Origin: Chelativorans xinjiangensis
GTDB lineage: Bacteria > Pseudomonadota > Alphaproteobacteria > Rhizobiales > Rhizobiaceae
Length of the DNA stretch: 47,062 nt
NCBI RefSeq assembly: GCF_009812055.1
Contig: NZ_WQNH01000038.1
Location: 1-47,062, forward strand
Direction: 5' to 3'
Below, piece after piece: positions 1 through 47,062 of the stretch. Both the position numbers and the translations under genes were made by a program. The notes under the pieces are model-generated. The model saw only the letters and a list, made by a program, of their open reading frames with translations, searched no databases and was not told the DNA's origin. Within the stretch, counting starts at the first letter, position 1. Each line of letters starts with the position of its first letter.

Positions 1-67
1 AAAGCCTCTCAAGAATCCATCCAAACCTTCTTGGCAATAAAGAAAATACTGATATGCGATTCCCCTG

Positions 68-206
68 CCCACAAGGGGGAGATTGGCTGTCGCGGATGGT
101 TTCGCCAATCATCGATGTTGCAGACAAGGCGCCAGAGCAAGCGGCCAGCACAATCTCCCCCCTTGTGGGCCCCTTGTGGGGGAGATGTCCGGCAGGACAG
201 AGGGGG
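68..206. repeat. Intergenic G/C-rich inverted repeat (REP-like element)
   Basis: The leftmost 348 bases hold no convincing gene; the ORFs that can be drawn there overlap one another in several frames. An arm at 68-84 (CCCACAAGGGGGAGATT) is matched in inverted orientation at 152-169 with one extra C. A further CCCCTTGTGGGGGAGAT copy follows at 170-186, and then a segment containing CCGGCAGGACAGAG. Blocks of this kind are, from memory, dispersed between genes in Mesorhizobium-like genomes. The arms could fold into a long hairpin. Its role is unknown. Confidence 0.6.
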
Positions 207-348
207 GCGCGAAGGGGCACCGGCATTTCCGGCTATCCGTTCCGACCTCAGCCCCCGCGACCGCCTCCTCAGGATGTGCTATCAATGGGATGGCTAAGGA
301 GTCGGCAATGGCGACAGCGGTACGGTTCTCCGCTGGGGGACGCACAGG

Positions 349-1092
349 ATGAACCCGGCGGCCATCATCACCGGCGGCGCTTCAGGCGTCGGCCTTGCCG
401 TGGCCGAGCGCCTTCTGGACGACGGCTGGTACGTCGCGGTGGTCGACAGCGACCGTTCGGCACTGGCCGAGGCGGAGGACCTTCTGGCGGGCGAGGAGGC
501 GATCTTCCTTGCCGCCGATGTCACGGACGAGGATGAGGTCGCCGAGGCCTTCGACGCGGCTGTGGGCGCGCAGGGGCTTCTTGCCGCCCTTGTCAATTGT
601 GCCGGCATACGGCGCGAGGCGCCGTTCGAGGAGACGAGCGCGGAGCTTTTCCGCCAGGTCCTCGACATTAACCTGGCGGGTGCCTTCATTGCCTCCCAGG
701 CGGCACTCGCGCGCATGGGCGAGGGGCTTGTCATCGTCAACCTCACCTCCGTCAGCGGCCTGCGCGCCAATGGCGGCCATGCAGCCTATGGCGCCTCGAA
801 GGCGGGCGTGAAGCTGATGAGCGAGGTGATGGCGCTGGAGCTTGCCGGCCGTGGCGTGCGTGTCAATTGCGTGGCAGCGGGCCTTGTGGAAGCGTCCACC
901 GCCGCTTTCGACGAGGACATGGAGCGCCGCCGTGCCTGGCTGGAGGCGACACCGCAGCGCCGCGCCGCCGAGCCGCGCGACATCGCCGCGGCGGTGGCCT
1001 ATCTGCTTTCGCCGGAGGCCGGCTTCATCACGGGCCACACATTGGTGGTGGACGGAGGATTCTCGGTCGCTGGATTGCCGCGTGACGGTTAA
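349..1092 (+). CDS. SDR family NAD(P)-dependent oxidoreductase
   Basis: A 247-residue classical short-chain dehydrogenase/reductase, the usual length for the family. The N-terminal Rossmann motif TGGASGVG (8-15) binds the dinucleotide. NCAG (83-86) stabilises the core, and the catalytic set is Ser134 with Y147-x3-K151 (YGASK). The C-terminal GHTLVVDGG is typical of FabG-like members. An acidic residue after the second strand (VVDSD, 31-35) suggests a preference for NAD over NADP. The substrate cannot be told. The start at 349 has a modest G-rich upstream sequence. The stop overlaps the convergent DUF3750 gene by four bases. Confidence 0.9.
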   Translation: MNPAAIITGGASGVGLAVAERLLDDGWYVAVVDSDRSALAEAEDLLAGEEAIFLAADVTDEDEVAEAFDAAVGAQGLLAALVNCAGIRREAPFEETSAELFRQVLDINLAGAFIASQAALARMGEGLVIVNLTSVSGLRANGGHAAYGASKAGVKLMSEVMALELAGRGVRVNCVAAGLVEASTAAFDEDMERRRAWLEATPQRRAAEPRDIAAAVAYLLSPEAGFITGHTLVVDGGFSVAGLPRDG

Positions 1093-1841
1093 GCCGAGGC
1101 GGTGGCCCAGAGATCGATACGGCCGAAGCCGGGAAGCTTGATCGCCGGCTGCAGGAGGTCGAAGCCGGCAACGAGGCCCAGAAGGTTGAGCTCCAGCCCC
1201 GTATCCCGTCCGAGCGCCAGCCCGGCGTAGCCGCCGAGAAAGAGGCGGTAGTCCGTCCAGTCCGCATCGTGCTCGAAGACGAACAGGCCAGGCCGGTAGT
1301 CGCGGCCGATGGCGTTGGGCGGTATCGAGGCGCCGAGTTCAGGCACCTGGCTCGCCACATGGGCGACGAAGGAGTTGGAATTGGGCCCTGGCCAGATGAC
1401 GTAGTCGCCTCTGTGGGAATAGGGATAGCTGTCGATGGCCGCACGCATGGCGGGGAACAGCCGTTCGGCATCGGCGCCGTGAAGCGCCTTCACCACATAG
1501 GGCGGGTTGGAATACCAGCGCCCGTCTGGCGAATAGGCGTTCCGGCGCACGGGCATACCCCAGCCGACCTTTTCATAGCGCTCGTAGTCTCCGCCTTCCG
1601 GCTTGAGCACGATCCAGGTGTGAACGGAGAGGGCGCCTTTCATGCCGCCGGTGCGGGCGGCGAGCACATAGATGGCCGCTTCCTCGCTTATCGAGGCCGG
1701 CGGCAGCATGCCGGTCGCGCTCCAGTCGGCGGCGCCCCAGGAGGAAGGCCGCTCCTCGAGCCACCACCAGCCGGCGAAAACGCCGGCCGGCAGGAGGAAG
1801 GCGGCAAAAATAAAACTGGCAAGATGCTTGATTTTCCGCAC
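1089..1841 (-). CDS. DUF3750 domain-containing protein
   Basis: A 250-residue protein starting with a single hydrophobic segment (about 8-27) after a short basic head, so it is probably membrane-anchored or exported. The rest is a soluble domain rich in aromatic residues, with a His near 74 and the stretch WPGPNSNSFV at about 149-158. These features match the DUF3750 family common in Rhizobiales, whose function is unknown. The pattern of conserved His, Asn and Ser recalls papain-like or NlpC-like folds, but that is only a guess. It is divergent from the asparaginase gene, and its stop overlaps the SDR stop by four bases. Confidence 0.8.
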   Translation of the reverse strand: MRKIKHLASFIFAAFLLPAGVFAGWWWLEERPSSWGAADWSATGMLPPASISEEAAIYVLAARTGGMKGALSVHTWIVLKPEGGDYERYEKVGWGMPVRRNAYSPDGRWYSNPPYVVKALHGADAERLFPAMRAAIDSYPYSHRGDYVIWPGPNSNSFVAHVASQVPELGASIPPNAIGRDYRPGLFVFEHDADWTDYRLFLGGYAGLALGRDTGLELNLLGLVAGFDLLQPAIKLPGFGRIDLWATASA

Positions 1842-1910
1842 GGCGCCCGCTCTTTAACCCCAACCGCCGATGGTGCGGCAGTGATTGATCCCGGCAATAT
1901 TGGTAAGAGC

Positions 1911-2918
1911 ATGGCAAATCCGGTTCTGGTTGAGGCGCTGCGCGGCGGCGTGGTGGAAAGCAGGCATCGTGGCGCGGTGGCGGTGGTCGATGCCGACGGC
2001 GGGCAGGTTGTCGCCATTGGCGACGTGGAACGGCCCGTCTTCCCCCGCTCGGCGGTGAAAGCGATCCAGGCTCTGCCGCTTATCGAGAGCGGCACGGCCG
2101 GGGCCTATCGCTTCGGCAACCGCGAAATCGCGCTCGCCTCGGCTTCGCATTCCGGGGAGCCGGCGCATATCGAACTGGCGCGAGCGATGCTCGCGAGGGC
2201 CGGTCTCGACGATACGGCCTATGAATGCGGCGCCCACTGGCCGACGAACCACGAGACCACGCTCATGCTCGCCCGCACAGGCGGCGCGCCGACGCAACTC
2301 TACAACAATTGCTCCGGCAAGCATGCTGGCTTCCTGTGCACGTGTGCGCATAGTGGCATTGACCACCATGGCTATGTCGGCCACGACCATGCCGTTCAGG
2401 AGATGGTGCGCGAGGCGCTGGAAGCGGTGACCGGCGCTGCCCACGGCGTCGACGCCTGCGGCACGGACGGCTGCTCCATCCCCACCTATGCGGTGCCGCT
2501 GAAGAACCTCGCCCGCGGCTTCGCCCGCATGGCGACGGGCACTGGCCTTTCCAACACACGTGCCGCCGCTGCAAGGCGCATCTTCGCCGCCTGCATGGCC
2601 GAGCCCTTCTACGTCGCTGGCACGGGCCGCGCCGACACGGCGATGATGGAGGCGGGCAGGGGGCGTCTTTTCACCAAGGGAGGCGCGGAGGGCGTCTTCT
2701 GCGCCGCCATCCCTGAACGCGGCCTCGGCATCGCGCTCAAATGCGACGACGGCGCCGGGCGTGCCGCCGAAGTGATGGTCGCCGCGATGCTGCGCGACCT
2801 CCTTCCCGAGGGCGACCCGCTGCGCGCCGCTCTTGCGGCGATGGCGCGGCCGGCGCTGAGGAACTGGCGCGGCATCGAGGTCGGCGGCCTCAGGCCGGCG
2901 GGGGCTTTGGGCGGGTGA
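1911..2918 (+). CDS. ansA: L-asparaginase, ReAV/AnsA type (Asparaginase_II family)
   Basis: A 335-residue member of the Rhizobium etli AnsA/ReAV family (class 3 asparaginases), which hydrolyse asparagine to aspartate and ammonia and are unrelated to the E. coli enzymes. The serine-beta-lactamase-like active site is visible: S47-x2-K50, then SASHSGE at 77-83. The zinc-site residues known from ReAV correspond to C134 and K137 (CSGKH) and C188 (CGTDGC). K256 (FTKGG) matches the conserved late lysine. The frame is open further upstream, but ATG 1911 gives a protein starting at the family's usual point (MANPVLVE). It is divergent from the DUF3750 gene across 69 bases. Confidence 0.93.
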   Translation: MANPVLVEALRGGVVESRHRGAVAVVDADGGQVVAIGDVERPVFPRSAVKAIQALPLIESGTAGAYRFGNREIALASASHSGEPAHIELARAMLARAGLDDTAYECGAHWPTNHETTLMLARTGGAPTQLYNNCSGKHAGFLCTCAHSGIDHHGYVGHDHAVQEMVREALEAVTGAAHGVDACGTDGCSIPTYAVPLKNLARGFARMATGTGLSNTRAAAARRIFAACMAEPFYVAGTGRADTAMMEAGRGRLFTKGGAEGVFCAAIPERGLGIALKCDDGAGRAAEVMVAAMLRDLLPEGDPLRAALAAMARPALRNWRGIEVGGLRPAGALGG

Positions 2919-2992
2919 ACCTGAGAGTGTTGGATGCCGCGCCCCTTCGAGCCTGTCTCGTCGGCGAGGGTGGGAATCGGCTATGAAGCGGC

Positions 2993-3559
2993 ATGACCGC
3001 CACTCCCGATTTTCTCGCCCGCCTCGAAACACTCGTCTCCCGCTATCGCGCTGAAGTCGCCGCGCCGCATGAGCATCTGGCCGTGCTGCGCTGGCAGATT
3101 GCCGAGCGGCATGCGCTCGACGACCGCGCCACCATGCCGGGGCACGTGACCACCAGCGCCATCGTCGTCTCGCCCGATCATGCGCAGGTTCTCCTGATCG
3201 ACCACATCGCCCTCGGCCGCTGGCTGCAGCCCGGCGGGCACTATGAGCCGGCGGAACGCTTCTACCGGTCGGCGGCGCGCGAGGCGGTGGAGGAGACCGG
3301 CGTCGCCGGCCTCGCGTTGCATGGCTGGCACCTGGATGGGGATCTGCCCTTCAACATCGACAGCCATGAGGTGCCGGGCAAGGCCGCGCGCGGCGAGGCA
3401 CCGCACCTCCACCACGACCTGCAGTATCTTTTCACGGCCGACCCGCGCCTGCCGTTGAGAGCGCAGCGCGAGGAGGTCCATGCTGCCATGTGGAAGCCCG
3501 TCTCCGCTTTGCACGACATCGCGCCGAACGCGGCCGCCCGGCTTGAGCGGGTGAGGTAA
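2993..3559 (+). CDS. NUDIX hydrolase
   Basis: A 188-residue protein with a perfect Nudix box (G82-x5-E88-x7-R96-E97-x2-E100-E101-x-G103), which binds divalent metal and hydrolyses nucleoside diphosphate derivatives. The N-terminal 50 residues are a helical extension, and the segment just before the box (LQPGGHYEP) is typical of the family. Nothing in the sequence identifies the substrate. The ATG at 2993 has no strong ribosome-binding site. A 74-base gap follows the asparaginase gene on the same strand, so co-transcription is possible. Confidence 0.9.
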   Translation: MTATPDFLARLETLVSRYRAEVAAPHEHLAVLRWQIAERHALDDRATMPGHVTTSAIVVSPDHAQVLLIDHIALGRWLQPGGHYEPAERFYRSAAREAVEETGVAGLALHGWHLDGDLPFNIDSHEVPGKAARGEAPHLHHDLQYLFTADPRLPLRAQREEVHAAMWKPVSALHDIAPNAAARLERVR

Positions 3560-3639
3560 ACAACGGCCATGACTTCGTAAGCCGCTTCGGCTAACCTTCA
3601 TCCCGTCGGGCGCGGGCGTGGAAATCGGGAGTAGTCTTC

Positions 3640-4533
3640 ATGCGCTGGAGAGGGCGTCGCCAAAGCGCGAATGTCGAGGACCGACGAGGGCGGTCCGGCG
3701 CAAGTGCATTTCCTGGCGGTCGGATACGCCTGCCCATAGGGCGGGCGGGGCGTGGCGGCGGCCTGTCCCTGTCCTCCCTCATCATTCTCGTCGTCCTGTT
3801 TTTCGGCCTGCGCGCCTTGGGCATCGATCCGATGGAGATGCTGGCCGAAGGCCCCGGCGCGCCCAGTGGCGGGACCGTGGAGAGCAGTACCGCGAACGAC
3901 GAGATGAGCCAGTTCGTGCGCGTGGTCCTTGCCGAGACGGAAGATGTCTGGACCGACCTCTTCGAGGCCGAAGGCAACAGCTACCCCGAACCCTCGCTGG
4001 TGCTTTTCGGAGGGCAGATCAGATCGGCCTGCGGCTTCGCTTCTTCCGCCAGCGGCCCGTTCTATTGCCCGGGCGACAAGAAGGTCTATCTCGACCTCAA
4101 TTTCTTCAGCGAACTTGCCAACCGCTTCGGCGCGGCTGGCGATTTCGCCCGGGCCTATGTGGTGGCGCACGAGGTGGGCCACCATGTGCAGAACGTGATC
4201 GGCGTGCTGCCGCGCTTCAACCAGATGCGCCAGCGCATGAGCCAGGCCGAGGCCAACGCCATGTCCATCCGCGTCGAACTGCAGGCCGACTGCTTCGCCG
4301 GCGTCTGGGCGCATCACACGGCGCAAAAAGGTCTTCTGGAGGAGGGCGACATCGAGGCGGCGTTGAACGCGGCTAACCAGATCGGCGACGACACCTTGCA
4401 GCGGCGAACCCAGGGTTATGTGGTGCCGGAAAGCTTCAACCACGGTACGTCGGAACAGCGGCGGCGCTGGTTCGCGCGCGGGATCGAAAGCGGCCGGCCG
4501 ACGGATTGCGATACGTTCAACGGACCCATTTGA
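3640..4533 (+). CDS. Neutral zinc metallopeptidase (YpfJ family)
   Basis: A 297-residue membrane-anchored peptidase. A basic, glycine-rich head of about 42 residues is followed by one transmembrane helix (about 43-60), then the catalytic domain. H177-E178-V-G-H181 is the zinc-binding HExxH motif. The downstream ELQADCFAG (213-221) supplies the likely third ligand, Glu213. Architecture and length match the YpfJ/PF04228 zinc peptidases, whose substrates are unknown. The active site should face the periplasm, because the basic head is expected to stay in the cytoplasm. DUF2937 follows 30 bases later on the same strand. Confidence 0.9.
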   Translation: MRWRGRRQSANVEDRRGRSGASAFPGGRIRLPIGRAGRGGGLSLSSLIILVVLFFGLRALGIDPMEMLAEGPGAPSGGTVESSTANDEMSQFVRVVLAETEDVWTDLFEAEGNSYPEPSLVLFGGQIRSACGFASSASGPFYCPGDKKVYLDLNFFSELANRFGAAGDFARAYVVAHEVGHHVQNVIGVLPRFNQMRQRMSQAEANAMSIRVELQADCFAGVWAHHTAQKGLLEEGDIEAALNAANQIGDDTLQRRTQGYVVPESFNHGTSEQRRRWFARGIESGRPTDCDTFNGPI

Positions 4534-4563
4534 TCATCGATTGCTCCGAAGGGGGATTGCGGA

Positions 4564-5073
4564 ATGATGAGAGTTGGAACGGTTCTGGCCCTCCTGGTCT
4601 CGCTCGCCGGTGGGGCGGCGACCTCGCAGGCGCCTGAACTAGCGCAGCAGTACCGTCAGCGGCTCCACGGGGCGCTGCAGGAGCTTGCCCAAGTCGTGGC
4701 GCGGTTCGAGGAGGATGCGGCCAGCCATGAGTTGCAGCGTGACGAGGCGCTGGCCGTCTACAGCGATGCCGAGGAGCCCTTCCTGCGCGATCGCGGCCTG
4801 TCCATGCGCCGGGTCATCGAGCGCTTCGAGCATCTGGAGCGGCAGGCTGTGCGCCTCGCCGAGTGGCCGCTCTCGCTGCGCCCCTTGGCGGTTTTGGTCA
4901 ATCCTGATGGTGACGTGCTGAAGGGCGCCGTAGAGGACTTCGAGCCGGCGGTGCCGCTGACGGCGCATGGCATGATCTGGACAGTCTCCGGGCTGCTCGC
5001 CGGCTTCGGCCTCTACAAGACGCTGGCCTTCCCCTTCAGGCGCCGCCGGGCGGCGCGGGTGAGAGGACAATAG
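4564..5073 (+). CDS. DUF2937 family protein
   Basis: A 169-residue protein with an N-terminal hydrophobic segment (about 5-22), a long charged helical middle that looks coiled-coil (about 25-100), a second hydrophobic segment (about 136-155) and a strongly basic tail. This two-helix layout with a periplasmic loop fits DUF2937, an uncharacterised inner-membrane family. The start at 4564 is preceded by GAAGGGGATTGCGGA, a usable ribosome-binding site. It follows the zinc peptidase closely and ends four bases before the convergent carA stop. Confidence 0.82.
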   Translation: MMRVGTVLALLVSLAGGAATSQAPELAQQYRQRLHGALQELAQVVARFEEDAASHELQRDEALAVYSDAEEPFLRDRGLSMRRVIERFEHLERQAVRLAEWPLSLRPLAVLVNPDGDVLKGAVEDFEPAVPLTAHGMIWTVSGLLAGFGLYKTLAFPFRRRRAARVRGQ

Positions 5074-5077
5074 AACC

Positions 5078-6280
5078 CTAACGCTCGGCCAGCGCCGGCT
5101 CGCCCTTCTTCTCGCGGATCAGGTTGACGAAGCGGCGGAAGAGATAGTGTGAATCCTGCGGGCCGGGGGAGGCCTCCGGGTGGTGCTGGACCGAGAAGAC
5201 GGGACGCCCGACGAGGCGGATGCCGCAATTGGAGCCGTCGAAGAGGGAAACGTGTGTTTCCTCGACGCCCTCGGGCAGGCTGTCGCTGTCGACCGCGAAG
5301 CCGTGGTTCATGGAGACGATCTCCACCTTGCCGGTGGTGAAATCCTTGACCGGATGATTGGCGCCATGGTGGCCCTGATGCATCTTGACGGTCCTGGCAC
5401 CGAGCGCCAGAGCCAGCATCTGATGGCCGAGGCAGATGCCGAAGATGGGAACATCGCTCTTCAAAAGCTCGCGGATCATCGGCACGGCATATTCGCCCGT
5501 CGCCTCCGGATCGCCGGGCCCGTTGGACAGGAAGATGCCGTCCGGGTGCATGGCCAGGATGTCCTCGGCCGTGCTGGTGGCAGGCACCACCGTCACCTCG
5601 GCGCCGAGGCTTGAAAGCAGGCGCAGGATGTTGCGCTTGACGCCGTAGTCGACGGCGACGATATGCAGTGCGGTCTCACCGGTCGTACCAAAGCCCTCGC
5701 CCCAAACCCAGGGGGTCTCGCGCCAGGTGGAGGACTGGCCGGAGGTGACCTGCTTGGCGAGATCCAAGCCGACGAGCCCGCTCCAGGCCTTCGCCTCGGC
5801 CATGAGCGCCTCCACGTCGAACTTTCCGTCCGGTGCATGGGCGATGACCGCGTTGGCGGCGCCCTTCTCGCGCAGGAGCGCGGTCAGCGCCCGCGTATCC
5901 ACCCCCGACAGGGCGACGATGCCGCGGCGCTTCAGCCATTCGTCGAGGTGTTCGGCCGAACGGTAGTTGGACGGTTCGGTGATGTCGGCACGGAAGATGG
6001 CGCCCACTGCGCCGGCGCGGGCAGCCGGCGTCAGGTCTTCGATGTCTTCGTGATTCGCGCCGACATTGCCGATATGTGGAAAGGTGAAGGTGACGATCTG
6101 GCCGGCGTAGGAGGGATCGGTGAGGATTTCCTGATAGCCGGTGAGCGCTGTGTTGAAGCACACCTCGCCCACGGCCGAGCCTACGGCACCGAGCCCGTAT
6201 CCTTCGATCACCGTGCCGTCGGCCAAGACGAGCAGCGCCGTCGGCTTGGTCTCACCCCAGGGCGCGCTTGTCATTGCCAT
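5078..6280 (-). CDS. carA: Carbamoyl-phosphate synthase small (glutaminase) subunit
   Basis: A 400-residue glutamine amidotransferase subunit that supplies ammonia to CarB for carbamoyl phosphate, used in pyrimidine and arginine synthesis. The N-terminal CPSase_sm_chain domain (about 15-150) includes [16 protein letters not shown]. The class I amidotransferase domain follows (about 205-390), with the nucleophile C283 in GICLGHQ and H367/E369 in HHPEASPGP. The start at 6280 is supported by GGAG seven bases upstream. carB is not in the window, which is common in this order. An inverted repeat lies about 150 bases upstream. Confidence 0.98.
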
Positions 6281-6432
6281 TTAGAATCTCCATCTACAGG
6301 GAGGCCTTGAAATATGTTCCGCCGTGCGCCATATCGCCCGGCGACATGCGAAGGGAGATGGCGTAAAGCCGCAGTCCCTTGCCAACACAGTTAATGTCCA
6401 TGCAAGGCGCGGACGATAGACGAAGGCCAGCA

Positions 6433-6449
6433 AGCGGTCAATTACCGCT
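6433..6449. promoter_or_regulatory. Inverted repeat in the carA-yqeY divergent region
   Basis: AGCGGT and ACCGCT form a perfect 6-bp inverted repeat around CAATT. It lies about 150 bases upstream of carA and 118 bases upstream of yqeY. It could be an operator for either gene. No regulator can be named from the sequence. Confidence 0.3.
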
Positions 6450-6511
6450 CGGGAATTGCTTGTGTCCGATTAACATAAGAATCCCAGCAACTTACAAGAT
6501 AGCGAAACGGT

Positions 6512-6540
6512 TTGCGTCACAAGTCAGTCGGCGGTATGGT
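6512..6540 (+). promoter_or_regulatory. Likely sigma-70 promoter for yqeY
   Basis: TTGCGT (6512-6517) and TATGGT (6535-6540) are separated by 17 bases. Transcription would start near 6547, just ahead of the GGGAG ribosome-binding site at 6553-6557 and the ATG at 6567. This is inferred from spacing and consensus only. Confidence 0.4.
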
Positions 6541-6566
6541 CGCCACTGCGACGGGAGATGAATGCC

Positions 6567-7016
6567 ATGCGCGAGAAAATCGCCCAGGCGCTGAAAGACG
6601 CCGTTAAGGAACAGGACAAACGACGCATCTCGACGTTGCGTCTGATCCAGACGGCCATCAAGGATCGCGACATCGCCAATCGCGGAGCCGGCAAGGACCC
6701 GGTGAGCGACGAGGACATCATGGATATCCTCATCCGCATGGTGAAGCAGCGCAAGGAATCGGCCAAGGGCTTCGAGGAGGGAAACCGCCTCGAACTCGCC
6801 GAGCAGGAGCGCGAGGAAATCGGCATCATTGCCGAATTCCTGCCCCGGCTCCTTGGCGAGGACGACATGAAGAAGGCCTGTGCAGAAGTCGTCCACGAGG
6901 TGGGCGCCGACGGGCTGCGCGACATGCGCCGTTGCATGAACGCGCTCAAGGAGAAGTTCCCCGGCCGAATGGACCTCGGCAAGGCGAGCGGCATCGTCAA
7001 GAATATGCTGCAGTAG
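6567..7016 (+). CDS. GatB/YqeY domain-containing protein
   Basis: A 149-residue YqeY-like protein. The family shares the helical tail domain of the GatB subunit of amidotransferases that make Gln-tRNA and Asn-tRNA, and it may bind tRNA; its exact role is not established. The opening MREKIAQALKDAVK and the STLRLIQTAIKDRD stretch are characteristic. ATG 6567 is chosen over ATG 6558 because GGGAG at 6553-6557 lies nine bases before 6567 and only overlaps the earlier start. rpoD/dnaG, frequent neighbours in this order, are not present downstream. Confidence 0.9.
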   Translation: MREKIAQALKDAVKEQDKRRISTLRLIQTAIKDRDIANRGAGKDPVSDEDIMDILIRMVKQRKESAKGFEEGNRLELAEQEREEIGIIAEFLPRLLGEDDMKKACAEVVHEVGADGLRDMRRCMNALKEKFPGRMDLGKASGIVKNMLQ

Positions 7017-7045
7017 GGGGCGAGGTTCACCCCCCTCACTGCATC

Positions 7046-7447
7046 TCACTGACCTAGGTCGACACTCACGGCAGCTGCATAGTCGCGAAAGAAAGCCGCC
7101 GCGCCATCCGCGTCGACCTCGCCGGCGGCCAGCGACATGGCGAATGCGTAGACCGTGCCGTTATCAGCGGTCATGCGGTAGCCGTTCAGGAGCAGGAAGG
7201 TGCCTGCCGCGACGATTGCCGTGCGCTTGTTGCCGTCTACGAATGCATGGTTGCGGGCAAGGCCGAAAGCATAGGCCGCTGCCAGCGTGAAAACATCGGG
7301 TTCGCCGTAGGCAGCCTTATTCTCGGCACGCGCCGACGTTGATTCGAGGGCGTTGTCGTCTCTGATGCCGTGGGCGCCGCCATGGCGGCGCAATTGCTCT
7401 GCGTGCATAGCCTCCACCGCCAGCGGGGAGAGGAACTCCCAGCTCAT
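7046..7447 (-). CDS. doc: Type II toxin-antitoxin system death-on-curing (Doc) family toxin
   Basis: A 133-residue Fic-fold protein of Doc length. The active-site motif H67-A-F-V-D-G-N-K-R75 matches HxFx(D/A)xNKR. Doc of phage P1 phosphorylates elongation factor Tu and stalls translation; other Fic proteins transfer AMP. The reading frame is intact, so the toxin is probably functional. Its first codons overlap the end of the upstream antitoxin gene by four bases, giving translational coupling in the usual antitoxin-first order. Confidence 0.92.
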   Translation of the reverse strand: MSWEFLSPLAVEAMHAEQLRRHGGAHGIRDDNALESTSARAENKAAYGEPDVFTLAAAYAFGLARNHAFVDGNKRTAIVAAGTFLLLNGYRMTADNGTVYAFAMSLAAGEVDADGAAAFFRDYAAAVSVDLGQ

Positions 7448-7665
7448 TCGGCCAGCTTCTGCAACGCGACTTTGTACTGATCCATGATCTCGTGTGCGGC
7501 CTTCAACTGCCGCTCGAAAGCGTCATCGACCGGCTGAAGAGCCAGTCGCTCACCCTCCTCCACCACATTTAGCACATCGCCGGCTTTCAGATTGTGCCGG
7601 GCGAGCAGTTCCTTGGGCAGGATAACGCCCTCGGAATTGCCGATCTTTCGGATGGTAACGTTCAT
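7444..7665 (-). CDS. AbrB/MazE-type antitoxin
   Basis: A 73-residue protein with an AbrB/SpoVT swapped-hairpin DNA-binding domain at residues 1-47 (IRKIGNSEGVILPKELL, then DVLNVVEEG) and a charged helical tail (about 48-73) that should bind and neutralise the toxin. The start at 7665 has AAGGAG eight to nine bases upstream. A perfect palindrome just beyond that is the likely autoregulatory operator. Doc is classically paired with Phd, so an AbrB-type partner makes this a mixed pair. Confidence 0.9.
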   Translation of the reverse strand: MNVTIRKIGNSEGVILPKELLARHNLKAGDVLNVVEEGERLALQPVDDAFERQLKAAHEIMDQYKVALQKLAE

Positions 7666-7677
7666 GGCCGGCTCCTT

Positions 7678-7701
7678 ATGTTATAACGCAGGATATAACA
7701 T
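7678..7701. promoter_or_regulatory. Palindromic operator of the antitoxin-doc operon
   Basis: ATGTTATA (7678-7685) and TATAACAT (7694-7701) are perfect 8-bp arms around an 8-bp spacer. The site sits directly upstream of the antitoxin ribosome-binding site, where an AbrB-type antitoxin would be expected to bind and repress its own operon. The arms resemble -10 elements on both strands. Confidence 0.6.
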
Positions 7702-7803
7702 CATGCGCTGCGCCGGCAAGGGTTGGCTTCCCCCATTCCCTGAAGCAAGATCGACGCGTCGTAGCGCGACCCAACTGATCGAGGTCGTCAGAAGGAACTT
7801 GAA

Positions 7804-8748
7804 ATGAGCGATATCCCTCCTCGGCCATCCTCGGACCTGACGCACGACCATGTGTTTCTCGGTGACGATCACCGGCGCAACGAACGTCGGACGTGGCTCG
7901 TCATCGCGCTCACTGCCACCATGATGGTGGCCGAGATCGCCGCCGGGACCATCTACGGCTCCATGGCGCTGGTCGCGGACGGCTGGCACATGTCGACCCA
8001 TGCCGGTGCCATGCTGATCACCGCGCTCGCCTACCTCTTCGCGCGGCGCAACGCGCGCAACCCGCGTTTCACCTTCGGCACCGGAAAGCTGGGCGACCTC
8101 GCGGGCTTTGCCAGCGCCATCGTGCTGGTGCTGATCGCGTTGCTCATCGGCTGGGAGAGCCTTCTGCGCCTTCTCAATCCCGTGAACATCAGCTTTCCGC
8201 AGGCCATTTCCGTGGCCGTGCTCGGCCTCATCGTCAACCTTGTCTCGGCCTGGCTACTCAGGGGGGGCCATTTCCATGATCATCACGCCCATGATCATCA
8301 CGCCCATGATCACGGGCGGCACCGGGATCATAACCTGCGTGCGGCCTATCTGCATGTGCTGGCCGACGCTCTGACGTCTCTCCTTGCCATCGTCGCCTTG
8401 ACGGCCGGAAGCATGTTCGGCTGGATCTGGCTCGATCCGATGATGGGTATTGTCGGAGCGCTCGTGATCGCCCGCTGGTCCTGGGGCTTGATTCGCGATG
8501 CGGGTGCCGTTCTGCTCGATTACATCCCGCCGGACGAAAACCTACCTGAGAAGATACGCGCCGCGATCGAGACGGACGGCGACCGGATCACCGATCTGCA
8601 TGTCTGGCGGCTGGGGCCGGGCCATCACGGCGCCATCGTCTCGCTTGCCACGCGCGCGCCCAAGAGCCCTTCCCAGTATCGCAGCAAGCTCGCCCACATT
8701 CACCAGCTCTCCCATCTCACGATCGAGGTCGAACCTTTGCCGGCATGA
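7804..8748 (+). CDS. dmeF: CDF family Co(II)/Ni(II) efflux transporter (DmeF-like)
   Basis: A 314-residue cation diffusion facilitator, an inner-membrane metal/proton antiporter with about six helices and a cytoplasmic C-terminal domain. Helix 2 carries D59-G-W-H62-M-S-T-H66 where zinc exporters usually have HxxxD. Helix 5 carries H184-x3-D188. A histidine-rich loop (about 156-176) lies between helices 4 and 5. These features match DmeF, which exports cobalt and nickel. The dmeR regulator gene usually found upstream in rhizobia is missing; a toxin-antitoxin module occupies that side. Confidence 0.88.
   Translation: MSDIPPRPSSDLTHDHVFLGDDHRRNERRTWLVIALTATMMVAEIAAGTIYGSMALVADGWHMSTHAGAMLITALAYLFARRNARNPRFTFGTGKLGDLAGFASAIVLVLIALLIGWESLLRLLNPVNISFPQAISVAVLGLIVNLVSAWLLRGGHFHDHHAHDHHAHDHGRHRDHNLRAAYLHVLADALTSLLAIVALTAGSMFGWIWLDPMMGIVGALVIARWSWGLIRDAGAVLLDYIPPDENLPEKIRAAIETDGDRITDLHVWRLGPGHHGAIVSLATRAPKSPSQYRSKLAHIHQLSHLTIEVEPLPA
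8274..8315 (+). repeat. 15-bp in-frame tandem repeat in dmeF
   Basis: CCATGATCATCACGC occurs at 8274-8288 and 8289-8303, with a partial third copy after it. It encodes the HDHHA units of the metal-binding loop. The unit length is a multiple of three, so copy number can change without breaking the frame. Confidence 0.75.
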
Positions 8749-8764
8749 GGGAGCGTTTGCGGCC

Positions 8765-9754
8765 TTACAGCCACCCTTTCCGGCGGAAATAGAACAGCGG
8801 CAGGATGGCCGACAGGACCATGATCCCCAGAGCCACCGGATAGCCCCAGGGCTCGTCGAGCTCCGGCATGAAATGGAAGTTCATTCCGTAGATGGAGGCG
8901 ATCAGCGTCGGCGGCATCAGGCCGACGGCGGCGACGGAGAATATCTTGATGATCGCGTTCTGTTCCACCGAGATGAGCCCGACGACGGTGTCGAGCAGGA
9001 ACGTGATCTTGTTCGACAGGAAGTCGACGTAGTTTTCCAGCGACTGCGTATCGCGCTCCAGCGACTTGATCCAGGTGCGCGTCTCCTTGCGTGGCTCGGC
9101 CTCCGCCGCCACCTGGACATAGGCGAGCAGCCGGCTGATGCCCGACAGGCTCTCACGCACCTTGGACAGAAAGGCGCCTTGGCTGCCGATCCGCGTCAGC
9201 AGGCGGCGGAACTCCTTGGTGCTCATTGGGCGTTCGGCGGCTTGCCTCTGCAAGATCGCCTGCGAGGCGGTCTCGATCTCCTCCGTCACGCCTTCCAGGA
9301 TATCAGCCAGCCGATCGGTGGTCGCCTCGATGATGCCAAGCATGACCGAGCGGCCGCTGCACTTGGGGCCGAGGAGGCCGCTGCCGGGTTTGGTGGCGCG
9401 GCCGATATAGAAGTCAATCGCCTTGGGTTCGCTATAGCGTACCGTGACGAGCAGCCTGCCGGTGAGCACGAAGGAGACGGGGGCGATCTTCCGGTGCCCC
9501 ATGTCGACCTTGTGGAGGATGGGCACGGTCAGATACTTCACGCCCCCTTCCGTATAGAAGCGGCTCGATTCCTCGATCTCGGCCATGTCTTCGGTGGTCG
9601 GGATGGCGGCCCCCGTCCAGGCTTCCACCGCCTTGTCTTCCTCGGCGGAAGGGTTGAGGAGATCGATCCACAGGGTGTCGGCGGGCAGGGCCTCGCCCGG
9701 CTTCGGGTCGACCCGGCGAAGATAGTCACCTTCGATGCAGAAGACCTGGATCAT
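8765..9754 (-). CDS. corA: Magnesium transporter CorA family protein
   Basis: A 329-residue CorA-type divalent cation channel. The long N-terminal cytoplasmic domain with extended helices (about 1-260) leads into two C-terminal transmembrane helices. The selectivity signature Y-G-M-N (289-292) and the loop MPEL follow the first helix, and the protein ends in a basic tail (FRRKGWL). The start at 9754 is preceded by GAGGAG with good spacing. It converges with dmeF across 16 bases. Magnesium is the usual substrate; cobalt or nickel transport is also known for the family. Confidence 0.93.
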   Translation of the reverse strand: MIQVFCIEGDYLRRVDPKPGEALPADTLWIDLLNPSAEEDKAVEAWTGAAIPTTEDMAEIEESSRFYTEGGVKYLTVPILHKVDMGHRKIAPVSFVLTGRLLVTVRYSEPKAIDFYIGRATKPGSGLLGPKCSGRSVMLGIIEATTDRLADILEGVTEEIETASQAILQRQAAERPMSTKEFRRLLTRIGSQGAFLSKVRESLSGISRLLAYVQVAAEAEPRKETRTWIKSLERDTQSLENYVDFLSNKITFLLDTVVGLISVEQNAIIKIFSVAAVGLMPPTLIASIYGMNFHFMPELDEPWGYPVALGIMVLSAILPLFYFRRKGWL

Positions 9755-9817
9755 GGCGTTGTCTCCTCGAAAGACGCGCCGAGGCTGAATATCAGACCAT
9801 TATCGCTGCTGAAAGTT

Positions 9818-11933
<2,116 letters not shown>

Positions 11934-11944
<11 letters not shown>

Positions 11945-13379
11945 CCGGTTCTCCAAGCCCCTCGTCGAGGCGCGAGGCGGGCAGGGGATCGCAGGCCACC
12001 GCCCCGTCGCGCGGCATGGGCTGCCGCTCGGCGGCAAGCGTGGCGACGGGGCGCTCCCGGTCCATCGTGTAGACCGTCGTGCCGATGATCTTATGCTCGC
12101 CCTCGCGAACCTTACCGAGCCGCTCCATGCGGGCGGCGGCGACGCGCTTCTGGATATGACCGGCGGCGAGGCTTCTGAGCACCCCGCCCTCGGCCTCGAT
12201 GCGGCGGAACTCCTCCCACGCCTTCTCGCACAGCCCGGCCGTCATCGCTTCGATACCGCCGGAGCCGGCGGCCGGGTCGGCGACGAAATCAAGCTGGCAT
12301 TCCTTTTCGAGGATAAGCTGCGTGTTGCGTGCCAGCCTTCGCGCGAAGGCGTCGGGCAGGCCGTGGGTGATGGTGTGCGGCACGACTGAGATGGAATCGG
12401 CACCGCCCGTGGCTGCCGCGAAAGCGGCGATGGTGGTGCGCAGAATGTTTGTCTCGGGGTCGCGTGCCGTCATCATGCGGTAGGAGGTCTCGGCGTGGAT
12501 GGCGACCGGCATCGGATCGATGGCGCAGGCCTCCAGCATGCGCGCCCACAGTTTGCGTAGCGCTCTGATCTTGGCCATCGACAGAAACTGGTCCTGGTCG
12601 ACGCTGAGCGCGAAGCCGATATGCGGGGCGGCATAGACCAGCGGTTGGCGCGCTTCCTCGAACATCCTCAAGTGCGAGACGGCGGAAGCCAGCATGATGC
12701 CAAGCTCCTGCGCCTCGGTTGCCCCGGCATTGTGGAAAACGCGCCCGTCCGCCTCGAGCAGGATGCCGGGCAGCGCCAGCGCAAAGAAGCCGGCCAGCGA
12801 CTGCGGCATCGAAGCCTCCAGTGCCTCGATCGACATGCGCAGCCTTCCCGTGCCGGCGAAGAGCGAGGCCGGGTCGATACCGAAGGAGAGGCTGAGGCGG
12901 GCGGGATCTGCGCGTTTGTCGCGCAGCACCTGCACCAGCCAGTCGATGGAAGCGCGGCTGTTCGGATGCACGTCGATGCGCAGATGGACGTTCCTCAGAA
13001 GCACGTCGGCAAGCGCGGCGCGCAGCCCATCCGGACTTGCCGGCAGACCGTAGCCGAAGGCGTTGGGCGCGCCGGCAAAGATGAGGGAGAGGCCGGTAGC
13101 GCCCTGTGCCAGGTCCTCCTTCGCCTGGGCTGCGGCCCGTGCCGGGTCGGGGTCGTCCATGCGCTGGACGAGCGTCCAGGAGGCGCCCGGTTCGAGACGC
13201 GGCAAGGGACTTGCGCCGGCGGCGCGCTCGTAAAGCGGCTCGATGCCGATGCCGTCGTCGCTGCGATGGCTGAGAGAATTGTAGTCGGTGTCCTTGCCCA
13301 GCGAGCGGGCAACGAACTCCAGCCATTGCTTCCTGTCGACATCGGGAAATTCCGACTCTGTCAGGATCGTTCGATCCAT
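11934..13379 (-). CDS. mutA: Methylmalonyl-CoA mutase, small subunit
   Basis: A 481-residue homologue of the mutase barrel domain, which pairs with the catalytic subunit. It ends before any cobalamin-binding domain: there is no DxHxxG motif, and the last 40 residues are low in structure. The small subunit is non-catalytic in studied heterodimers; here it lacks the degenerate C-terminal domain that actinobacterial versions keep. The start at 13379 is backed by AGGGGACAAAG. It is first of the mutA-scpA pair. The GTPase chaperone MeaB and the epimerase are not in the window. Confidence 0.92.
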
Positions 13380-13524
13380 CTTTGTCCCCTGTCCCTTCGT
13401 ATCCGCGTGGCCATGTTCCGAGTTTAGGATGACGTTACTTTTGCCGCAATGCACCCTTCGGCCTGCAATCGCTTTTCTTGAACGTCGTAAATAGGGCGTG
13501 AGAAGGCCCCCTCAAGAACAGACA

Positions 13525-13553
13525 TTGTGGCATCGGGCACCGCCGATTATACC
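13525..13553 (+). promoter_or_regulatory. Likely sigma-70 promoter for the HerA-like ATPase gene
   Basis: TTGTGG (13525-13530) and TATACC (13548-13553) have 17-bp spacing. The expected transcript begins near 13560 and would include the small hairpin ATGCCG/CGGCAT (13563-13578) just before the ribosome-binding site. Confidence 0.4.
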
Positions 13554-13600
13554 TGACCGCAGATGCCGGCTGCGGCATGGGAAAGAAAAAAGGAGAGGGC

Positions 13601-15127
13601 ATGAGCGGCGAAGATAGCATTTTTCTCGGCGCCAGTCGGCACAACGACGACAGCTATCAGCAGGCCGAGCAGCTCCTGCTGAAATACGCAAACCGGCACG
13701 GCCTCGTTACCGGCGCCACCGGCACCGGCAAGACCGTGTCGCTGCAGATCCTGGCCGAGGGCTTCTCCAATGCCGGCGTTCCTGTCTTCTGTGCCGACAT
13801 CAAGGGCGATCTCTCCGGCATCGCCATGAAGGGCGAGGAGAAGGATTTTCTCTTGAAGCGCGCCGAGACGATCAAGCTGGAACCATATGAGTTCCGCGAG
13901 ACGCCGGTCATCTTCTGGGATCTTTTCGGCGAGAGCGGCCATCCGATTCGCGCCACCATCTCCGAGATGGGCCCCCTGCTTCTGTCGCGGCTCATGAACC
14001 TGTCGGATGCGCAGGAGGGCGTCATGAACATCGCCTTCCGCATCGCCGACGAAGAGGGGCTGCTGCTGCTCGACCTCAAGGACCTGCAGGAGCTGCTCAC
14101 CTATGTCGCCGAGCGGTCCGGCGAGATCGGCGCGCGCTACGGCAACGTGTCGAAGCAGTCCGTCGGCGCTATCCAGCGCTCGCTCCTGGTGCTCGAACAG
14201 CAGGGTGGGGAGCATTTCTTCGGCGAGCCGGCGCTTGAAATCGCCGACCTGATGCGCACCACCCGCGACGGGCGTGGCTATGTCAGTGTGCTTGCCGCCG
14301 ACAAGCTGATGATGAATCCGCGGCTTTACGCCACATTCCTGCTGTGGCTCCTGTCGGAGCTGTTCGAGGAACTGCCCGAGGTGGGCGATCCGGACAAGCC
14401 GAAGCTCGTCTTCTTCTTCGACGAGGCGCACCTGCTTTTCGACGAGGCGCCGAAGGCACTGATCGATCGTGTCGAGCAGGTGGTCCGCCTCATCCGCTCA
14501 AAGGGCGTGGGCGTCTACTTCGTCACGCAGAACCCGCTCGACGTGCCCGACAGCGTTCTGGCGCAGCTCGGTAACCGCGTGCAGCACGCGCTGCGCGCCT
14601 ACACCCCGCGCGAGCAGAAGGCGGTGAAGACAGCGGCCGACACTTTTCGTCCCAATCCGGACTTCGACTGTTTCGAGGCGATCACGAAGCTGGGCGTCGG
14701 CGAGGCGCTGGTCTCCACACTCGAGGCGAAGGCCGTCCCCTCGATGGTCCAGCGCACGCTCATCCGCCCGCCGTCCTCGCGCATGGGCACGATCACCGAT
14801 GCCGAGCGCCAGGCGGTGATGGGCCAAAGCCCGGTCGCCGCGCAGTACGACAAGGAGGTCGATCGGGAGTCGGCCTTCGAGAAGCTGCAGAAGCGCACCG
14901 CCGAGAAAGCCATGGAAGAGGAGCAGCCGCCCAGGGAAACCGCGGAGGCGGGGGGATCGGGCTGGTCACTGCCGGGTTTTGGCGGCGACCGCTCGTCCGG
15001 CAGCAAGAGCTCCTATCGGCGCCAGTCGGTCACCGAAGCCGCCGTCAAGTCCATCGTCCGCTCGGTCGGTACGACACTGGGGCGCGAAATCATCCGTGGG
15101 GTTCTCGGGAGCTTGAGGAGGCGTTGA
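13601..15127 (+). CDS. HerA-like helicase/ATPase, DUF853 family
   Basis: A 508-residue P-loop ATPase of the HerA/FtsK superfamily. Walker A is GATGTGKT (38-45), and Walker B is the FFFDEAH segment in the middle. The following VTQNPLDVP resembles the sensor region of the DUF853 family. About 60 low-complexity residues precede a basic C-terminal tail. The family is widespread, but its role is undefined; DNA or protein translocation is inferred from the fold. ATG 13601 is preferred over the earlier start at 13577 because AAGGAG lies at ideal distance from it. Confidence 0.9.
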   Translation: MSGEDSIFLGASRHNDDSYQQAEQLLLKYANRHGLVTGATGTGKTVSLQILAEGFSNAGVPVFCADIKGDLSGIAMKGEEKDFLLKRAETIKLEPYEFRETPVIFWDLFGESGHPIRATISEMGPLLLSRLMNLSDAQEGVMNIAFRIADEEGLLLLDLKDLQELLTYVAERSGEIGARYGNVSKQSVGAIQRSLLVLEQQGGEHFFGEPALEIADLMRTTRDGRGYVSVLAADKLMMNPRLYATFLLWLLSELFEELPEVGDPDKPKLVFFFDEAHLLFDEAPKALIDRVEQVVRLIRSKGVGVYFVTQNPLDVPDSVLAQLGNRVQHALRAYTPREQKAVKTAADTFRPNPDFDCFEAITKLGVGEALVSTLEAKAVPSMVQRTLIRPPSSRMGTITDAERQAVMGQSPVAAQYDKEVDRESAFEKLQKRTAEKAMEEEQPPRETAEAGGSGWSLPGFGGDRSSGSKSSYRRQSVTEAAVKSIVRSVGTTLGREIIRGVLGSLRRR

Positions 15128-15129
15128 AA

Positions 15130-15163
15130 CCCTCCCCCTTCGACAAGCTCAGGATGGGGAGGG
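15130..15163. repeat. Intergenic inverted repeat with CTTCGACAAGCTCAGG core
   Basis: CCCTCCCC (15130-15137) pairs with GGGGAGGG (15156-15163) around a core containing CTTCGACAAGCTCAGGAT. It fills the gap between two convergent genes and may act as a bidirectional transcription stop. The core is, from memory, a frequently dispersed intergenic repeat in this group of bacteria. Confidence 0.65.
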
Positions 15164-15170
15164 ATCGCTG

Positions 15171-15935
15171 CTACACCGCGTAGACCCCGTCGGTTACCAG
15201 GACCGGCGTTCCCTCCGGAACGCGGTCATAAAGGTCGATCACATCCTGGTTCATCATGCGCACGCAGCCCGATGACACGGACTTGCCGATCGTCCACCAT
15301 TCCGGCGAACCGTGGATACGGTAGAGCGTGTCCTTGCCGCCCTCGTAGAGATAGAGCGCGCGGGCGCCGAGCGGGTTCATGATGCCGCCTTCCATACCGC
15401 CGTTCCATTCGCCGGTGGCCTTGTCGAACTCCGTGCGGTATTTCTCCAGCTCCGGCTGCCGCTCGATCATCTCCTCCGGCGGGTGCCACTTCGGCCACAC
15501 CCGCTTTCTTTCGATGTCCGCCCGGCCTGCCCAGGCGAACCCGGCGCGCCCGAGGCCGACGCCGTAGCGCAGGGCCCGACCGCCGCCGCGCACGAGGTAG
15601 AGGAAGTGCTGCGCGGTGTCGACGACGATCGTGCCGGGCTGTTCGCCCGTCGGGTCGGCCACTTCCTGGCGATAGAGCCGCGGGTCCAGCTTCTCGATGG
15701 GGACGGGGGGAATCTCGTGACCGTCGTCCACCGTCGCGCCGTACATGGCGCGAAAATTGGAGACGCCGGGCGCCGGCGGCGGACGCAACGACGCCAGGCG
15801 GGCCGGCGCATACGCCGTCTGGGTGGAAGGCACCGAAACGCAGCCGGCGAGTGCCGCTGTGGCGGCGCTGGCCGCCGTGGCAGAAAGGAACCGGCGACGG
15901 GTCATGGTGGGGGAGGAGGGTTCAAAGGTGGACAT
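15171..15935 (-). CDS. L,D-transpeptidase (YkuD domain) lipoprotein-like
   Basis: A 254-residue cell-wall enzyme that forms 3-3 peptidoglycan cross-links or attaches proteins to the wall. The N-terminus has a twin-arginine-like TRRRFL and a hydrophobic stretch ending in a lipobox (LAGC, Cys32), so it may be a lipoprotein or Tat substrate. The YkuD domain follows (about 100-254), with H208-G-S and the catalytic C224 in SSGCVR. The start at 15935 is favoured because AGAAGAGA precedes it; the later Met at 15905 has a C-rich upstream and no ribosome-binding site. Confidence 0.9.
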   Translation of the reverse strand: MSTFEPSSPTMTRRRFLSATAASAATAALAGCVSVPSTQTAYAPARLASLRPPPAPGVSNFRAMYGATVDDGHEIPPVPIEKLDPRLYRQEVADPTGEQPGTIVVDTAQHFLYLVRGGGRALRYGVGLGRAGFAWAGRADIERKRVWPKWHPPEEMIERQPELEKYRTEFDKATGEWNGGMEGGIMNPLGARALYLYEGGKDTLYRIHGSPEWWTIGKSVSSGCVRMMNQDVIDLYDRVPEGTPVLVTDGVYAV

Positions 15936-16129
15936 CGGTCTCTTCTGTTCGGTCAAAAAAGTTTCATGCAATCCGGTGGGAACCTACGCAACGGCGAGAA
16001 CGGCTGAGTCGGCTAAACGAGCAAGCATAAGCCTGTAATTCGGGCGGGATGGTGAATTTGGCAAGGGAGCGCCGCATTATCGACCCGGCCGCTTACGATT
16101 TGCAACGCGTTGATACAGGCCCGTCTCCA

Positions 16130-16792
16130 TCAACTTGCCGTGATAAGGCCATCGAGAGAGGGCAGGATGAGCTCCGGTTGATGGTCAGCATATTCGTCCG
16201 GCTGTTGTGTGCGATTGATCCACACGGTGCGAAAACCGCAGCGGGTGGCACCGGCAATGTCCCAACGGTTCGATGACTGAAAGGAGACGGCGCTCGGATA
16301 AATACGCCACGACATGGTTACCAAGTCGTAAACGGCGGGGTCCGTCTTGAACTTGCGGGCGTCGTCGGCCGAGAAAATGTCGTCGAGAACGGTCTCCAGC
16401 GCCGCCGAGCGCACCGCCGCCTCGAGCATCGCCTTGGAGCCGTTGGACAGGATGGCCAGCCGTGCGCCCGTGGTCTTCAGCGCTCTGAGTACGCTCGGCA
16501 CTTCCGGATAGCAGTCGAGATGCCAATAGGCCTCCAGGAGCTTATCCCTGAGGCCGGTGTCGGCCGAGGGGACCTTGCGGAAGGCGTAGTCGAGCGCCCG
16601 CTCGGTGAGCGTCCAGAAATCGACATGCTCTCCCATCAGCGTACCGACCCAGGAATACTCCAGCTGTTTGGCGCGCCATATCTCGGAAAGAAGCTGCCCC
16701 TCGGGGCCGATCTCGCCGGCGTGCTTGCGCACGGCTGCATGCACGTCGAATAGCGTGCCGTAAGCATCGAAAGCGAAAGCGGAAAAGCGCAT
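16130..16792 (-). CDS. Haloacid dehalogenase, type II (L-2-haloacid dehalogenase family)
   Basis: A 220-residue HAD-superfamily hydrolase. The nucleophile is D9 in FDAYGTLFD. Motif II is S116-N117 in LSNGS, motif III is K149 in KFKTDP, and the SSNRWD motif (173-178) is specific to L-2-haloacid dehalogenases. It would release halide from 2-haloalkanoic acids with inversion of configuration, although many annotated members have other substrates. The start at 16792 gives the family N-terminus, with AAAGG upstream. It is divergent from ilvE, with a 10-bp inverted repeat between them. Confidence 0.9.
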   Translation of the reverse strand: MRFSAFAFDAYGTLFDVHAAVRKHAGEIGPEGQLLSEIWRAKQLEYSWVGTLMGEHVDFWTLTERALDYAFRKVPSADTGLRDKLLEAYWHLDCYPEVPSVLRALKTTGARLAILSNGSKAMLEAAVRSAALETVLDDIFSADDARKFKTDPAVYDLVTMSWRIYPSAVSFQSSNRWDIAGATRCGFRTVWINRTQQPDEYADHQPELILPSLDGLITAS

Positions 16793-16817
16793 GTCCAAAC
16801 CTTTGGAAATAACCCCA

Positions 16818-16846
16818 CTTGACCGCAAGTGCCGCCTGCGGTCAAG
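16818..16846. promoter_or_regulatory. Inverted repeat between the dehalogenase and ilvE genes
   Basis: CTTGACCGCA (16818-16827) and TGCGGTCAAG (16837-16846) are perfect 10-bp arms around a 9-bp spacer. The site lies 26 bases upstream of the dehalogenase start and about 100 bases upstream of ilvE. It is a good candidate operator. No terminator-like T-run follows on either side. Confidence 0.5.
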
Positions 16847-16943
16847 AACGGCTGGACCGACGCTTGGGTGGATGTGACAATTGACGGCGCCTTACCGGGC
16901 GCTATCCCTATCGCCCATGGAAAGAACAAGGAGGCGAAACGCC

Positions 16944-17822
16944 ATGAATGCCCTGCCGGAGGCGCAATCCACCACCTGGACCTTCCTCGACGGAGACTGG
17001 CATGAGGGCAACGTGGCCATCGCCGGGCCGCGCACTCACGCCATGTGGCTGGGCTCGTCCGTCTTCGACGGCGCGCGCTGGTTCGAGAATGTGGCGCCGG
17101 ACCTCGACCGCCATGCCGAGCGGGTGAACGCCTCGGCGCGCGTCATGGGCCTCGATGCGCTGAAGCCGGCGGAGGAGATCTTCGGGCTGACCTGGGAAGG
17201 ACTGAAGAAGTTCGACGGCAAGACGGCCGTCTATATCCGACCCATGTACTGGGCCGAGCACGGCGGCTACATGAGCGTGCCGGCGGAACCTTCTTCCACG
17301 CGTTTCTGCCTATGCCTCTACGAAGCGCCGATGATCTCGCCGAAAGGCTTCTCCATCGGCGTCTCCCGTTTCCGCCGCCCGACGCTCGAGACCATGCCGA
17401 CCAACGCCAAGGCGGGCTGCCTCTATCCGAACAACGGGCGGGCGATCCTCGATGCCAAGGCGCGCGGCTTCGACAATGCGCTGGTGCTCGATATGCTGGG
17501 CAACGTCGCCGAGACCGGCACGTCCAACATCTTCCTCGTCAAGGATGGCCAGGTCTTCACCCCGGCGCCGAACGGCACGTTTCTCTCCGGCATCACGCGC
17601 GCCCGCGTTATGACCCTGCTTGCCGATGCCGGCTCGCCGGTGGTTGAGAAGACTTTGAGCGTCCAGGACTTTCTCGACGCCGACGAAATCTTCTCCACCG
17701 GCAACCACTCGAAGGTCGTGCCGGTCACCCGCATCGAGGATCGGGAACTTCAGCCGGGCCCTGTGGCCAAGAAGGCGCGCGAGCTTTATTGGGAATGGGC
17801 GCATTCGACGCCTGCCGGCTGA
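16944..17822 (+). CDS. ilvE: Branched-chain amino acid aminotransferase
   Basis: A 292-residue fold-type IV PLP enzyme that carries out the last step of valine, leucine and isoleucine synthesis. The PLP-binding lysine is K156 in TNAKAG, with E190 in the NVAETGTSNIF signature and SGITR in the C-terminal half. ATG 16944 is preceded by AAGGAGG with nine-base spacing; the two upstream in-frame Met codons lack a ribosome-binding site. D-amino-acid transaminase and aminodeoxychorismate lyase share the fold, but the length and motifs favour IlvE. sodB follows after about 100 bases. Confidence 0.92.
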   Translation: MNALPEAQSTTWTFLDGDWHEGNVAIAGPRTHAMWLGSSVFDGARWFENVAPDLDRHAERVNASARVMGLDALKPAEEIFGLTWEGLKKFDGKTAVYIRPMYWAEHGGYMSVPAEPSSTRFCLCLYEAPMISPKGFSIGVSRFRRPTLETMPTNAKAGCLYPNNGRAILDAKARGFDNALVLDMLGNVAETGTSNIFLVKDGQVFTPAPNGTFLSGITRARVMTLLADAGSPVVEKTLSVQDFLDADEIFSTGNHSKVVPVTRIEDRELQPGPVAKKARELYWEWAHSTPAG

Positions 17823-17924
17823 CCTGTTAGGAACGATCGGCGCGAGTCGGAGTTGTCAAAGCGCACACCCGACCCCATCTGCGAGTCGCAAGATTTTCAA
17901 CTGCTGCTACGAGGGAGACCGAAT

Positions 17925-18524
17925 ATGGCCTTTGAACTGCCAGACCTGCCCTATGACTACGAGGCATTGCAGCCCTACATGTCGAGGGAGACGCTCGAGT
18001 TCCACCACGACAAGCACCACAAGGCCTATGTCGACACCGGCAACAAGCTGGCGGCGGAAGCCGGCATGGACAACCTGTCGGTGGAAGAGGTCGTCAAGCA
18101 GTCCTTCGGCAAACACCAGACCCTCTTCAACAATGCCGGCCAGCACTTCAACCACATCCATTTCTGGAAGTGGATGAAGAAAGGTGGCGGCGGCACCAGC
18201 CTGCCCGGCGCGCTTCAGAAGGCCGTCGATAGCGACCTTGGCGGCTACGACAAGTTCAAGGCCGACTTCATCAACGCCGGCGTCACCCAGTTCGGCTCCG
18301 GCTGGGCATGGCTTGCGGTGAAGGACGGCAAGCTTGAAATCATGAAGACGCCCAACGGCGAGAACCCGCTGGTCCACGGCGGCACGCCGATCCTCGGCGT
18401 CGATGTGTGGGAGCATTCCTACTACATCGACTACCGCAACGCGCGGCCGAAATATCTAGAGGCCTTCGTCGATAACCTCATCAACTGGGACTACGTCCTG
18501 GAGTGTTACGAGAAGGCGAGCTGA
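17925..18524 (+). CDS. sodB: Superoxide dismutase, iron type
   Basis: A 199-residue Fe/Mn superoxide dismutase that converts superoxide to oxygen and peroxide. The metal ligands are H27, H77, D160 and H164 (DVWEHSYY). Gln73, four residues before H77, is where iron enzymes keep the outer-sphere glutamine, so an iron or cambialistic form is likely. No signal peptide is present, so it is cytosolic. ATG 17925 follows GAGGGAGACCGAAT. A strong intrinsic terminator lies 27 bases after the stop. Confidence 0.96.
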   Translation: MAFELPDLPYDYEALQPYMSRETLEFHHDKHHKAYVDTGNKLAAEAGMDNLSVEEVVKQSFGKHQTLFNNAGQHFNHIHFWKWMKKGGGGTSLPGALQKAVDSDLGGYDKFKADFINAGVTQFGSGWAWLAVKDGKLEIMKTPNGENPLVHGGTPILGVDVWEHSYYIDYRNARPKYLEAFVDNLINWDYVLECYEKAS

Positions 18525-18550
18525 GCGCAAGGCGCCAGCGGAGCGTTTGC

Positions 18551-18580
18551 AAAACCCGGCCTTGGCGCCGGGTTTTCTTT
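18551..18580 (+). terminator. Rho-independent terminator of sodB
   Basis: AAAACCCGGC (18551-18560) pairs with GCCGGGTTTT (18567-18576) around a 6-base loop, and the T-run continues into CTTTT. It follows the sodB stop closely. Confidence 0.88.
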
Positions 18581-18706
18581 TGCTGGAATTTGAGTGGCCT
18601 GATTCGTCGGCATCTCACGAAAGCGTGATCGAGGCGGGCCCACATTTGAGCCAATCCCGCGCAGCGGTCGGTATGGTTGCGATGGGGTAACCTTCGGAGA
18701 TAGCTG

Positions 18707-19168
18707 ATGAAACGATTCGTGGTTTACGCTTCGGCGCTTTGCGCCCTCTTCATTTCTGCCGCCGCCGTGACGGCTGCGGACGATCCCATCGCCGTCCGCA
18801 AGGCGCTGATGCAGTCGAATGCGGCCTCGGCGGCGACGTCGGGCGCCATGCTGAAGGGGGAGCTAGACTACAACCCGGCCGTCGCGAAGGCCGCGCTCGC
18901 CACTTTCAACGCAAGCGCGCAAGCCTATGGCGACTATTTCCCCGAGGGCTCGGAGACGGGCGATGACACCACGGCCGCGCCGGCGATCTGGGAAAATCCC
19001 GAAGGATTTCAGGAGGCGCTGGGTAAGTTTCAGGCGGACGTTGCTGCGGCGCTCGAGGCTTCCGGCAAGGACGGTCCGGCGGACCTTGCTGCCTTTCAGC
19101 AGACGGTCGGTCCGGTGCTTTCCAACTGCCGCAGCTGTCACGAGGATTTTCGCATCCAGAACGACTGA
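18707..19168 (+). CDS. Cytochrome c' (class II cytochrome c)
   Basis: A 153-residue secreted heme protein. It has a signal peptide (about 1-24, ending VTAA) and a four-helix-bundle-like mature region. The heme site C141-R-S-C144-H145 is close to the C-terminus, as in class II cytochromes. Cytochromes c' bind NO and CO and help in nitrosative stress or in electron transfer. The diheme cytochrome gene starts six bases after its stop, so the two form an operon. sodB lies upstream but is separated by a terminator. Confidence 0.9.
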   Translation: MKRFVVYASALCALFISAAAVTAADDPIAVRKALMQSNAASAATSGAMLKGELDYNPAVAKAALATFNASAQAYGDYFPEGSETGDDTTAAPAIWENPEGFQEALGKFQADVAAALEASGKDGPADLAAFQQTVGPVLSNCRSCHEDFRIQND

Positions 19169-19174
19169 CGATCC

Positions 19175-20092
19175 ATGCTGCGCAAGCTGCTTTATGCCGT
19201 CGTCCCGATTCTGGTCGCGGGCGGCATGTTCTGGCTTGTCACGGAGGCGGAGCGGCTTGACGCGGCACCCCTTGCCGATCTGCAGCCGGGCGATCCTAAG
19301 CGCGGCGAGCGCATTTTCCAGATCGGCGGCTGCGCCTCCTGTCACGCACGCCGGGGCGCCGAGGGAGTGGCGGAGCTGGAGCTTGCCGGCGGTCTTGCGC
19401 TCGAGACCACCTTCGGCATTTTCGTGGCGCCGAACATATCGCCCGACCCGGAGCATGGCATCGGCGCCTGGGACGAGGCTGATTTCCTCAACGCCGTGAT
19501 GCGCGGCGTCTCCCCTGAGGGCGAGCACTACTATCCGGCGTTTCCCTACACGTCCTATGCGCGCATGGAGCCGCAGGACGTGGCCGACCTCTTCGCCTAC
19601 TTGAAGACGCTGCCGCCGGTCGCCGAGGATGCGGCGGGCCATACGCTTTCCTTCCCCTACACGCTGCGGCGCGGCCTCGGGCTGTGGAAGCGCCTTTACC
19701 TGCGCGAGGAACCGGTGATCACCTTTCCCGCCGGCGCGCCGGAAGAGGTGCTGCGCGGGCGCTATCTGGCGGAGGGGGCGGGGCACTGCGGCGAGTGCCA
19801 CACCCCGCGCTCCTTCATCGGCGGCCTGAAGGATGATCGCTGGCTGGCGGGTGCGCCGGCACTGGAGAGGGAAGGGACCGTGCCCAACATCACGCCGAGC
19901 CAGGACGGCCTCGGCTCGTGGTCCCCTGCCGATATCGTCTACTACTTCGAAACCGGCTTCACACCCGACTTCGATTCCGTCGGCGGCGCCATGGCCGCCG
20001 TGCAGAAGAACCTGACGAAGCTGCCGGCGGAGGATCGGGAAGCGATTGCAGCGTATTTGAAGGCGGTACCGGAAGTGGGGAAGAGCAAATAA
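19175..20092 (+). CDS. Diheme cytochrome c
   Basis: A 305-residue protein with a membrane anchor or uncleaved signal (about 5-23) and two class I heme motifs: C53-A-S-C56-H57 and C205-G-E-C208-H209. M131 is a likely sixth ligand for the first heme. The layout resembles the cytochrome subunits of periplasmic sugar, alcohol and sorbosone dehydrogenases, but no dehydrogenase gene is nearby. With the adjoining cytochrome c' it probably forms a small periplasmic electron-transfer pair. The stop is followed at once by a heptanucleotide repeat. Confidence 0.9.
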   Translation: MLRKLLYAVVPILVAGGMFWLVTEAERLDAAPLADLQPGDPKRGERIFQIGGCASCHARRGAEGVAELELAGGLALETTFGIFVAPNISPDPEHGIGAWDEADFLNAVMRGVSPEGEHYYPAFPYTSYARMEPQDVADLFAYLKTLPPVAEDAAGHTLSFPYTLRRGLGLWKRLYLREEPVITFPAGAPEEVLRGRYLAEGAGHCGECHTPRSFIGGLKDDRWLAGAPALEREGTVPNITPSQDGLGSWSPADIVYYFETGFTPDFDSVGGAMAAVQKNLTKLPAEDREAIAAYLKAVPEVGKSK

Positions 20093-20093
20093 T

Positions 20094-20142
20094 GAATAGT
20101 GGATAGTGGATAGTGGATAGTGGATAGTGGATAGTGGATAGT
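20094..20142. repeat. Tandem heptanucleotide repeat (GGATAGT)
   Basis: Six perfect copies of GGATAGT (20101-20142) are preceded by one variant, GAATAGT (20094-20100). The array sits in the 76-base gap between the diheme cytochrome stop and the convergent oligopeptidase stop. It is too short and spacerless to be a CRISPR array. Slipped-strand changes would alter only the intergenic length. Confidence 0.9.
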
Positions 20143-20168
20143 GTGCCGCGTCGGCGCCCGTTCCCTAC

Positions 20169-22277
20169 TCACCTCATCTCACTCTTCCCCACCGCCTTCA
20201 GCATGAATGCATAGCTGAACGCCACCTCCTCCAGCCTTGAAAAACGGCCCGAGGCGCCGGCGTGGCCGGCGTCGAGGTTGATCTTCAGCATGATCGGATT
20301 GCCGCCCGTATTGTTGTCGCGCAGGCGCGCCACCCATTTCGCCGGCTCCCAATAGGTCACCCTCGGATCCGTGAGGCCGGCCAGCGCCAGGACGGCGGGG
20401 TAGGGCCGCTCGCGCACGTTGTCGTAGGGCGAATAGGCGGCGATCGTCCGGTAGTCTTCCTCGCTGGCGATGGGATTTCCCCATTCGGGCCATTCGGGCG
20501 GGGTGAGCGGCAGCGTGTCGTCGAGCATGGTCTCGAGGACATCGACGAAGGGCACGGCCGCCACGATGGCGCGAAAGTCCTGCGGGGCCATGTTGGCGAC
20601 GGCGCCCATCAGCATGCCGCCGGCCGAGCCTCCTTCGGCGACGAGCCGGTCGTGACCGGCGTAGCCTACCGCCATCAGATGGCGGGCGCAGGCGATGAAG
20701 TCGGTGAAGGTGTTCGGCTTCTTCTCCCGCTTTCCCTCCTCGTACCAGCCATAGCCCTTGTCCTTGCCGCCGCGGACATGGGCGATGGCGTAGACGAAGC
20801 CACGGTCGACCAGTGACAGGCAGTTGGTGCGGAAAGCGGCGGGGATGGTGATGCCGTAGGCGCCGTAGCCGTAGAGCAGGCAGGGGGCGGTACCGTCGAG
20901 TTCGAGGCCGCGGCGGTGGACGAGGGAGATCGGCACGAGTTCGCCGTCGGGTGCCACCGCCATCAGGCGGCGCGTGACATAGTCCTCGGGATTGTGGCCG
21001 GAGGGCACTTCCTGTGTTTTCAGGAGAGTGCGCCGGCGCGTGCGCATGTCATAGTCGAATTCCTGCGCCGGTGTCGTCATCGAGGAATAGGTGAAGCGGA
21101 AGGTCTCCGTGTCGTATTCGAGGGAGCCGTCGAGGCCCAGCGAATAGGCCTCCTCGTCGAAGTCGATCACATGCTCGTCGCCGCTTTCCCGCTCGCGCAC
21201 AACGATACGCGGCAGGCTGTCCTTGCGCTCCAGGCGAACGAGATAATGCCTGAAGGCAAGGATCGACAGGATCAGCCGCCCCGGCTCGTGCGCCACCACT
21301 TCGCGCCAGTTGGCACGCGACGGGTCGGCGGCAGGCGCTGTCATGATCTTGAAGTCCTTGGCGCCGTCGGCATTGGTCAGAATGAAGAATTCCTCGCCCG
21401 CCGGCTCCATGTCGTACTGCATGCCCATCTCGCGCGCCGCCACCACGCGTGGGGCGGCCCTCGGATCGTCCGCAGGCAGAATGCGGTACTCGGTTGTCTC
21501 GTGGTCATGGACGCTGATGAATATCCAGTCGTCGAGCCGGCTGCCGAAGACATTCATGAAGAAACCGGGATCGGCTTCCTCGTAGATGAGCTGGTCTTTC
21601 CCGGCATCTTCGCCCAATGCATGGAAGAAGACCTTGGAGGGACGGTGGTTGTCGTCGAGCCGCGTATAATAGAAGCCGCTGCCGTTGGCATTGAAGGTGC
21701 CGGAGCCGCTGGCATTTTCCACCCGGTCTTCAAGATCGCTCCTTAAGGAGAGGTTGCGGACCCTGAGCGTGTAGAACTCCGAGCCCTTTTCGTCCGCTCC
21801 CCACAGAAGGTGCTTGTGGTTGGGCGAATGGCCGATGCCGCCGATATGGAAATAGGCTTTGCCTTCAGCCTCCTTGTCGCCATCGAGCAACACCTCCTCC
21901 GCGCCGCCTTGGCGCGGCGTGCGGAAGAAGCGCGGATGCTCGCCGCCCTCCCGGTAGGCGCTGCCGTAGGCATAAGGGCCGTCCTTCATGGGAACGGAGG
22001 AATCGTCCTCCTTGATGCGGCCCCTCATCTCGGCAAAGAGCGTCTTCTGCAGCGCCTCCGTGCCGGCCATGAGCTGCTCGTGATAAGCATTCTCCGCCTC
22101 CAGGTGGGCGCGGATATCGGCAGCGAGCAGGGACGGGTCCTTCAGCACTTCCTGCCAGTTCTCGGCCCTGAGCCAGCCATAGTCGTCCGTGCGGGTGGTG
22201 CCGTGGCGGGTGTCCTGGTGTGGGCGCTTTTCCGGGCGGGGCGCCGGGAGAGAGGGGAAGGCGGCCTTCTGCGGCAT
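20169..22277 (-). CDS. ptrB: Oligopeptidase B (S9 family)
   Basis: A 702-residue serine peptidase that cleaves short peptides after Arg or Lys. It has an N-terminal beta-propeller domain (about 70-410) that limits substrate size and a C-terminal alpha/beta-hydrolase domain. The triad is S551 in GGSAGG, D637 in LTDPRV and H672 in DAGHAG; the spacing matches that of characterised oligopeptidase B. No signal peptide is seen, so it is cytosolic. ATG 22277 starts at the family's usual N-terminus; the frame is open for 28 codons upstream, but those are atypical in composition. Confidence 0.94.
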   Translation of the reverse strand: MPQKAAFPSLPAPRPEKRPHQDTRHGTTRTDDYGWLRAENWQEVLKDPSLLAADIRAHLEAENAYHEQLMAGTEALQKTLFAEMRGRIKEDDSSVPMKDGPYAYGSAYREGGEHPRFFRTPRQGGAEEVLLDGDKEAEGKAYFHIGGIGHSPNHKHLLWGADEKGSEFYTLRVRNLSLRSDLEDRVENASGSGTFNANGSGFYYTRLDDNHRPSKVFFHALGEDAGKDQLIYEEADPGFFMNVFGSRLDDWIFISVHDHETTEYRILPADDPRAAPRVVAAREMGMQYDMEPAGEEFFILTNADGAKDFKIMTAPAADPSRANWREVVAHEPGRLILSILAFRHYLVRLERKDSLPRIVVRERESGDEHVIDFDEEAYSLGLDGSLEYDTETFRFTYSSMTTPAQEFDYDMRTRRRTLLKTQEVPSGHNPEDYVTRRLMAVAPDGELVPISLVHRRGLELDGTAPCLLYGYGAYGITIPAAFRTNCLSLVDRGFVYAIAHVRGGKDKGYGWYEEGKREKKPNTFTDFIACARHLMAVGYAGHDRLVAEGGSAGGMLMGAVANMAPQDFRAIVAAVPFVDVLETMLDDTLPLTPPEWPEWGNPIASEEDYRTIAAYSPYDNVRERPYPAVLALAGLTDPRVTYWEPAKWVARLRDNNTGGNPIMLKINLDAGHAGASGRFSRLEEVAFSYAFMLKAVGKSEMR

Positions 22278-22432
22278 GGTGGGCGGGATCCTTGTCGAAG
22301 GGGAGAATCTGAGAGGTGCCGAGTCGTATCGAAATGAACAGGGCCTTTGGCTTCGGTTCAAGGAGTAATCGCTATCGATGGTCGAAGTAAGGTGGGCTCG
22401 GTGGGGCTGCCGCCCGACACCGCAGATATCCC

Positions 22433-23251
22433 CTATCGCCCTATCCTTGGCCGATAGTCCTCCGCCCCCCAGTGCAGTACCGAGCGCCTGCGCGGGCGGG
22501 ACTGTGGCTCGTAATGGCGGCTGAGGGCGGCAAGCGCGGTCTTCAGCACCACCTTGGCGGAGCGCACCGGCCAGCCGCGTTCAGCTTCCACGCGCTCCAG
22601 TCCCTTCAGGAAGCAGCAGACATCGACGAGCACGCCGGAGAGCTCCGGTCCCACCGCGACAAGCGCCTGGTCGACCCGCTGGCGCGCGGCAAGGGCGGCG
22701 TCCGTGAGGTCGGCGATGCCGTTATCGCCGCCGCGCCGGCCATCCGCCACCGCCGCACTCCAGTTGGCGCCAAGCCGCGGCATGATGCGACCGCGCGTAT
22801 AGTCGGTGCGCAGGCGTTCGCCGGCACGGAACTCGTTGTCGTCGAGGAAAGGCGTGCCGTTCTTCGTCCGCCTTCGGGCCAGTTGCGCCAATGGGGATTC
22901 GGAGAAATCGACCTGGACCGTGCGTGCACCTGTCTCGGTCTGCAGCGTGCGGGTGCCGAGGTCCATGTGCTGGGCGCGAAAAGGCGCATCGCCCGCGTCC
23001 GTGCGTTTTGCGAGCGCCCGGCCCTCCGGTGAAAGGGCAAGCCCCGCGCCTTCCCTCCGCATCACGCCGTCGCGCACCAGCGCGGCCAGCGTTGCGGTGG
23101 CGGCCGATACCATGCCGCGCTCGCCGCCGTCGAGCAGGACCGTGCCCTCCTTGGCTGCAGCGCGCAGGACGGCAGGACCCGCGGCGAGGAAGCGTACAAC
23201 ACGCGCCCGTTCCTTGCGCGCCCGCGCCGAACCGATCTCCGCCCGCCTCAA
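22433..23251 (-). CDS. DUF6456 domain-containing protein
   Basis: A 272-residue basic protein of the DUF6456 family. The N-terminal part (about 10-85) looks like a winged-helix unit with a variable linker. The C-terminal part (about 115-255) carries the conserved AGERLRTDYTRG segment and a helical region. The family is largely alphaproteobacterial and uncharacterised; DNA binding is a guess from charge and context. It overlaps the upstream HTH gene by four bases, so the two are translated together. Confidence 0.82.
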   Translation of the reverse strand: MRRAEIGSARARKERARVVRFLAAGPAVLRAAAKEGTVLLDGGERGMVSAATATLAALVRDGVMRREGAGLALSPEGRALAKRTDAGDAPFRAQHMDLGTRTLQTETGARTVQVDFSESPLAQLARRRTKNGTPFLDDNEFRAGERLRTDYTRGRIMPRLGANWSAAVADGRRGGDNGIADLTDAALAARQRVDQALVAVGPELSGVLVDVCCFLKGLERVEAERGWPVRSAKVVLKTALAALSRHYEPQSRPRRRSVLHWGAEDYRPRIGR

Positions 23252-23670
23252 GGAAGCACCTCCGTCTGCCGGAAGGCCGCCGCCGTAACGCGCTCGACCA
23301 TGTGCACGATGCGGTCGAGATCCTCGTCGTCACGCATGTCCTCGACGAGGTGGCAGGCATGCTTGACAGTGGTGCGGTCGCGGCCGAAGCCCTGGCCGAC
23401 CTCCGTCATCGTAAGCCCCAGCACCACGTGGGTCACATACATGCCGATCTGCCGCACCCGCGCCACGCTTTCAGTACTCCTGCCGGGCTGGCGCAGCTCG
23501 CGTCCGCTGACATTGAAAAGAGCAGCGACGATGTCCATCACGCATTCGCAGACGTCCATCACCCGCTCGTCGGTCACCGGGCTTAGCCTGCGTATATAGG
23601 CTTGGGCGAGCGCAGTCGGATCCTGCATTTCGTTTTCGTCCGGTATCGGGCTTGCGGCGGTCAAAGGCAC
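23248..23670 (-). CDS. Helix-turn-helix protein similar to DnaA domain IV
   Basis: About 140 residues. Residues 67-125 resemble the DNA-binding domain of DnaA: a signature-like FGRDRTTVKHAC matches the GRDHTTV-type helix that reads DnaA boxes. No AAA+ domain is present, so it cannot act as an initiator. GTG 23670 is chosen because GGGAGGG lies nine bases upstream. GTG 23688 or ATG 23628 are alternatives. It forms a two-gene unit with the DUF6456 gene. Two inverted repeats lie in the AT-rich region upstream. Confidence 0.8.
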   Translation of the reverse strand: MPLTAASPIPDENEMQDPTALAQAYIRRLSPVTDERVMDVCECVMDIVAALFNVSGRELRQPGRSTESVARVRQIGMYVTHVVLGLTMTEVGQGFGRDRTTVKHACHLVEDMRDDEDLDRIVHMVERVTAAAFRQTEVLP

Positions 23671-23695
23671 GGAACGGATCCCTCCCACTGAAAAA

Positions 23696-23711
23696 AAGGA
23701 ATAAATTCCTT
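23696..23711. promoter_or_regulatory. Inverted repeat upstream of the DnaA-like HTH gene
   Basis: AAGGAAT and ATTCCTT form perfect 7-bp arms around AA, 26 bases before the HTH gene start. The location suits an operator, perhaps for the HTH protein itself. The surrounding 180 bases are markedly AT-rich compared with the rest of the window. Confidence 0.45.
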
Positions 23712-23773
23712 ATACCGTTGCCGGCTGTGAGCGTGAACAAAAAAGGAACAAAAATCGAAGCGTGTTAGCTTAT

Positions 23774-23790
23774 CCTGTTGTTTAAACAGG
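23774..23790. promoter_or_regulatory. Second inverted repeat in the AT-rich divergent region
   Basis: CCTGTT and AACAGG pair around GTTTA. The site lies between the HTH gene (minus strand) and the small conserved gene (plus strand). It is followed by TTTTATTTTATC and later by TTATCCCCG, a loose relative of a DnaA box. Confidence 0.35.
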
Positions 23791-23884
23791 GGATTTTATT
23801 TTATCGCAAAAAAAATACAGCGAATTTATCCCCGCGGCGCACATCCCTCGCACACTGGGGCTCCAACAGATGGAGGTTGTGCGC

Positions 23885-24283
23885 ATGAGTGTGTTTCAGG
23901 AAGAAGCCAAGACATTCCGCCGGGCAAAGGAACTCCAGGTGGCGGAGGCGCGGCAATGCGCGGTATTCTTCCTCGCTTCGGGGATAGATCTGGCGGCGGC
24001 CCTAAAGTCCTCGGGAAAGGAAAGGACGGCGATCCTGGCACGGCTTACCCGGCTGATCGAGCGGGAGCGGCTGAAGGGCATGCGGCGGCACTGGGGTTAT
24101 GACCTCAACCGCCACATCGCTCTCAAACAGGTCTATGACCGGTTGAGGGTGGGCGTCGCCGGGGCAAGGGAATTGGGGGCTGAAAGGAAACCTCCCCGGC
24201 GCCGCTTCAGCTCGGTGCGGGCTCAAAAAAGGCAAAAGCGGCACCCTGGGGCGCCGCCTTTCGAAAGCACTCAGCAGCGATGA
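23885..24283 (+). CDS. Conserved small basic protein of unknown function
   Basis: A 132-residue cytosolic protein that I recognise only as a rhizobial conserved hypothetical. The first 85 residues are helical (EEAKTFRRAKELQVAEARQ and onward) and the last 45 are disordered and strongly basic, ending just before mucR. ATG 23885 is preferred over 23870 because GGAGG lies upstream at good distance. It converges with mucR across four bases. The neighbourhood of regulators suggests a nucleic-acid role, but nothing in the sequence proves it. Confidence 0.72.
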   Translation: MSVFQEEAKTFRRAKELQVAEARQCAVFFLASGIDLAAALKSSGKERTAILARLTRLIERERLKGMRRHWGYDLNRHIALKQVYDRLRVGVAGARELGAERKPPRRRFSSVRAQKRQKRHPGAPPFESTQQR

Positions 24284-24287
24284 AGCG

Positions 24288-24707
24288 CTACTTCTTCTTC
24301 GGCTTGCGCCCGAGGCCCATCTTCTTCGCCAGCTGCGAGCGGGCCACGGCATAGCTCGGCGCAACCATCGGATAGCTGGGGTCGAGGCCCCACTTCTCGC
24401 GATACTGCTCCGGCGTCAGGCTGTAGTGCGTCATAAGGTGGCGCTTCAACGACTTGAATTTCTTACCGTCTTCAAGGCAGATGATGTAATCGTCGTGCAC
24501 CGAACGCTTCGGATTGACTGCCGGCTTCGGCTTCTCAGTCGGTGCCTGCTCGCTGGTACGGTTCACCTTGCCCAGCGCCGTATGAACGTCGGCAATCAGG
24601 TTCGACAGCTCCGAAACGGGAACAGGATTGTTGCTAACATAAGCAGCGACAACATCTGCCGTCAGTTCGATAAGCACTTCATCATTTTTTGTCTGTGGTT
24701 CGTCCAT
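24288..24707 (-). CDS. mucR: MucR/Ros family transcriptional regulator
   Basis: A 139-residue zinc-finger regulator. MucR proteins repress and organise exopolysaccharide, motility and virulence genes and bind AT-rich DNA. The helical N-terminal oligomerisation region (about 8-48) and the DNA-binding domain (about 65-139) are complete. The zinc site reads C77-x2-D80-x9-H90-x3-H94, where Ros has a second cysteine, matching the Cys-Asp-His-His class described in some Mesorhizobium homologues. ATG 24707 is used; a GTG two codons earlier is possible. The 280-base AT-rich upstream region is where MucR autoregulation is expected. Confidence 0.93.
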
Positions 24708-24922
24708 GTTCACTACCCTACCCCAATGTCATCAATGATCCGACACCGCGCCTTCTACATATGGCGGCATTCAAACACCCATTTACTTATTCTTATCAGT
24801 GCCAGCATACAAGCACAACGGGTTATTCACGCTTTGATATATCCCGTCAACTCACAATTTCTATCGGGCACCGGCATGCTCTATATTTGTTATACTTGCT
24901 TCCAGTTTTGATGAATTTCGGT

Positions 24923-24956
24923 TTGGCCGTTGCCATGGCGTCGGCCAACGGCTCTA
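24923..24956. other. Hairpins in the mucR-mrpG intergenic region
   Basis: The 281 bases between mucR and mrpG hold no gene I can support. TTGGCCG (24923-24929) pairs with CGGCCAA (24942-24948), and an alternative CCGTTG/CAACGG pairing overlaps it. These lie just past the mrpG stop and could end the antiporter transcript, although no T-run follows. The remainder (24714-24910) is AT-rich and probably holds the mucR promoter. Confidence 0.4.
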
Positions 24957-24988
24957 CGACAATGGAGCCGGACTGTGGCCGCGACGGG

Positions 24989-25357
24989 TCAGGAAGAGCG
25001 GGGCTTGGGCTGTTTCTTTCCGTTCGGCGCTTCGGCCATGTCGTCGTGCACCGAACCTTCCCACAGGCGGTAGCCGGCAGCGTAGGCGGCCTTGGCCAGG
25101 AGATGGGCGGAGATGGGCGCCGTCAGCAGGAGGAAGATGATCGCCGCCAGCGCCCGCGTCACCGTCGAATGATCCTGGGCGAACAGCGCGAGGGCCAGCA
25201 GAAGCACGCCGGCGCCCAGCATACCCGCCTTCGAGGCGGCATGCATACGCGAGTAGAGATCCGGCAGGCGCAGAAGCCCGATGGCGGCGGCGAAGGTGAA
25301 GAAGGAGCCGACGAGCATTAACGAGCCCACGAGGAGGTTTTGCAAAAGCTCAATCAT
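24989..25357 (-). CDS. mrpG: Monovalent cation/H+ antiporter subunit G
   Basis: A 122-residue membrane subunit with three transmembrane helices in its first 90 residues and a charged, lysine-rich tail ending KKQPKPRSS. The motif [13 protein letters not shown] is diagnostic of MrpG/MnhG/PhaG. It is the last gene of the seven-subunit antiporter and is needed for assembly of the complex. The start at 25357 has GGAGAAGAG upstream and overlaps the end of mrpF by eight bases. Confidence 0.94.
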
Positions 25358-25688
25358 CGCTCTTCTCCACGAATTGCCCACGTGCCTCGTCCGAGATGAA
25401 CTCTTCCTCGTAACGTCGGCTCATCACGAAGCGGGCGAAGGCGACGGTGGCCAGGAAGCCGACGAGGCCGAGCGCGATGGCGATATCGAGGTAGAGTGTG
25501 TAGCCGGTGCGGATGCCGATGACGACGATGAAGCCGATGGCGATCGTCACCAGCATGTCGAGCCCCAGGATCCGGTCGGGCAGGCTGGGGCCGATGACGA
25601 CGCGCAGCACCGTGAGCAGGAAAGACAGGCTCAGGATGGCGAGCGCCGCCTGCTCGGCGAAGGCGAGGAAATCCTGTCCGGCAATCAT
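25350..25688 (-). CDS. mrpF: Monovalent cation/H+ antiporter subunit F
   Basis: A 112-residue subunit with three transmembrane helices and an acidic C-terminal tail. The segment [14 protein letters not shown] is the family signature (GPSxPDRxxxLD), and the conserved Asp in it is functionally important in characterised MrpF. It overlaps mrpE by four bases (ATGA) and mrpG by eight, so translation is coupled. Confidence 0.94.
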
Positions 25689-26158
25689 CGGAACGCCTCC
25701 ATGATCCTGCGTTCGAAGCCCTGCGCGATGTCGCGCCGGAGCGCGTCCGGATCGGAGCAGTCGATGGCGTGGATGTAGAGGAACTTGCGGTCCTCCGACA
25801 CATCGACCGACAGCGTGCCCGGCGTCAGCGTGATGAGGTTGGCGAGAAGCGTGATCTCGAAATCGCGGTCGGCCTTCAGCGGAAAGGCGAAAATGCCGGG
25901 CTTCAGATCCATGCGCGGTGACAGCACGAGCACCGCCACCCGCCAGGCCGAAAGCACCAGTTCGTAGAGGAACAAGGCGGCGAGCGCGATAAGCTTGAAG
26001 CCGCGCCGGAAATAGCCGAGCGAACCCACCTGCTCGCGTATGAGATAGAGCGCCAGCGCGCCAAGCAGGAAGCCGAAGACGATATTGGCGAACGTGAAGG
26101 AGCCGGTGATCGCGGCCCAGATCAGCGCCAGGAGGATGTTGATGAGATAAAGGGTCAT
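25685..26158 (-). CDS. mrpE: Monovalent cation/H+ antiporter subunit E
   Basis: A 157-residue subunit with hydrophobic segments at about 1-20, 25-42 and 58-80 and a soluble C-terminal domain. The stretch [18 protein letters not shown] is characteristic of MrpE. The subunit is structural in the Mrp complex. Its start overlaps the mrpD stop by four bases. Confidence 0.94.
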
Positions 26159-27714
26159 TGCGCCGCCCCCTCGGGGAAGACCGTGCCGATATAGGCTGGC
26201 GCGTCGAGGATGGCGCTCGCCGCCCGTTCAGCGACGCTGATCACCGGGTCGGGATAAAGGCCCATGACCACCACCGGCAGGGAAAGCACGGCAAGCGCCA
26301 CATAGCCCAGATACGGCGAGGCCGGAGTCTCGGGGCCTGCCACCACCCGCGGCCGCCAGATGGTGAGGATGAAGACACGACCGAGCGCCAGCGTGGTGAG
26401 AAAGCCGGTGGCCAGGATGGCGAAGGCAAGCCAGGGCTGGCCGGAATCGAGCGAGGCCCGCACCAGCATGACCTTCGGCCACAGCCCCGAGGCCGGCGGC
26501 AGGCCGGCCGCCGCCAGCATCAAGAGCAGCGCAAAGGCGGCGACCAGGGGATTTGAGGCATAGAGGCCGGAAAGCTTGCTGAGCGAATAGCTGCCGCCGA
26601 GGCCATTCATCACCCCGGCGAGCAGGTAAAGCGCCGTCATGACGATCATCGAATGGAAGGCGTAGAATACCGTGCCGGCGAGGCCTTCCGAAGTGCCTAG
26701 CGCGAGGCCCGCCAACATGACGCCGACGCCGGAGATGACAACGAAGCCGAGCACGCGGCGCAAATCCGTCTGCGCCAGCGCGCCCATAATGCCGATCACC
26801 ATCGTCGCCGCCGCCACCCAGGCGATGAGGCCGGACAGGAGCTCGAGTTCCGGCGGGAAGAGCATCACCAGCGTGCGTAGCAGCGCGTAGACGCCGACCT
26901 TGGTCAGTACGCCGCCGAAGAGCGCGGCAGTGACGATCCGCGGCGTATGGTAGGAGGCGGGCAGCCAGAAATTGACCGGGAAGGCGGCCGCCTTCATGCC
27001 GAAGGCGAGCAGGTAGAGCACGGCAAGCGTGGTGAGCGGCGCGTTCTCTCGCAGCCCGTCCGCCTTGCGGGCGATATCGGCCATGTTGAGCGTGCCGAAG
27101 GTGCCGTAGAGGAGGGCGGTGGCAGTGAGGAACAGCGTTGTGCCGACGAGGTTGAGGATGGCGTATTTGGTCGCCCCGTCGAGCTGCTTGTGCTGCGAGC
27201 CCAGCACCAGGAGGCCGAATGAGGAGATGAGGAAGACCTCGAACCACACATAGAGGTTGAAGATGTCGCCGGTCAGGAAAGAGCCGCCGACGCCGGCCAT
27301 CATCAACATCATGAAGGGGTAAAAGCCGTAGCGCCGGCCCACCGCGCCGATGTCGGCAGTGGCGAAGAGAGCGCAGACGACTGCCACCAGCGTGGCGACC
27401 AGCGCAAGGGATGCGCCGAGCGCATCGGCCGCGAACGAAATGCCGAAGGGCGGCAGCCAGCGCCCCATGGTCATCACCAGCGGGCCCTGGTCGAGCACGC
27501 GCGCCAGAAGACCGATATTGCACAGAAGAGCGGCAAGGAGGCCAGCCACGGCAAGGCCCGCATGCAGCCGCGTCTCGTGGCGCACCATCAACAGGATGGC
27601 GCCGGTGACGATGGGGATTGCCACCGGCCCCACCACCAGCCAATCGGCGGGCGTGGCGGGCGCCAGCACCATGGCTCCCGAAAGATCGACTGCTTGACCG
27701 GGTTCGATTGCCAT
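26155..27714 (-). CDS. mrpD: Monovalent cation/H+ antiporter subunit D
   Basis: A 519-residue NuoM/NuoN-like proton-translocating subunit with about 14 transmembrane helices. Key residues aligned with complex I are visible: E159 in WFEVF, K241 in FGMKAAAFP and K272 in GGVLTKVG. The first 25 residues precede the first helix. The start at 27714 has GAGG upstream; the frame is open for 35 codons more, but that region is the mrpC gene. Only seven bases separate it from mrpC. Confidence 0.96.
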
Positions 27715-27721
27715 TGGCGCC

Positions 27722-28099
27722 TCAATATCCGAGCGGCGGGAGGGCTTCGCCCTCGGGCTCGGCGACCCGCATGCCGTCCGTGTCGTCTGTGCCCAGCTCC
27801 TGATAGGCGCGGAAGGCAAGGACCAGAAGGAAAGCGAAGATGGAAAACGAGATGACGATCGCCGTCAGGATGAGCGCCTGCGGCAGCGGATTGGCTGTGA
27901 TCCGGTCGGGCGTGTCGAGGCCCTCGGGGATGATGGGCGGCACTTCGCGCACGACCCGGCCCGCGGTGAAAATCGTCAGGTTCACGGCGTTCGAGAAGAT
28001 CGCCACGCCGAGAAGGATGCGGATGATGTGCTTGGACAGCATCAAGTAGATCGACACGGCGAAGAACACGGCGACCGTGGCGGCAAGGATGGTTTCCAT
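27722..28099 (-). CDS. mrpC: Monovalent cation/H+ antiporter subunit C
   Basis: A 125-residue NuoK-like subunit with three transmembrane helices. The ADP-like loop segment LPQALILTAIVIS is the family mark (DPLxQALxLTAIVI). The tail is acidic and proline-rich. ATG 28099 overlaps the mrpB stop by one base and is preferred over the GTG one codon earlier; GGGAG lies upstream of it. Confidence 0.95.
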   Translation of the reverse strand: METILAATVAVFFAVSIYLMLSKHIIRILLGVAIFSNAVNLTIFTAGRVVREVPPIIPEGLDTPDRITANPLPQALILTAIVISFSIFAFLLVLAFRAYQELGTDDTDGMRVAEPEGEALPPLGY

Positions 28100-28518
28100 C
28101 ACGCGTGCTCCCTTTCCTCAAGCGCCAGCGCGATGGAGGTGATCGAGCCGACGACGACGAAATAGACGCCGATGTCGAAGAACAGCACCGTCGAGATGTC
28201 GACGGGCAGCCCCAAAACGTCGATCTCGGTCCATTGGCCGGTCAGGAAGGGCATGTCCATGAACAGCGACACCCCGCCCGACAGCGCCGAGACAAGCAGG
28301 CCGAAGCCGGAGATGGCCATCGGGTGGAAGTAGAGCGCGCGGCGCACCGGCGCCACGCCGCAGGCGATGCCGTAGATGGCGAAGGCGGAAGCGGCGATCA
28401 GACCGCCGATGAATCCGCCGCCCGGCTCGTTGTGGCCGCGCAGGAGCACAAAGATGGAGAACAACACCATGAGGCTGGCGAGATAAGGCGCGATGGTGCG
28501 GAAGATCAGGGTGTGCAT
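28099..28518 (-). CDS. mrpB: Monovalent cation/H+ antiporter subunit B
   Basis: A 139-residue MnhB-type subunit with four transmembrane helices. The [13 protein letters not shown] segment near residue 30 is the family signature. A separate mrpB makes this a group 1 (seven-gene) Mrp operon rather than the fused phaAB form. The start at 28518 has GGAGG seven bases upstream and lies against the mrpA stop. Confidence 0.95.
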
Positions 28519-28519
28519 G

Positions 28520-30892
28520 TCATGCCTCCACCTTTTCCACGGCCCTGGCCGGCTGCTTTTCTGCCTTGAGGGGCGCAACCCCCGGGCGGATGCGCACGAG
28601 CGCCAGGATGGCGAGCCCGGCGATCATCACCACGGCGATCTCGCCCAGCGTGTCGAGGCCGCGGAAGTCGACGATGATGACGTTGACGATGTTGCGGCCG
28701 TGGGCGATGACGCGGGCGTTCTCGGCGAAGAAGACGCTAAGGGTGTCGTCGAACGGTACTTGCGTGACGCGCAGCAGGATGAGGCCGAGGCCGGCACCGC
28801 ACAGGGCGGCAATCGAGATGTCGAGCATCTTTTGGCCGGTCGGCCGGTGATCTGCCGGTGACAGCCTTAACCGTGTCATGACGAGGGCCAGGATGACCAC
28901 CGACAACGTTTCCACCATGAATTGGGTGAAGGAGAGGTCGGGCGCACCGAGCAGCATGAAGATCAGCGCCACGGCGAAGCCCTGGATGCCGAGCGAGACG
29001 ATGGCCGTCAGCCGGTCGCGTGCGTGGAGGACCGCGGCAAGGCCGATGAAGCCAATGGCAAGCACCGCCAGTTCGTAGAACGGCAGGGAGGGCAGCGCGG
29101 GCATTGTCGGCAATTCACCGAAGGCGACCATCGGCACGAAAAGGGCGGCGGCCAGCGCGATGAAGGTCGCGGTCATGTAGACGTCGAGGCGCCCGCCCTG
29201 GACGATACCGGTGACGAAGGCCGAGAGCCGCACCGTGCCGCGCACGGCCTGGTCGAAGCCGCGGTCCGGGCCCCAGCCGATGGCGGTGAGCGTCGCCGCC
29301 ATCGCCGCGCGCCCGCGCTCCAGCGTGAGATAGCAGGCAATGCCGAGGGCGATGGTGAGCGCCGACAGAAGAAGCGGCAGGCCGATATGCGGGACCACGG
29401 AAATTGACACGGAAAGAGGCTCACCCGCCACGGCGCTGGCCATGGGGCTGGAGACGAAACGGTGGCTGAGGTCCGAAAAAAGCGCGGCCAAGAGGCCATC
29501 CACGGCCAGCACCAACGGTCCGAGCCACAACAATACCGGCCCTTCGTGCGGCGCCTTCGGCATCTTCACCCTCGCGCCGGTGAAGGGCTTGAGCGCCACC
29601 GCGAAACCGATGGCGAACATCAGGGCATTACCCAGCACCGCGGTGAGCGTGAGCAATATGCTCCAGCCGCTGGCGAAGCCGAGCCCGGCATAGATCTCTT
29701 CCTTGGCCAGGAATCCGAAAAACGGACCCAGGCCGCCCATCGAAAGCGCGGCGAGCACAGCCGCAATGAAGGTGACCGGCATGGCACTGCCGATGCCGCC
29801 GACCTTGGTGATGTCGCGGGTGCCCGTCTCATGATCGATGGCGCCGGCGACCATGAAGAGCGCACCCTTGAACATGGAGTGCGCCACCAGATAGAGCACC
29901 GCGGCCTCCACCGCGACCTCGGAGCCAAAGCCGGTCAGCATGACGAGCAGCCCCAGCGAAGCGACCGTCGTGTAGGCGAGCATCAGCTTGAGGTCGGTCT
30001 GGCGCAGCGCCAGAAGCGTGCCGATGATGAGCGTCGTACCGCCGAAGACGGGCAGGATCGTCTCCCACGCCGGCGTTTCACCCATCACAGGGTTAAGGCG
30101 CATGACGAGATAGACGCCCGCCTTCACCATGGTGGCCGAATGCAGGTAGGCGGAAACCGGGGTGGGCGCTTCCATGGCGTTGGGTAGCCAGAAATGAAAC
30201 GGGAACTGCGCCGATTTGGTGAACGCACCGCCAAGAACCAGGAGGAGCGCCGCCATGTAGAGCGGCGCCGCACGCAGAACCTCGCCCTCGGAAAGGAGCG
30301 CCGAGAGGGAAGCGGCGCCGGTGATGTTGGCAATGACCAGAAGCCCCGCCAGCAGCGACAGTCCGCCCAGCCCCGTCACCACCAGCGCCTGGAGCGCGGC
30401 GCGGCGCGAGGCTTCGCGCGAATGGTCGAAGCCGATCAGGAGGAAGGAGGTGATCGAGGTGAGTTCCCAGAAGACGAACAGCATCAGAAAGGAATCGGCC
30501 ACCACCAGCCCCTGCATCGACCCCATGAACATGAGGATGAAGGAGAAGAAGCGCCCCAGATGCGGGTGGCCTTTGAGATAGCCGCCCGAATAGAGAACGA
30601 TGAGCGTGCCGATGCCGGAGATCAGGAGGGCGAAGGTGAGCGACAGGCCGTCGAGATACCAGGAGAAGTCGACGTCGAGGCTTTCGATCCAGGCGTAGCC
30701 GCCGGCGACCGTCTCTCCCTCCGCGACCGCCCCTAGGAAGCTGGTGAAGTGGTAGAAGATGAAAGCAGGAAAGAGCGCCAGGACCCAGGCAGCGTTATGC
30801 CCGAAGACGCGGGTCAGGAACGGGGCTGCAGCGGCGCCGAGAAAGGGCAGGATCAGCACAAGGAATGTCAACCACTGCCCGTCCGCTGCCAT
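28520..30892 (-). CDS. mrpA: Monovalent cation/H+ antiporter subunit A
   Basis: A 790-residue NuoL-like subunit, the largest of the complex, with about 20 transmembrane helices. The proton-path residues are present: E143 in FWELTS, K226 in [13 protein letters not shown], and H251 with K257 in HSATMVKAG. The C-terminal 180 residues hold the MbhD/MbhE-like extension where sodium or potassium translocation is thought to occur. The complex exports Na+ or K+ in exchange for protons and supports pH and salt tolerance. ATG 30892 is backed by GAGGGG. It is first of the operon and divergent from msrB. Confidence 0.96.
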
Positions 30893-31113
30893 GGGTTCCC
30901 CTCGTTCGATGTTTTGCAGCCTGCGATCCGGGTAAGATGATGAATACGCTTCGATCGCCGCCGTGACATAGACGTTCGCGTCAAGCGGGGCAAGGAGGGC
31001 GCGGCAATCCGCGCGGTTATTCACGAATTGTCGGCGCGAATTGCAAGATGGATGGCTGCAAAAGCGAGTTTTTGAACCCCATATAAGCGGCGGCACGAAC
31101 GGGAGCATCGATC

Positions 31114-31521
31114 ATGACGAGCAAAACGCGGTTGAAGGTTGAGAAGTCGGACGCCGAGTGGCGCGAACAGCTTACGCCCGAGCAGTATCACGTGACGCGG
31201 GAGGAGGGCACCGAGCGTGCCTTTACCGGCCCTTACTGGGACAACAAACGCCCGGGCCTTTACCGCTGTGTGAATTGCGGACGGCGGCTCTTCAAGTCCG
31301 AGACGAAATACGATTCCGGCACGGGCTGGCCGAGCTTCTATGCGCCGGTGGAGGATGAGGCGGTATCGCTCAACGAGGACCGCTCGTGGTTTTCCACGCG
31401 CACGGAGGTACGCTGCGCGGACTGCGACGCGCATTTGGGCCATGTCTTCAACGATGGGCCGGAGCCGACAGGGCTGCGCTACTGCATGAACGGGCACGCG
31501 CTGGATTTCGAGGAGCGGTGA
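31114..31521 (+). CDS. msrB: Peptide-methionine (R)-S-oxide reductase
   Basis: A 135-residue repair enzyme that reduces the R form of methionine sulfoxide in proteins. Structural zinc is held by C52/C55 and C101/C104. The catalytic cysteine is C124 in RYCMN. A second, resolving cysteine of the usual kind near residue 70 is absent (GTGWPSFY), so it may use a one-cysteine or thioredoxin-direct mechanism. No signal peptide is seen. A clear intrinsic terminator follows. Confidence 0.95.
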
Positions 31522-31541
31522 GAGACCGCTTGGGAATTCTA

Positions 31542-31567
31542 CCGCGGCGGGCACCCGTCGCGGTTTT
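31542..31567 (+). terminator. Rho-independent terminator of msrB
   Basis: CCGCGGCGG (31542-31550) pairs with CCGTCGCGG (31555-31563), nine base pairs with one G-U, around the loop GCAC, and is followed by TTTT. It begins 21 bases after the msrB stop and ends before the convergent sufE gene. Confidence 0.8.
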
Positions 31568-31605
31568 CTGCGCTTCCGGTGTTCATGTACCCAATGTACG
31601 CTCCG

Positions 31606-32031
31606 CTACGCAGCGGCCATCGCCATCTCCGCCTCCTGGCGGATGCGCTGGATCATGGCGCGCAGGCCGTTGGCACGCTGCGGGGTGAGGTGTTCGTCAA
31701 GGCCCAGCGCACGCAGGGTGTCATCGGCGTCGGTGGTCAGTATCTCGCTGGCGCGGCGGCCGCTGAAGAGCGCCATCATGATCGCCACCAGCCCGCGCAC
31801 GATGTGCGCGTCGGAATCGCCCTTGAAGGTGATGAGCGGATCGCGGCCTTCGCCGATCTCGGTATGAAGCCAGACCTGGCTGACGCAGCCGCGCACCTTG
31901 TGGCGGTCGTCGCGCGAGGCTTCGGGGAACGCCGGCAGGTCGTTGCCGAGCTCGATGATATAGCGGTAGCGCTCCTGCCAATCGTCGAGGAAGGCGAAGT
32001 CGTCCCGGATGGTGTCGATACCAGTCATCAT
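31606..32031 (-). CDS. sufE: SufE family Fe-S cluster sulfur acceptor
   Basis: A 141-residue protein that takes persulfide sulfur from the cysteine desulfurase SufS for iron-sulfur cluster assembly. The active cysteine is C49 in RGCVSQVW, and WQERYRYIIELG near the N-terminus is typical. The rest of the suf operon is not in the window. The start may be 32031, 32028 or 32040. None has a good ribosome-binding site, and a hairpin covers the region just upstream. DUF5330 lies upstream on the same strand. Confidence 0.93.
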   Translation of the reverse strand: MMTGIDTIRDDFAFLDDWQERYRYIIELGNDLPAFPEASRDDRHKVRGCVSQVWLHTEIGEGRDPLITFKGDSDAHIVRGLVAIMMALFSGRRASEILTTDADDTLRALGLDEHLTPQRANGLRAMIQRIRQEAEMAMAAA

Positions 32032-32032
32032 A

Positions 32033-32057
32033 GCCCGCATATAGTGATTATGCGGGC
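32033..32057. promoter_or_regulatory. Hairpin at the sufE start region
   Basis: GCCCGCATA (32033-32041) and TATGCGGGC (32049-32057) form perfect 9-bp arms with a 7-base loop, immediately upstream of the sufE start codons. In the mRNA this could hide the translation start; in DNA it could be an operator. It could also end the upstream DUF5330 transcript. Confidence 0.5.
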
Positions 32058-32102
32058 GGGCGTCACGGGAAAAGTCCGGCTTTCGAAGCACGTGACGCCG
32101 GA

Positions 32103-32444
32103 TTATTCGGCCGGAGCGATGCTGCCGGTGGCGGTCACCTGCGGTTCTTCCCTCGGCTCTTCGACCATGTCCGCTTGGGGCACGGCCTCGTCGTCGATCA
32201 GACCTTGAGCGATCCGCATGCCTTCCCTGGCGCGCGCGGTGATGGTGTGCACGGCGGTCTTGGCGGTGGCGCAGACGTCGGGCTGGCGTCCGCAGATGCC
32301 GGCGACGTCGCGCACGGCGTCGCGGGCCGCCACCAGCGCCTGCAGCGGACCGACCTGCTCGGCCTCCGGCCCTTCTCCCGTGTTGAGCGGGATGAAAAGA
32401 AGCACCAGCGAAAGCCAGAAGGCACAACGGATCAGGAATCCCAT
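32103..32444 (-). CDS. DUF5330 domain-containing protein
   Basis: A 113-residue protein with one N-terminal hydrophobic segment (about 4-20), then a soluble region with two cysteines (ICGRQPDVC) that could form a disulfide in the periplasm. The C-terminal third is acidic and low in structure. The sequence and position next to sufE fit the DUF5330 family of Rhizobiales. The start at 32444 has GAGGACTGAAG upstream. Its function is unknown. Confidence 0.8.
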   Translation of the reverse strand: MGFLIRCAFWLSLVLLFIPLNTGEGPEAEQVGPLQALVAARDAVRDVAGICGRQPDVCATAKTAVHTITARAREGMRIAQGLIDDEAVPQADMVEEPREEPQVTATGSIAPAE

Positions 32445-32891
32445 GGCTTCAGTCCTCACATCCGCCCCGCGGGTCGGGGCTTCCCCGGTAGCGACAGTGG
32501 CAGAGGCGCGCAAAAGAGCTCTTGAGAAATTGGCTAAAATTGGAGGCAAATGGCTGGAAAATTCGAAAATGTCGGGATTCGAAACGAATTTCTTTCAAAG
32601 GCGCGTCGTGGCCGCAACCTCTGTGTAAGCATCTAAGGAATTGCGCGGATTGCGGGATTCGGCTCGGGCGGCTTCTCGGCGAGTGGCGGAGGCGGGCGGG
32701 TGGCGGCCCGAATCCGGCGATCATTTGTTAACCATGTACGCATTCCCTTGCCCGCATTTCCCCAGATCAGCCACGTTTCAGGCCTTGCGGTGCCTTTCCC
32801 GGGTGCCCGTTTATCCTTTCCTTAAAGGCTGGATGCGAGTGTCCCGACCAGAACAAGAGCCCGTCAAACGGACACGAGCGAGCGCGTCGAG
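32445..32891. other. 447-base region without a supported gene
   Basis: This gap separates DUF5330 (minus strand) from the histidine kinase (plus strand). The short ORFs that can be drawn share no family features. It contains TTAACCAT at 32728-32735, a CtrA-type half-site, a small hairpin CCTTT/AAAGG at 32815-32828 and the inverted repeat ATTCG/CGAAT at 32577-32589. It probably holds both divergent promoters. Confidence 0.45.
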
Positions 32892-34670
32892 TTGAGCACA
32901 CGAGCGTCCCTTTCCACGAACTGGCCGGAGAGCCTGAAAGCGGCCTGCGAACGCCTGCTGCATCCCTCCGTCATGGGGGCGGATGAGCGCGCGCGACAGC
33001 GGCGGCTTTTGGCAGCGCTTTTGGCGGGGCCGGTGCTTGCAGCGATCGCCACCGCGCAGGCGATGCCGCTGCATGGCGGTGGAGCAGGTGCGTTCGCTTC
33101 CGTATTCATGGTATTCGGTGCCGGCCTTCTGGCGGCCTTCGCGCTGATCGTCACCGGTCGCCGCCGGCTGGTCGAACCTGCCTCGCTCATGCTCGCGGCT
33201 GTGGCGGTCGGTGTCTTGACGGCCGCCGGCGGCGGGCTTTCCTCGCCGCTGACGGCGATGGCGGCTGCACTTGCCGTGGAGGCGGGCTGGATCGGGCGAA
33301 CGAAGAGGGCACTCGGCTTCGGGTTGATGGCGGCCGGCTCGGCCATCGGGCTCGGCGCGGCGTTGAGCGCGACGGTCTTTGCCGACGCGGTGCCCGCCTC
33401 GGCCTGGCTGTGGGCCGTGCCGCTTCTTTACGTGGCGACGCTTCTCGCCCGGCTGCCGCTGATTGGCGAGCGCGAGGCTGCTGCCGGACCTAAAGGCCGG
33501 CCTATCGAGGAGATTATCGGCGCGGCGGTCCTGCGCATGCAGCAGGGCGGCGACGTGGTTGAGGCTTCGCCGCAGGCGGAGGCGTTGTTTGCCGTGGCGC
33601 CGGAGATGCTTTTGGGAACGGGATTTTTCGACCGTATCCACGTGGCCGATCGCATCGCCTATCTGCAGGCGCTGGCCGATCTGCGCGAGGGGGCGGACCG
33701 GCGCGTTGTACGCATGCGCATGCGCACACCGGCACAAGCCGGCGTACCGGCGGGTGCGTGCTACCGTGCGCTGATCGCCGATATCGCCGCCGAGCCGGAC
33801 GGGAGCGGGCTTGTCGCCGTCGTGCGCGACGATGCCGCGACGGCCGAGCTGGAGGCCGCACTTGCGAGCGCCAAGGATGCCGCCGATAGCGCCACGTTGG
33901 CGAAGGACCGTTATCTCGCCTCCGTCAGCCACGAGCTGCGCTCGCCGCTCAACGCCATTCTCGGCTTCTCCGATGTGCTGGCGAACGAGATGTTCGGCCG
34001 TTTCGCCAACGACAGGCAGCGCGAGTATGTCGGCCTCATCCGCGAGGCGAGCGGGCACCTCCTGTCGGTGGTGAACGCCATTCTGGATGTCTCGAAGCTG
34101 CAGTCCGGCGCCTATGCGCTGGAGTCGCATCCGTTCCGCTTCGAGGAAGCGTTGCAGTTCTGCCTTGCGATGTCGGCGCGCGAGGCGGAGGCGAAGTCGG
34201 TGGCGCTGAAAGCCGATATCGCCGAAGACATCGGCGTGGTGAACTGTGATCGCCGCGCCGTCCAGCAGGTGCTCATCAACCTTTTGTCCAACGCGGTGAA
34301 GTTCACGCCGGCGGGCGAGGTGAGGGTGACGGCACGGCGCAGCGGCGGCCGGCTGGAGCTCGATGTGAGCGATACGGGCATCGGCATGTCGGCGGAGGAC
34401 CTGGAGCGCGTCGGCACGCCCTTCACACAGGTACAGAACAGCTATACGCGCCAGGGCACGGGGCTCGGCCTGGCGCTGGTGAAGGGGCTGGTGAAGCTCT
34501 CCGGCGGCGCCATGAGCATCGAGAGCGCGCCGGGCACGGGAACGCGGGTGCACGTCTCGCTGCCGGCGGGCGGCGTCAAGGGCGATGGCGGGGAGGAAGA
34601 ATGCATCGCGATAGGCGGAGCGAACTTGAACAGTGAGTGGAACGATGACGCGTTACGCAAGACGGCCTGA
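32892..34670 (+). CDS. PAS domain-containing sensor histidine kinase
   Basis: A 592-residue membrane sensor. About six hydrophobic segments occupy 38-190, followed by a PAS-like domain (about 205-315), a dimerisation domain with the phospho-accepting H347 in SVSHELRSPLNAILGF, and a HATPase domain with NLLSNAVKF and DTGIGM. No receiver domain or partner regulator gene is adjacent. The start is TTG 32892, the first in frame; ATG 32973 is an alternative that would keep the membrane part. The 3' end overlaps the next gene by 26 bases. Confidence 0.9.
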   Translation: MSTRASLSTNWPESLKAACERLLHPSVMGADERARQRRLLAALLAGPVLAAIATAQAMPLHGGGAGAFASVFMVFGAGLLAAFALIVTGRRRLVEPASLMLAAVAVGVLTAAGGGLSSPLTAMAAALAVEAGWIGRTKRALGFGLMAAGSAIGLGAALSATVFADAVPASAWLWAVPLLYVATLLARLPLIGEREAAAGPKGRPIEEIIGAAVLRMQQGGDVVEASPQAEALFAVAPEMLLGTGFFDRIHVADRIAYLQALADLREGADRRVVRMRMRTPAQAGVPAGACYRALIADIAAEPDGSGLVAVVRDDAATAELEAALASAKDAADSATLAKDRYLASVSHELRSPLNAILGFSDVLANEMFGRFANDRQREYVGLIREASGHLLSVVNAILDVSKLQSGAYALESHPFRFEEALQFCLAMSAREAEAKSVALKADIAEDIGVVNCDRRAVQQVLINLLSNAVKFTPAGEVRVTARRSGGRLELDVSDTGIGMSAEDLERVGTPFTQVQNSYTRQGTGLGLALVKGLVKLSGGAMSIESAPGTGTRVHVSLPAGGVKGDGGEEECIAIGGANLNSEWNDDALRKTA

Positions 34671-35517
34671 ACACGGCGGAGACGAAGGGGGGTGGCTGCG
34701 CGCCGGGCTTTCCGGACTGGGTGCGGTGATCGCGCGCAATCCGGCGGCGGTCGGTGGGACGACGGCCTTTTTCGTGTCCCTGGCCTTCGTTTCGGCAAAT
34801 GCGCTCTGGTATCAGCCGCAGGTGCACCCCAACGCTTTCGTGTCGACGCGGGCGCCGGCTTTCACCGCAGCGCCCGAGCCGGAGATCGCGCCGGAGGAGA
34901 CGCCGAGTCCTGCCGCCGCCCCCCGCGAGGAGGTGCGCGCGGTGACGGGCGGCGAGGGAGCGCCGAAGGCCGAGGCCGAGCCGGCACCGGAATCGACGGG
35001 TTCGGTGGCGGAGGACAGCGGCGACGCCACCGTGCGCTCCGTGCAGAAGGTTCTGAGCGATCTGGGGCTTTATCGCGGACCCGTGGACGGGCTGACGGGG
35101 CCACAGACGCGTGGGGCGGTGGAAAACTACCGCCGCATCGTCGGGCTGGAGCCCGGTACGGAGATCGATTCGCCTCTGCTGAGCCAGCTCGGGCTGGAGG
35201 GCCGGACGGCAACGGTGGAAACGGCAGTTCCGGCGCCGAAGCCGGCGCCACGGCCCGCGCCGGAGCAGAGCGATCCGGTGCAGACGGCCTCGCTCGACGG
35301 CGGGGCTGCTGGGGCAGCCGGCGGCGATCCGGTGATCAAGCGCGTCCAGGCCGGGCTGAAGGCTTTCGGCAATGACGGTATCGAAGTGGATGGTGTGATG
35401 GGTGAGAACACCCGCTCGGCGATCCGCGAGTTCCAGTCGCTGTTCGGCCTGCCGGTGACCGGCGAACCCGATCAGGCGTTTCTGGCCAAAATGCGGGAGA
35501 TCGGGCTGACGAATTGA
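34645..35517 (+). CDS. Peptidoglycan-binding protein with two PG_binding_1 repeats
   Basis: A 290-residue envelope protein. One transmembrane anchor (about 35-57) is followed by a proline- and glutamate-rich linker (about 70-120), a PG_binding_1 domain (about 126-180; VQKVLSDLGLYRGPVDG), a second linker and another PG_binding_1 domain (about 230-288; GLPVTGEPD). Such domains bind cell-wall peptides. ATG 34645 is used; GTG 34633 is possible. The overlap with the sensor kinase gene suggests they are co-expressed, perhaps for wall sensing. Confidence 0.88.
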   Translation: MTRYARRPEHGGDEGGWLRAGLSGLGAVIARNPAAVGGTTAFFVSLAFVSANALWYQPQVHPNAFVSTRAPAFTAAPEPEIAPEETPSPAAAPREEVRAVTGGEGAPKAEAEPAPESTGSVAEDSGDATVRSVQKVLSDLGLYRGPVDGLTGPQTRGAVENYRRIVGLEPGTEIDSPLLSQLGLEGRTATVETAVPAPKPAPRPAPEQSDPVQTASLDGGAAGAAGGDPVIKRVQAGLKAFGNDGIEVDGVMGENTRSAIREFQSLFGLPVTGEPDQAFLAKMREIGLTN

Positions 35518-35734
35518 CGGACGGTATCCGCATCTTCGGTTGCAGCAAATGCTTTCTTCAACTTAAGGATGAAGTTGAAGATCTGCGGGTAACGGATTCT
35601 GCCGCTAGAACAATTCAGGCCTTGGCCGAGCACGCCGATGCCTCCCTCGTCTGCCGGTATTGCCTTGCAAGTGCAGCCGGTATCCTGGATCACAGGCTTA
35701 AATCAGCGAGCACCAACGGGAAGGCCGCATAGCC

Positions 35735-36079
35735 ATGCGTGTGACCAGCGAATTATGGGTTTCAGCACTGGTGAGGCGTGTCTTCGCCGATGGCGGCTTT
35801 GCAGCAGTGAGGCGCAAGGGAGCGCGGGAGGCGGGGGCGATCTTCATCATCCGGCGCACGCGGCTGGGGGAATTGGAGTTTTATGCTCCCGCGCCGCAGA
35901 CGAGCTATGACGAGGCGCGGCCCAGCGAGCGGCAGTTCGTTCGCGTGACGGCGGCCATCGAGGAGGACGCGGTGGAGAAGCGGTTGGAGCGCGAGATGCG
36001 CTTCGATCCGGATGTCTGGGTGGTGGAGGTGGAGACTGCGGACGAGCTCGACGGCTATCTGGCGGTTGCCACCGAGTGA
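35735..36079 (+). CDS. DUF1491 family protein
   Basis: A 114-residue protein matching DUF1491 in length and motif. It opens with RVTSELWVSALVRR and ends with a FDPDVWVVEVE strand. The middle carries an acidic segment and RQFVRV. The family is alphaproteobacterial and uncharacterised. The 217 bases before it contain no supported gene. It converges with DUF2336, and the two coding ends overlap by 25 bases. Confidence 0.85.
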   Translation: MRVTSELWVSALVRRVFADGGFAAVRRKGAREAGAIFIIRRTRLGELEFYAPAPQTSYDEARPSERQFVRVTAAIEEDAVEKRLEREMRFDPDVWVVEVETADELDGYLAVATE

Positions 36080-36993
36080 GCCGCGACGGGCTGCCGGTCT
36101 TCCGGCCGGTCCTTACAGCGCCAGTCCTCGACCTTTTTCCGGGCCACCTCTGTGCTCATGGTGGCATAGCGTTCGATGAAGAGGCGAATCGCGGCGGCGT
36201 GGACGACCTTGGCCGGGAAGATGGCGGCGGTGACGAGGAAAGCCTGCTCCACGGTCAGTTGCAGGGCGCAGAGGCCCGTGAGCAGGTCGGCGTAACCGAT
36301 GCCGGAGGTCAGCCGGCGGGTCCGCTCTGCCGAGATGTCGAGGGAGCGGGCGAGGGTGGTAGCGAAGAGCTGCCTGTCGCCGGAAAGCGCGGCCTCGCGC
36401 AGGGCGGTATAGGCCTGGTCAGGGTCGGGAGTTGGCTGTTCATCACCTGCTTCGCCACTCTCTGCCGGATCGCCCACTGGCGGTGCTTCCTGCATCAGGT
36501 CGCGGAGCTGGCAGCGGATCGCCTCCAGCGCATCGACTTCCGGCTCGGTCCTCTCGGCGATCTCGGCTTCGCTTTCGGCGCGGGCGACGAGCGCCCGGAT
36601 GAGGGCGGCGATGACCGGGTTGAGGCCGTCGCGGCGGGCAATGGCCTTGGCGTGCGGCAGGCCGTGGCGGCCGATCAAGGCAATGAGGTCGACGTCGGAA
36701 AGCGCACCTGAGCGAACGAGGAGGGGGGCGGAGGTTTCCACCGGCTCTTCGGCAAGACGCCGGACGAGATCCCGGGGAGCGGGGTCGCACTCGGAAAGTG
36801 CTGCGGCGGCGAAGCGGCGCGCCTCGGCGGGCACGGCATCGAACAGGCCGAGCGCCAGATCGTCGAGCTGCGCGAGCTCGCGCTTCGTGGGGCGGGAGAG
36901 CGTGCAGAAGGCGGAGACGGCGGCACGGAACAGCCGCTCGCAGTTGCGCGGGCCTCCTCCGAACGCGATATGCCTGAAGTCCGCGGTGGACAC
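36055..36993 (-). CDS. DUF2336 domain-containing protein
   Basis: A 312-residue helical, cytosolic protein with HEAT-like repeats in its first 130 residues (SDVDLIALIGRHGLPHAKAI) and a second helical half (about 190-290). DUF2336 proteins are alphaproteobacterial and uncharacterised. The start is GTG 36993. The last 25 bases overlap the convergent DUF1491 gene. Confidence 0.82.
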   Translation of the reverse strand: MSTADFRHIAFGGGPRNCERLFRAAVSAFCTLSRPTKRELAQLDDLALGLFDAVPAEARRFAAAALSECDPAPRDLVRRLAEEPVETSAPLLVRSGALSDVDLIALIGRHGLPHAKAIARRDGLNPVIAALIRALVARAESEAEIAERTEPEVDALEAIRCQLRDLMQEAPPVGDPAESGEAGDEQPTPDPDQAYTALREAALSGDRQLFATTLARSLDISAERTRRLTSGIGYADLLTGLCALQLTVEQAFLVTAAIFPAKVVHAAAIRLFIERYATMSTEVARKKVEDWRCKDRPEDRQPVAAHSVATAR

Positions 36994-37140
36994 GCCTTAA
37001 CGCCTGATACTCAAGAACACTTGTGTCGGTGGGACGCGGCCTGGCTGCGCAGGCGGCCTCCCGGCTCATCGTTCAAATTATCGGCAATGCGTTAGCGACC
37101 CATTAACCCCGAAATTAAGGGTTGCGTTCACCATTCAGCG

Positions 37141-37156
37141 TTAAGGAGCCGTTAAC
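37141..37156 (+). promoter_or_regulatory. CtrA-type binding site
   Basis: TTAA (37141-37144), seven bases, then TTAAC (37152-37156) fit the full CtrA consensus TTAA-N7-TTAAC. A looser pair with eight-base spacing lies at 37103-37118. The site is 68 bases upstream of the small gene at 37224 and about 150 bases upstream of the divergent DUF2336 gene. CtrA is the cell-cycle master regulator of this class. Confidence 0.65.
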
Positions 37157-37223
37157 CATGAGAGGCGTTTGATGCGGATGGAGGCGTTGCGTACCATTCC
37201 GGCCCGAAGCGGGGGACGTAAAC

Positions 37224-37391
37224 ATGGCAACTATCCTGAACTTCAAGCGCGTGGCGCCGCGGCCCACCCGGCGTCTGCCGGTCCCCAAGGGCGGGGCGGC
37301 GATCATCATTTTTCCCGGTGTGCGCTACGAGCGCAGGGACGGCGGCAAGGAGACGCCTTTCCGCCCGCACCAGGAGTGCAAGCGCCGCTGA
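37224..37391 (+). CDS. Small conserved basic protein (55 residues)
   Basis: A complete 55-codon gene starting with ATG 37224 and ending with TGA at 37389-37391, with CGGGGGACG upstream as ribosome-binding site. The protein opens MATILNFKR, has a proline/arginine-rich stretch, then a hydrophobic strand GGAAIIIFPGVRYERR and a basic tail with one cysteine. I recognise this as a type of small hypothetical seen in Rhizobiales, of unknown function. It sits directly downstream of a consensus CtrA site. Confidence 0.72.
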   Translation: MATILNFKRVAPRPTRRLPVPKGGAAIIIFPGVRYERRDGGKETPFRPHQECKRR

Positions 37392-37394
37392 ATT

Positions 37395-37946
37395 TCAGCC
37401 CAAAGGCCGCGGTTCGCAGCTTATGCCGTTGAGGAAGGCGGTGGCGGCACCTTCCCAGGTTTCGTCGGGCACGAAGACGCGCAACAGCAAGATGCCTTCC
37501 TCGACATCGGTCTCGATGAAGACGGACTGGCCGAGGTCGGAGGCAAAGCGGGTGCGCATGCGCTGCATCTGCGCCTGCGTGAGAACCGTGAAATCGAGCG
37601 TCCCGTCGGGTGTCGCCCGGTCGCTGATGGAAAAGACGTTGAGGCCCTGGTGGTCATAGACGGACATGGACCAGAAGGGCACCGAGCCTTCGCCGCGCAC
37701 ATGGAGCGAACCGCGCGAAAGGTCGAACCGGCAGGCGGCCGCCTCGATGAAGGGATCGGCGGGAACGGGCACCTGTTGGGCGAGCCTTTCGCGGTCAAAC
37801 CGCACGGTGTCATAGGGCTCGGCGACTGCCGAAAGCCGCGTCCACGCGTCGCGCACCGAATAGCTCGGCAACAGGAAAAGGATGGCGAGGTGAACGATGC
37901 CGGCGCCGACGAGACCGAGGAGGAGGGCGTAGGGAAGTCTAGCCAT
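37395..37946 (-). CDS. DUF1254 domain-containing protein
   Basis: A 183-residue exported or membrane-anchored protein with an N-terminal hydrophobic segment (about 5-28). The rest includes DTVRFDRERLA, a cysteine pair (C72 and C178) and the FWSMSVYDHQGLNVFSI segment. It matches the short DUF1254 proteins of Rhizobiales, which always seem to pair with a DUF1214 gene. The two are separate domains of a single longer protein in other bacteria. The start overlaps the DUF1214 stop by eight bases. The function is unknown; the location next to PBP1A hints at the envelope. Confidence 0.82.
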   Translation of the reverse strand: MARLPYALLLGLVGAGIVHLAILFLLPSYSVRDAWTRLSAVAEPYDTVRFDRERLAQQVPVPADPFIEAAACRFDLSRGSLHVRGEGSVPFWSMSVYDHQGLNVFSISDRATPDGTLDFTVLTQAQMQRMRTRFASDLGQSVFIETDVEEGILLLRVFVPDETWEGAATAFLNGISCEPRPLG

Positions 37947-38523
37947 CGCAGGTCGTCCTGGTGATCCTCGGCAGGGAGAGCTCCTCGACCCGTGCGCCGG
38001 AAGCGACAGGCGTGTCGAACAGGGTCAGCACGAGCCGCATCGGCCCGTCGCCGGTGACGGCCAGCCAGTTGGATGGCACCGGATGGCGGGAGACGACGAT
38101 GGAAAAGCCGTTGTCGGAATGGCGCAGCACCATCTGCGAATGAAGAGCGGCACGGCGGCGCTTGAAGGGCGGCAGCAACGCGCCTTCCGGGCCGGCCGCA
38201 TAAAGGGTCCAGAAACGAGAGGTGGGCATCGGCCCTTCGATCCTATAGGCGCACTCGCGCCGCAGGCTGCGGCCGTTCGAATCCCGCCCGGCGGTGAACG
38301 TGATGCCCTCCGAGCGGCCCAGCGGAATGCCGCCCTGGCGGGCGAAGCGGGCGCGCGAATAAGGATCGGCCTCGCGCGTTCCCACACTCGGAAACGCCGT
38401 CCATGGGCCGGCGCTGACGGCGCCCACGGGGCGCGCTTCCTCGAGCATCATCCAAACGCTGGCGGCACCACCGCCGACCGCGATGGTAAGCGCGAGGAGG
38501 GTCAGGAAAAGCGTCTTCAACAT
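37939..38523 (-). CDS. DUF1214 domain-containing protein
   Basis: A 194-residue protein with an N-terminal membrane segment (about 3-24) and a soluble DUF1214 domain. GRDSNGRSLRRECAYRIEGP and the following FWTLYA segment are typical of the family, as is a late SNWLAV. Two cysteines (in RECAY and near the C-terminus) could pair outside the membrane. It forms a coupled unit with DUF1254, downstream of PBP1A on the same strand. Confidence 0.85.
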   Translation of the reverse strand: MLKTLFLTLLALTIAVGGGAASVWMMLEEARPVGAVSAGPWTAFPSVGTREADPYSRARFARQGGIPLGRSEGITFTAGRDSNGRSLRRECAYRIEGPMPTSRFWTLYAAGPEGALLPPFKRRRAALHSQMVLRHSDNGFSIVVSRHPVPSNWLAVTGDGPMRLVLTLFDTPVASGARVEELSLPRITRTTCDG

Positions 38524-38630
38524 GGGAGGCCGGTGTTTGCGGTGGTGGCGACGCTCGTGATACTTTCATGCACCTTTCCGATTCAACCGAAACCTCATCC
38601 TGCCCGGCGAGCGCCTGTGGTGCAATATTC

Positions 38631-40775
38631 TCAAAGGGCCGACAGGGTCTCCGGTCCGGCGGTGGGTTTCAGCGGCGGGGCGCGGCGGAAATGTTCCGCC
38701 ATGTCCTTCAAGACGTTGCTGGTGGCTGTCGGCATCGTGCGGGGCGGTCGGGCGAGGCCGTTTATCTGGCCTTCCGCCTCGCTGGCGGTGGCAACCGTGG
38801 TGGCGTCGAGCGCCGGTAGCGGGTCATCTATGCCGGGGATGGGCCTGAGTTCCGTGTTCTGATGCGCGTAGGCCATGAAGCGCTGCCACACCATGGCCGG
38901 CAGCGAGCCGCCGGTCATGCGGCGCGTGGGGCGGTAGTCGTCGTTGCCGAGCCAGACGGCGGCGACGTAGTTGCCCGTGTAGCCGACATACCAGGCGTCG
39001 CGGTAGGACTGGGTGGTGCCGGTCTTGCCGGCCGAGCGCACGCCTGGAAGGGCAGCCCGCCGCCCGGTGCCGCGCTCGGGCACCTGGACGAGGATGCTGT
39101 TCATGGCGGAGACGGCCTTTTCGGAAAGGACGCGGCGCGGCGGCGTGGCGTCGCGGGCGAAATCGTAGAGGATCGCGCCCGAATGGGTGGTGAGCTGCAG
39201 GATCCCGTGGCGGGTGCCGGCATAGCCGCCGCTGGCGAAGACGCCGAAGCCGGTGGCCTGGTCCATGACCGTCATGCCGGAGGTGCCGAGCACCATCGTC
39301 TTGTGGCCGTTCAGTTCCGACTCCACGCCCATGGCCACCACCAGCTTTTCGATCGGCTCGAGGCCGAGATGGTCGCGGGCGAGCCGGACCGGCACCGTGT
39401 TGTAGGAGTGGATGAGAGCGGTGGCGAGGTCGACGCGGCCGGCATAGCGGCGGGTGTAGTTCTGTGGCGCCCAGCCGCCCCACGAGATCGGCCCGTCGGA
39501 GATCACCGAGCTGGGCTCGAAGCCGGCCTCCATGGCGGCGGCGTAGACATAGGGCTTGAAGGAGGAGCCGGGCTGGCGCAGCGCCTGGGTGGCGCGGTTG
39601 AACTGGCTCTGGCCGTAATCGCGCCCGCCGACGATGGCGCGCACGGCGCCGTCTGTCTCCATGACGACGGCGGCGCCTTCGGTGACGTCGTAGTCCTTGC
39701 CGTGCTGGCGCAGGTGGTACTCCATCGATTCGGCGACGGCCTGCTGCAGGTCGGGATCAAGGGTGGTGCGTGCCACCAGCGAATGGGTGGCGCCGTCGGG
39801 GACGATCTTCTTGACCTCCTCGAAAGCCCAGTCGAGGAAATAGTCCGGGCTGTCGCGTTCGCCCCGGTCGACGGCGCTGGCCGGATTGAGACGGGCCGGC
39901 AGCACCTGTCCCTCGGTCATGAGGCCGGACTGGACGAGGTTTGTCAGCACCTCGTTGGCGCGCGCGCGGGCGGCCGGCAGGTTGATATGCGGGGCATAGC
40001 GGGCCGGCGCCTTGAAGAGGCCGGCGATCATCGCCGCCTCGGCGAGGGTCAGGTCCTGCACCTGCTTGTCGAAATAGAAATCGGCCGCGGCCGAGATGCC
40101 GAAGGTGCCGCCGCCGAGATAGACGCGGTCGAGATAGAGCTGCAGGATCTCCTTCTTGGAAAGGTTCGCCTCCAGCCACAGCGCCAGGAAGGCTTCCTTG
40201 ACCTTGCGCTCGACCGTGCGCTCGTTGGTGAGGAAGAGGTTCTTGGCCAACTGCTGGGTGAGGGTGGAGCCGCCCTGGACGATGGTGTTGGCGCGCACGT
40301 TCTCCGTCATGGCACGCACGAGGCCGAGATAATCGATGCCGAAATGCTCGAAGAAGCGGCGGTCCTCGGTGGCCAGCACCGCCTTGACCACATGGTCGGG
40401 CATCTCGTCGACGGGGACGGAATCGCGCTGGATGACGCCGCGCTGGCCGATCTCGTTGCCGTAGCGGTCGAGGAAGGTGACGGCATAGTCGTCCTGGGCG
40501 CGCCAGTTGGCCGAGGTCTCCTCGAAGGCGGGGATGGCGAGCGCCAGCATGAGGACGGCGCCGACGGTGGCAAGGGTAAGGCTTTCGCTGAAGAGCTCGA
40601 TCGCGGCGCGCTTTGCCCCGTAGAGGCGGAAGCGGCGGAAGAAGATGGTGATGTTTTCCCAGGCTTCCGAAAGCTTGAAGCCCGCTTCATAGAGCGTGGA
40701 ATCGATCCATGCATCGACCTCGAGGAGCCTCGTTGCCCTCGGCGCCCGCCCCTTTTTCGTGCGCTTCTCTTCCAT
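38631..40775 (-). CDS. Penicillin-binding protein 1A-type transglycosylase/transpeptidase
   Basis: A 714-residue bifunctional peptidoglycan synthase. A basic cytoplasmic head and one membrane helix (about 66-85) precede the glycosyltransferase 51 domain (about 110-290; catalytic E137 in TEDRRFFEHFG, then GGSTLTQQLAKN at 168-179). The transpeptidase domain follows (about 365-650), with S404-x2-K407, S457-Y-N459 and K584-T-G. The tail is proline-rich. ATG 40775 gives the family start; a Met at 40844 is in frame but leads with atypical residues. Expected to act in side-wall synthesis or polar growth. Confidence 0.94.
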   Translation of the reverse strand: MEEKRTKKGRAPRATRLLEVDAWIDSTLYEAGFKLSEAWENITIFFRRFRLYGAKRAAIELFSESLTLATVGAVLMLALAIPAFEETSANWRAQDDYAVTFLDRYGNEIGQRGVIQRDSVPVDEMPDHVVKAVLATEDRRFFEHFGIDYLGLVRAMTENVRANTIVQGGSTLTQQLAKNLFLTNERTVERKVKEAFLALWLEANLSKKEILQLYLDRVYLGGGTFGISAAADFYFDKQVQDLTLAEAAMIAGLFKAPARYAPHINLPAARARANEVLTNLVQSGLMTEGQVLPARLNPASAVDRGERDSPDYFLDWAFEEVKKIVPDGATHSLVARTTLDPDLQQAVAESMEYHLRQHGKDYDVTEGAAVVMETDGAVRAIVGGRDYGQSQFNRATQALRQPGSSFKPYVYAAAMEAGFEPSSVISDGPISWGGWAPQNYTRRYAGRVDLATALIHSYNTVPVRLARDHLGLEPIEKLVVAMGVESELNGHKTMVLGTSGMTVMDQATGFGVFASGGYAGTRHGILQLTTHSGAILYDFARDATPPRRVLSEKAVSAMNSILVQVPERGTGRRAALPGVRSAGKTGTTQSYRDAWYVGYTGNYVAAVWLGNDDYRPTRRMTGGSLPAMVWQRFMAYAHQNTELRPIPGIDDPLPALDATTVATASEAEGQINGLARPPRTMPTATSNVLKDMAEHFRRAPPLKPTAGPETLSAL

Positions 40776-40945
40776 TGCTGGACCGCCCGGCCTCTTCCCC
40801 TTGCTTGTCGACCTGCCGCGGAAAAAGCCGCGGCAAGTGCGCAAAGTCGTCCCCCTGGGAGAGGTTTAGCACATTTTGGGGAATGGGGTGTGGGGGAAAT
40901 TGTTGTAGCCATCAACTGTATGCGCGGTAAGGTAAACGTGCTGAT

Positions 40946-40993
40946 GTGTAAGCTATCCGTTGACACGAGAATGTGTAGCCTGATAGCTTACAC
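40946..40993 (+). promoter_or_regulatory. higBA operator and promoter
   Basis: GTGTAAGCTATC (40946-40957) and GATAGCTTACAC (40982-40993) are perfect 12-bp inverted arms. TTGACA at 40960-40965 lies between them, and TAGCTT at 40984-40989 is 18 bases downstream, inside the right arm. Repressor binding would block the promoter. Transcription would begin at about 40996, the first base of the higB start codon. Confidence 0.75.
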
Positions 40994-40995
40994 TT

Positions 40996-41274
40996 GTGAT
41001 CAAGTCGTTCAAATCAAAGGCGCTGGCGGAACTGTGGTCGAAGGGCCGTACAGCGAAGATTGACGCCAGAATGCACAAGCGCATCCTTCTGCGCCTTGAA
41101 AGGCTTGAGGCAGCCGGAGCGCCGGAGGATGTGAACCATCCCGGCTTTGACTTCCACGCCCTCAAGGGCTTTAACCCGACGCGGTACACGATCCATGTGA
41201 ACGGGCCGTGGTGCATCACGTTCGAGTTCGAAGACAGTGATGCGCTCCACGTCGATTTCGAACAGTACCATTAG
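40996..41274 (+). CDS. higB: HigB-type RelE/ParE superfamily toxin
   Basis: A 92-residue toxin with the RelE-like fold. HigB proteins cut mRNA in the ribosome. The order is toxin first and antitoxin second, as in higBA. The motif ALKGFNPTRYTIHVNGPW and the following ITFEFED are typical. The start is GTG 40996. No ribosome-binding site precedes it, and the promoter layout suggests a leaderless transcript. G+C is lower than in PBP1A upstream, in keeping with a mobile module. Confidence 0.92.
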   Translation: MIKSFKSKALAELWSKGRTAKIDARMHKRILLRLERLEAAGAPEDVNHPGFDFHALKGFNPTRYTIHVNGPWCITFEFEDSDALHVDFEQYH

Positions 41275-41285
41275 GAGGCACTGCC

Positions 41286-41594
41286 ATGACTGTGTATCCC
41301 GCTATCAGAGATCCTGATCGCTGCCCCTCGCATCCAGGGGCGGTCCTGGATGATATCCTGATCGATCTCAATGTGACGAAGAGCGAGATTGCCGGCATGC
41401 TTGGCATTTCGCGCCAGCACCTGCATGACATTCTTGCCGAGCGCAAGCCGCTTTCCCCGACTATTGCCGTGAAGGTTGGCAAGGTATTTGGCGGAGGCGC
41501 CGCCTCGTGGCTGCGCATGCAGGCCGCTTACGACGCCTGGCATGCGGAGCGCGAAGTTGATGTCAGCGACCTTCCGACGCTTAACGCCGCCTGA
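41286..41594 (+). CDS. higA: HigA family antitoxin
   Basis: A 102-residue HTH-XRE antitoxin. The proline-rich N-terminal arm (HPGAVLDDIL) is the HigA signature, followed by the helix-turn-helix (about 28-60; KSEIAGMLGISRQHLHDIL) and a C-terminal helix with WLRMQAAYDAW. It should neutralise HigB and repress the operon at the palindrome upstream. The start at 41286 follows AGGAGGCACTGCC, a strong ribosome-binding site, 11 bases after higB. Confidence 0.94.
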   Translation: MTVYPAIRDPDRCPSHPGAVLDDILIDLNVTKSEIAGMLGISRQHLHDILAERKPLSPTIAVKVGKVFGGGAASWLRMQAAYDAWHAEREVDVSDLPTLNAA

Positions 41595-41953
41595 CCGGCT
41601 TGCTCCCTTGTTTGTCACGCACGTAGTTAGGAATTTAATCTCATGGCTCGCGACAAGCGCGTCACCGATCGGCGGATTGGTGAGACCGGTTACGCCTAAG
41701 CAGAAAGCGCACCGACTCTCTCTGGTTGCGCAAAAAGCGTGGGAACAACCTCTGATTCCAGTGGACGGAACGGGAACGTCCTTGCTTTCACGCTCTGGAC
41801 TCCCCTCAAATGGATGGCTGCGGTGACCACGAATCACCGCCATTATCGTCAACCAAGCCACTGAGAGGCTCGACCTTGAAGAACAATCACCACACTAATT
41901 CTCCAGGTGATTCCGTCAAGCCTTCCTGTGGCCTCATACAGGAAAATTATGAC
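41595..41953. other. 359-base gap between higA and the CxxC mini-protein
   Basis: No supported gene. The ORFs that cross this stretch lack ribosome-binding sites and family features. The left copy of the imperfect direct repeat is at 41614-41640. Base composition is closer to 55% G+C by eye than the flanking core genes. It may contain the remains of an earlier integration. Confidence 0.4.
41614..41640 (+). repeat. Imperfect direct repeat, left copy
   Basis: GTCACGCACGTAGTTAGGAA and the following TTTAATC are repeated with five mismatches at 43093-43119. The two copies bracket the small accessory genes between higA and the terminase region. The element could be an integration target, a short mobile-element end or a shared regulatory sequence. 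Confidence 0.55.
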
Positions 41954-42193
41954 ATGGCACTTTATCAGAATGGCGACGAACTGGCCCACAAGGTGGACGC
42001 CTGTTTCGACAAGGTGCACTCGCCGGGCACCGCCGCGCCCTATTCCGGCATATACATCTGCGCCAATTGCAGAGACGAATATGCCTGCAATGCGGGCGAT
42101 CCGTTGCCTCCGCAAAACCATCGCCAACACAACCCCTCTACGGGTGCGATACGCTGGAAGCTGTTGATCCAAACACAGAACGGCCCGAGCTAG
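41954..42193 (+). CDS. Small CxxC protein (zinc-ribbon-like)
   Basis: A 79-residue protein with C36-x2-C39 (YICANC), a third cysteine C45 and a DPLPPQNHRQHNP segment, then a strand (IRWKLLIQT). The layout SGIY-CxxC-GDPLPP-H is one I associate with small YjzC-like or zinc-ribbon mini-proteins in accessory DNA; the function is unknown. ATG 41954 has AGGAAAATTATGAC upstream. Its stop overlaps the stop of a tiny minus-strand ORF by four bases. Confidence 0.68.
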   Translation: MALYQNGDELAHKVDACFDKVHSPGTAAPYSGIYICANCRDEYACNAGDPLPPQNHRQHNPSTGAIRWKLLIQTQNGPS

Positions 42194-42357
42194 GACTTTG
42201 TGTCGCCCCGGCTGGTTCCAGTTGTACCAGCCGGGGCCGATACATCCAGGTCCTTTGGAAGCGCACCCTTTCGATCCGTTCGTGCCTTCCTCGGATCGGA
42301 AGAGGTCTTCAACAGGCGGCGCAACACCTCGTCGCCCTTTTCCTGGTCTTTATCCAT
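42190..42357 (-). CDS. Possible 55-residue protein of unknown function
   Basis: The frame runs from ATG 42357 to TAG at 42190. The product is charged (MDKDQEKGDEVLRRLLKT, then a basic, disordered tail) and resembles tiny rhizobial hypotheticals with a DEVLRRLLKT-type helix. There is no clear ribosome-binding site, and in-frame starts further up (42372, 42399) are possible. It is head-to-head with, and partly overlaps, the start region of the HEPN-like gene. Treat it as tentative. Confidence 0.4.
   Translation of the reverse strand: MDKDQEKGDEVLRRLLKTSSDPRKARTDRKGALPKDLDVSAPAGTTGTSRGDTKS
42205..42237. terminator. Strong hairpin after the CxxC gene
   Basis: GCCCCGGCTGGT (42205-42216) pairs perfectly with ACCAGCCGGGGC (42226-42237) around a 9-base loop. 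It begins 11 bases after the CxxC gene stop. No T-run follows, so it may protect the 3' end of the mRNA or aid factor-dependent termination. On the other strand it falls inside the tentative 55-residue ORF. Confidence 0.55.
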
Positions 42358-42370
42358 GGGGGATTCTATC

Positions 42371-42943
42371 ATGGAAGAATACCGCGTCACCTTGGACAAG
42401 GGCGGCCTAAACCGCGATTTCGTTTTTGTCGGCGGGCCGCTTGATGCGCCCGATGGTTTGGACGACCTTTTCCGCGCTCTTGGCTTCGCTTCCGCTCAGT
42501 GGGCGCGACTAGAGCAACATATTGATGCGGTCCTAATCCACGTCAACAACCGCGAGCACTCAGACACCATTTTCGATGCTAAACACCCGATCAGTTTTCA
42601 GGCCAAAATCAAGCTGCTGAAGCGCTGGTTTAATCAGCACCCGGCCCTCGCGAACTTGACCGTGGACATTCGCACACTGACGACCAAATTGAAGGAACTG
42701 AGCCCGCACAGGAACAACCTGATTCATGGCGTGCTTGACAGTTGGGATGCCGCCACCAAAACGTGCGTGCTGCGAACTCTAAAATTCATCGGCGACGACG
42801 AATTCAATCTCTCGAACCATGAATATACGATTGAGGGGATCGAGACCGTTGCCGAATTGACCGCAATGTCCAACCGCTACCTATCCACGATCTCACAGGC
42901 CATCTTCACGAAAGATGCGCTCGCACAACTGCGAACACCTTGA
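42371..42943 (+). CDS. HEPN-like protein of unknown function
   Basis: A 190-residue, mainly helical protein. Residues 111-120 read SPHRNNLIHG; R114-x4-H119 fits the RX4-6H motif of HEPN ribonucleases and HEPN-like toxins. A long helical lead (LGFASAQWARLEQHIDAVLI) precedes it, as in other HEPN folds. No minimal nucleotidyltransferase partner is adjacent. GGGGGATTCTATC before ATG 42371 supports this start. G+C is lower than in core genes. A role in RNA cleavage or phage defence is possible but unproven. Confidence 0.68.
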   Translation: MEEYRVTLDKGGLNRDFVFVGGPLDAPDGLDDLFRALGFASAQWARLEQHIDAVLIHVNNREHSDTIFDAKHPISFQAKIKLLKRWFNQHPALANLTVDIRTLTTKLKELSPHRNNLIHGVLDSWDAATKTCVLRTLKFIGDDEFNLSNHEYTIEGIETVAELTAMSNRYLSTISQAIFTKDALAQLRTP

Positions 42944-43092
42944 TCGCGCATTCCGCGTCCAAGTCGTCGTTATCGTCCCGTTGGTGGCGGTTGATAATCC
43001 TTGCCAGTTCATCGATATCCCTTCGAGCAGGGGGCCCCGCGATGCTCAGTGCCAGCCTGTCGCGAATAATCGCGCATTTCCAATCTCGGTAG

Positions 43093-43119
43093 GTCACGCA
43101 CACAATTAGGAATTTAGTC
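43093..43119 (+). repeat. Imperfect direct repeat, right copy
   Basis: GTCACGCACACAATTAGGAA with TTTAGTC following matches the copy at 41614-41640 at 22 of 27 positions. It ends one base before the TTGAC promoter element of the terminase leader. The 42944-43092 stretch before it has no supported gene. Confidence 0.55.
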
Positions 43120-43120
43120 C

Positions 43121-43149
43121 TTGACACCGTAACGGCCCTTTGCTAGGGT
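43121..43149 (+). promoter_or_regulatory. Promoter ahead of the terminase genes
   Basis: TTGACA (43121-43126), 17 bases, then TAGGGT (43144-43149). The -35 element is a perfect match and the spacing ideal. The expected start near 43156 gives a leader of about 150 bases before the small terminase gene. Confidence 0.55.
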
Positions 43150-43247
43150 TCAGGCATCGTCGGAAAAGTGGGTTCGGCGGCGGGAGCCGCTTTTGGGGGT
43201 TCGGTCGGTGGCCGGGCCTCGATCTTCTTTTCGGCTAGGTTTTCGCG

Positions 43248-43279
43248 AGCGTCGGCGCCTTGGGCTCCGGCGCTTTTTT
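43248..43279 (+). terminator. Terminator-like hairpin in the terminase leader
   Basis: AGCGTCGG (43248-43255) pairs with CCGGCGCT (43267-43274) with one G-U pair, followed by a run of six T (43274-43279). It lies between the promoter and the small terminase start at 43307. It could release a small RNA of about 125 bases or act as an attenuator. Confidence 0.6.
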
Positions 43280-43306
43280 GTTGCGCGGATTTCGGGGAGA
43301 GGCGGG

Positions 43307-43840
43307 ATGCCATTGAGATATGTGCCGTCGGCACACGTGCACAGGTCGGCGCGGAAGGCCATGGAGGGCGGGCGGTTGACGTTTGCGCTCCTGGCGGACC
43401 TTACCGGGCGCTCGGAGAACCATTGGCGCGGCGTGGCCAGGGCCGAGGGCTGGCGCATCGCTGAGGCCGGGGGATCTGACGAGAAGGCCCCCGAGCCGCC
43501 TGCCGAGACGGACCCGGAGGCGCTGGAGACGCGGCTGGTGGCGCTTTCGGACGAGCTGGTGAGCGAACTGGAGGCGGCGGTCGGCGAGGGGCGGGCGTCC
43601 GGCAGCTACGACAAGGGAAGGATCGATGCGCTGTCTGCCATGCTGAGGATGGTCGAGAAGATCGGCGAGATGACCCGCGTGCCCGAGCGCGCGGCGGAAA
43701 GGCAGAAGAAAAGCGATGAAGAACTGGCCGCCGCGCTCGCCCTTATCGATGCCCGTATCGTGGAGCTCGCTTGTGAACTCGCTGCCACCATGGGCTGTGG
43801 AGAGGCTGACCCCGCCGATGGCGGAGAGGGCGCTGGCTGA
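43307..43840 (+). CDS. Putative GTA-type small terminase subunit
   Basis: A 177-residue protein. The N-terminus (about 5-55) resembles a helix-turn-helix (FALLADLTGRSENHWRGVAR). An acidic linker and a long helical region (about 78-165) suited to oligomerisation follow. This order is that of phage small terminases, and the gene sits directly before the large subunit, as in Rhodobacter-type GTA clusters. The family could not be confirmed by sequence alone. ATG 43307 follows GGGGAGAGGCGGG. Its end overlaps the large subunit gene by 68 bases. Confidence 0.65.
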   Translation: MPLRYVPSAHVHRSARKAMEGGRLTFALLADLTGRSENHWRGVARAEGWRIAEAGGSDEKAPEPPAETDPEALETRLVALSDELVSELEAAVGEGRASGSYDKGRIDALSAMLRMVEKIGEMTRVPERAAERQKKSDEELAAALALIDARIVELACELAATMGCGEADPADGGEGAG

Positions 43841-45068
43841 GTGGTTCGGCTCCGGACGGCTGCCGCAATATCCGGTGGGGGCGCGGCTTTGCGACACCTG
43901 GCTGGTGATGGGCGGGCGCGGCTCCGGCAAGACACGGCTGGGGGCGGAATGGGTGAACGGGCTGGTGCGGGGGCTGCCGCCTTTTTCAAACCATGAATAT
44001 CGGCGCATCGCACTGGTGGGGGAGACGTTTGCGGACGTGCGCGAGGTGATGATCGAGGGGTCTTCGGGGCTGCTTTCGATCTCGCGCGGCAACCGGCCGC
44101 GCTATGAGCCGAGCCGGCGGCGGCTCGTCTGGGACAATGGGGCGGTGGCGCAGGTGTTTTCCGCCGAGGATCCGGACAGCCTGCGCGGGCCGCAATTCGA
44201 GGCGGCATGGTGCGACGAACTTGCCAAGTGGAAGAACGGGGAGGCCTGTTTCGACATGCTGCAGTTCGGGCTGCGGCTGGGGCAGCGGCCCGTGCAGATG
44301 CTGACGACGACGCCGAAGCCGGTGCCGCTGATCCGGCGGCTGCTGGCAAGCCCGGACGTGACCGTGACGCGGATGCGCACGGAGGAGAATGCGCAGAACC
44401 TGGCGCGGCGGTTCCTGCGCTCGGTGGAGCGGAGCTATGCCGGCACGCGGCTGGGGCGGCAGGAACTGGACGGCGAACTGATCGAGGACCGCGAGGACGC
44501 GCTGTGGACGCGCGCCGGGCTGGAGACGGCGACGGGGCGCTGGGGCGAGGCGGGTCCGTTGCGCCGCATCGTCGTGGCGGTGGACCCGCCGGCGAGCGGG
44601 CGGCGCACGTCGGACGCCTGCGGGATCGTGGTGGCCGGGCTCGGCGCCGACGGGGCCGCCTGGGTGCTGGAAGACGGCACGGTGCGGGCGGCCAAGCCCG
44701 AGGTCTGGGCGGCGCGGGCGGTCGCGCTCTATCGCCGGTTCCAGGCCGACATGATCGTTGCCGAGGTGAACCAGGGCGGCGACATGGTGAGAAGCGTGAT
44801 CGGCACGGTGGATGCCACCGTTCCCGTGAAGGCGGTGCGGGCGAACCGGGGGAAGTGGCTGAGGGCCGAGCCGGTGGCAGCGCTTTATGCGCAGGGGCGG
44901 GTGCGGCATGCGCGGCGGCTTCCCGAACTGGAAGACGAGATGTGCGACTTCGGCACGGACGGCCTGTCGCAGGGGCGCTCGCCGGACCGGGTGGATGCGC
45001 TTGTCTGGGCGATCACCGAGCTGATGCTCGGGCGCACAAGCGAGCCGCGCATACGGGATTTTTTTTGA
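43773..45068 (+). CDS. Terminase large subunit, GTA/DNA-packaging type
   Basis: A 431-residue packaging motor. The ATPase half has Walker A GGRGSGKTR and the segment GPQFEAAWCDELAKW with the acidic pair, then the coupling motif LTTTPKP. The nuclease half has D in VAVDPPA, AEVNQGGDM and DRVDALVWA. These match the GTA g2 family (COG5323), which packages random host DNA. GTG 43773 has GGAG seven bases upstream; ATG 43818 is the alternative. The gene appears intact. The portal gene normally next is not found in the remaining 2 kb. Confidence 0.9.
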   Translation: MNSLPPWAVERLTPPMAERALAEWFGSGRLPQYPVGARLCDTWLVMGGRGSGKTRLGAEWVNGLVRGLPPFSNHEYRRIALVGETFADVREVMIEGSSGLLSISRGNRPRYEPSRRRLVWDNGAVAQVFSAEDPDSLRGPQFEAAWCDELAKWKNGEACFDMLQFGLRLGQRPVQMLTTTPKPVPLIRRLLASPDVTVTRMRTEENAQNLARRFLRSVERSYAGTRLGRQELDGELIEDREDALWTRAGLETATGRWGEAGPLRRIVVAVDPPASGRRTSDACGIVVAGLGADGAAWVLEDGTVRAAKPEVWAARAVALYRRFQADMIVAEVNQGGDMVRSVIGTVDATVPVKAVRANRGKWLRAEPVAALYAQGRVRHARRLPELEDEMCDFGTDGLSQGRSPDRVDALVWAITELMLGRTSEPRIRDFF

Positions 45069-45083
45069 AATCAAAGGTGAAAG

Positions 45084-45109
45084 CCAAGCCCAATCTCGTG
45101 CGGGCTTGG
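45084..45109. other. Hairpin between terminase and the modular repeat gene
   Basis: CCAAGCCC (45084-45091) pairs with GGGCTTGG (45102-45109) around a 10-base loop, 15 bases past the terminase stop. No T-run follows. It marks the point where base composition falls, and it could be a weak terminator or the edge of an insertion. Confidence 0.45.
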
Positions 45110-45146
45110 AGCACCGCTTATCATTTACCCAAAGGAGCAAGCTGAA

Positions 45147-46766
45147 ATGGCAGAGGTCATCTGTACGCATGAGGAGTGTGAAAGCATTCTTCTCTGCGAC
45201 AAAACAGAATCGTCGACGATTCCCTTCATCCGTAGGTTTTGCGAGGACGCTGATGGAAACGTTCGGGTTGAAAACATCGATCTAGAAGGAAGTATCTACA
45301 CTATTCAGGGCGAGATCGGCGCTTGCGGAGATAGACATGATCTTGAAAAGCAGGTCATGTGCGACGGTGCAGGGATAACCTTTCTCAGATGGTACGTTAC
45401 GCGTGACGGGCAGGCGACCGGCCAATTCTTCGACACAGATCTTGCCGGCGCGGACGTCGCGCCCGCCGATCCCGTAAAGGTGGGCGATTGCTGCGGTTGT
45501 GCAACTTCAACGACGCAACCGATGTGCGATGCAGGGGCACCCGCGGGGGACCCGGCTGACATCGCTTTCTCTGGGCTGTCCTGCCCAGGATCCGGCACGT
45601 CGTCCAATGGAGTCGATTGGCAGGTTGACCAGTGCGACTACGCGTTGCTTGGCTCGCCCCCGGTAGAAGTACTGCTTTTGGGCCAGGCAAATGACGGTCC
45701 ATTGCAGACGTGGACATTCGACCCCCCAGTCGATCTGGAGTTTGACCTACGCCCCTCGACAGCCGGCGCTGTTGGTTGTGTCGAGTTGCCGGAGGGGACC
45801 GAGGTTATAGAGCTGGCGGCAGGGGGCATGACATGGGACCCGGCCACCAGGCAAGCGTGCAGCACTGCCAGCACATCATTTAGAGCAGCGAACCGCTTCC
45901 GGATTAGAAATGCTACCAGCTTTCCTCTCAACGCGCTTGATCTTGGTTCAAACTCGTGGGGACTGGCTGGGCTGAACGTGACGCCCGTAGCATCCGGGCC
46001 GGTCCAATTTCTGAGGCATATCTGCCTCGACTGCGATGGCAACGTCGTCTCTTCCAGCGACACCACCGTTGACGGCGATGACTACGCTCCGGAAGGGGAG
46101 GTGACCGTAGGCGAGTGCCCCAGCGGTTCCGACGGTATCACGTCGACGACGCAGGCGCTTTGCGATGTCCTGCCCACGCCCCCTGTTGCCCCGTATACAT
46201 TTGATTTCGCCGCGAGCAACGAGGGGATAACATCCACGCCGGTGACGCAGGCCACCGCGCCCAACGGGGTCGTATATTCGATCAACCAGGGCTCTTGGTC
46301 GACCAACGGCTATTTTTCCCTTGGCAACACCACCGATACGCACCAGTGGACCTTCCACAACGGGCCCGTCGATCTGGAATTCGATATCCGTGATACGCAA
46401 CTTGCGGCTGTGAACAAATATCTGCAATTCCCAGAGGACACGGTGATGCTGGAGGTGACGCAACCCAATGTTACCTGGGATGACGTCGCAAAACGACTGA
46501 ACCGCGGCGCCCTATTCACGAATACCGCGTCCCCCAATCGTTTCCGACTGACGAATGTCAGCAGTCTTGCTCTCAGCGCCCCCAATGCGTTGGCCACTTG
46601 GGGATTGTTCGGACTGACCGTTACGCCACGGAACAGCGGCCCTGCTCCAGTGCAGTTCCTGCGACACATCACGTTTGACAGCGGTGGAGACGTTGTTTCT
46701 GTCGTGGATGTCAATCTGGACGGCACGGCGTACCAGACACAGGGGCAGGTTCAGCTTTGCAGTTAG
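45147..46766 (+). CDS. Modular repeat protein of unknown function in a GTA-like locus
   Basis: A 539-residue protein without signal peptide or membrane helix. It opens with a cysteine motif (C6-x4-C11-x5-C17, LLCDK). Four copies of a short unit starting F(I/L)R and containing DxxG, LDG or VDG and a closing Cys occur at about 27-60, 79-115, 288-324 and 504-538. Two copies of a longer beta-rich unit start TSTTQPMCD (120) and TSTTQALCD (332); each contains PVDLEFD(L/I)R, RFR and GL(N/T)VTP before running into PVQFLRHI. AAAGGAG precedes ATG 45147. G+C is visibly lower than in the terminase gene. I do not recognise the family; a structural or fibre-like role is inferred from context. Confidence 0.7.
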   Translation: MAEVICTHEECESILLCDKTESSTIPFIRRFCEDADGNVRVENIDLEGSIYTIQGEIGACGDRHDLEKQVMCDGAGITFLRWYVTRDGQATGQFFDTDLAGADVAPADPVKVGDCCGCATSTTQPMCDAGAPAGDPADIAFSGLSCPGSGTSSNGVDWQVDQCDYALLGSPPVEVLLLGQANDGPLQTWTFDPPVDLEFDLRPSTAGAVGCVELPEGTEVIELAAGGMTWDPATRQACSTASTSFRAANRFRIRNATSFPLNALDLGSNSWGLAGLNVTPVASGPVQFLRHICLDCDGNVVSSSDTTVDGDDYAPEGEVTVGECPSGSDGITSTTQALCDVLPTPPVAPYTFDFAASNEGITSTPVTQATAPNGVVYSINQGSWSTNGYFSLGNTTDTHQWTFHNGPVDLEFDIRDTQLAAVNKYLQFPEDTVMLEVTQPNVTWDDVAKRLNRGALFTNTASPNRFRLTNVSSLALSAPNALATWGLFGLTVTPRNSGPAPVQFLRHITFDSGGDVVSVVDVNLDGTAYQTQGQVQLCS

Positions 46767-46886
46767 CCGCGCAAGGGAAATCCCCGCGGCAACATCACCG
46801 TGACGATTGAACATCGACGACCGCGCGATGGCTGCCCGATAGCCTGCGCCGGCATCGTGACTTTCCAATCGAAAGCAATCCGAGTT

Positions 46887-46911
46887 GGGCGGCCCGCGTG
46901 CCGCCCTTTCC
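46887..46911 (+). terminator. Terminator-like hairpin between the repeat genes
   Basis: GGGCGGC (46887-46893) pairs with GCCGCCC (46900-46906) around a 6-base loop, followed by TTTCC. It lies 33 bases before the start of the second repeat gene. The T-run is short, so partial termination is more likely than a full stop. A smaller hairpin CTTTC/GAAAG is at 46861-46874. Confidence 0.5.
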
Positions 46912-46943
46912 AATTTCCCTCCCAATTTACTGGAGCGGCCCGA

Positions 46944-47062
46944 AATGGCTAGGACCACATGCGTATACACCGAATGCGAGACCTTCCTGCTTTGCGACAA
47001 GGTGGGAACGTCTTCGACCCCATTCATCCGCAGGATCTGCAAGGATGCCACCGGCACCACCC
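46944..47062 (+). CDS. Second modular repeat protein, N-terminal fragment (cut by window end)
   Basis: Thirty-nine codons are visible from ATG 46944, with GGAG upstream. The sequence is clearly paralogous to the start of the preceding gene: a cysteine motif C6-x4-C11-x5-C17, LLCDK, then PFIRR, a cysteine and KDATG, which begin the short repeat unit. The two genes therefore form the start of a tandem family. The rest lies outside the window. Confidence 0.8.

Follow-up and report, generated by a model that had tools for sequence, protein, structure and literature searches.

Phage-related repeat genes between the terminase and portal genes of a Chelativorans GTA cluster

Background

Gene transfer agents (GTAs) are domesticated phages that move host DNA. 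They are generally portrayed as former prophages whose set of genes is settled, and the question raised by the locus considered here is what to make of a pair of GTA-like terminase genes that is followed by long, repeat-built genes and by no portal gene. The locus stands at the end of contig C51 of Chelativorans xinjiangensis; the window, i.e. the whole stretch of DNA that was analysed, is this contig at its full length of 47,062 bases, and its end falls inside the second repeat gene.

Terminase genes and the genes that follow them

The features at this end of the window are the following.

43307..43840, + strand: GTA gp1, small terminase (TerS), 177 aa; ATG at 43307, in frame with ORF 43193-43840 (longer TTG start)
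43716..45068, + strand: GTA gp2, large terminase (TerL), 450 aa; Pfam Terminase_6N (E 3.3e-28) and Terminase_6C (E 1.3e-25)
about 45084..45109, + strand: 8-bp stem-loop in the gap between TerL and rep1; z -1.5, 15/200 shuffles fold at least as well
45147..46766, + strand: rep1, modular protein, 539 aa; four modules of ~52 aa, two intervening stretches of ~155 aa, 19 Cys
45189..45335, + strand: rep1 repeat module 1 (profile A1, E 1.5e-15)
45351..45500, + strand: rep1 repeat module 2 (profile A1, E 5.1e-14)
45978..46127, + strand: rep1 repeat module 3 (profile A1, E 7.0e-18)
46617..46763, + strand: rep1 repeat module 4 (profile A1, E 6.1e-18)
46945..47062, + strand: 5' part of rep2, cut by the contig end; start MARTTCVYTECETFLLCDKVG; module match 46984-47061 (E 2.7e-5)

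Both terminase genes are intact, as had been read from the DNA at the outset. TerS had no Pfam match and is assigned as gp1 from its position; its counterparts in two relatives, G001 and G006 (85% and 83% identical), lie directly ahead of TerL as well. Upstream of the cluster, PBP and toxin-antitoxin-like ORFs were seen. The hairpin noted in the preliminary description exists as an 8-bp stem, and it is kept in three of the four genomes with the repeat genes (the own genome, G001 and G006) and absent from the fourth (G013), but its fold is weak; given the shuffling result and the lack of a T run downstream of the stem, we rejected it as a clear terminator. The two genes behind it had been taken for paralogs of lower G+C, which agrees with the match of the module profile to both and with a G+C content of 0.58 in the first, vs. 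0.70 for TerS-TerL. In a control, none of 650 shuffled repeat proteins matched this profile at E 0.01.

The portal gene lies beyond an assembly break

The initial observation that no portal, protease or capsid gene follows holds within the window only, and the seeming lack of a portal is due to a break in the assembly. The final 88 bases of C51 recur as an exact repeat in contig C69 of the same genome, which opens with a repeat-gene piece of 1426 aa (L010:2-4282), taken as the continuation of rep2, followed by a CPCC small membrane protein, an MGCGCGK peptide, the portal (ORF 5266-6438, Phage_portal E 4.9e-84) and then the protease, capsid and tail genes up to gp15; connectors, an NlpC peptidase and a GTA_TIM/Rcc01698 protein are also present. 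It had been proposed to look past position 47062 for portal, protease, capsid and tail genes, and C69 is where they were found. In G001 the whole TerL-portal junction is on one contig, with TerS to gp11 unbroken over the stretch covered (to gp11), and the rep2 orthologue there is a complete ORF of 1550 aa. This synteny and the shared 88 bases argue that C51 and C69 are neighbours.

Together, the two contigs hold a complete RcGTA-like cluster, gp1-gp15, that is interrupted between gp2 (TerL) and gp3 (portal) by an insert of at least 7.2 kb; the insert measures 7.5 kb in G001. TerS and TerL in the window and the genes from portal to GTA_TIM/Rcc01698 on C69 follow the gp1-gp15 order of RcGTA-like (alphaproteobacterial type I) clusters, with which the locus also shares GTA_TIM, GTA-gp10, DUF2460, Peptidase_S78 and an HK97-type capsid and portal, whereas the repeat, CPCC and MGCGC genes between TerL and portal set the Chelativorans carriers apart. 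Such clusters are widespread in the order, with a TerL match in 83 and a portal match in 76 of 101 genomes (own genome counted), although some of these matches may be ordinary prophages. A reduced or diverged packaging system lacking portal and capsid, the other option first entertained, has the absence of these genes from the window as its sole point in favour and is for practical purposes ruled out by the portal, protease, capsid, connector, tail, NlpC peptidase and GTA_TIM genes on C69 and by the TerS-gp11 continuity in G001. Downstream of gp15, reading by eye gave a response regulator and a sensor kinase, then transposase-like and intron-RT-like ORFs.

Distribution of the cassette

Within GTA clusters, the cassette (rep1, rep2, the CPCC small membrane protein and the MGCGCGK peptide, in this order ahead of the portal, all genes co-oriented) was found in four of 16 Chelativorans genomes, namely the own genome (G000), G001, G006 and G013. 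Since it is absent from the other 12, it is dispensable; in six Chelativorans genomes the portal match begins 22-298 bp past TerL. Its placement between TerL and portal is seen on a single contig in G001 and G013 and is consistent across contig ends in the other two carriers, although the MGCGC pattern itself was not found in G013. Single-contig junctions include that of Chelativorans alearense UJN715 (NZ_WQNI01000009.1). Together with the genes on C69, the cassettes of G001 and G013 support the early suggestion of a cargo array inserted into a GTA head operon. The same repeat genes elsewhere in relatives, with no GTA link, had been named as what would speak against this idea; all matches listed in the four carriers lie within the cluster, which contig ends split in G000 and G006. 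Related repeats of low identity do occur in actinophages, outside any GTA. Searches for the repeat among 397 genomes of the order and 385 of the class, with a loose first pass and, in large genomes, part of the candidates scored, each gave a single matching genome, which was the own genome both times.

Other contents at this junction are common. About 1 to 19.5 kb separate the TerL and portal matches in 16 genomes of 16 other genera (19.5 kb in G090); the 21 listed gaps hold mixed ORFs, many of them antisense or doubtful, and no rep or CPCC match was seen in 38 junction loci. According to excerpts of Xu et al. (2024, PMC11409702), RcGTA-like clusters of Agrobacterium/Rhizobium have a phage lysozyme gene between TerL and portal. 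Here, too, a phage-related gene is kept at the same GTA junction, but in that account it is a single gene related to Rhizobium phage 16-3, whereas Chelativorans has a multi-gene insert of long repeat proteins with small partners. Because so many genera hold other contents there, position at the junction proves little by itself, and one may consider that the site is merely tolerant of insertions and that the cassette is a passenger, a phage-derived moron, expressed or not, that stays outside the particle. The mixed ORFs of the other genera, the lysozyme, the presence of the cassette in only four of 16 genomes and its lower G+C all agree with such an explanation. It is harder to reconcile with the same kind of cassette occupying the same place in two clades separated on a TerL+portal tree, and with its occurrence ahead of the portal in a metagenomic GTA, L119 (REP-REP-MGCKC-TM-CPCC-portal; gp3-gp14 homologues 56-79% identical). 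The co-orientation of all cassette genes and the place of the partner genes in phages, next to TerL/portal (see below), also argue against it, as do the reading frames, which are kept with omega below 1. Omega was 0.33-0.63 for the rep stretches, whereas TerL, portal, capsid and protease gave 0.02-0.25 at dS values that overlap (YN00 raised a numerical warning; NG86 values go in the same direction), i.e. the repeat proteins evolve faster than the core GTA proteins, under purifying selection. On balance, we consider a mere passenger rather unlikely.

Relatives of the cassette genes in phages

Pfam searches with rep1 (E 0.1) and with the rep2 piece (E 0.01) found no family, whereas phrog_18824 matched rep2 at E 4e-45 (five stretches) and rep1 at E 2.9e-22 (three stretches). 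The profile of this family scores 1015 bits on protein PIS136_002 of Saccharomonospora phage PIS 136, which was also reached by tblastn (1e-8), and the Streptomyces phages Xkcd426 and Mischief19 have their repeat genes between the major capsid and major tail genes. These proteins share the tandem ~52-residue module with rep1 and rep2 but belong to full phages of actinobacterial hosts, are only 28-35% identical and carry the annotation 'hypothetical' in each of the three. The actinophage stretches examined yielded no CPCC gene. Scanning viral contigs with the PIS136 protein yielded no relative, with the Mischief19 protein two relatives, one of which has repeat modules, and with the L119 repeat protein and TM protein just L119's own contig. 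A DNA search of the G013 stretch against phages returned 50 records, of which the five listed were short, chance-like matches.

The rep1 structure model (mean pLDDT 72.8) is almost all beta, and its best BFVD matches have lengths equal to those of the actinophage proteins PIS136_002 and Xkcd426 gp18. A PDB fold search gave beta proteins of low TM-score. By sequence, no solved structure is clearly related, the best PDB match having an E-value of 0.0091 (module profile; none with rep2). The rep2 model was counted as failed (pLDDT 37.5). A lectin domain seen by eye in rep2 is no more than a guess, in view of this pLDDT, of seed-lectin matches with E 0.19 at best and of nothing usable in Pfam.

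The small genes lead to different phages. CPCC has a homologue (E 2e-16) in the Synechococcus phages Yong-L2-223 and Ssp-JY38, just 5' of TerL-portal, and an MGCGCGK peptide comes after it there; a large cyanophage protein matched no PHROG. TerL adjoins CPCC in 19 of 24 other viral contigs, where its ORF begins somewhere from 213 bases ahead of the CPCC end to 204 bases past it, while in four CPCC is away from TerL, and nine of the 24 have the MGCGC pattern. The same kind of small genes stands beside TerL/portal in these phages and IMG/VR contigs, although CPCC is upstream of TerL there, unlike in the Chelativorans cassette. With L119 set aside, none of 23 other viral CPCC contigs has repeat genes, and among these IMG/VR contigs the repeat module was found in L119 and two Chelativorans contigs alone. 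The full combination of rep, CPCC and small genes is therefore seen in GTAs only, its parts coming from different phages.

The membrane segments raise another alternative, a module for release or lysis, in which CPCC and the TM-coiled-coil protein of G013 and L119 would be holin- or spanin-like helpers and the repeat proteins hitchhikers or wall-binding. The C-terminus of CPCC is hydrophobic (Kyte-Doolittle 2.07 over 19 residues), and a stretch of the G013 TM protein reaches 2.67. In L105, the one contig covered by the endolysin scan, an endolysin is encoded 1.9 kb 5' of CPCC, and a phage lysozyme is known from the same junction (excerpts of PMC11409702). Yet neither CPCC nor the TM protein matched a lysis family in PHROG or Pfam, and the bulk of the cassette consists of repeat genes, which makes this explanation improbable. 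No phage match to the G013 TM protein came up with tblastn.

A possible surface function

We return to the reading that we prefer, with a probability of roughly 0.5, namely a complete RcGTA-like cluster with an acquired phage-related fibre/adhesin cassette at gp2/gp3 that would decorate the GTA particles. Particles carrying a repeat-built surface protein, as first guessed, are plausible, and the guess gains indirect support from the head-region repeats of actinophages, from the partner genes on the TerL side in phages and from the repeat proteins themselves: neither rep1 nor the C69 piece of rep2 has a TM or signal-like hydrophobic stretch, in keeping with the earlier statement, here judged by hydropathy alone, that signal peptides are lacking. 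For such a cassette, rep1 and rep2 would be made in the cytoplasm together with the late GTA genes, would fold into long chains of beta domains and would be joined to the particle at its head or neck, where they might serve as fibres or adhesins for surface glycans of the recipient, with the CPCC and MGCGC proteins perhaps assisting in mounting or release. In G001, direct comparison of the repeat genes revealed three 525-bp units, each a three-module unit (TRF, whose longest period is 500, found nothing), and duplication or loss of this unit could tune fibre length and binding.

One point against this reading is that the GTA may have a fibre without the cassette. A protein with DUF2793, which we take to be the family of the RcGTA head-spike base, is present in all 13 Chelativorans genomes searched, three of them carriers; the own copy is on another contig (G000:C13). 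Neither DUF2793 nor another recognisable head-spike family was found in rep1 or rep2 by Pfam. In the parts of the source consulted (PMC7296036), RcGTA head spikes (Rcc01079/Rcc01080) consist of a jellyroll base pentamer and one fibre and bind the recipient capsule, a job that the Rep proteins would share if the fibre reading is right; excerpts of PMC11409702 place the gene of the head-spike fibre outside the cluster.

More tentatively, and with somewhat less than even chances, a domesticated GTA may have re-acquired a modular, fast-evolving fibre/adhesin cassette from phages after its domestication, beside its portal gene, giving Chelativorans species different long repeat fibres and so different recipient ranges. 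If so, GTAs would gain and swap receptor-binding modules as phages do, rather than undergo gene loss alone. The presence in a head operon of a conserved phage-related cassette of long, fast-evolving repeat proteins suggests the gain of new surface or accessory functions by some GTAs, a matter that bears on which cells exchange DNA with each other. For three uncharacterised phage families (the ~52-residue repeat, the CPCC membrane protein and the MGCGC peptide), the cassette supplies a genomic setting, and it draws attention to the TerL-portal junction, where a phage gene was already known (the lysozyme in excerpts of PMC11409702), as a site at which GTA clusters take up foreign genes.

The interval between rep2 and CPCC also contains a stretch similar to the leader and the beginning of rep1 (71% over 75 columns; E 1.8e-7, from a tiny search), which is possibly the remnant of a third repeat gene.

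Completing the cluster across a contig break

The window is the complete contig C51 (47062 bases) of a 5.69 Mb genome in 118 contigs. The order noted in the preliminary description, a small and a large terminase followed by two paralogous repeat genes, is borne out by the ORFs at the window end and by the Pfam terminase families, and the DNA past 47062, where that description proposed to look for the missing structural genes, could be followed into a second contig, C69 (26300 bases, also present in IMG/VR as a viral record):

Features of the cluster on C51 and C69
C51 43307-43840: small terminase (TerS)
C51 43716-45068: large terminase (TerL), Pfam Terminase_6N and 6C
C51 45147-46766: rep1, 539-aa repeat protein
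C51 46945 to window end: rep2, paralogue of rep1, first 39 codons
C69 2-4282: repeat gene piece, 1426 further residues
C69 4687-4971: CPCC, 94-aa small protein
C69 4990-5178: 62-aa peptide starting MGCGCGK
C69 5266-6438: portal (Phage_portal, E 4.9e-84)
C69 after the portal, in order: DUF6107, prohead protease, major capsid, connector, head completion, tail completion, tail tube, GTA-gp10
C69 next: tape-measure-like protein (PHROG matches), DUF2460, baseplate hub families, NlpC/P60, GTA_TIM/Rcc01698 protein ending at 18053

The portal, prohead protease and capsid genes that had seemed to be lacking are thus all on C69, together with tail genes, and the window merely stops at a contig end. The final 88 bases of C51 are found again, exactly, in C69, and the opening 88 bases of C69 occur again further along it; these repeats explain why the assembler stopped there. 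Together the two contigs hold a complete RcGTA-like head-tail cluster, in which TerL and portal are at least 7.2 kb apart, summed over both contigs with the assembly gap between them. The lower G+C ascribed to the repeat genes holds for rep1 (0.58 vs 0.70 for the terminases), whereas the hairpin reported after TerL, although present as a stem-loop between TerL and rep1, was equalled or bettered in folding by 15 of 200 shuffled sequences. Between rep2 and CPCC, C69 4516-4581 resembles the rep1 leader and start (75 columns at 71%) and may be what is left of a third repeat gene.

Distribution of the cassette

Comparison of the junction in related genomes placed the cassette between TerL and portal on single contigs in two other members of Chelativorans. 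In G001, contig C36 runs unbroken from TerS and TerL through rep1 (548 aa), rep2 (1550 aa), CPCC, the MGCGC peptide and portal to gp11, where the fetched stretch ends. G013, whose TerL is just 67% identical, nevertheless has a related cassette on one contig: genes for repeat proteins of 1241 and 800 aa come first, then one for a 174-aa protein containing a single hydrophobic segment, then CPCC and portal. The MGCGC pattern was not found there. In G006 the cluster is broken by contig ends within the repeats. A profile of the repeat module (A1) matched 4 of the 16 genomes of the genus, and only one of 397 genomes sampled across the order and one of 385 across the class, the sole match each time being the present genome, which was also the only one of the 397 order genomes in which CPCC was found.

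The cassette is dispensable within the genus. By arithmetic on match positions, the portal match lies 22-298 bp past TerL in six other genomes (G002, G003, G005, G010, G011, G015); the distance is 65 bp in G014, where a contig end cuts the portal, and G007 has 880 bp holding two small ORFs. In G009 TerL itself is interrupted by an insert. No portal match was found in G004, G008 or G012. On a TerL plus portal tree (16 genomes) the four carriers require two state changes, G013 falling outside the clade of the other three, and a portal-only tree (17 rows) has well supported branches compatible with a single origin.

A related arrangement occurs in a metagenomic GTA contig, L119 (IMGVR_UViG_3300005281_000439), which reads repeat gene, repeat gene, MGCKC peptide, transmembrane protein, CPCC, portal and further GTA genes as far as a partial gp14; its TerL side is out of view, since the contig starts within the first repeat gene. 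Its transmembrane protein and CPCC are 68% and 69% identical to those of G013, its portal and GTA genes are 56-79% identical to their counterparts in the present genome, and its portal is nearest to that of G013 (84%).

In 16 genomes of 16 other genera, the same arithmetic put portal about 1 to 19.5 kb past TerL, the widest spacing being that of G090. In the gaps inspected, all from genomes other than G090, some ORFs by eye resemble reductase, transsulfurase, GH19 and HicAB genes. The gaps in loci L052 (G029) and L054 (G024) contain GH19-type endolysin-like ORFs, again by eye, in agreement with the published Agrobacterium case: according to Xu et al. 2024 (PMC11409702), RcGTA-like clusters of Agrobacterium/Rhizobium have a lysozyme gene, homologous to Rhizobium phage 16-3, separating TerL from portal. 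A literature search for the repeat cassette at this junction, with most subscription papers outside its reach, found no paper.

Phage relatives of the repeat and partner genes

The module spans about 52 residues (roughly xxLCDxxxxGxxxxFLRxxxxDxxGxxxxxxDTxLDGxxYxPxGxVxxC) and is counted by A1 4 times in rep1, 8 in the C69 piece of rep2, 14 in G001 rep2, and 11 and 5 in the two G013 proteins; 650 shuffled versions of repeat proteins gave no match at E 0.01. Since A1 includes phage modules, its hits to phages cannot count as separate evidence, but the link is independently supported, as a PHROG profile, tblastn and BFVD model matches all reach phage proteins. The profile phrog_18824 matches rep2 (E 4e-45), rep1 (E 2.9e-22) and phage PIS136_002 (1015 bits), and the tblastn hits are phage PIS 136 (1e-8) and two Streptomyces phages (3e-5, 2e-4). 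Just 3 of 50,697 phage records match the repeat. The best BFVD matches of the rep1 model, I4AZD5 (941 residues, E 2.9e-20) and A0A125RNU7 (354 residues, E 4.8e-8), are probably PIS136_002 and Xkcd426 gp18, judging only by equal protein length; TM-scores are low (0.10-0.27), as may be expected where many domains follow one another. The repeat genes of Xkcd426 and Mischief19 lie between the major capsid and major tail protein genes, and in PIS 136 the neighbours are almost all hypothetical.

The 94-aa CPCC protein has conserved W-DN-SN-AW, HWT and LW-DCPCC motifs and a hydrophobic end. It matches two Synechococcus phages (E 2e-16), where it is directly upstream of TerL and portal and where MGCGCGKGKVRR..., resembling the MGCGCGKRF... 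peptide, is encoded between CPCC and TerL; in the Streptomyces phage Mischief19 an MGCGCNK peptide directly precedes the capsid gene. An alignment scan of viral contigs found CPCC in 26, two being Chelativorans GTA contigs. Among the other 24, several of which are near duplicates by equal scores, so that independent cases are fewer, the TerL ORF, measured from its first possible start, begins within 213 bases upstream or 204 bases downstream of the CPCC end in 19, an MGC-C peptide was found by pattern search in 9, and the L119 portal is 86 bases past CPCC; in four (L105, L106, L125, L126) neither TerL nor portal is within the fetched stretch. Repeat genes were sought in all 24 and found only in L119, and no CPCC match was found in the actinophage stretches, so only in GTA clusters were all these genes seen together.

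Evolution and possible role of the cassette

Between this genome and G001, YN00 omega was 0.36 for rep1, 0.47 for the C-terminal part of rep2, 0.12 for CPCC and 0.69 for MGCGC (62 codons only), whereas the core genes (TerL, portal, capsid and protease) lay at 0.02-0.11; against G006 it was 0.63 for rep1, 0.38 for rep2 region 206-667, 0.20 for CPCC and 0.03-0.08 for core genes. NG86 estimates went in the same direction, TerL reaching 0.25. Cassette and core dS overlap, so nothing points to a very recent acquisition. Three tandem 525-bp units (94-95% identity) are present in G001 rep2, and copies in C69 are also 525 bases apart.

Phage-related repeat genes and their small partners therefore lie co-oriented between TerL and portal, with frames constrained among three close species, and a second clade has a related cassette at the same place. 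From sequence, we infer that the repeat proteins would be made in the cytoplasm and serve as all-beta fibres or adhesins of the GTA particle. Favoring this are the two repeat homologues among virion genes, partner genes adjoining TerL or portal in phages, the lack of a signal-like stretch, and faster evolution with varying tandem units; the other contents of this junction in other lineages, and the dispensability of the cassette in the genus, weaken it. Related phages have capsid fibre genes within the structural region, according to Xu et al. 2024 (PMC11409702), and RcGTA head spikes have fibres that attach to the capsule, according to the RcGTA structure paper (PMC7296036).

Other features of GTA terminase loci and of the window

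In four genera (L069 in G008, L134 in G019, L135 in G023, L136 in G048), an open frame of 823-836 aa in the GTA cluster fuses TerL residues 1 to ~170 (...AAWCDE) in frame with a C-terminal portion of gp15 (LGC.A...NQPNVF...). The junction is the same in all four, though the fusions are just 39-55% identical, and may reflect either a recurrent microhomology deletion or a chimeric protein that has been kept. In two genera, inserts of ~10 kb near the same 3' TerL position (around codon 407-422; L042 in G009, ~1966-11837; L045 in G017, ~1486-11650) contain a second portal-like match (~27-30% to the GTA portal), and that of G009 has capsid-, protease- and integrase-like ORFs by eye; these look like prophages or satellite elements integrating into the GTA terminase gene.

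Upstream of the GTA cluster, window 40996-41594 encodes a HigB-like toxin (Pfam E 1.8e-12) and then a protein resembling an HTH antitoxin, with HTH matches just under the cut-off, and about 25000-31000 there is a strong AT skew over six kb (0.18-0.34 per kilobase window).
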